IMG/VR virus record: IMGVR_UViG_3300037961_002014
Location: 1-22,858 of that record
Reading direction: 5' to 3' (one strand)
Source of the DNA: a virus
DNA length: 22,858 nt
Shown: piece by piece, positions 1-22,858 of the stretch
Position numbering within the stretch: position 1 is the first letter of the stretch
How the letters are laid out: every line of letters starts with the position of its first letter
Position numbers and translations under genes: made by a program
The notes under the pieces: generated by a model
Seen by the model: the letters and a program-made list of their open reading frames with translations, nothing else
Database searches by the model: none
What the model was told of the DNA's origin: nothing

Positions 1-167
1 CCGCTGAACAAGATGAGGGGCAGGTCTTTCTTTTTCTTCTTGTCGCCCTCTCGTATGGCTTGTATGGTTTCTGCTTGCTTGCCCGTCTTGATGCGATGGA
101 AGGCAAGGTCGAGATCAATGTGACGTGGGTTTTCAGTCTCGTAGTGGTTCGGGTATATGGTGATCAT
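1..167 (-). CDS. VirE-N / BT4734-like protein, N-terminal part (probable phage primase/helicase)
   Basis: The gene runs off the left edge, so only the first 55 codons are visible. The stretch KKKKKDLPLILFSG (residues 43-56) resembles the conserved K-rich, LPxxxFSG segment of the VirE N-terminal (BT4734-like) domain, and the preceding region has the helical pattern IxxIKxG...IxxIRxG. In Bacteroidetes phages and mobile elements this domain is commonly fused to a VirE-type primase/helicase, so a replication role is inferred. The start ATG lies 5 nt after the stop of the DnaA-like gene, placing it at the end of the leftward operon. The family call is moderately sure; the replication function rests on parts that are outside the window. 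Confidence 0.7.
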   Translation of the reverse strand, partial: MITIYPNHYETENPRHIDLDLAFHRIKTGKQAETIQAIREGDKKKKKDLPLILFS

Positions 168-172
168 AGGTG

Positions 173-697
173 TTACAGCATTTTTTTGTCTTTCACGATG
201 TTCTTGAAGGTCTTTCTTTTCATCACACTCAACTGATGTTTGATTTCTTTCCGCTTCAGAATAAGCTTGTCAATCTTGTCATTGATCCTATCGATAGAGT
301 CTTGCAGGTATATCAGTTCCTCCTCGTAACGACGCTTGCCTGAAAGCTTCATCCTTCCCAACTCCGGCCTGACGGTGTTTGGGGCGTAGTGCATCAAGGC
401 GTCGGCTTGGTCTTCCACCAATTCATTAGCGGCTCTGTACGACACCCGGTAAAACGGGCTGTTGATGAAGTACATCTCATGGTTTCTTTTGCCATGTATC
501 ACTGTTGTTCTGTCGATGCCCCAAACCCATGCGGCCTCTGTGTCGGAGCAGAACCTGCACAGAGCATTGACGAGGGCGTACCGCATCTCCACCTCGGGCC
601 GCTTGCGTGACCCTGTATTTTCCATGCCGACAATCCGCAGATACTCTTCTCGAATAGAGCATAGGAGTTCGTTTCGGTCTTTTTGTTCTTGATTCAT
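173..697 (-). CDS. DnaA domain IV-like DNA-binding protein with C-terminal coiled coil
   Basis: 174 aa. Residues about 12-85 resemble the C-terminal DNA-binding domain (domain IV) of the initiator DnaA: basic RKRPEVEMRYALV is followed by GIDRTTVIHGKRNHE (60-74), matching the DnaA signature GGRDHTTVLHACRKIE. No AAA+ ATPase module is present, so this is a standalone box-binding domain, not a full initiator. Residues about 120-174 are Lys/Glu-rich and likely form a coiled coil (LIYLQDSIDRINDKIDKL). It sits between tRNA-Arg and the VirE-N gene. It may recognise the phage origin or host DnaA boxes; this is inference. The domain assignment is fairly strong because the HTH signature is well preserved. 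Confidence 0.75.
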   Translation of the reverse strand: MNQEQKDRNELLCSIREEYLRIVGMENTGSRKRPEVEMRYALVNALCRFCSDTEAAWVWGIDRTTVIHGKRNHEMYFINSPFYRVSYRAANELVEDQADALMHYAPNTVRPELGRMKLSGKRRYEEELIYLQDSIDRINDKIDKLILKRKEIKHQLSVMKRKTFKNIVKDKKML

Positions 698-711
698 TGC
701 ATTTAATTGTG

Positions 712-785
712 TACCCCCGATAGGATTCGAACCTATGACCCACAGCTTAGAAGGCTGTTGCTCTATCCAACTGAGCTACGAGGGC
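712..785 (-). tRNA. tRNA-Arg (anticodon UCU)
   Basis: Read on the minus strand it folds as a full cloverleaf. The acceptor stem pairs GCCCTCG with CGGGGGT, the D arm contains AGCTCAGTTGGATAGAGC, the anticodon stem ACAGC/GCTGT closes loop CTTCTAA (anticodon TCT), and the T arm is ATAGG-TTCGAAT-CCTAT. The discriminator is A and CCA is not encoded (the next bases are CAC). It would read AGA codons, which are visibly frequent in late genes such as the HNH gene. Confidence 0.97.
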
Positions 786-825
786 AAAAACGAGGGGGAA
801 GGGCATACCCTACCCTGTCCCCCCC
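786..825 (-). terminator. Possible Rho-independent terminator between the SSB-like gene and tRNA-Arg
   Basis: On the minus strand a G-run (complement of 819-825) followed by ACAGGG can pair with CCCTTCCCCC, and the stem is followed 2 nt later by TTTTT (786-790), directly before the first tRNA base. The inner part can fold in more than one way. Transcripts may read through to the tRNA. Confidence 0.45.
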
Positions 826-852
826 TTGCAACGGACTACCTAATCCCGTCAC

Positions 853-1176
853 TCAAAACGGCAGATCGTCATCTACCGTAGGTGCGGCTTGTTGCGGAAC
901 CACCTTTTCATCCGCCGCTGACGCTTTTTTGTCAGCCACCGCCACCTTGCCGTCAGTCCAAACCACCTTGGCGTTGCCTGTGTAGTTTCTCTTTTCTTTC
1001 GCCTCTCTCTGCTCCTTGGTCTGCGAATCCCAAATACCAACGTTGTTGCCAAATTGGTCTGTCTCGTCCTCTACACTCATGGTGAAGTTGTAGAAAAGTT
1101 CGCCCTTCTTAGACCTGTCGAGTTTGTCCTTTGGAAGTTTGCTCACATTGATGGAGCCGTTAATTAAAATACCCAT
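853..1176 (-). CDS. ssb: Small single-stranded DNA-binding (SSB-like) protein
   Basis: 107 aa from the ATG at 1176; a longer reading from 1338 would overlap the neighbouring gene and add a sequence of different character. The last residues, DDDLPF, match the acidic SSB C-terminal tip that recruits replication and repair partners, and the preceding 25 residues are a low-complexity Ala/Pro/Asp linker as in bacterial SSB. The N-terminal part (MGILINGSINVSKLPKD, then GELFYNFTMSV) is compatible with an OB-fold but shorter than usual, so the fold call is less certain than the tail. Its neighbours are the exonuclease and ERF annealase, fitting a recombination/replication cassette. The start is preceded by AACTTTTAAC, an AT-rich non-Shine-Dalgarno leader. 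Confidence 0.72.
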   Translation of the reverse strand: MGILINGSINVSKLPKDKLDRSKKGELFYNFTMSVEDETDQFGNNVGIWDSQTKEQREAKEKRNYTGNAKVVWTDGKVAVADKKASAADEKVVPQQAAPTVDDDLPF

Positions 1177-1186
1177 GTTAAAAGTT

Positions 1187-1417
1187 TTAGGGGTTTGAAA
1201 AATGTTTCTTTGTCGCCTCGTAAGCATCACGGAATGCTTTCGACTGCATCCGGTAGTCCGAGTCGAGCCATGCGGCAAAGACGCTTGCTCGTGGTAGCCC
1301 TGTCTCAATAGCGGCATCTCGGTATGTCCCGTGGTCATCTTGGATAATCCATCTCACAGCGATGGCCTCTGCGTCGGAACGACCGACGCCTGTGATTTTC
1401 TGAATTGTATTGATCAT
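1187..1417 (-). CDS. Small protein with possible helix-turn-helix, between exonuclease and SSB-like gene
   Basis: 76 aa. The start at 1417 (MINTIQK) was chosen because it lies 4 nt after the exonuclease stop. The central TYRDAAIETGLPRASVFAAW (31-50) has the spacing of a helix-turn-helix, with a Gly-Leu-Pro turn. This is a pattern reading, not a family recognition. The position inside the recombination cassette suggests a DNA-linked role. Confidence 0.6.
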   Translation of the reverse strand: MINTIQKITGVGRSDAEAIAVRWIIQDDHGTYRDAAIETGLPRASVFAAWLDSDYRMQSKAFRDAYEATKKHFSNP

Positions 1418-1421
1418 GATA

Positions 1422-2177
1422 TTAAATTTCTCCTGTTTGATAATCGCACTCTGTCTTCTTGCCCCCATCAAGATAGGTCTTGATGCGGTCAACGGCAGTC
1501 CAAAACTTCTGCTCTCCAAACTTTAGGGTGTCCTCCGATGCGTAGTACAACCCAACAGCGTAGGGGTAGCTTTTGTCTTGGACAACCCAACGGAAGTCAG
1601 TGGTGCCAAGAACCTTGCTGTACATGAAGGCTTGGATGTCGTAACCGAAGTCACGCACAGCCCACTTGAACTTTGAGATGTTGGCTGTCGTCTTGCTGTC
1701 GGTGATGTATCCATCGCCCAACACATCCAAGAAGCCACGGACAGGCACGTCATCAATAAAATCGTTGAACTCGTACTGCATATTGCCTTGCAAAGCAATT
1801 TTATCTACGCCCGTTAGCTTCAGCCTGTCAATCATCTCTTGAGCCTTGGCCACGTCCTCCGGCATCACCACAGCACGCCCATCGCTTTCAAGCGAGGCAA
1901 GCCATTCGCTGTATGCTTTGGTGCGCTTGGGAGCCTTGCCACCAATCTCCTTGCATATCTCTGTGTCATCGACGACTACGAACTGAGTTTCAAAGAACTC
2001 AGGAGTAAGGAGCATACAATCGTAGAGTTTGCCGAAAGCCAAAGCGGGGCTGTCGAACACCAACTCATCACGCATCTTCATCTCGAACTTCTTCATGTCC
2101 TCGAGAGCATACTTGATGGAGGAGTACGAAAGGTATCCCTTGCCGTATTCCTTCGATAGCTTCAATGCGAAATCCAT
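1422..2177 (-). CDS. PD-(D/E)XK exonuclease, RecE-like (DUF3799 type)
   Basis: 251 aa from ATG at 2177, which shares one base with the TGA of the ERF gene (TGATG). An in-frame GTG lies immediately upstream. Nuclease motifs are visible: AFGKLYDCMLLTP near residue 48, resembling the conserved GxxxHxxLL.P region of RecE/RecB-type nucleases; GFLDVL with D151; then ITDSKT with D160 and K162 (the D-x-K motif); and QAFMY (182-186), the trailing Q...Y motif. Such enzymes resect double-stranded DNA ends to produce 3' single strands for an annealase. Coupling with the upstream ERF gene makes a two-component recombination system likely. The family is well supported; exonuclease polarity is from family knowledge. 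Confidence 0.85.
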   Translation of the reverse strand: MDFALKLSKEYGKGYLSYSSIKYALEDMKKFEMKMRDELVFDSPALAFGKLYDCMLLTPEFFETQFVVVDDTEICKEIGGKAPKRTKAYSEWLASLESDGRAVVMPEDVAKAQEMIDRLKLTGVDKIALQGNMQYEFNDFIDDVPVRGFLDVLGDGYITDSKTTANISKFKWAVRDFGYDIQAFMYSKVLGTTDFRWVVQDKSYPYAVGLYYASEDTLKFGEQKFWTAVDRIKTYLDGGKKTECDYQTGEI

Positions 2178-2758
2178 CACGGCATGGCTTCAGCAAGACG
2201 TGCCACGTCTTCCAACTTCTTGACCTGATCAGAAGTAAGGTTGGTTCTGTGCTTGGCCAAGACAGCTTTCACAGCGGCAGATTTGTTCTTACTCTGCTCA
2301 ACGTGCGTCCAACACTTGTCGTACAGAGAGTCATCGCTCTTGGGCTTTGTTGCCGCAGGTGCGCTTCGACCATGCGTGTTGGTGCTGTCGCTATCCTTCG
2401 TATCGTCGATGCAGAACAGACCATTGAGGGCATACTTGCGTGCATAGCTTGACGAGGCTCCTGTGACCTGACTGCCATCCATGCCTTTCTTGCTTTCTTC
2501 CTCACGGGCAAATGCCGTGGTCTTGAGTTCCGTTTCACCATCGGTCAATCGAGCCGTGGCTTTGACATAGATGCGTCCTGACACCTCCACAATCTCGTCA
2601 CTCAAGGTGAGGATAAGACCATGTTCTGTGGTCAAGGGCTTGACCGCTTCGAGGATGTCTTCGGCTGACCTGTACTTGTACTTGCCGAAGTTGTTTGTTT
2701 GGCCCTTGGGGGCCTTGAGCGCACCTTGAATGTGGCTCACTTTCTCAACTAATTTCAT
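2177..2758 (-). CDS. erf: ERF-family single-strand annealing protein
   Basis: 193 aa. The core matches the ERF superfamily: GKYKYRSAEDILEAVKPL (residues about 25-42), EHGL, and the signature DGSQVTGASSSYARKYALNG followed by LFCIDDTKDSD. The C-terminal third is a Ser/Asp/Lys-rich linker and a short helical end. The protein anneals complementary single strands during phage recombination and genome circularisation. The ATG at 2758 was chosen over an in-frame start at 2800 because it gives the normal ERF N-terminus and sits behind an AT-rich leader (TTTAATTAC) about 20 nt downstream of a good promoter. It is first gene of the cassette ERF, exonuclease, HTH-like protein, SSB-like protein. Confidence 0.9.
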   Translation of the reverse strand: MKLVEKVSHIQGALKAPKGQTNNFGKYKYRSAEDILEAVKPLTTEHGLILTLSDEIVEVSGRIYVKATARLTDGETELKTTAFAREEESKKGMDGSQVTGASSSYARKYALNGLFCIDDTKDSDSTNTHGRSAPAATKPKSDDSLYDKCWTHVEQSKNKSAAVKAVLAKHRTNLTSDQVKKLEDVARLAEAMP

Positions 2759-2780
2759 GTAATTAAATTTTAGTGGGGGA

Positions 2781-2812
2781 TAAATATACGTCTTTTTCAA
2801 CCTTCACCCAAA
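2781..2812 (-). promoter_or_regulatory. Bacteroidetes-type promoter for the recombination cassette
   Basis: On the minus strand, TTTG (2812-2809) is separated by 20 nt from TATATTTA (2788-2781), close to the Bacteroidetes consensus TTTG-N17/23-TAnnTTTG. The predicted transcript begins near 2777, leaving a leader of about 18 nt before the ERF start. It overlaps the 3' end of the upstream gene. Confidence 0.6.
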
Positions 2813-2988
2813 AACTCCTGCATGGTATTGTCCATGTTTTGGGCGGTGCCGAGGCTCTCCATGCTGACGATGATGTCGCTTGGTCTGCCGCTGTTCTTTC
2901 TCCACCATGCAATGGTTTCTGCGATGGTGTCAAAGATCGGTGTGCCATCATAGATGGTGTTGTCTATTTCATTTACGATTGTGTACAT
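2797..2988 (-). CDS. Hypothetical small phage protein
   Basis: 63 aa, starting MYTIVNEIDNTIYDGTPIF and ending QEFLGEG. The ATG at 2988 overlaps the end of the coiled-coil gene by 20 nt. The sequence looks like a compact soluble domain (aromatic WW at the centre, acidic end) with no motif I recognise. The promoter of the ERF cassette is embedded in its last codons. Confidence 0.6.
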   Translation of the reverse strand: MYTIVNEIDNTIYDGTPIFDTIAETIAWWRKNSGRPSDIIVSMESLGTAQNMDNTMQEFLGEG

Positions 2989-3322
2989 ATCCAAGTTTGT
3001 TAAGGGTTTCACAGATGTCTTCCAGGGCGCTCTTGAGTCGTGACACCTCACGTTCGAGGGCGGCCTCACGCCCTGTCTGCTCGACGATGTGGGCATTGAG
3101 TTCGTCGTTGCGCTCTTCCAATTCCACGTTCTCGTCGGTCATCAGGGCCATGTTGGTCTTGGCCTCGTCGTACTTCTCCTTGAGGTGATTGATGGTGTTG
3201 GCATCGGCAAAAGCGGCGGCCTTCATCTCATCAATACGCTCCGCAAGAACGGCGCATTCAGACTTGAGTTCACCAACCTTATTCCGGAGTTGCTTGTTCT
3301 CCTCTCTTTCTTCTCGTTTCAT
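2969..3322 (-). CDS. Coiled-coil protein of unknown function
   Basis: 117 aa, almost entirely heptad-like: long runs of Glu, Lys, Arg and Leu (for example LRNKVGELKSECAVLAERID and ALEREVSRLKSALEDIC). It probably forms an extended helical dimer. It starts by ATGA overlap with the gene before it, so it is translationally coupled within the leftward operon. No catalytic motif is visible. It could be a scaffold or host-interaction protein; the function is unknown. Confidence 0.75.
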   Translation of the reverse strand: MKREEREENKQLRNKVGELKSECAVLAERIDEMKAAAFADANTINHLKEKYDEAKTNMALMTDENVELEERNDELNAHIVEQTGREAALEREVSRLKSALEDICETLNKLGYVHNRK

Positions 3323-3546
3323 GCTGATTCGTATTTATCGATGAGTTTTTCCAAATCAAATTCGCTGATGTCGTACAGGTTCATCTCTCGTGCTTTCTTG
3401 CACGGCTCGATGTATGTGCCTCCTCCCATGCCGTCATTCCAAACCTTGATGCCGTCAATGTTTGTTTTGCATTCATAGCCAAGGCCCCTTCGGGTTTCGA
3501 AGTATCGGACATGGGTAATTTGTAGGTGGTTGTGTGGGTTGTTCAT
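3319..3546 (-). CDS. Hypothetical small phage protein
   Basis: 75 aa. A basic N-terminal half (HVRYFETRRGLGYECKT) is followed by a Gly-rich turn (NDGMGGGTYIEP) and an acidic helical end (YDISEFDLEKLIDKYESA). It ends by ATGA overlap with the coiled-coil gene. The alternating strand pattern suggests a small beta-rich fold. I do not recognise the family. Confidence 0.7.
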   Translation of the reverse strand: MNNPHNHLQITHVRYFETRRGLGYECKTNIDGIKVWNDGMGGGTYIEPCKKAREMNLYDISEFDLEKLIDKYESA

Positions 3547-3552
3547 TGGGCA

Positions 3553-3774
3553 TTATTTACGTGGGTATAACGTCATAGAGGCTCTTTTCTTTTTCACTCC
3601 GTACTTGAACGTGGGCCAAAACGTGACCAACAGGCCGATGTTTTCCATGATGGCATCTTCAAGCCATGCTTTGGACTCCAGATCCAAAGCATCCTCTCCG
3701 TGCAGGTTGCTATAGTTGTTCCATGCAACAGCGAGTTCGTCGATGGACAATTCGAGGAAGGGGTTCTTTGTCAT
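3553..3774 (-). CDS. Hypothetical small phage protein
   Basis: 73 aa from the ATG at 3774, chosen because it makes an ATGA overlap with the preceding gene; an ATG at 3780 in the same frame is the alternative. Residues 1-45 are acidic and helical (LSIDELAVAWNNYSNLHGED); the C-terminus is basic (KYGVKKKRASMTLYPRK). No recognised motif. Confidence 0.65.
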   Translation of the reverse strand: MTKNPFLELSIDELAVAWNNYSNLHGEDALDLESKAWLEDAIMENIGLLVTFWPTFKYGVKKKRASMTLYPRK

Positions 3775-4004
3775 GTCCATGAATCTAATGGGTCTTCATC
3801 TTCTGTTGATGTTCTCCCTGCCCATGCAACGATGAAGTTGGTCAGGTCATCAGCAAAATTTGACCTTTCGTTTGCATCATCGACAGCCACATCAAAATGT
3901 GTCCGAGGAAGGTGGGCAAAGATTCTCTCTACGATGTCCGAATCAAAGATGAAATCTGACAGAGATTCACAGGCATCTTCGTATGTCTTTTTGTTTTTAC
4001 TCAT
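3771..4004 (-). CDS. Hypothetical small acidic phage protein
   Basis: 77 aa, acidic, with a Lys-rich first six residues and a mostly helical body (YEDACESLSDFIFDSDIVER). It ends DEDPLDSWT and overlaps the next gene by an ATGA junction. No family recognised. Confidence 0.65.
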   Translation of the reverse strand: MSKNKKTYEDACESLSDFIFDSDIVERIFAHLPRTHFDVAVDDANERSNFADDLTNFIVAWAGRTSTEDEDPLDSWT

Positions 4005-4017
4005 GGCTTTTGGGGGT

Positions 4018-4212
4018 TCAATTATTTTCCTTGTGGTTCACTGCACACAACCGAAGTTCATGGTTTTCTCCATTAGCATCTCGGCCAATCCATACTGCAT
4101 CAAACGTGAAATCATATAGGTCTTCAGACAACATGGTGTCGTGTACTTCGATGACTACCAAATCATCGTCATTGTATTCTCGCAATGCGTCAATCAATTC
4201 TGCTTTAGTCAT
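4018..4212 (-). CDS. Small acidic phage protein of the AELIDALREYNDDDLVVIE type
   Basis: 64 aa. The opening MTKAELIDALREYNDDDLVV followed by IEVHDT is the pattern seen in many short phage proteins that begin with an ALI/ELI helix, an acidic turn and a VVI strand. The rest (LYDFTFDAVWIGRDANGENH) continues as short beta strands. The function of that group is unknown. It is joined by ATGA overlap to the gene upstream. Confidence 0.75.
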   Translation of the reverse strand: MTKAELIDALREYNDDDLVVIEVHDTMLSEDLYDFTFDAVWIGRDANGENHELRLCAVNHKENN

Positions 4213-4334
4213 GGCTTCTTGGGCTTTTTGGGTTTGGGTATGCGGACAATGTTGATGACTTGCCTGTCCATAGCTTTGTTGTGTAGGTCTGCAAGTTCTT
4301 TGATAAGGTTAAACTGCTCGTTGTTCTTGTTCAT
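4209..4334 (-). CDS. Very small phage protein with Pro/Lys-rich tail
   Basis: 41 aa starting MNKNNEQFNLIKELADLHNK and ending IPKPKKPKKP. The start is the only useful ATG in this frame and overlaps the gene before by 26 nt; the end overlaps the gene after by ATGA. It is one amphipathic helix plus a basic Pro-Lys tail. Its reality is supported mainly by the coupled junction. Confidence 0.5.
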   Translation of the reverse strand: MNKNNEQFNLIKELADLHNKAMDRQVINIVRIPKPKKPKKP

Positions 4335-4536
4335 TGATAATGTTGTAGTAAAGGTTTGAAAGGTCTGTGTACAGGTCGTACAACTCTTCGTTTGCGTCAA
4401 AGCTGTCGTCGTCCTGACGTGCCATGTAGTCCTTCATGATTTCCATGAAGGACTCTGCGGCTTTTGTGCAGTAGTCTGATTGCGCCTCCAACATCCTCGT
4501 TGTCGAATCAATGGCATCAAAAATTTCTTTGTTCAT
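4309..4536 (-). CDS. Hypothetical acidic helical phage protein
   Basis: 75 aa from ATG at 4536 (MNKEIFDAIDSTTRMLEAQS), coupled by ATGA to the preceding gene. It is acidic, predicted mainly helical, with a Tyr-rich segment ELYDLYTDLSNLYYNII. Its first residues resemble the start of the neighbouring 4209-4334 product (MNK plus hydrophobic helix), which may be chance. Confidence 0.65.
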   Translation of the reverse strand: MNKEIFDAIDSTTRMLEAQSDYCTKAAESFMEIMKDYMARQDDDSFDANEELYDLYTDLSNLYYNIINEQEQRAV

Positions 4537-4874
4537 TGCTCTGAGTTTTTGTATTCCATGATGAGTTGGTCGATGGTCTTTCCATCGTTCAAGGTTTCGG
4601 GACGGCGATTCATCCATGCTACCATGCTTCGGAGGAACTCCGCTGATGCGTTGACGGGAGTTTCCTCGTATTGGAAATCGTCCTCGTCCTCCCATGTGGT
4701 GTAGTAGTAGTAGTCGTCCTCGTAAGCCTCCTCAAGCGAGTCATATTCGGTGTCGTTGGTGATGTGTTCGCTCATGTGCTTCTCGCTCTTGATGTACATG
4801 GCTCCATCGCCAATGCAGAATCCTTCGTTCATGCCTTGTCCGGTGACATCACATTGTCTTGCGTACTTTTTCAT
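4533..4874 (-). CDS. Acidic/aromatic phage protein with CxxTGxGMNEGFCIGDG motif
   Basis: 113 aa. The N-terminus CDVTGQGMNEGFCIGDGAMY is a conserved-looking Cys/Gly motif that I associate with short proteins of unknown function in flavobacterial phages. The centre, residues about 40-72, is unusually acidic and Tyr-rich (EEAYEDDYYYYTTWEDEDDF), a composition that could mimic DNA phosphate charge; that is inference. The C-terminal 40 residues look like a normal helical domain. It is coupled by ATGA overlaps on both sides. A cysteine-based metal site is possible but only two Cys are present in the motif. Confidence 0.75.
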   Translation of the reverse strand: MKKYARQCDVTGQGMNEGFCIGDGAMYIKSEKHMSEHITNDTEYDSLEEAYEDDYYYYTTWEDEDDFQYEETPVNASAEFLRSMVAWMNRRPETLNDGKTIDQLIMEYKNSEQ

Positions 4875-5056
4875 TGTGTTTGGGTATTTGTGTAGTGGTT
4901 AATCATGTCGATGTTCGCTTGGTCAGGGTTGGCTTCGTACCACTCTACCATGTGATGCACGAGGGACTCGATGATGTCCGCAGTGTCCATTTCATTCACT
5001 TGGTCGTAGCAGAATTGCCTGATGTCTTGCCGTTCTTTGTTATCAATCTTTCTCAT
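4871..5056 (-). CDS. Hypothetical small phage protein
   Basis: 61 aa from the ATG at 5056 (MRKIDNKERQDIRQFCYDQV). It is highly helical and acidic in the middle (MDTADIIESLVHHMVEWYEA). It overlaps the gene upstream by 14 nt and the gene downstream by ATGA. No recognised domain. Confidence 0.6.
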   Translation of the reverse strand: MRKIDNKERQDIRQFCYDQVNEMDTADIIESLVHHMVEWYEANPDQANIDMINHYTNTQTQ

Positions 5057-5237
5057 GCTCGATGGTGTGTTTGGTGTATTGTTTCGGAAGGCAATCTTCG
5101 TAGAAGTCGTAGCCGTATTCAACTTCTACTTCTCCGTCCTTGCCAATCAGGTCATATACGGCTCCTTCGTGCCCAAAGACAATCTGAAAAGTAGTGCCGT
5201 CAGGCAGGGCAAAATGTCGTGTTACAGGTGGTGTCAT
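5043..5237 (-). CDS. Hypothetical small phage protein
   Basis: 64 aa, with alternating hydrophobic pattern in FALPDGTTFQIVFGHEGAVY, suggesting a small beta domain, and an acidic tail. It starts MTPPVTRHF behind an AT-rich leader (AATAATTGACCT). No recognised family. Confidence 0.6.
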   Translation of the reverse strand: MTPPVTRHFALPDGTTFQIVFGHEGAVYDLIGKDGEVEVEYGYDFYEDCLPKQYTKHTIEHEKD

Positions 5238-5240
5238 AGG

Positions 5241-5399
5241 TCAATTATTTTGGATGTAGTGCTCGTCGTACTTGAAGCCATGCTTCGTGCGCTCGATGTG
5301 GTTGATGAAGTTGTCCATGTGCAACTTGTCATTGAAGGTCTTGGTGACAGACCATCCTCGGTGCCTGTCGGGGGTATGGAAAACGATGGTGGCTTTCAT
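5241..5399 (-). CDS. Hypothetical very small phage protein
   Basis: 52 aa starting MKATIVFHTPDRHRGWSVTK. The ATG at 5399 was chosen because it follows the stop of the upstream gene by 5 nt. Beta-strand start, then a basic helical segment (MDNFINHIERTKHGFKYDEH). No known motif. Confidence 0.55.
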   Translation of the reverse strand: MKATIVFHTPDRHRGWSVTKTFNDKLHMDNFINHIERTKHGFKYDEHYIQNN

Positions 5400-5404
5400 G
5401 ACAT

Positions 5405-5665
5405 TTAGATTTCGGTGCCGTCTGAATAGATAACGTGAAACATCATGCAACTATTGTACGGCATCCATGTGTTCATGTCGAGGAATCGACCACGGCATCC
5501 GGTGTAGCCGAATCGCTCACGCACAGCCATCCAAAGTTTGCGCTCTGATGTGCCGCAGGGAACTTCCAAGATGCGTCTGTCAACGATGCTTCCATTGGCC
5601 ACCCAAGACATTCCGTCGTGGATGGCATCGGTCATGGTGACCAAGTATTTCATGTTCTTATTCAT
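5405..5665 (-). CDS. Hypothetical phage protein
   Basis: 86 aa starting MNKNMKYLVTMTDAIHDGMS; an internal ATG at residue 5 is an alternative start. It has three Cys and an aromatic C-terminal half (FLDMNTWMPYNSCMMFHVIY). It is preceded by one of the gene gaps that contains the CCCTGTCCCCCC motif. No recognised family. Confidence 0.6.
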   Translation of the reverse strand: MNKNMKYLVTMTDAIHDGMSWVANGSIVDRRILEVPCGTSERKLWMAVRERFGYTGCRGRFLDMNTWMPYNSCMMFHVIYSDGTEI

Positions 5666-5678
5666 GTGTTCTAGGGTT

Positions 5679-5690
5679 GGGGGGACAGGG
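5679..5690 (-). repeat. CCCTGTCCCCCC motif (one of three copies)
   Basis: This 12-base string on the minus strand lies in the 38-nt gap upstream of the 5665 start. It recurs at 6749-6760 (same orientation, also just upstream of a leftward start) and at 813-824 in opposite orientation. All three are in gene gaps. Confidence 0.6.
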
Positions 5691-5703
5691 GTTTCAGATC
5701 CCT

Positions 5704-6051
5704 TCAGTTCTGTTCGTGTTCGTCCAAGGCCACGCCGTCAAGGTCAAAGAACCTTCCGTATGGGCCATCGCTCCATGAATCGGAGAGGACAACGTGCTCA
5801 CCATCTCCAACTTGCGCATGAGCAACGACAGAGAGGCCGACATACTCCATGTGCTCAATGGCTTGCGACAACGGCGCACCGATGGCATAGTCGTAGGACA
5901 GGACGATGGTGTGACGCATCTTGCCCCACGCTTCGCTTGCGTCTTTGTGGCTCTTGGTCATGACATCAACAATCTTGATTCGGGCACCACGATGGTTCGT
6001 GGGCGACAGGAACTTCACCTTGAAGGCTCGGAGATTTTGTACTTCAGACAT
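5704..6051 (-). CDS. Hypothetical phage protein
   Basis: 115 aa from the ATG at 6051 (MSEVQNLRAFKVKFLSPTNH). It looks like a single alpha/beta domain: FKVKFLSPTNHRGARIKIVD, a helix around KDASEAWGKM, then VVAHAQVGDGEHVVLSD. The segment RAFKVKFLSPTNHRGARIKI is the type of start seen in small phage proteins of unknown role. It overlaps the upstream gene by 8 nt. Confidence 0.65.
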   Translation of the reverse strand: MSEVQNLRAFKVKFLSPTNHRGARIKIVDVMTKSHKDASEAWGKMRHTIVLSYDYAIGAPLSQAIEHMEYVGLSVVAHAQVGDGEHVVLSDSWSDGPYGRFFDLDGVALDEHEQN

Positions 6052-6307
6052 CGGTATCGGGTTTGGGGTTGTAGTGGTAGATTGAGGAGAAATGCTCACG
6101 GATGGCTCTTCCGTATGGCGTGAGAAATCCATAGCTGTGGGTGCCATGCAGTGGCTTGTTCTCACACATGAAGCAGAGCACGTCGTAGGGGTCAAGTTCA
6201 AACGTTCCACCTGTCTCGTGAGACGCTTCGAGAAGCATCTCCGGGTCATGAATGCAAACTTCTTGGAGGACTAAATCAAAGTAGTCGTGGATGTGTTGGA
6301 TAGTCAT
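6044..6307 (-). CDS. Hypothetical phage protein
   Basis: 87 aa from the ATG at 6307 (MTIQHIHDYFDLVLQEVCIH), chosen for its ATGA overlap with the gene upstream. It has three Cys (CIH, LCFMC) and a conserved-looking FLTPYGRAIREHFSSIYHY end. No family recognised; the CFMC pair could bind a metal. Confidence 0.6.
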   Translation of the reverse strand: MTIQHIHDYFDLVLQEVCIHDPEMLLEASHETGGTFELDPYDVLCFMCENKPLHGTHSYGFLTPYGRAIREHFSSIYHYNPKPDTDV

Positions 6308-6486
6308 TGTGACAGCGGATTGACGTAAGACAAGGAGACGCAACTCACATGGTGAGAAGATTGGATGTCGTCGTTGTAGGTGGCAAGGGCGGCATCAGCA
6401 CGTTCCTCGGTTTGGTAGAATTGGACGTCACCTAACACGTTGCACAGGGGCACGCCGTAGTCGTCCATGATTGCGTATAAATGCAT
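6304..6486 (-). CDS. Hypothetical small phage protein
   Basis: 60 aa starting MHLYAIMDDYGVPLCNVLGD. The ATG at 6486 is preceded by an AC-rich leader (ACAACACCATACCC) and an 8-bp hairpin. A beta start, then acidic helix EERADAALATYNDD. No known domain. Confidence 0.6.
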   Translation of the reverse strand: MHLYAIMDDYGVPLCNVLGDVQFYQTEERADAALATYNDDIQSSHHVSCVSLSYVNPLSQ

Positions 6487-6500
6487 GGGTATGGTGTTGT

Positions 6501-6526
6501 GAGGACGGACGGCATTGCCCGTCCTC
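6501..6526 (-). promoter_or_regulatory. GC-rich hairpin in the leader of the 6486 gene
   Basis: GAGGACGG (6501-6508) pairs perfectly with CCGTCCTC (6519-6526) around a 10-nt loop. No T-run follows in the transcribed (leftward) direction, so it is not a normal terminator. A role in mRNA processing or stability is possible. Confidence 0.4.
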
Positions 6527-6544
6527 GGGTTAGTGTCCTTGGGG

Positions 6545-6733
6545 TTATCGGCCCTGCTTGCGCAGGATGTCCTCGAGATGGCACTCCTCCGTTTCGAGGC
6601 GGCGCACCTGTTCACGAATCTCTTTGAGACGTTCTTTGGTGTCGTCAATCAACTTCGCTTTGGCGGCCTCCATAGCCTCCCATGCAACTTGCGTGGGTGA
6701 CTTCAGGGTGTTCTTGGAATGGATATTGGGCAT
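6545..6733 (-). CDS. Hypothetical charged coiled-coil protein
   Basis: 62 aa from the ATG at 6733 (MPNIHSKNTLKSPTQVAWEA). Almost all of it is a charged helix with heptad pattern (AKLIDDTKERLKEIREQVRR, then LETEECHLEDILRKQGR). It probably dimerises. It is preceded by an AC-rich leader and by the 7-bp G6A/TC6 hairpin. Function unknown. Confidence 0.65.
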   Translation of the reverse strand: MPNIHSKNTLKSPTQVAWEAMEAAKAKLIDDTKERLKEIREQVRRLETEECHLEDILRKQGR

Positions 6734-6748
6734 GGGGTTAGGTATTGT

Positions 6749-6773
6749 GGGGGGACAGGGTGTCCATCCCCCC
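6749..6773 (-). promoter_or_regulatory. GGGGGGA/TCCCCCC hairpin containing a CCCTGTCCCCCC copy
   Basis: GGGGGGA (6749-6755) pairs with TCCCCCC (6767-6773) around an 11-nt loop, in the gap between the 6789-7058 and 6545-6733 genes. One arm is part of the 12-base motif repeated at 5679 and 813. No T-run follows. It could attenuate or stabilise the leftward mRNA after its first gene. Confidence 0.4.
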
Positions 6774-6788
6774 TGGTTGGCGATGTGT

Positions 6789-7058
6789 TCAGTTTCGGGT
6801 TGGGGCGTACAAATCCTCAACGTAGGTAGCGTGCTCTCGCATGACGCATTCCATCATGGTGCCGTCAGGCCCCTGCTCACGGATGCGTTCCCGAATCAGT
6901 GGCTTGCATTGGTCGATGGTTTGCAACGCAGTGGCGACACGAATGGCTTGGGCAATGTCGTCCTGCGGCACGTCCTGTCCTGCGATGCGTTGAGCATTGT
7001 ACATGGTGGCCGCCAGGGTAGCGTCATTGGCCTGCTTGAGTTGTTCGACGAATGTCAT
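6789..7058 (-). CDS. First gene of the leftward early operon; hypothetical helical protein
   Basis: 89 aa starting MTFVEQLKQANDATLAATMY. Predicted all-helical, with repeated Ala and charged residues, ending EDLYAPTRN. The start follows the AC-rich leader ACCCAATACCCATACCACC with no Shine-Dalgarno. It is the first gene after the leftward promoter near 7104-7133, so it is expected to be expressed early after infection. No family recognised. Confidence 0.65.
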   Translation of the reverse strand: MTFVEQLKQANDATLAATMYNAQRIAGQDVPQDDIAQAIRVATALQTIDQCKPLIRERIREQGPDGTMMECVMREHATYVEDLYAPTRN

Positions 7059-7103
7059 GGTGGTATGGGTATTGGGTGCTTTCGCACAGGTTTAACTACA
7101 TCA

Positions 7104-7133
7104 CTAAAGTACGAAAGAAGTTGACAAAGTCAA
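7104..7133 (-). promoter_or_regulatory. Leftward early promoter with overlapping palindromic operator
   Basis: On the minus strand TTGAC (7133-7129) and TTTG (7128-7125) lie upstream of TACTTTAG (7111-7104), close to the Bacteroidetes -7 box TAnnTTTG; TTGACT-N16-TACTTT would also fit a sigma-70-like promoter. The -33 region coincides with a perfect inverted repeat TTGAC-AAA-GTCAA (7121-7133). It would start transcription about 40 nt before the first leftward gene. Confidence 0.5.
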
Positions 7134-7742
7134 GTTTTGTCCACTAAATATTTTGCCAACAAAAGCCAACGGAATTTGGGGTGCGTGCATCCCGCTTGGG
7201 TGGGGATGGAGGGACGGACGTGGTCGGGGGTGGGATTGTCCGAACGATGTGTGGAGGATGGCCGACGACCGAGCGAGTTCTGTCTGTCGCCGAGAGGATG
7301 ACGGCAAGCGGAGGCCCGGCCAAGGCCAGCGGCAAAACGGCAAAAGTTGCAGCGACTTGTGGCGGCACACAGGCCCCCTGGGTTTGCAGATGCGTTCCGG
7401 GTGCGTGGCGTCAGCGCCTGTATGTATGTATAATCCCCACCCCAAACATGTCTGGCGGTATTTTCACAGCCGACAGGCCGTAAAACACGCTGTATCCGAT
7501 CAACAGAGGCTACCTTGCTGCCTTGGAAAACTCGACAAGAGTTTTTCCTCAGGCCGCTTGACTTTCTAAATTTTCCTTGGTAACTTCGCTAACGTAGTGA
7601 TCGTGTTGTTCGCTTATGTGGACTTGTGGTCCACAGCTCAAACATCGTGTGCTCTATCGTTTAGACGACATGAAGGACACATATCAGGCTCGATCACATG
7701 AAATGTGGTGTCACGGGTTAGCTATGTCTTAAATTAAATACA
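7134..7742. other. Gene-free control region (candidate origin, regulatory or non-coding RNA locus)
   Basis: I see no convincing gene here: the open frames on both strands have unbalanced composition and no recognisable domains. By eye the part from about 7165 to 7420 is richer in G+C than the flanks, then composition returns to normal. Small signals are GCCAAC twice one helical turn apart (7155, 7165), GGCAAAA twice (7331, 7339), hairpin CATCCC/GGGATG (7188-7208), a TATAAT at 7429-7434, hairpin AAAACTC/GAGTTTT followed by T and CC (7527-7546), a 7-bp hairpin TGTGGAC/GTCCACA (7617-7635) and CACAT-GAA-ATGTG (7695-7707). It separates the leftward early genes from the rightward genes. Confidence 0.6.
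7597..7697 (+). ncRNA. Possible structured RNA (closed three-way fold)
   Basis: A closing helix GTGATCG (7597-7603)/CGATCAC (7691-7697) surrounds hairpin TGTGGAC-TTGTG-GTCCACA (7617-7635) and a second arm GTGT (7647-7650)/ACAC (7677-7680) topped by TCGT-TTAG-ACGA (7657-7668). The 3' side can alternatively pair as CACAT-GAA-ATGTG. Strand and existence as RNA are unproven; the same pairing works on the other strand or as DNA cruciform. Confidence 0.25.
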
Positions 7743-8003
7743 ATGTATCATCAATCAACTGAGGGTCTTATGGAGATCCTATCCGACAATGGGTCTCTTC
7801 TAGCAAATGGGTTTGAGAAAGCCTTAGTGGGTGTCACCTGTGGGGCCAACCCAGTAGCCATCTATGACGCCATGAGTTGTATAGAGATCCTTATCGACGA
7901 GGGCATGACCGAGATGGATGCCATCGAGCACTTCGAGTTCAATGTAGTGGGATCGCACATGGGAGACAAGACTCCTCTGTTCGTTGCTTTTACGGATGGA
8001 TAA
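7743..8003 (+). CDS. Hypothetical phage protein, first rightward gene
   Basis: 86 aa starting MYHQSTEGLMEILSDNGSLL, acidic, with an ordered alpha/beta look (AIYDAMSCIEILIDEGMTEM, then DAIEHFEFNVVGSHMGDKTP). The C-terminal FEFNVVGSHMGDKTPLFV reads like a conserved core. The ATG follows the AT-rich leader TTAAATTAAATACA; no TATATTTG box is evident, so its promoter is unknown. Family not recognised, although it has the appearance of a conserved phage protein. Confidence 0.7.
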   Translation: MYHQSTEGLMEILSDNGSLLANGFEKALVGVTCGANPVAIYDAMSCIEILIDEGMTEMDAIEHFEFNVVGSHMGDKTPLFVAFTDG

Positions 8004-8014
8004 GATATAGTTAG

Positions 8015-8022
8015 TATATTTA
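8015..8022 (+). promoter_or_regulatory. -7 promoter element TATATTTA for the 8027-9639 genes
   Basis: TATATTTA lies 4 nt before the GTG start of the next gene. If transcription begins about 4 nt after the box, as for Bacteroidetes promoters, the mRNA is leaderless or has a one-base leader. A TTTT 23 nt upstream is a poor -33 match. Confidence 0.5.
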
Positions 8023-8026
8023 CGCT

Positions 8027-8443
8027 GTGGGTAAACGCACGCAGCCATACAGACTTGGATTTCCTGCAAAGTATGTAGACAAATCCCAGGGCAAGTCGGA
8101 TACGAAGAGTACGACTGCCGAGGCTGTGGCTTTGCTGAAAAGAGGGCAGGAGGCGGCTAAGAAAGGAGAGAAACTCCCCGATAGCTATTTCAAAGCGAGG
8201 GTAGCTAAGAAGGGTGCCAAGGTTTCTCGCAAGGCACTAAATGCTTCAGTCAAGAAAACATTGCAGGCCAAGGCCAAGAAGTCTGGCATCTCTTACGGCA
8301 CATTGTCCAAGGTGTACCGCAGAGGTCAAGGCGCTTGGTTGTCAGGAGGTAGCCGCCGGGGTGCTTCTATGGCAGCTTGGGCTATGGGCCGAGTAAATAG
8401 TTATATTAGAGGCTCCAGAAAACACGATACTGATTTACGATGA
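8027..8443 (+). CDS. DUF5824-like small basic phage protein
   Basis: 138 aa, strongly basic. The C-terminal part VYRRGQGAWLSGGSRRGASM, AAWAMGRVNSYIRGSRKHDT matches what I know as DUF5824, a domain of unknown function in phage proteins. The same module is found in the 22123-22329 product (VYRRGLAAYMSSGNRPKVSQ, HAWAMARVKSAF). The first 90 residues are Lys/Ala-rich. GTG at 8027 is the only usable start, since no in-frame ATG occurs until near the C-terminus, and it lies 4 nt behind a TATATTTA box. Its last four bases overlap the next gene (ATGA). It is probably a virion or packaging-linked protein; that is inference. Confidence 0.75.
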   Translation: MGKRTQPYRLGFPAKYVDKSQGKSDTKSTTAEAVALLKRGQEAAKKGEKLPDSYFKARVAKKGAKVSRKALNASVKKTLQAKAKKSGISYGTLSKVYRRGQGAWLSGGSRRGASMAAWAMGRVNSYIRGSRKHDTDLR

Positions 8444-9639
8444 AATACGGTGATAAAAAGATGGGTGATGGTGGCAAAGCCAAGCAGCGCCTGATGCAAT
8501 ACATGGCTTCAGGAGGTATGACGCCTATGGACCCCAAGATGGCCAAGCACGGCATGAAAGTCACCGACGGTGGCGTCATGGTGAAGATCATGCCAATGGA
8601 AGACGGCGGTGCTGTCAAGAAGATGAAACACGGCGGCAAGCACCCTAAAGAGATCAAGGGCGCTAAGGCTACGCAAGTAACGCAACGTGCTGGCTACGAC
8701 ATCAAAAAGGAAGGCCCTATCACCTCTTTTATCTACGATGAGGAGGGTATGCCCGGACGCTCTCAAACTAGAGCTGGTAAGCAAGGCGCTGTTCCTCGTG
8801 TGACTGCGAAGACAATCATTGCAGATACCGACACAACGGGAAGCAAGGCTGGACAAACCAGCTACACCACAATCAGAGCAGGTATTGGTGGTGGCGGACA
8901 AGGAGTCAGCACAACAATTACTCCTGACAATGTAATGGTCAGAGAGCGCAGAGGTCAATCGGCAAGGAGGGGTGAGCAAACCATGACAGCTCGTCAAGTG
9001 AGTGACAAGCGTGCGGCAAGGATGAGATCTCGTATGAATAAGCAGATTCAGGATATTGTTGCGTCAGCCAAAAGACAAGGCACGTTTAGGAAGGAAACAA
9101 AAGTCCCTTATCAGCGTGGTCAGGAATACGAGAGGATTTTACCTCCACAGACAGCCCGCCCGGAAAACATCGCAAAGGCTAAGCGCAAGGGCAACAAGGG
9201 ACTCAAGGCTTTGGCGGCCAAGAACCCGAAGCTCAAGTACGTCGGTAAGGACGGCATGAAGATGCCTGGCGGTGGTCACGTATTTAAGAAGGCTGAAGAG
9301 GGAACCAAGGTTACGGAAGGAAACCGTCAAGCTGATGCAAAAAAGGCAATCAAGTTGAGAAAGGCCAACATCGACAGACTCAAAAGAGAAAAGGCGGGCA
9401 TCCAAGCTGGAGGATCATCCACTGGAGCGAAGGCCTTGGCTGGCGATGCCAAGTTCAAGGATCTCGTCGGCCTGTCGAGCATCAGCTCAAGTGCAGTGAG
9501 CAAGCTCCATGCGGGATACGATGCACTGATTGCTGCGGAGCAAAAGCAGTTGGCTAATGCTATGAAAGCTGCGGAGCGTCCACCGATGTATAAAAAAGGC
9601 GACCTTGAAAAAACTATGGCTAGAGCAGCCAAGCAATAA
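8440..9639 (+). CDS. Large Gly/Lys/Met-rich basic protein (possible virion-associated)
   Basis: 399 aa, coupled to the DUF5824-like gene by ATGA overlap. The first 70 residues are low-complexity with repeated GG turns and Met/Lys (KKMGDGGKAKQRLMQYMASG, DGGVMVKIMPMEDGG, KKMKHGG). The middle, about 120-230, is Thr/Arg/Gly-rich, and the C-terminal 150 residues are helical and Lys/Ala-rich. The opening MKYGDKKMGDGG resembles MKYGKKMKQGG of the gene at 10152, suggesting a shared N-terminal tag among these small basic proteins. No enzymatic motif is visible. The context and charge fit a DNA-contacting internal virion protein, but this is not shown. Confidence 0.7.
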   Translation: MKYGDKKMGDGGKAKQRLMQYMASGGMTPMDPKMAKHGMKVTDGGVMVKIMPMEDGGAVKKMKHGGKHPKEIKGAKATQVTQRAGYDIKKEGPITSFIYDEEGMPGRSQTRAGKQGAVPRVTAKTIIADTDTTGSKAGQTSYTTIRAGIGGGGQGVSTTITPDNVMVRERRGQSARRGEQTMTARQVSDKRAARMRSRMNKQIQDIVASAKRQGTFRKETKVPYQRGQEYERILPPQTARPENIAKAKRKGNKGLKALAAKNPKLKYVGKDGMKMPGGGHVFKKAEEGTKVTEGNRQADAKKAIKLRKANIDRLKREKAGIQAGGSSTGAKALAGDAKFKDLVGLSSISSSAVSKLHAGYDALIAAEQKQLANAMKAAERPPMYKKGDLEKTMARAAKQ

Positions 9640-9641
9640 AA

Positions 9642-9667
9642 AAAGGGGCTTCGGCCCCTTTCTTTTT
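9642..9667. terminator. Strong bidirectional Rho-independent terminator with UUCG loop
   Basis: AAAGGGGC (9642-9649), loop TTCG, GCCCCTTT (9654-9661), followed by CTTTTT rightward and by TTTTATT after the stem on the other strand. It sits between convergent genes ending at 9639 (+) and 9666 (-). Confidence 0.93.
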
Positions 9668-10070
9668 ACAACTGTATCAAGACAATTGGCGGCGCCTTCT
9701 TGCCTGAGCTGTATCCATACTCACAGTGATCCTCTGTGATTTCAAAAAATTGTTTGTGGGTAGTCACCTCTCCGTCAAGATCAAGTCCTACGGCGCAGAA
9801 CTTTCCTGTGGTAGTGAAGTTTGCACCAAACTCTGATCCAACATTTACATAGTCGTAGAGGGTGTATCCATCTGACACCTTCCGAAACACAATGTATGAT
9901 CCCTTTTTTTGATCACTTGTGATGTCCTGTACAAACAGACACGGGATCTCTGAGACGGATGAGTCGGTAACGCCACGGTAAAACTCAAAGTCCTCAATGT
10001 CAATGTATTCGTCTTGACCGAGGGCGAAGCTGCTCAAAAGCAGCAGGGGGATGATAAGTAAATTTTTCAT
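9666..10070 (-). CDS. Secreted protein with N-terminal signal peptide (possible moron)
   Basis: 134 aa on the strand opposite the late genes. It begins MKNLLIIPLLLLSSFALGQD, a typical Bacteroidetes-style Sec signal peptide: short basic start, long Leu/Ile core and an A-L-G cleavage area. There is no lipobox Cys. The mature part is a soluble beta-rich domain of about 115 residues with three Cys (IPCLF, KFCAVG, DHCEYG). It ends at the bidirectional terminator and is a single-gene unit. It could be a host-altering (lysogenic conversion or superinfection-exclusion) protein; no known family is seen. Confidence 0.75.
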   Translation of the reverse strand: MKNLLIIPLLLLSSFALGQDEYIDIEDFEFYRGVTDSSVSEIPCLFVQDITSDQKKGSYIVFRKVSDGYTLYDYVNVGSEFGANFTTTGKFCAVGLDLDGEVTTHKQFFEITEDHCEYGYSSGKKAPPIVLIQL

Positions 10071-10077
10071 GGTGGTG

Positions 10078-10085
10078 TATATTTG
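10078..10085 (+). promoter_or_regulatory. -7 promoter element TATATTTG for the 10152 gene
   Basis: TATATTTG directly beside the start of the leftward secreted-protein gene, facing right. The predicted leader to the ATG at 10152 is about 60 nt and contains a CTCAT/ATGAG hairpin (10091-10108). No good -33 TTTG. Confidence 0.5.
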
Positions 10086-10151
10086 TGTTACTCATATAAC
10101 GGCATGAGATTCTGATTATTCTCCCTGCCAGATACAACAACTGTTAAAGAC

Positions 10152-10364
10152 ATGAAGTACGGCAAAAAGATGAAGCAGGGGGGGAATGTGAAAAGCGGAA
10201 ACTTTTCTGTTCTCAACAAGACCAAGTCTATCGATCCTCCTAAGGGCTTCCACTGGATGGAGGAGGGAGGCAGGTACTACCTGATGGAGGGCGACTATGC
10301 CCCGCACCCAGGCGCTGTAGCTAAGGCCAAGTTCAAGATGGCCGATCACCCTAAGAAAAAATAA
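10152..10364 (+). CDS. Small basic phage protein, paralogue of the 21663 gene
   Basis: 70 aa. The last 45 residues (SIDPPKGFHWMEEGGRYYLM, EGDYAPHPGAVAKAKFKMAD, HPKKK) differ from those of the 21663-21857 product at only 3 positions (E/K, A/V, A/K), while synonymous changes are many at DNA level. The N-terminus MKYGKKMKQGG differs from the paralogue. Aromatic and Pro-rich, basic end; probably a small structured domain with a disordered Lys tail. The family is not one I can name. Its 3' end overlaps the leftward winged-helix gene by 14 nt. Confidence 0.8.
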   Translation: MKYGKKMKQGGNVKSGNFSVLNKTKSIDPPKGFHWMEEGGRYYLMEGDYAPHPGAVAKAKFKMADHPKKK

Positions 10365-10785
10365 TCTCCTCTTCGCCCTCGAGCTTGCGGTAGAAGCGTT
10401 GGACCATGAGTCGAGCTTTCTGCGAAAGGGCATAGCGGTTTTTGTATGTTGTCCTTTCGTGCATCTGCGCCTCGTGGAAGTGCATCTCTGAGATCTTGCT
10501 TTTGTCGAACACCTTGGTGATCCACCCTTTCTTTTGCAGGGGGTACAGCACGGAGTTGGCGAACTTGGCTTTGTGGTGATACAAAGCTTCGGCGATGTGA
10601 TCTATGGTGAAGAACTCGTAGTCGTACATGAACAGCAAGACATTGATCTGATTCATGGTGAGCCCTGACCTCTCGTTGATGTCCCTCACAGCATGCTTGT
10701 AATACTTCAGGTAGTTCTTGTTGACGTACCTGTCGTTGAGGTAAGAAAACTCTCTGTTTTTTCTGCCCTTATGGTGTCTGGCCAT
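10351..10785 (-). CDS. MarR-like winged-helix transcription regulator
   Basis: 144 aa from ATG at 10785 (MARHHKGRKN). Residues 42-130 have the winged-helix layout: GLTMNQINVLLFMYDYEFFT, IDHIAEALYH, then FANSVLYPLQKKGWITKVFD and the wing-like end YALSQKARLMVQRFYRKLEG, as in MarR-type regulators. The N-terminal ten residues are His/Arg/Lys-rich. It is transcribed against the late genes and divergently from the 10817 gene. Its start is 6 nt from the TATATTTG box of that gene, so it could regulate that promoter and itself; this is inference. A weak minus-strand TAATTTTA (complement of 10804-10811) could be its own -7. Confidence 0.7.
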   Translation of the reverse strand: MARHHKGRKNREFSYLNDRYVNKNYLKYYKHAVRDINERSGLTMNQINVLLFMYDYEFFTIDHIAEALYHHKAKFANSVLYPLQKKGWITKVFDKSKISEMHFHEAQMHERTTYKNRYALSQKARLMVQRFYRKLEGEEEIIFS

Positions 10786-10790
10786 TATAT

Positions 10791-10798
10791 TATATTTG
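10791..10798 (+). promoter_or_regulatory. -7 promoter element TATATTTG for the 10817-15769 genes
   Basis: TATATTTG 18 nt before the ATG at 10817, predicting a leader of about 15 nt (a transcription start near 10802). The leftward winged-helix gene begins just upstream, so the two promoters overlap. Confidence 0.55.
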
Positions 10799-10816
10799 TG
10801 ATGTAAAATTAGGGAT

Positions 10817-11689
10817 ATGGGAACACTCTCAGGAAATACAATCAAGACAACGTATCAGGGCCTTTTGAAGACTTCCGACTCCGCCGCTTTGACCTCCAGC
10901 TTGAAGGTCATTGAAGACGGAGAGGGCAACGATTCAGCTTTGTCACTGTCCACCGCAGCCGTCAAGGTCGAGAGCCTTCAGATCAACACCCCTGTATTTT
11001 CTGGTTCCAGTGATGTCCTTGTGTGGGACAGCTCAGCTAAGAGCGTGGGCTTCAGAACCCTCCCCGCCTTTAATCCTGTCAGCGCCAGCGTCACAGGCAG
11101 TAGTAACCCAGTCCTTGCCATCCCCGATACTGGAGGATCAACCTCTACTGTGACCTTCAACAGCGGAACTAACATCCAGGTCAGCAACAGCAGCGGCACG
11201 ATCACCTTTGACAACAGCACGCAGACCGTCAACAACATCACTACTGGCGTGACGCTTACGGCTGCTGACTCTGGCAAGACACACTTCATCGATGCCAACA
11301 CCCTTTCTGGTGGCACGATCGTTCTGCCTACAGCGGCAGCGGGCTTGTATTTCAAGTTTGTGATTGTCGATGCCAGCTCTACAGCTTTCAAGATCACCAC
11401 AAACAATGCTGCTGGCAGTGGCACAGTACAGAGATTCATCGGTAAGGTGGTGGTCAACTCCACCACCGACGACCAGGTGGCTGTGCAGAAGGTCACCAAC
11501 ACTGGCAATACGTTTGACAACGACACCTTGAGCATCGACGGTGATGCCGCCACCTCCGGTGGCAATGAGGGCGATGTCATCCATTTGCACTGCGCCACCA
11601 TTTCATCCGTCGCCACATGGGTGGTTGACGCAAGACTTACAACTACAAACGCAAACCCATCAAGCATTGCTGTGATTGGGGCCTCCTAA
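10817..11689 (+). CDS. Fibre-like structural protein
   Basis: 290 aa, Ser/Thr/Asn/Gly/Val-rich and beta-rich, with no Lys-rich or catalytic segment. The opening NTIKTTYQGLLKTSDSAALT, then IEDGEGNDSALSLST, is a pattern seen at the N-terminus of fibre-type structural proteins in many marine phages. The centre repeats short strands (GSTSTVTFNSGTNIQVSNSS). It is first gene of a unit that leads to the chaperonin and terminase genes. Receptor-binding or head-fibre use cannot be told apart from sequence. Confidence 0.75.
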   Translation: MGTLSGNTIKTTYQGLLKTSDSAALTSSLKVIEDGEGNDSALSLSTAAVKVESLQINTPVFSGSSDVLVWDSSAKSVGFRTLPAFNPVSASVTGSSNPVLAIPDTGGSTSTVTFNSGTNIQVSNSSGTITFDNSTQTVNNITTGVTLTAADSGKTHFIDANTLSGGTIVLPTAAAGLYFKFVIVDASSTAFKITTNNAAGSGTVQRFIGKVVVNSTTDDQVAVQKVTNTGNTFDNDTLSIDGDAATSGGNEGDVIHLHCATISSVATWVVDARLTTTNANPSSIAVIGAS

Positions 11690-11967
11690 TGGATCCGAAT
11701 GACGAAAGACTAAGGTATGTACACCACTTGATCAGCGAATTGCATGGTGCTATCAAGGACGAGTTCCTACCTAATGATTTCGCTTTCATCTTTTGTTTTG
11801 TGATTGAACGTGAGGACCACATCATTGATGAGGAGGTCACGGCAGGGTACTCATGGTCGGTCAAAGACGATGAGGCATTTCAGGAATTAGTTAGTATACT
11901 TGACAGCGCATATCAAGCCAGCCGCAAAAACAGAGGCGACTGGTTAGATGATATCTGCCTAAATTAA
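11689..11967 (+). CDS. Hypothetical acidic phage protein
   Basis: 92 aa, sharing one base with the previous stop (TAATG). Acidic, alpha/beta (LNPND-type start, FAFIFCFVIEREDHIIDEEV). A TATACTTG resembling the -7 box occurs inside it (about 11895) but is probably chance. No recognised family. Confidence 0.65.
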   Translation: MDPNDERLRYVHHLISELHGAIKDEFLPNDFAFIFCFVIEREDHIIDEEVTAGYSWSVKDDEAFQELVSILDSAYQASRKNRGDWLDDICLN

Positions 11968-11972
11968 ATCAA

Positions 11973-12209
11973 GTGGCCAACATCATTAGAAAGATCGTCG
12001 TGGGGCCAAACCCTAAAGACGCTATGGCATACTTCATTGGTATGCGTGCGGGTGATTCACGAATCAGTATGATCGTAGAGGACGAGAGGTCTATGTACAA
12101 ATACAACGTGCGTAGATACGAGGTGTATGTAGAGGATGAGGATTCAACCATGCTTTGGAAGACGATCGAGAATCAGCCCGTCCTGATAGAATACGATTGC
12201 AAATTTTAA
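11973..12209 (+). CDS. Hypothetical small phage protein
   Basis: 78 aa with GTG start (VANIIRKIVVGPNPKDAMAY), chosen because it follows the previous stop by 5 nt and no other in-frame start precedes the conserved-looking core. It ends with beta strands (YNVRRYEVYVEDEDSTMLWK). Family not recognised. Confidence 0.65.
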   Translation: MANIIRKIVVGPNPKDAMAYFIGMRAGDSRISMIVEDERSMYKYNVRRYEVYVEDEDSTMLWKTIENQPVLIEYDCKF

Positions 12210-12213
12210 TTTT

Positions 12214-12819
12214 ATGAAAGCCCTACATCACTTCATTGTAAGAGTTCCCAAACGATTTGAAGACACCATCGAGGTCGGTGGTCAGGAGTTGTATCTAGAC
12301 ACCAAGTGGAACGAGTTTGAAAACAGGATTGCTTACGGAGAAATCGTCTCTGTGCCTTTGAGGTACCACGGCGACGCCAAGAAGGGAGACACTTTGATCT
12401 TCCACCATCATGTCACAACAAACAGTGCTCTGAAAATCTCAGACGATCTAGGTGACGATTTGTACATGTGCATGTACAACGAGGAACATGGTCAGCTCAG
12501 CCAAGCCATTGCATACCGAAGCAAGGATACAGAGGATCTTCACATGCTTGCTGACTGGCTTTTTGTCTTGCCTGTAGACCAGACTAAAGAAGAGGAAAAG
12601 ACTGAGGCAGGGGTCATTATCCCCGACCTCAATCCTGAGGTCAGAGATATCGCTGAGGTGTATACGCCACACCCAGAGCTGGAGGAGCAAGATGTAAATC
12701 CTGGTGACATTGTAGGATTTGAAAAGAGTGCTGACTACAAGATTAAGTTAGACAATGACGACATTGTCTATCGCATGCGTGTACAAGACATCAGCTATGT
12801 CGAAGTTCACGACGATTGA
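12214..12819 (+). CDS. Two-domain GroES-like (Cpn10) co-chaperonin
   Basis: 201 aa. The second half, residues about 115-199, reads as Cpn10: LFVLPVDQTKEEEKTEAGVIIPD with the mobile-loop-like GVII, then DIAEVY, VNPGDIVGF and YKIKLDNDDIVYRM, aligning with GroES GGIVLP, GEVVAVG, VGDKVLF and EEYLVLR. The first half looks like a divergent copy: FIVRVPKRFEDTIEVGGQEL, YGEIVSVP, KKGDTLIFHHHV. This tandem arrangement recalls chloroplast Cpn20, whereas bacterial GroES has one domain of about 97 aa. The protein would cap host GroEL and help fold phage proteins such as the capsid, like T4 gp31. It lies just before the packaging genes. The second-domain call is fairly strong, the first weaker. Confidence 0.75.
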   Translation: MKALHHFIVRVPKRFEDTIEVGGQELYLDTKWNEFENRIAYGEIVSVPLRYHGDAKKGDTLIFHHHVTTNSALKISDDLGDDLYMCMYNEEHGQLSQAIAYRSKDTEDLHMLADWLFVLPVDQTKEEEKTEAGVIIPDLNPEVRDIAEVYTPHPELEEQDVNPGDIVGFEKSADYKIKLDNDDIVYRMRVQDISYVEVHDD

Positions 12820-13081
12820 GGCTGCCAAGCGATTGATGAAGTCTATGGAAACGGCAATCAATAATATGATTGATGAAATCAAAAAGCCCGTGGACCCAGA
12901 CATCAATGGTAGCGCAAGGAAGGCTGAGCTGCAAGCGATCAAGCAGACAGCCACGGACTGCAAAGAGCTTCTGGTAGAGCGCCAGCGGCTTGAACAAATG
13001 ATCAAAGACCTTACGAACAATGGAGCGATCGCAGAAGACAAAGACTACTCAGGAGGTTTCGCTGAGAGATACTCAAAGTGA
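12797..13081 (+). CDS. Helical protein next to packaging genes (possible small terminase)
   Basis: 94 aa from ATG at 12797 (MSKFTTIEAAKRLMKSMETA), overlapping the co-chaperonin gene by 23 nt. All helical with a coiled-coil pattern (ATDCKELLVERQRLEQMIKD). No HTH is visible. Position upstream of the HNH and large terminase genes is where a small terminase or packaging accessory is often found, but sequence alone does not show that. An upstream frame start at 12755 is rejected because it would overlap more. Confidence 0.6.
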   Translation: MSKFTTIEAAKRLMKSMETAINNMIDEIKKPVDPDINGSARKAELQAIKQTATDCKELLVERQRLEQMIKDLTNNGAIAEDKDYSGGFAERYSK

Positions 13082-13163
13082 TTGGAAAGAGATTGTATGG
13101 GAAAGAAATAAAGTAGAGCACAAGTTTTGGGAGGAGTCTTGGAATAAGAAGTCAGGGGACTGA
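13020..13163 (+). CDS. Very small Trp/Lys-rich protein
   Basis: 47 aa, MERSQKTKTTQEVSLRDTQS followed by a Trp-rich helix (DWKEIVWERNKVEHKFWEES). It lies in a different frame from the preceding gene, overlapping its 3' end by 62 nt, and its TGA shares a base with the HNH ATG (TGATG). The junction and the consistent Trp/Glu/Lys helix support it; the length makes it uncertain. Confidence 0.45.
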   Translation: MERSQKTKTTQEVSLRDTQSDWKEIVWERNKVEHKFWEESWNKKSGD

Positions 13164-13525
13164 TGCCTTTCAAGGATCCCGAAAAAAGAAAACAATATCA
13201 AAGAGAATATCATAGAAGGTACTATCAAGACCATAGTACCAAGTACAAGGAGAAGGCTAAGAAGTGGAACAAGTCACAAAGGAGATGGGCAAGAGATTAC
13301 GTGCAGAGGGTCAAGAGGATGAACAAGTGCATCGATTGTGGTCAATCCAATCCACTGGTACTTGAGTTTGATCATGTAAAAGAGAAGTCATACAACATCT
13401 CCGATATGGTGAATGGCTCGTACTCCATCGCTTCGATCAAAGAAGAGATAAGAAAATGTGAGATACGGTGTGCTAACTGTCACAGGATCAAGACAATAGA
13501 AAGAAGAAACAATTCAATAAAATGA
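13163..13525 (+). CDS. HNH endonuclease
   Basis: 120 aa. The first 50 residues are basic and aromatic. The HNH fold is marked by zinc-type pairs C56-x2-C59 and C103-x2-C106, with D70-H71 in LEFDHV as the catalytic start and H107 just after the second pair (CANCHRIKT). Such small HNH enzymes next to terminases take part in DNA packaging in HK97-like phages or act as homing nucleases. Here the location one short gene upstream of TerL favours a packaging role, as inference. It is joined by TGATG to the gene before and by ATGA to the gene after. Confidence 0.9.
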   Translation: MPFKDPEKRKQYQREYHRRYYQDHSTKYKEKAKKWNKSQRRWARDYVQRVKRMNKCIDCGQSNPLVLEFDHVKEKSYNISDMVNGSYSIASIKEEIRKCEIRCANCHRIKTIERRNNSIK

Positions 13526-13650
13526 AAAAGCTGCCTGTCAAAGTAGAAAAGAAACGCATTCGCAGAAAGGGCGTGCATTCTAAGAACAACCACTCTAAGA
13601 ACAAGAAGTCCAAAAACTACGTGAAGGCTTATGCTGGTCAGGGTAGATAA
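13522..13650 (+). CDS. Very small basic protein upstream of terminase
   Basis: 42 aa, MKKLPVKVEKKRIRRKGVHS followed by KNNHSKNKKSKNYVKAYAGQ and GR. Over half of the residues are Lys, Arg, His or Asn. The ATG overlaps the HNH stop (ATGA) and the end overlaps the TerL start by 20 nt. The SKNNHSKNKKSKNY stretch looks conserved in form, like short proteins found before terminase genes in related phages, from memory only. It may bind DNA. Confidence 0.6.
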   Translation: MKKLPVKVEKKRIRRKGVHSKNNHSKNKKSKNYVKAYAGQGR

Positions 13651-15769
13651 GTATGATGAGCAGGCTGTCAGCATTTGTCCCAACGGCACGCAGGGTGAGA
13701 TTGTTGAACTCGGTGGGTTGGTCATTGTACTTCCCGCTGTCCCGCCCCCAGAGGAAGTTGAAGGACATGACCGTCCAAACGACATGCAGTTGTGGGAGAG
13801 GCGGGCTATGCCAGAGGAGCTGTCTAGGATTCGTTCTATGGATGAGTGGGGGGAGATGCCAAGGGAGTTCAGAGAAAAGTTTCGTCCGTATATCGAAGAG
13901 GAGTTTCGCCGTAGGCGTGAGGGCTTTTGGTTTTTCAACGATGGCGTCCCTACATATATTACGGGTCGGCACTACATGATGTTGCAATGGACGAAGATGG
14001 ACATAGGCTATCCTTCGTACCTTTCTTTCCAACGTGAAATCTTTCTCCACATGGCTGCGTGCGAAGCGGACCCACGCTGCATGGGTCAGCTCTACACTAA
14101 GTGTCGCCGTTCTGGATACACTAATATCTGCTCTTCAGTCTTGGTCGATGAGGCTACGCAGATTAAGGATAAGCTTCTCGGCATCCAGTCGAAAACAGGT
14201 AAAGACGCCCAAGAAAACATCTTCATGAAAAAGGTGGTGCAGATGTTCCGGCACTACCCTTTCTTTTTCAAGCCCATCCAAGACGGAACGACCAACCCTC
14301 GTGTAGAGCTGGCCTTCCGTGAGCCATCGAAGAGGATCACCAAAAACAACAAGACGGCCTTCAAGGGTGATGCGTTGAACACGGTCATCAACTGGAAGAA
14401 CACCACGAACAACGCTTACGATGGTGAGAAGCTGCACATCTTGTATCTGGACGAGGCAGGCAAGTGGGAGAAGCCCACAGACATCAGGGAGGCGTGGCGT
14501 ATCCAGAGGACGTGTTTGATTGTAGGTAGAAAAATCATTGGGACCGCCCTGGTCGGTTCGACCGTCAACCCCTTGGACAAGGGCGGCAAGCAATACAAAA
14601 AGCTGTGGGAAGACAGTGACCCTCAAGCCCGCAACGCCAACGGAAGGACGGTGAGTGGATTGTACCGCATCTTTGTGCCTGCCGACGAAGCTCTAGAAGG
14701 TTTTTTTGACAAGCACGGCAACGCTGTCAAAGACGATCCAGCCACAGCAGTTGACGGACTGGATGGTGAGCCCATTGCTTTTGGTTCCAGGACGTTTTTG
14801 AAAAACGAAAGGTCGGCTATGAAGTCTGATACGAGAGAGCTCAATGAGTTCATCAGGCAGTTCCCATTTTCTCCTGAGGAGGCTTTCCGTGACTCCATCG
14901 AAGGCAGCCTCTTCGACATCTCAAAGATCTACGACCAGATAGAGCACAATGACATGCTGTATCCCAACCCTATCGTGGAGGGTAATTTTGTCTGGAAAGA
15001 CGGCAGGCGTGATACAGAGGTTGTGTTTCGCCCGACTAAAAATGGAAGATGGAGGGTGGCGTGGATGCCTCCTTCGGGCATGAGAAACAAGAGGGAGGAG
15101 TACCGGGGTAAGATGATAGCCCCACACAGCTCTCTAGGCTGTGGGGGCGTAGACAGCTACGACCTCGATGCCACTGTCGATGGTAGGGGGTCTAAGGGTG
15201 CCTGCCACCTGTACAATAAGTTCAGCATGCAGCACCCTTCGAACATCTTTGTTGCTGAATATATCAGCAGGCCACCAATGGCCAAGATCTTCTACGAGGA
15301 TATTTTGATGGCTTCGTTTTTCTATGGCTACCCGCTGTTGATTGAGAACAACAAGTATGGGATCGTGAGGTATTTTGAGGAACGTGGGTATGACGGCTAT
15401 GTGCTGGATAGGCCCGATCACCTGAAGTCTACGTCGAGCTCGGTGAACGTCAAGACAAAGGGGATTCCGTCTAACTCTCAAGACGTGTTGCAGGCTCACG
15501 CCCAAGCCATCGAAGATTACATCCATCAGCATGTGGGATATAATGAGGAGGGCGATATGGGGAAGATGTACTTCAATAGGACGCTTGAAGATTGGATACA
15601 GTTTAAGATTACCAATCGAACCAAGTACGACTTGTCAATCAGTTCAGGTCTTGCTTTGCTTGCAGCTCAAAAAGAAAAGCCCAAAGCAAAGAGGGCAGAC
15701 TTTAGTGAAAAAAAATTCTTCCGTAGATACAAGTACAACGCTGGCGGACCCTCTACCCTTCGCAAGTGA
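13631..15769 (+). CDS. terL: Terminase large subunit (packaging ATPase/nuclease)
   Basis: 712 aa, longer than many TerL. ATPase motifs: KCRRSGYT (157-164), a deviant Walker A of the lambda gpA type (compare KSARVGYS) rather than the usual GxxGKT, and Walker B LHILYLDEAGKWE with D274-E275; GSTVNP near 309 fits the coupling motif. Nuclease motifs: GVDSYDLDATVD with D508 and D511, LIENN with E572, and a later Asp in KYDLSIS. It uses ATP to translocate DNA into the prohead and cuts concatemers. It is preceded by the HNH and small basic genes and followed by the portal gene. Confidence 0.93.
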   Translation: MLVRVDKYDEQAVSICPNGTQGEIVELGGLVIVLPAVPPPEEVEGHDRPNDMQLWERRAMPEELSRIRSMDEWGEMPREFREKFRPYIEEEFRRRREGFWFFNDGVPTYITGRHYMMLQWTKMDIGYPSYLSFQREIFLHMAACEADPRCMGQLYTKCRRSGYTNICSSVLVDEATQIKDKLLGIQSKTGKDAQENIFMKKVVQMFRHYPFFFKPIQDGTTNPRVELAFREPSKRITKNNKTAFKGDALNTVINWKNTTNNAYDGEKLHILYLDEAGKWEKPTDIREAWRIQRTCLIVGRKIIGTALVGSTVNPLDKGGKQYKKLWEDSDPQARNANGRTVSGLYRIFVPADEALEGFFDKHGNAVKDDPATAVDGLDGEPIAFGSRTFLKNERSAMKSDTRELNEFIRQFPFSPEEAFRDSIEGSLFDISKIYDQIEHNDMLYPNPIVEGNFVWKDGRRDTEVVFRPTKNGRWRVAWMPPSGMRNKREEYRGKMIAPHSSLGCGGVDSYDLDATVDGRGSKGACHLYNKFSMQHPSNIFVAEYISRPPMAKIFYEDILMASFFYGYPLLIENNKYGIVRYFEERGYDGYVLDRPDHLKSTSSSVNVKTKGIPSNSQDVLQAHAQAIEDYIHQHVGYNEEGDMGKMYFNRTLEDWIQFKITNRTKYDLSISSGLALLAAQKEKPKAKRADFSEKKFFRRYKYNAGGPSTLRK

Positions 15770-15776
15770 AAATTGT

Positions 15777-15790
15777 TATATTTGCAAATA
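15777..15790 (+). promoter_or_regulatory. -7 promoter element TATATTTG overlapping a 12-bp palindrome
   Basis: TATATTTG (15777-15784) lies 22 nt before the portal ATG. Its right part forms the perfect palindrome TATTTGCAAATA (15779-15790), so an operator could cover the -7 region and transcription start. It lies just past the TerL stop. Confidence 0.55.
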
Positions 15791-15806
15791 GCACAATAAT
15801 GTTGTA

Positions 15807-18260
15807 ATGAACTATAGCGACAACAAAGGCGTATACGGCAACTTCCCCGATCCATTTGCGGAGCCAAAAGTCAAGGAAAGTAAGTCGTATGGGCAAGCCT
15901 TTGCAAACGCTATCATGGGGCAGTGGGGTACCTACCAGGATTCGTCATCGCTTTTGAACAGACGTTTCTACGAGTTTGAAAAGAATCGGGACTACGCCAA
16001 CGGTACACAGGACACCTCTATTTACAAGCAGATCCTCAACAGCCTCGACCCCAACAATGGTGATGGCACACTGTTGAATATCGATTGGTCACCCGTCCCT
16101 ATCATCCCCAAGTTCGTCAAGGTCGTCGTCAACAGGATTCTTTCTCGCAAGCCGTATCCCTCTGTAGAGGCCATCGACCCTGTATCTCGTCAGGAGAAGG
16201 AGACCAAGAGGCAGGAGATCGAAATCACGATTGAAAACAAGCAAGCGTTTCAAGAGGCGAGGGCTTTGGGTCTAAACACCAAGATCGATCCAGACACAGT
16301 CCCGGATACGACTGAGGAGGCTGAAATCTTTTTGGATCAGAACATCAAGACCAACGCCGAGATCGCTGCGCAGATGGCCACGTCATTGACGCTGGATTGG
16401 AACAGCTTCGACCAAAACACATACCGCCGATGTGTGCAGGATCTGGTAGAGGTGGGTATGGGTGTTACCAAAAGAAAGAACGACCCGAACTACGGCATCA
16501 CGACGGAGTACGTCGATCCTGCTATGTTCTTGCACAGCTACACCGAAGACCCCCACATGAATGATATCGTGTATGCGGGCCACATCAAGCGCATGTCGAT
16601 CATGGACTTGAAGCGCATGGCGGGTGATGAGTTTACAGAAAAGGAATACGAGGAGTTGGCCAGGAAGGTCATGCACAAGAGCTACAACGACAAGGGCAAG
16701 TTCATGACGGGTGGTGGCTACGACCGTGCAGGTCGCAAGCAGACCTATGGCTATGACGATTACTTGATTGAGGTCTTGGACTTTGAGTTCAAGAGCGTCG
16801 ATACCGTGTACTATGAAAGCAAGGAGTCACGCTTCGGCAATGTCGGATTCTACTACAAGGGCATGGCTTTCAAGCCTGTCTCCGAATCGGTGTACGACCG
16901 CAAGCCATACAAGATGGATGTGGAGACCCTGTATGGAGGTTGTTACATCATTGACAGCAAAAAGATTTTCAACTACGGACGGATGAAGAACATTCCCAAG
17001 AATGTTCACGACATCTCCCGTGCCGAGCTTTCGTACAGTATCGCCTGCACAAACATCCGCCGCATGATTCCGAAATCATTGGTGGGTGGCATCACGGGCT
17101 TTGCCGATCAGTTGCAGCTTACGCACTGCAAGATCCAGCAGGCTGTGGCCAAGGCCAAGCCTGACGGATTGATCATCGACATCGAAGGACTGGAGAATGT
17201 GCAGCTTGGCCGTGGTGGTGACTTGAGCCCTCTGGAGTTGCAAGACATCTACGAGCAGACGGGTATCATGTACTACCGTTCGAAGAATCCTGAGGGCGGC
17301 TTCCAGAACCCACCGATCCGATCTATCGAAAACCAGATCAGAAACATCAATTCGTTCATCACGCTGTACAATCATTACCTGAGAATGATTCGTGATGCCA
17401 CGGGTGTCAATGAGGTGATGGATGCATCGACCCCCAAGGGCGATGCTTTGGTAGGTGTTCAGCAACAAGCTTTGGCTGCGGGCAACAACGCTTTGTACGA
17501 CATCACGAATGCGTCGCTTGTATTGTACAGACGTGTTTGTCAGGATATTGTCAGGTGCTTGCAGATCATCCCAGAGAAGTCTGTCTTGTACCGCACCTAC
17601 GAAAAGGCTATTGGCAAGTACAACATGGAGGTGTTGAGTTCATTCAAGGACTTGCCCATGTATAACTTTGGTATCCAGGTCATCAAGTCTATGTCTGACG
17701 AGGATCGCATCTTCCTGGAGCAAAACATCCAATCGTCTTTGGCTCAGAAAGAAATCGACTTGGAGGACGCTATGGCCGTGAGGCAGCTCAAGGACATCGA
17801 CCAAGCGGAGAGGCTGTTGGTGGTGCGCCGCAAGAGACGTATTGCTCAGCAGCAGCAGCTTGCTCAGCAGAACATGCAAGCTCAGGCTCAAGCTAACGCC
17901 CAAGCTTCGCAGGCCGCTTCACAAGCGAAGATGCAGGAGATGCAGATGGAGGCTCAAATCGATGCGCAGAAGATGCAGCTCAAGGCTCAGGTCGATGTGC
18001 AGGTGGCGGCGGCGATGCACCAGATGAGGAAAGAGATTGAGCAGATCAAAGCCCAAGCTGTCCTCGGCGCCCGTGCCAGCGATCAGGAGTTTAGAGAAAA
18101 GATTGAGACCATGAAGGAGTCGGGCAAAGACGAAAGGATTGCACGTCAGGCCGCTGAGCAGTCCAAGCTTATCTCTCAAAGAAAAGGTGAGATCCCTCGC
18201 TTACCAGAAGTCCAAGAAAAGGACGAGGGCTTGGAGAAATTTTTAGAAGACCTGATTTGA
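15807..18260 (+). CDS. Portal protein
   Basis: 817 aa, directly downstream of terL and on the same strand, as is usual. The N-terminal region, residues about 30-120, includes an aromatic, Asn/Asp-rich opening (RRFYEFEKNRDYANGTQDTS) and WSPVPIIPKFVKVVVNRILS, typical of portal wings. The centre is mixed alpha/beta. The C-terminal 130 residues are Gln/Ala-rich (QQQLAQQNMQAQAQANAQAS), then charged helix, as expected of a barrel or coiled coil. Length fits P22-like portals better than the ~450-aa HK97 type. It forms the dodecameric ring through which DNA is packaged. The function is strong; the subfamily is uncertain. Confidence 0.88.
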   Translation: MNYSDNKGVYGNFPDPFAEPKVKESKSYGQAFANAIMGQWGTYQDSSSLLNRRFYEFEKNRDYANGTQDTSIYKQILNSLDPNNGDGTLLNIDWSPVPIIPKFVKVVVNRILSRKPYPSVEAIDPVSRQEKETKRQEIEITIENKQAFQEARALGLNTKIDPDTVPDTTEEAEIFLDQNIKTNAEIAAQMATSLTLDWNSFDQNTYRRCVQDLVEVGMGVTKRKNDPNYGITTEYVDPAMFLHSYTEDPHMNDIVYAGHIKRMSIMDLKRMAGDEFTEKEYEELARKVMHKSYNDKGKFMTGGGYDRAGRKQTYGYDDYLIEVLDFEFKSVDTVYYESKESRFGNVGFYYKGMAFKPVSESVYDRKPYKMDVETLYGGCYIIDSKKIFNYGRMKNIPKNVHDISRAELSYSIACTNIRRMIPKSLVGGITGFADQLQLTHCKIQQAVAKAKPDGLIIDIEGLENVQLGRGGDLSPLELQDIYEQTGIMYYRSKNPEGGFQNPPIRSIENQIRNINSFITLYNHYLRMIRDATGVNEVMDASTPKGDALVGVQQQALAAGNNALYDITNASLVLYRRVCQDIVRCLQIIPEKSVLYRTYEKAIGKYNMEVLSSFKDLPMYNFGIQVIKSMSDEDRIFLEQNIQSSLAQKEIDLEDAMAVRQLKDIDQAERLLVVRRKRRIAQQQQLAQQNMQAQAQANAQASQAASQAKMQEMQMEAQIDAQKMQLKAQVDVQVAAAMHQMRKEIEQIKAQAVLGARASDQEFREKIETMKESGKDERIARQAAEQSKLISQRKGEIPRLPEVQEKDEGLEKFLEDLI

Positions 18261-18261
18261 T

Positions 18262-18618
18262 ATGAGTAAGGTAAGCCTCGATGTAGCTCAACGGTTGGAC
18301 ATCACGTGTCGTAAGGGTGATACATTTTCTTTGATCGTCAATGTATCAGATTCGACTGGTTCTCCCGTCAACCTCAGTACATACTCTTTCAAGATGCAGC
18401 TAAGGGAGACTGATGTAAGCACCTTGCCAACCATTGATGACAGCGGCATAACAATAACAGGGACATCAGGAGGGGTAATCACGGTCACCATTTTAGCCAG
18501 TGTGATGGCAAGCATCAATAGCGGGTTGTATGTGTACGATTTGCAAACTATCAAGGCTGGTGTCACCCAGACATGGCTTACAGGTGTCATCACAGTCAAT
18601 GAGGATGTTACGGTATGA
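18262..18618 (+). CDS. BppU-like virion protein (baseplate or tail-associated)
   Basis: 118 aa, starting directly after the portal stop. Residues 10-50 (LDITCRKGDTFSLIVNVSDS, then SPVNLSTYSFKMQLRE) follow the pattern of BppU-type N-terminal domains, with KGDTFSL and LxxYxFKMQ. The rest is beta-rich (ITVTILASVMASINSGLYVY, ends ITVNEDVTV). It overlaps the next gene by ATGA, suggesting coupled production of a fibre complex. Confidence 0.75.
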   Translation: MSKVSLDVAQRLDITCRKGDTFSLIVNVSDSTGSPVNLSTYSFKMQLRETDVSTLPTIDDSGITITGTSGGVITVTILASVMASINSGLYVYDLQTIKAGVTQTWLTGVITVNEDVTV

Positions 18619-20171
18619 GCGACTTGACACTTTCTGTATCGAGCAGCACCAATGTGTTGACGAGTGCTGTTGGGGCTGATGAAATCAACCTGACTCTCAG
18701 TGAGTCTACCAATGTAGTCACGAAGGTCGTCAGCACTGAAAACACCCTGTCTATAGATCTTACTGGCTCTGTTACTCCATCTACAATCGGTGCGCTTACC
18801 GACGTCAGCACCACGGGCATTACAGACGGTCAAATTTTAGGTTTTAGCAGCAGCACAGGTCAGTTTAGCGCAGTAGACAATTCCGTCGGGGCGTTGAAAT
18901 TAGTTGACGATGACCCTGATTTTAAAGTTCGGCTCACCAATACACCTGGCAGCACAAGTGATGTAGTTTTCAAAGCAGGCACAGGAATATCTCTGGGAGT
19001 TGTTGGTAGTGATCTTACTATCACAAATACGGCAAGTACAGGGCGCAGCGACGCATCCATTCAGTCTGTTGTGGGCGCCATGTTCACTTCAAATACGGAT
19101 ACTCGAATTACCTCTACATACGATAGCGGTAGTCAAAAGATCAACCTTGTAGTTAATGATATGACGGCTGATACTCAGCTAACTACGGAACAGGTTCAAG
19201 ATATCGTAGGCGCTATGTTCAGTGGAAACACTGAGACTAGAATCTCTGCGACTTATGAGGATTCGGACGGCACGATTGATCTCGTGGTAGACGATATGAC
19301 AGCCGACACACAGCTTTCAACGGAACAGGTGCAGGATATCGTGGGGGCTATGTTTACAGGCAACACTGAGACCAGGATCTCGGCGACATACGAAGACGGT
19401 GATGGAACGATTGATCTTGTTGTTGACGCTATCCCGGTTGACCTCACGTCTGATGGCGCTGGTACAATTCATGCAAACAATGTGCCTACGCTCAATCAGA
19501 GCACTACGGGCAACGCAGCTACAGCTACGGCCTTGGCTACAGCTAGAGCAATCAATGGCGTTGACTTTGACGGCACGGCTGCAATCACTGTCACTGCGGC
19601 AGGCTCTACTTTGTCTGATACTGTACCTGTAAGTAAAGGTGGTACAGGGGCTACAACTTTGACGGGAAACGCCCTACTTACTGGGAATGGTACTGCGGCA
19701 ATAACTGCTGAAAGCAATCTAGCATTTGATGGCAACACCCTGACAATTACAGGTCAGAGACGAATAGTTTCGCCAACAGGAAGTGGACAATTTTATGGAG
19801 ACACGGTGGTGTTTGGAAGTGGACCCAATGGACTTGACGGAGATATAGAGCAGGGTAAGCTGTACTATTTAGACTCGTCGCAGCAGTGGGAAGAGACTAA
19901 TGCAAATGCAGCAGCCTCAGCTACAGGCATGATCGCTTTGGCCATCGTTGATGATAACGCAAGATTTCTTGTAAAGGGATTTGCGAGACATTCATCCTTT
20001 GCAGGATTTACAACTGGTGATGTATTGTATGTATCAGGCACTGCGGCGGGGATTACAAAAACTGCACCCACTGGAAGCACAGACATTGTTAGAATTGTTG
20101 GATACTGCACGGACGGAGGTAACAGAGAGATTTACTTTGATCCATCAAAAGACTGGGTTGAGTTGTCATGA
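18615..20171 (+). CDS. Tail-fibre-like protein with three 45-aa repeats
   Basis: 518 aa, Thr/Ser/Asp/Gly-rich, beta-rich. After an N-terminal variable region, three repeats of 45 residues occupy about 149-272 (VQDIVGAMF[S/T]GNTETRI.. type). A GGTGATTLTGN segment near residue 340 is a common fibre motif. The C-terminal 150 residues (GDTVVFGSGPNGLDGDIEQG, then GDVLYVSGTAAGIT, RIVGYC, EIYFDP) resemble a module found at the end of many marine phage structural proteins. Probably a trimeric fibre. It overlaps both neighbours by ATGA. Confidence 0.8.
   Translation: MSDLTLSVSSSTNVLTSAVGADEINLTLSESTNVVTKVVSTENTLSIDLTGSVTPSTIGALTDVSTTGITDGQILGFSSSTGQFSAVDNSVGALKLVDDDPDFKVRLTNTPGSTSDVVFKAGTGISLGVVGSDLTITNTASTGRSDASIQSVVGAMFTSNTDTRITSTYDSGSQKINLVVNDMTADTQLTTEQVQDIVGAMFSGNTETRISATYEDSDGTIDLVVDDMTADTQLSTEQVQDIVGAMFTGNTETRISATYEDGDGTIDLVVDAIPVDLTSDGAGTIHANNVPTLNQSTTGNAATATALATARAINGVDFDGTAAITVTAAGSTLSDTVPVSKGGTGATTLTGNALLTGNGTAAITAESNLAFDGNTLTITGQRRIVSPTGSGQFYGDTVVFGSGPNGLDGDIEQGKLYYLDSSQQWEETNANAAASATGMIALAIVDDNARFLVKGFARHSSFAGFTTGDVLYVSGTAAGITKTAPTGSTDIVRIVGYCTDGGNREIYFDPSKDWVELS
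19059..19430 (+). repeat. Three tandem 135-bp units in the fibre gene
   Basis: Units start at 19059, 19194 and 19329 (135 nt apart, 45 codons, in frame); the third is partial. Units 2 and 3 are nearly identical at the protein level; unit 1 is diverged. They encode the repeat starting [I/V]Q[S/D][V/I]VGAMF. Confidence 0.85.
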
Positions 20172-21121
20172 GCATAAGCAAGCTTTCTGGAGTTACCTAC
20201 AGCTCTATCAATAAGATTTCTGGTGTAGCAAAGTCTGGTGTAGCAAAGGTGAAAGGGATAGTCCCCTCTTACTTTTTAGATAACCACGCTGGATCAGTCT
20301 GCGCTTACGCATTGAGGCAACTCTCCTCTACTGCCACCTATGCAATTACTGTAGAGAACTCATCAGGAGCAACAGCAGACATTGGATTTACTGCGGCTGG
20401 AGGGTTGGACACTTCCGCTCTTGCTACGCACTGTGGAAGCAACTATGGTCGAGTCTCAAAATGGTGGGACCAGAGTGGAAATTCAAACCACATGGAGCAG
20501 TCAACTGCGACGGCAAGGCCTTACATCGTTGATGCATCTGGGAACTTGATTACAACAACAGACAGTTCCATACCAGCTCTTGACTTTTATTTCAGCTCTG
20601 CGTCGCGGTGGCTGGAAGATACTTTTGTAAGTAATAACAGTGACAGGTTAATGGTGTCTCTTATGGCTGAGTTTAGATCAGTTACTGCTGGTCAGTATAT
20701 CTTTAGTCAGTGGACTTCCAGTCAGTCTACACAGGTTTTTCAGATAAATGTTCTTGGTGCTGCGAGTGATTTAAGACTTGCCGCAAGATTCGGCACAAGC
20801 TCCAAACATCTGGGCAGAGTTCAAACCAATGCTCAGGTAGCTGTCAATACAGAGTATCTTGTGGTTGGGTCTTTGGACCACGCTTCAGGAGATCTGGACG
20901 TCAATGGTGATACTGCTGATACAGATACAGGCTTTCCTGGCAGCTCTGGAGCTGGCCTCATCAACAATGGGAACATTCTTTTAGCCATAGGTCGAAGACC
21001 TGACAATGGAACCGCACAGTACACTGGATTTCTTTCAGAAGTTATAATGTGGTCTGATACATCACTCCCCACACAGAATGATGTTATGACGGATATGAAC
21101 ACACACTATTCTGTTTTCTAA
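20168..21121 (+). CDS. Lectin-like (ConA/LamG-fold) virion protein, possible receptor binder
   Basis: 317 aa. A short N-terminal repeat (SKLSGVTYSSINKISGVAKS) is followed by a domain whose SKWWDQSGNSNHMEQ (near 97-111) is the typical WxDQSGN signature of ConA-like/LamG or AbfB-type domains in phage tail and surface proteins. The later beta-rich part (YIFSQWTSSQSTQVFQINVL, SEVIMWSDTSLPTQNDVMTD) matches the usual jelly roll. It likely binds host surface glycans. It overlaps the fibre gene by ATGA and the next gene by TAATG. Confidence 0.85.
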   Translation: MSISKLSGVTYSSINKISGVAKSGVAKVKGIVPSYFLDNHAGSVCAYALRQLSSTATYAITVENSSGATADIGFTAAGGLDTSALATHCGSNYGRVSKWWDQSGNSNHMEQSTATARPYIVDASGNLITTTDSSIPALDFYFSSASRWLEDTFVSNNSDRLMVSLMAEFRSVTAGQYIFSQWTSSQSTQVFQINVLGAASDLRLAARFGTSSKHLGRVQTNAQVAVNTEYLVVGSLDHASGDLDVNGDTADTDTGFPGSSGAGLINNGNILLAIGRRPDNGTAQYTGFLSEVIMWSDTSLPTQNDVMTDMNTHYSVF

Positions 21122-21345
21122 TGGCAAAGACTGCAACAGACACGGGCAATACAATCACTGAGGGATATGTGATTAAAATGGTCGGTATTGAAGAGTATTT
21201 TGAAACTCAGTCAGGCGCGTTGGCGTGGGCCAAGGCAGGTAACATTCCTTCTGTAGATTTCTACACTGATGACAGCATATCAGATGCAGACAAGCTGGAT
21301 GATTTGATGTACGGAAACCTCATGGAGTACTCTTCTGACATTTAA
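21121..21345 (+). CDS. Hypothetical small phage protein
   Basis: 74 aa, sharing one base with the previous stop (TAATG). Acidic C-terminal half (DDSISDADKLDDLMYGNLME). It ends one base before the next TATATTTG box, closing the unit from the portal. It may act with the lectin-like protein, for example as a small chaperone; no family is recognised. Confidence 0.7.
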   Translation: MAKTATDTGNTITEGYVIKMVGIEEYFETQSGALAWAKAGNIPSVDFYTDDSISDADKLDDLMYGNLMEYSSDI

Positions 21346-21353
21346 TATATTTG
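21346..21353 (+). promoter_or_regulatory. -7 promoter element TATATTTG for the small basic gene cluster
   Basis: TATATTTG begins one base after the preceding stop and ends 4 nt before the GTG at 21358. As with 8015, the mRNA would be leaderless if that GTG is used. No -33 match is visible. Confidence 0.55.
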
Positions 21354-21357
21354 TATT

Positions 21358-21663
21358 GTGAGCAAAGAGGGTATGAGAAACAGGATCAAGCGCATGCTGA
21401 AAAAGCATGGGCTAGCTGGTGTCAACAAGCCAAAACGTACACCTAGCCATCCCAAAAAGTCACACATCGTTCTCGCTAAAGAAGGAGACAGGGTAAAGCT
21501 TATCCGCTACGGCCAACAAGGTGCCAAGACAGCAGGAAAGCCTAAGAAGGGGGAGAGCGATCGCATGAAAAAGAAAAGAGCTAGCTTTAAGGCTAGACAC
21601 AGAAAAAACATAGCCAAGGGCAAGATGAGCGCAGCTTTCTGGGCCAATAAAACCAAGTGGTAA
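21358..21663 (+). CDS. Basic phage protein, DUF6321-like
   Basis: 101 aa, very Lys/Arg-rich. HGLAGVNKPKRTPSHPKKSH, VLAKEGDRVKLIRYGQQGAK and SFKARHRKNIAKGKMSAAFW follow what I know as DUF6321, a phage family of unknown function. The start is a GTG 4 nt behind the TATATTTG box; an ATG at codon 6 (21373) is an alternative that would give a 15-nt leader. It probably binds DNA or belongs to the virion. It shares the stop/start base with the next gene (TAATG). Confidence 0.75.
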   Translation: MSKEGMRNRIKRMLKKHGLAGVNKPKRTPSHPKKSHIVLAKEGDRVKLIRYGQQGAKTAGKPKKGESDRMKKKRASFKARHRKNIAKGKMSAAFWANKTKW

Positions 21664-21857
21664 TGAAGACCATCAAGGCAAAAAAGGGGGCTAAGTTCTC
21701 CATCACCAACAAGACAATGTCGATAGACCCTCCGAAAGGCTTTCACTGGATGGAAGAGGGTGGCAGGTACTATTTGATGAAAGGCGACTACGTCCCTCAT
21801 CCTGGCGCTGTGAAGAAAGCGAAGTTTAAAATGGCTGACCATCCAAAGAAAAAGTAA
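21663..21857 (+). CDS. Small basic phage protein, paralogue of the 10152 gene
   Basis: 64 aa. The start ATG overlaps the previous stop (TAATG). SIDPPKGFHWMEEGGRYYLM and the rest of the 45-residue C-terminal part differ from the 10152 product at 3 positions. The N-terminus (MKTIKAKKGAKFSITNKTM) is different. It is located 11 kb from its relative but beside other small basic proteins. Confidence 0.85.
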   Translation: MKTIKAKKGAKFSITNKTMSIDPPKGFHWMEEGGRYYLMKGDYVPHPGAVKKAKFKMADHPKKK

Positions 21858-22126
21858 TGGCCAAGTCTCCAGCACAACAAGCCGCTATTGCTATCGCCAT
21901 GAAGAAAGCAGGCAAGAGGCCTAAGTCTGCGAAGAAAGGGATGAAGTTCAACCCTAAATACACTCGTGGCAGTGCTGACGTAGCTAAGAGGAAAAGACTC
22001 ATGCAGCAAATTGCTGACATTTACAAAAAGCATAGAGGCACAAAAGCTAAAAGAAAAAAGAAAGGATTCCCACCTGCCGTTGCAGCTCGATTAAAGAAGC
22101 TTATGGCGCAAAGAGATAAGATATGA
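21857..22126 (+). CDS. Small basic phage protein (SPAQQAAIAIAMKKAGK type)
   Basis: 89 aa. MAKSPAQQAAIAIAMKKAGK is a recurring opening in short proteins of phages, followed by a strongly basic body (GFPPAVAARLKKLMAQRDKI at the end). About one third is Lys/Arg. It overlaps both neighbours (TAATG before, ATGA after), so these genes are coupled. DNA-contacting or virion use is inferred from charge only. Confidence 0.7.
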   Translation: MAKSPAQQAAIAIAMKKAGKRPKSAKKGMKFNPKYTRGSADVAKRKRLMQQIADIYKKHRGTKAKRKKKGFPPAVAARLKKLMAQRDKI

Positions 22127-22329
22127 AAGTGATGAAGAAAGGCGGCATGGCTGGTTTGGATGCTGCACAAAAACAAGTCTATCGCAGAGGCCTTGCTGCT
22201 TATATGAGCTCTGGCAACAGGCCAAAGGTTTCTCAGCACGCATGGGCTATGGCAAGAGTGAAGTCGGCCTTTGGGAAACGAGAAGCAGCAAAGATTAGAG
22301 CGGGGAAAGGGAAGAAGAAGAAAAAATAA
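22123..22329 (+). CDS. Small DUF5824-like basic protein
   Basis: 68 aa. VYRRGLAAYMSSGNRPKVSQ plus HAWAMARVKSAFGKREAAKI matches the C-terminal module of the 8027-8443 protein; the surroundings (MKVMKKGGMAGLDAAQKQ and the terminal KGKKKKK) differ. It is essentially the module with short basic ends. It overlaps the previous gene by ATGA. Function unknown; the repeated use of the module in one genome suggests a shared binding partner. Confidence 0.75.
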   Translation: MKVMKKGGMAGLDAAQKQVYRRGLAAYMSSGNRPKVSQHAWAMARVKSAFGKREAAKIRAGKGKKKKK

Positions 22330-22337
22330 ATAATACC

Positions 22338-22345
22338 TATATTTG
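22338..22345 (+). promoter_or_regulatory. -7 promoter element TATATTTG for the 22366 gene
   Basis: TATATTTG, 20 nt before the ATG at 22366 and just after the small basic gene cluster. The predicted leader is about 17 nt. No clear -33. Confidence 0.55.
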
Positions 22346-22365
22346 CGGAATAACAACTAATACAA

Positions 22366-22758
22366 ATGGCTACAACAACTGCAACTCTTACATTGTCCAG
22401 CTCAGATCTCACGGGAGATGCTTTGGCTTTGTCTACAACTGCCACCTTGACCAAGGCTGGCACGTTGACTGGCTTGGACCAGACCACTGGTGTTGGTCGC
22501 AAGACTTATACTTCTACTAGTATCGCAACCTTGGTTGACAAGGCTGATTATGCTGATGACAAAGCTCACAAAGTTTACATCAGAAACACGAGCACTGTCG
22601 CTACAGAGAACATTGCTATTACTGTTGAAGCTCAGCTTCTTGGTAGACTGTATGCTGGAGACTGGGCGTTGCTCCCATTCAATGGAGATCAAGACATTAA
22701 GGTGACTCCTAGTGTTGCGACAGCATTGACTGTTGAGTACCTGGTTATTTTTGAATAA
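22366..22758 (+). CDS. Probable virion structural protein
   Basis: 130 aa, Thr/Ala/Leu-rich with short beta strands (MATTTATLTLSSSDLTGDAL, then KVYIRNTSTVATENIAITVE and LPFNGDQDIKVTPS). Likely a capsid decoration or similar structural protein. The start MAxxxATLxLSS is shared with the next gene, so the two are related. It follows its own TATATTTG promoter. Confidence 0.7.
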   Translation: MATTTATLTLSSSDLTGDALALSTTATLTKAGTLTGLDQTTGVGRKTYTSTSIATLVDKADYADDKAHKVYIRNTSTVATENIAITVEAQLLGRLYAGDWALLPFNGDQDIKVTPSVATALTVEYLVIFE

Positions 22759-22760
22759 TA

Positions 22761-22858
22761 ATGGCTAGCGTAAGAGCAACATTGAGCCTTTCGAGCGCTG
22801 GTGTTCTCAGCAGCCCTCTGAATATTTCTGTCAACTCAAACCTTGTCGTTGACTCTGG
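22761..22858 (+). CDS. Probable virion structural protein, N-terminal part, related to 22366 gene
   Basis: Only the first 32 codons are in the window: MASVRATLSLSSAGVLSSPL, then NISVNSNLVVDS. The start is similar to the previous gene (MAxxxATLxLSS), suggesting a duplicated pair. It begins 2 nt after that gene's stop. The right part is cut off by the window edge. Confidence 0.6.
   Translation, partial: MASVRATLSLSSAGVLSSPLNISVNSNLVVDS

Follow-up and report, generated by a model that had tools for sequence, protein, structure and literature searches.

Two copies of the small HWM protein in one viral contig lie in segments resembling different phage lineages

Introduction

Small proteins with the same core motif as the pair studied here are encoded by the Pelagibacter phages HTVC103P, HTVC104P and HTVC106P and by the Roseobacter phage CRP-901. 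They are distant from our pair (45-57% over half the query), their basic N-tail is shorter, and they were found at one place per record. A phrog_7595-like gene is located near the gene for this protein in HTVC106P and CRP-901 (E 3.5e-21 and 2.5e-10, respectively), and none was found near that of HTVC103P. A second group of relatives is known from the backbone genes. The cultured podoviruses of Flavobacterium and Cellulophaga (the elemo group and its relatives) have a related terminase and a capsid-like protein related to that of G001, a contig described below, with less than 60% identity; no match to the small protein was obtained in them by tblastn at E up to 10. As for transcription, a passage of PMC9723704 gives TAnnTTTG as the flavobacterial -7 box.

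The DNA analysed here, called the window throughout, is a stretch of 22,858 nucleotides (positions 1 to 22,858 of IMG/VR record IMGVR_UViG_3300037961_002014). It encodes two full copies, A and B, of such a small protein. The original prediction, made from the letters alone, regarded the pair as an old duplication maintained by strong purifying selection, owing to a shared structural partner or a dosage need. In this study, the pair was compared with its relatives in other viral contigs, and the segments that hold the two copies were compared with other phage lineages.

Results

The coordinates of the two copies and of their surroundings are listed in Table 1. A tRNA-Arg gene (TCT, 711-785, minus strand), similar to phage tRNAs, was also seen in the window.

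Table 1. Features of the window (positions are those of the whole stretch)
Feature	Position	Strand	Remarks
DUF5824 protein a, 138 aa, left-lineage type	8027..8443	+	PF19141 53.3 bits, cut-off 25; 98% in G001
Leader and first codons of copy A	10063..10165	+	TATATTTG at 10078-10085; 98-99% identical in L003 and L145
HWM copy A, 70 aa	10152..10364	+	locus-A N-terminus (MKYGKKM..GG) and conserved HWM core
WH164, 164 aa, convergent with copy A	10351..10845	-	marks locus A; no PHROG match
P518, tail-fibre-like, 518 aa, holds the lineage switch	18615..20171	+	PHROG tail fibre matches, identity profiles
Two direct repeats, 135 nt, 74% alike	19139..19408	+	at the switch
P317, virion structural-like, G008 type (99% protein identity)	20168..21121	+	phrog_10356, E 2.2e-7
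SFKARH protein, 101 aa, first gene of the copy-B run	21358..21663	+	phrog_7595, E 5.7e-41
HWM copy B, 64 aa	21663..21857	+	within small basic cluster
BAS89, basic, 89 aa	21857..22126	+	absent from G001
DUF5824 protein b, 68 aa, G008 type	22123..22329	+	PF19141 35 bits, cut-off 25; 100% in G008
C130, 130 aa, G008 type	22366..22758	+	own TATATTTG site upstream (22338)
TATATTTG sites	10078-10085, 10791, 15777, 21346-21353, 22338	+	each shortly before a gene

Neither copy matched a family model in PHROGs, Pfam or NCBIfam. The family to which they belong, for which the label HWM was coined in this analysis, is common in marine phage contigs and uncharacterised. The two queries gave 91 and 149 confirmed stretches in viral contigs, and the best 80 of the 91 and the best 80 of the 149 were kept. 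In the annotated phage collection, 5 records matched HWM at E up to 10, and 4 records matched at E up to 1 when the CRP-901 member was the query. The median pI of 95 distinct members was 10.0, and the phage members start with a Lys/Gly-rich stretch. An alignment of 81 rows, comprising most of these 95 and copy B (near-copies, fragments and L130-L132 were left out), had 14 invariant columns, which in copy A numbering are P30, G32, H34, W35, M36, G40, R41, L44, M45, G47, H52, A59, F61 and H66. In the AlphaFold2 model (mean pLDDT 84.9), an all-beta core is predicted with confidence (95-97 for residues 21-60), and the Lys/Gly-rich N-tail is floppy. Against the PDB, this model had no Foldseek match at E 0.001 and no VIA-align match at Z 2. 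The best matches in BFVD were D6PEZ4 (E 0.064) and A0A516MIE3 (E 0.10), two short unnamed viral proteins with 39% identity that are perhaps further HWM members. A gamma-crystallin likeness in a PDB profile search covered 13 residues at E 2.7 or worse and was taken as chance.

The RcnB domain (PF11776) resembles HWM over approximately 18 residues around PPxGYHWM..GxYxLM and gave a weak match in 38 of the 81 members (best E 0.0067, below the cut-off); the HWM core is longer. None of the window proteins matched PF11776 at E up to 5, and its curated cut-off was exceeded in none of 4 records. Since the similarity is confined to these 18 or so residues and lies below the cut-off, RcnB was set aside as a function for HWM. 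In the genome collection, one bacterial contig, an alphaproteobacterial MAG (L158), matched HWM. Its frame at L158:7587-8426 has 280 residues, a hydrophobic start and two HWM repeats, and scored 25.0 bits with the RcnB model against a cut-off of 25.9.

Both open reading frames of the pair are present, and their last 45 residues differ at 3 positions, as had been reported. In the DNA of these 45 codons and the stop, 30 of 138 bases differ, and the counts at codon positions 1, 2 and 3 are 3, 2 and 25, which confirms the many silent differences. The dS was saturated by NG86, and YN00 gave a dN of 0.06 and a dS of 0.98; the DNA is not as similar as the protein. This codon-position pattern, together with the 14 invariant columns in 81 members, supports the purifying selection that had been proposed. 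BLASTP aligned 58 positions, of which 49 were identical (stop counted), with an E of 1e-39, and chance similarity is thus excluded; the protein identity of the pair is 78%. The N-termini, which had been described as unrelated, are so for the first dozen or so residues; beyond these the description fails, and the homology spans approximately 58 residues rather than 45. The starts of copy A (10152-10184, MKYGKKMKQGG) and of a 399-aa protein (8440-8475, MKYGDKKMGDGG) look alike by eye.

Saturated silent sites alone do not prove a duplication, since two orthologues brought together give the same pattern. Third-position difference counts were used as the measure of silent divergence, gene by gene, between lineages. 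The divergence was 58% between A and B (64 aligned residues), and 52% for TerL and 63% for the portal between the window and G008, a contig that has copy B only. In silent divergence, the pair is comparable to orthologues from the two lineages. Moreover, the copies are not each other's closest relatives. Copy A is 94% identical to the single copy of L003, located at the same locus, and the copy B protein is 100% identical in L083, while its DNA differs from G008 at one base (21731). A duplication within the genome, kept by selection for dosage or for a shared partner, would account for the near-identical cores and the strong silent excess, but it does not agree with the finding that A and B are each more similar to a single copy in another phage than to one another, nor with the copy numbers below, and we consider it very improbable.

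The copy number was examined in 100 whole records, a subset of the contigs at hand consisting of virus records that may be fragments. Two full copies occurred in none of the 100; 96 have the family, 94 with one copy and 2 with one copy and a weak adjacent relative. Among the first 50 records all matched, 48 of them once, and G027 and G028 had a second, weak adjacent match, the only second matches in the 100. Among the second 50, 46 matched once each, and the 4 that did not were fragments of 12-13 kb. Since most of the records were chosen for holding HWM, these counts test copy number and not prevalence. The expectation that such pairs co-occur in other phages is contradicted by them, and so is a dosage need; an old duplication finds no support in the same counts or in the make-up of the window, the halves of which correspond to two single-copy phage lineages. 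A weak HWM relative (PLGYYWWLENERYHLV, E 3e-4) was observed directly 3' of the normal copy at L056:7682-7945 and L057:1336-1599.

When the HWM places were sorted by their neighbours, 23 fell to A and 110 to B, 8 were probably B and 4 were unclear; some contigs enter these counts repeatedly. Locus A lies before the terminase, mostly beside the convergent gene WH164, which is winged-helix-like by our own reading only. At locus B, which follows the portal and tail genes, HWM usually stands between a phrog_7595 gene upstream and, in contigs that have them, BAS89, DUF5824 or C130 genes downstream. For the comparison of the two sites, re-fetched or contained loci were removed and 116 were kept. Among the 18 loci showing both sites, 7 had HWM only at A and 10 only at B, and the window alone had it at both. 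The B site of G001, the full record of L003, holds only a phrog_7595-like gene and a C130-like gene, and HWM is absent from the B site in the 4 left-lineage contigs reaching it (L140, L141, L143 and L145). In G001 (L135:14387-17261), five successive similar proteins (MPF..II...ELQLPAKDC), apparently a tandem family, were observed between C130 and the scaffold-like and capsid-like genes.

The two copies of the window lie in segments with different closest lineages, and the breakpoint is between them. Positions 7742-18778 are 90.4% identical in DNA to G001, which has copy A only, and between 7.7 and 18.6 kb the compared proteins share 83-100% identity with their G001 counterparts. Positions 19060-22858 are 96.1% identical to G008 (96-100% in the right part), and over 20350-22858 the two agree at 2508 of 2509 bases. 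The switch was sharp when single genes were compared. P317, P74, SFKARH, HWM-B, BAS89, DUF5824b and C130 are 99-100% identical to G008; in G001, P74 and BAS89 have no counterpart, those of P317, SFKARH, DUF5824b and C130 are 33-44% identical, and the sole counterpart of HWM-B is the A copy (75%). DUF5824 (PF19141) likewise occurs twice in the window, near copy A and near copy B; no paper on it was found in a literature search. SFKARH also has a partial match to phrog_220 (minor head protein/DNA pilot, E 6.5e-7).

The window is G001-like up to approximately 18.8 kb and G008-like from approximately 19.5 kb, and the switch at approximately 19.0-19.5 kb falls inside P518. The junction was compared without gaps and by BLAST, since MAFFT gave no reliable alignment near the fibre repeat. 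Up to 19000 the window shares 95-99% identity with L140, and over 19001-19200 it shares 96-98% with L149. Over 19301-19500, none of the nine contigs compared exceeds 86% identity to the window, and L149 and G008 each have 77-82%; the window is therefore without the long stretch that those two share there. Beyond 19500 the identity to G008 is 88-100%, dropping locally at 19.8-20.0 and 20.2-20.4 kb. In L140 and L149, the left backbone is likewise joined to the tail-gene type of the window, so that exchange in the tail region recurs; neither of them has HWM at B. An exact 30-base junction probe matched no other contig in the searched set, outside which records near the window possibly lie.

Such a junction might also arise if A-type and B-type phages of one sample had been mis-joined by the assembler in the conserved, repetitive tail region, which would imply that no phage carries both copies. 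The combination of A and B was seen once only, and in the tail region G008 agrees exactly with L140 for up to 107 bases and with L149 for up to 115, which is enough to mislead an assembler. However, the P518 frame stays open across the switch, and 19301-19500 carries neither the sequence of L149 nor that of G008. We regard this assembly artefact as unlikely, though far from negligible.

At locus A, the leader of copy A lies between a divergent 134-aa gene and copy A itself. When L145 was compared with the window here, the leader and first codons were 99% identical (103 bases), the core 62% (190 bases) and the downstream part 92-95%. In the HWM tree (93 rows reduced to 92 by merging identical ones and leaving out L158; only 59 columns; 41 of 89 inner branches open), copy A of the window groups with L003 and L045, and the sister of this group is the gene of L005, which is located at B (98/87). 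Copies from A and B are intermixed rather than split into two clades, with A copies placed among B copies; 6 changes of the A label are required, and well-supported branches force no fewer than 3 of them. These patterns suggest that HWM cores move between loci and lineages. An ancestor with both loci, from which the lineages lost one or the other and the window kept both, would explain why each of the loci is found in many contigs and why several diverged groups have the A site, but the tree speaks against it and the sharp lineage switch is left without explanation; we consider it improbable.

The sequence TATATTTG occurs 5 times in the window, all on the + strand, with 0.35 expected, and the genes that follow start at 10152, 10817, 15807 (portal), 21358 and 22366. 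It fits the flavobacterial box in the cited passage (PMC9723704) and is promoter-like. One site is located 74 nt before copy A and another before the four-gene run SFKARH/HWM-B/BAS89/DUF5824b, in keeping with the separate transcription units originally suggested. The motif is not general before HWM loci; it was found within 500 bases upstream of 4 of 13 A loci and 38 of 91 B loci, and in 12% of random stretches. Since TATATTTG fits this box as the passage gives it and the relatives of the terminase belong to phages of Flavobacterium and Cellulophaga, the host of the window phage is likely a member of the Bacteroidota.

Discussion

The window is made up of two lineages and carries HWM at two loci, and no second full copy is present in the 100 searched records. 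The two copies were probably brought together by recombination inside the tail-fibre gene, which joined the alternative single-copy HWM loci of two lineages. The ancestor of the window phage would have had its copy at locus A. A homologous exchange in the repeat-bearing fibre gene, at approximately 19.0-19.5 kb, would then have replaced the right-hand segment with that of another lineage, the incoming part comprising the remainder of the fibre gene, the tail gene after it and the basic cluster, in which copy B and the second DUF5824 gene reside. Such a content would leave the window doubly supplied for exactly HWM and DUF5824, the second DUF5824 gene being due to the same event. The divergence of 19301-19500 and the further patches are not predicted by a simple splice of two contigs, and we infer that the join happened in nature. 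Against this recombination, the present combination was found in no second contig among those searched, and one mismatch in 2509 bases to G008 could also result from a mis-join.

A more tentative, rather doubtful extension is that phages need HWM as a single copy, which can dock at either of two interchangeable sites. At site A, its promoter, leader and first codons would stay constant and its core would be swapped as a cassette, as in the comparison of L145 with the window, which would itself be a two-copy intermediate. If so, HWM would be moved or swapped independently of the phage backbone, possibly to suit a newly acquired head or tail module.

As for function, copy B is encoded behind the terminase, portal and tail genes, i.e. 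among structural genes. This position in a late structural region, together with the basic charge and the compact predicted fold, suggests that HWM is a late protein associated with assembly, which may contact DNA or the capsid. Copy A is placed elsewhere, before the terminase and outside the structural run, which partly speaks against an assembly role. A structural partner shared by A and B, as first suggested, is possible. HWM is a widespread uncharacterised family of small beta-proteins, seemingly present once per genome at one of two sites, and is a promising candidate for an assembly factor that marine phages need.

More generally, recombination between two single-copy parents can mimic an ancient conserved duplicate, and saturated silent sites should not be taken as a sign of old duplication. 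A literature search on flavophage tail-fibre mosaicism, phage pseudoparalogues and phage mosaicism with chimeric contigs found nothing. The mosaicism of phage genomes, with exchange of tail fibres, is a general concept. The window resembles it in that its closest relative changes sharply inside a tail-fibre-like gene and the neighbouring genes move along; it differs in that the moved segment doubles two small families which the recipient keeps elsewhere.

Follow-up and report, generated by a model that had tools for sequence, protein, structure and literature searches.

Can a phage co-chaperonin be built from two Cpn10 barrels in a single chain, and if so, which machine does it serve? The question is raised by a 201-residue protein encoded by a marine phage sequence (the window, that is, the whole stretch of 22,858 nucleotides that we analysed), which a sequence-only reading had described as a phage-encoded tandem of two Cpn10-like halves, the second convincing and the first divergent, likened to chloroplast Cpn20 and proposed to cap host GroEL with a ring of different geometry, which might enlarge the chamber for a substrate such as the capsid protein. 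The gene is an intact frame with an ATG start (Table 1); read on the opposite strand, the same stretch is interrupted by several stops.

Table 1 Coordinates of the tandem Cpn10-like gene, its domains and motifs, and the surrounding packaging genes in the window.
Feature	Position	Strand	Evidence or distribution
Small ORF, 78 aa, GTG start	11973..12209	+	homologue in 80/111 loci
Tandem Cpn10-like protein, 201 aa	12214..12819	+	phrog_13932, Pfam Cpn10, AF2 model, profile-profile
First Cpn10-like domain, residues 1-112	12214..12549	+	hhalign to Cpn10; own AF2 model
Hydrophobic triplet L26-Y27-L28, putative first mobile loop	12289..12297	+	conservation
H64-H65-H66, within LIFHHHV	12403..12411	+	conservation
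Second Cpn10 domain, residues 113-201	12550..12816	+	Pfam Cpn10; hhalign
G133-V-I-I motif, second mobile loop (EEEKTEAGVIIPD)	12610..12621	+	conservation
94-aa ORF overlapping tandem gene 3' end	12797..13081	+	homologue in 81/111 loci, at least 43% identical
HNH endonuclease, optional cassette insert	13163..13525	+	phrog_2255 E = 2e-24; 12/111 loci
Terminase large subunit	13631..15769	+	phrog_6681 E = 4e-200
Portal protein	15807..18260	+	phrog_6547 E = 9e-188

The protein belongs to a family that is already known and labelled: PHROG phrog_13932 (200 positions, 'co-chaperonin GroES') covers residues 1-197 at E = 1.4e-35. A single-sequence query of IMG/VR recovered 27 full-length relatives and one profile scan recovered 434, of which the best 80 were retained; further full-length IMG/VR relatives came from the Elemovirus, phi38:1 and phi46:3 branches. 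By tblastn, 90 public phage records matched, and in 84 of these the match spanned 80% or more of the query. The whole-protein family is large and phage-borne, and it is not unique to the window phage. A 'chaperonin cpn10' has been counted among the Pervagoviridae core proteins (PMC8776804), and GroEL and GroES homologues have been noted in Maribacter phage Panino (PMC11590407). No close relative was found in cellular genomes, where the single distant match is a contig (L176) in a Maricaulis MAG that is evidently phage, since it carries the same gene cassette. Weak matches of residues 6-71 to APC/C Cdh1 (E 0.03-0.08), absent from the profile search, were set aside as chance. Other members gave weak Pfam matches to Nmad3, MazE and DUF4261, each present in a minority of members. 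Among the matches listed, near-DNA similarity bearing on the host was confined to a tRNA and a 115-base patch; a tRNA-Arg gene (anticodon tct; 711-785, minus strand) is 87-91% similar to tRNA-Arg of Proteus and Lysinibacillus phages.

The second half proved as convincing a Cpn10 as had been claimed, with residues 121-193 matching the Pfam family (PF00166) at E = 2e-6 and 28.1 bits against a cut-off of 21.1. Its hhalign comparison with the Cpn10 profile gave a probability of 98.5 and a score of 81.7, and 38 of the 49 family members matched Cpn10 at E ≤ 0.1.

For the first half, a Pfam scan of the first 110 residues returned neither Cpn10 nor any other family. When a profile of 49 first halves was aligned with a Cpn10 alignment of bacterial and phage GroES, however, hhalign gave a probability of 92.2 and a score of 40.1, collinear over 78 columns that start at residue 1 and take in the loop, the GE-beta2 strand and the GD motif. 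This is far above 60 column-shuffled Cpn10 profiles, which reached scores of at most 16.4 and probabilities of at most 2, and above the reversed Cpn10 control (0.2). The two halves also aligned with each other (probability 66.8, P = 5e-5). The half expected to be Cpn10-like but divergent is therefore both, and a Cpn10 profile match, on which the earlier reading of this half depended, was found. The separate structural comparison was mixed. Modelled alone with AF2 (pLDDT 86.7), the first half had no PDB match below E = 0.88 in Foldseek; the non-significant list is headed by medium-chain dehydrogenases and consists mostly of GroES-like folds, with Mycobacterium tuberculosis Cpn10 at rank 20 (TM 0.48/0.54, probability 0.30). 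The catalytic domain of medium-chain dehydrogenases itself has a GroES-like fold (SCOP).

The full-length AF2 model, built from 49 sequences (pLDDT 85.3, pTM 0.82), matched the double-domain Cpn20 of Chlamydomonas (7ekq_R) over 204 columns at E = 1.3e-4 and TM 0.55/0.56, which upheld the chloroplast analogy, and GroES (8wuw) at E = 1.2e-4; the match to T4 gp31 (1g31, E = 0.12) fell below threshold. In the viral structure library the best matches were full-length relatives, for example the predicted phi18:3 'chaperonin cpn10' (TM 0.71). The strand order of the two halves agrees in the model bar one strand, and the low-confidence stretches include both loops (pLDDT 73-77 and 69-71), as would fit mobile loops, in which flexibility is expected. 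Because the profile-profile and full-length fold matches hold despite the non-significant stand-alone first half, we take the tandem reading to stand, with a first domain that is predicted to be strongly diverged. It is improbable, in our estimate, that the second half alone works as a Cpn10 and that the first is a separate beta-domain, extremely diverged or unrelated, such as a substrate-recruiting or oligomerising module. The lack of a Pfam match, the non-significant stand-alone fold search, and an HHH motif and extra segment that GroES lacks would all suit such a module, but the collinear 92% profile match over the loop, GE-beta2 and GD motifs, the concordant strands, the full-length match to tandem Cpn20 and the GroES-like folds that dominate even the non-significant list argue for two related domains.

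We next consider the parts by which a Cpn10 would engage a chaperonin, comparing 40 sequences of the window clade with nine distant members. Positions 26, 27 and 28 of the putative first loop are hydrophobic in all 40 window-clade sequences and in 9/9, 8/9 and 9/9 distant ones, respectively, and the LYL resembles the loop of the single GroES of Elemovirus (SSGLYLGD). In the second loop, G133 is invariant and positions 134-135 are I or V throughout the window clade (40/40), and the window sequence EEEKTEAGVIIPD is very close to loops of bacterial GroES, for example EEEKTAGGIIIPD. The Elemovirus relatives have this second loop deleted, which leaves 16-17 residues where the other distant branches have 26-27. 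Because the loop borders are not equivalent, a general comparison of loop lengths with GroES was dropped, and the analysis used the roof segment and the loss of the loop inside the family. The segment that forms the GroES roof spans 14-17 residues in both halves (median 16-17) against 24 in bacterial GroES. Single-domain phage GroES proteins are roofless as well (15-18 residues), so roof shortening is not a consequence of the tandem form. T4 gp31 also has no roof loops, and their absence opens its dome (PMC6318259); with gp31 and the single-domain phage proteins both roofless, a missing roof does not exclude a co-chaperonin. The family's most conserved block lies elsewhere, in the first-domain stretch LIFHHHV (0.55 bit, the lowest entropy of any 10-residue segment), where H65 and H66 are present in 40/40 and H64 in 39/40 window-clade members, and HHN in 8/9 distant ones.

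The gene also keeps constant company. A terminase lies downstream of it in all 111 loci and a portal gene in 100, the other 11 loci ending too early. The 78-aa frame, whose homologues mostly start with ATG, stops 4 bases upstream of the tandem gene, and its profile aligns with that of the frame in the same place in Panino, phi38:1 and an elemo phage at hhalign probabilities of 98.4%, 95.5% and 92.8%, respectively. It had no match in Pfam or PHROG and possibly encodes a partner protein. The terminases of the phi38:1, elemo and Panino phages are only 34-47% identical to that of the window; because the gene order is the same despite this distance, the cassette of small ORF, tandem Cpn10, terminase and portal is, as judged from sequence, older than the split of these phages. 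The 78-aa protein is kept directly upstream even where terminase identity is only about 35-40%. The 94-aa frame encodes a charged, probably helical protein, for which no Pfam or PHROG family rose above its cut-off. Between it and the terminase sits the HNH endonuclease, which is probably a mobile insert. Two pairs of plus-strand genes flank the packaging region: a duplication of small basic proteins at 10152-10364 and 21657-21857, about 11 kb apart, which are 84% identical over 57 aa and share ...KGFHWMEEGGRYYLM...KMADHPKKK, and proteins at 8027-8443 and 22123-22329 that both match Pfam DUF5824.

Chaperonin genes of other kinds occur in part of the family. Phage GroEL was found in 10 of 30 records, from Elemovirus, phi38:1 and Panino, some being repeat entries for a single phage, and the same phages carry a separate single-domain GroES; no phage GroEL was found in 16 window-clade records, which may be incomplete. 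That some members encode GroEL indicates that chaperonin supply matters to this phage group. The phi38:1 GroEL has been detected in infection proteomics (PMC13288928). Besides the tandem gene, these Elemovirus, phi38:1 and Panino phages have a divergent GroEL that adjoins or lies close to the single-domain GroES, at L031:5035-6848 (minus strand) and in records G017-G022 and G024. A Maricaulis MAG (G028, contigs L178-L184) holds eleven Cpn10-like genes on small contigs, many in frames of 85-160 aa, with a GroEL adjoining one of them (L178); the contigs are probably of phage origin, binned together, and carry several kinds of phage co-chaperonin.

We lean towards a phage co-chaperonin with two Cpn10 barrels per chain that acts on GroEL for late proteins. 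The chain, which profiles and models predict to comprise two Cpn10 beta-barrels, would be co-expressed with the terminase and portal genes, as the gene order suggests, and motif conservation points to the hydrophobic triplet of each barrel's mobile loop as the part that would bind the GroEL apical domains. As in plastid Cpn20, a few chains may together close a GroEL ring of seven-fold symmetry, either with six or eight domains set against seven sites or with single-domain GroES mixed in; having no roofs, the barrels would give an open dome like that of T4 gp31. Late virion or packaging proteins would be the likely clients. In the window clade the partner would be host GroEL, and Elemovirus, phi38:1 and Panino would have their own GroEL as well. 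Support for the earlier proposal that the protein caps host GroEL is indirect: the second loop is like that of bacterial GroES, and almost all members have a hydrophobic triplet in the first loop. A different closure, in which seven chains would form a fourteen-domain, two-tier lid with one ring of barrels on GroEL and the second stacked above it to give a taller chamber, strikes us as highly improbable; only the first domain keeps its loop in Elemovirus, as if one domain faced GroEL, and the shortened roofs would leave the dome open, but the window clade keeps both loops, which argues for side-by-side use as in Cpn20.

Several observations count against the co-chaperonin reading. Elemovirus has lost the second loop yet keeps the tandem gene beside a full phage GroEL/GroES pair; the first domain alone finds no significant fold match in the PDB; conservation peaks at LIFHHHV and not at the second loop, which GroES function alone does not explain; and conservation is weaker in the tandem protein than in those encoded around it, at about 50% against 74% for the terminase in many of the same loci. 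With its second loop lost and a GroEL/GroES pair of its own present, the Elemovirus protein may do something else. Since the tandem gene is kept beside a phage's own GroEL and GroES, and given the Elemovirus loop loss, a specialised role is favoured, at least where the phage supplies GroEL and a single GroES itself.

Alternatively, the Cpn10 fold may have been put to new use in a factor dedicated to packaging or head assembly, which may aid assembly of the terminase or portal or cap another ring and would have ceased to act on GroEL; we rate this as possible but doubtful. It would account for the constant location directly ahead of terminase and portal, alongside a conserved small ORF, in every lineage examined, for retention of the gene in phages already equipped with GroEL and single GroES, for the lost second loop of Elemovirus and for the conserved HHH/HHN patch. 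There is also a precedent: a ClpP complex (7ekq) contains Cpn20, Cpn11 and Cpn23, which shows that machines of another kind can be capped by Cpn10 rings. It fits poorly with a bacterial-GroES-like GVII/GII loop motif in 40/40 window-clade members and with a first-loop triplet that is hydrophobic even in distant members, and Pfam and PHROG scans gave the tandem protein no homology to packaging proteins. Only tentatively, and as an unlikely case, do we raise a broader proposal, that a double-barrel Cpn10 bearing a conserved His patch serves an ancient packaging cassette as its dedicated assembly factor, separate from the general-purpose phage GroEL/GroES pair and working either through a new two-barrel GroEL geometry or independently of GroEL. 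That the gene always lies beside terminase and portal makes one ask which virion protein would require a folding lid of its own.

Compared with known systems, the window protein is closest in kind to the full-length phrog_13932 members of named isolates, namely the Cellulophaga phages phi38:1, phi46:3 and Calle, the Flavobacterium elemo phages and Maribacter phage Panino, to which it is 21-24% identical. In these isolates the tandem gene likewise precedes terminase and portal. Elemovirus members differ in having no second loop, which the window protein has, and several of the named phages carry a phage GroEL, a gene found in none of the 16 window-clade records. The literature searched contained no account of the two-domain architecture in phages, which is weak evidence, as most subscription journals lay outside that search. 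Bacterial GroES resembles the second domain, which passes the Cpn10 family cut-off and keeps the loop motif, but it is one domain with a roof, whereas the phage protein has two roofless domains, the first of them below Pfam detection. T4 gp31, which capsid protein folding requires and which experiment has shown to act on gp23, is a single domain, whereas the window protein has two. Its likeness lies in being a phage co-chaperonin without roof loops (PMC6318259).

Plastid Cpn20 likewise joins two Cpn10 domains head to tail in a chain of about 200 aa, and both domains have a mobile loop. Its double structure has been stated to be specific to plant-lineage eukaryotes, and it keeps roofs in both domains (PMC3542282), whereas both phage roofs are short; the phage gene has no evident transit peptide and a phage genome context, whereas Cpn20 belongs to a plastid gene lineage. 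No specific sequence kinship between the two was found, and by analogy the phage protein would work like Cpn20 without being a member of that family. Despite the mismatch, Cpn20 functions together with chaperonins of seven-fold symmetry, and in Escherichia coli it can substitute for GroES (PMC5780408; PMC3542282), so the tandem architecture is compatible with co-chaperonin function. In plastids, the match between an even number of domains and a chaperonin of seven-fold symmetry has long been a puzzle (PMC5780408), and the phage family offers a second natural case in which to study it, widespread in phages and, as far as tested, separately evolved.
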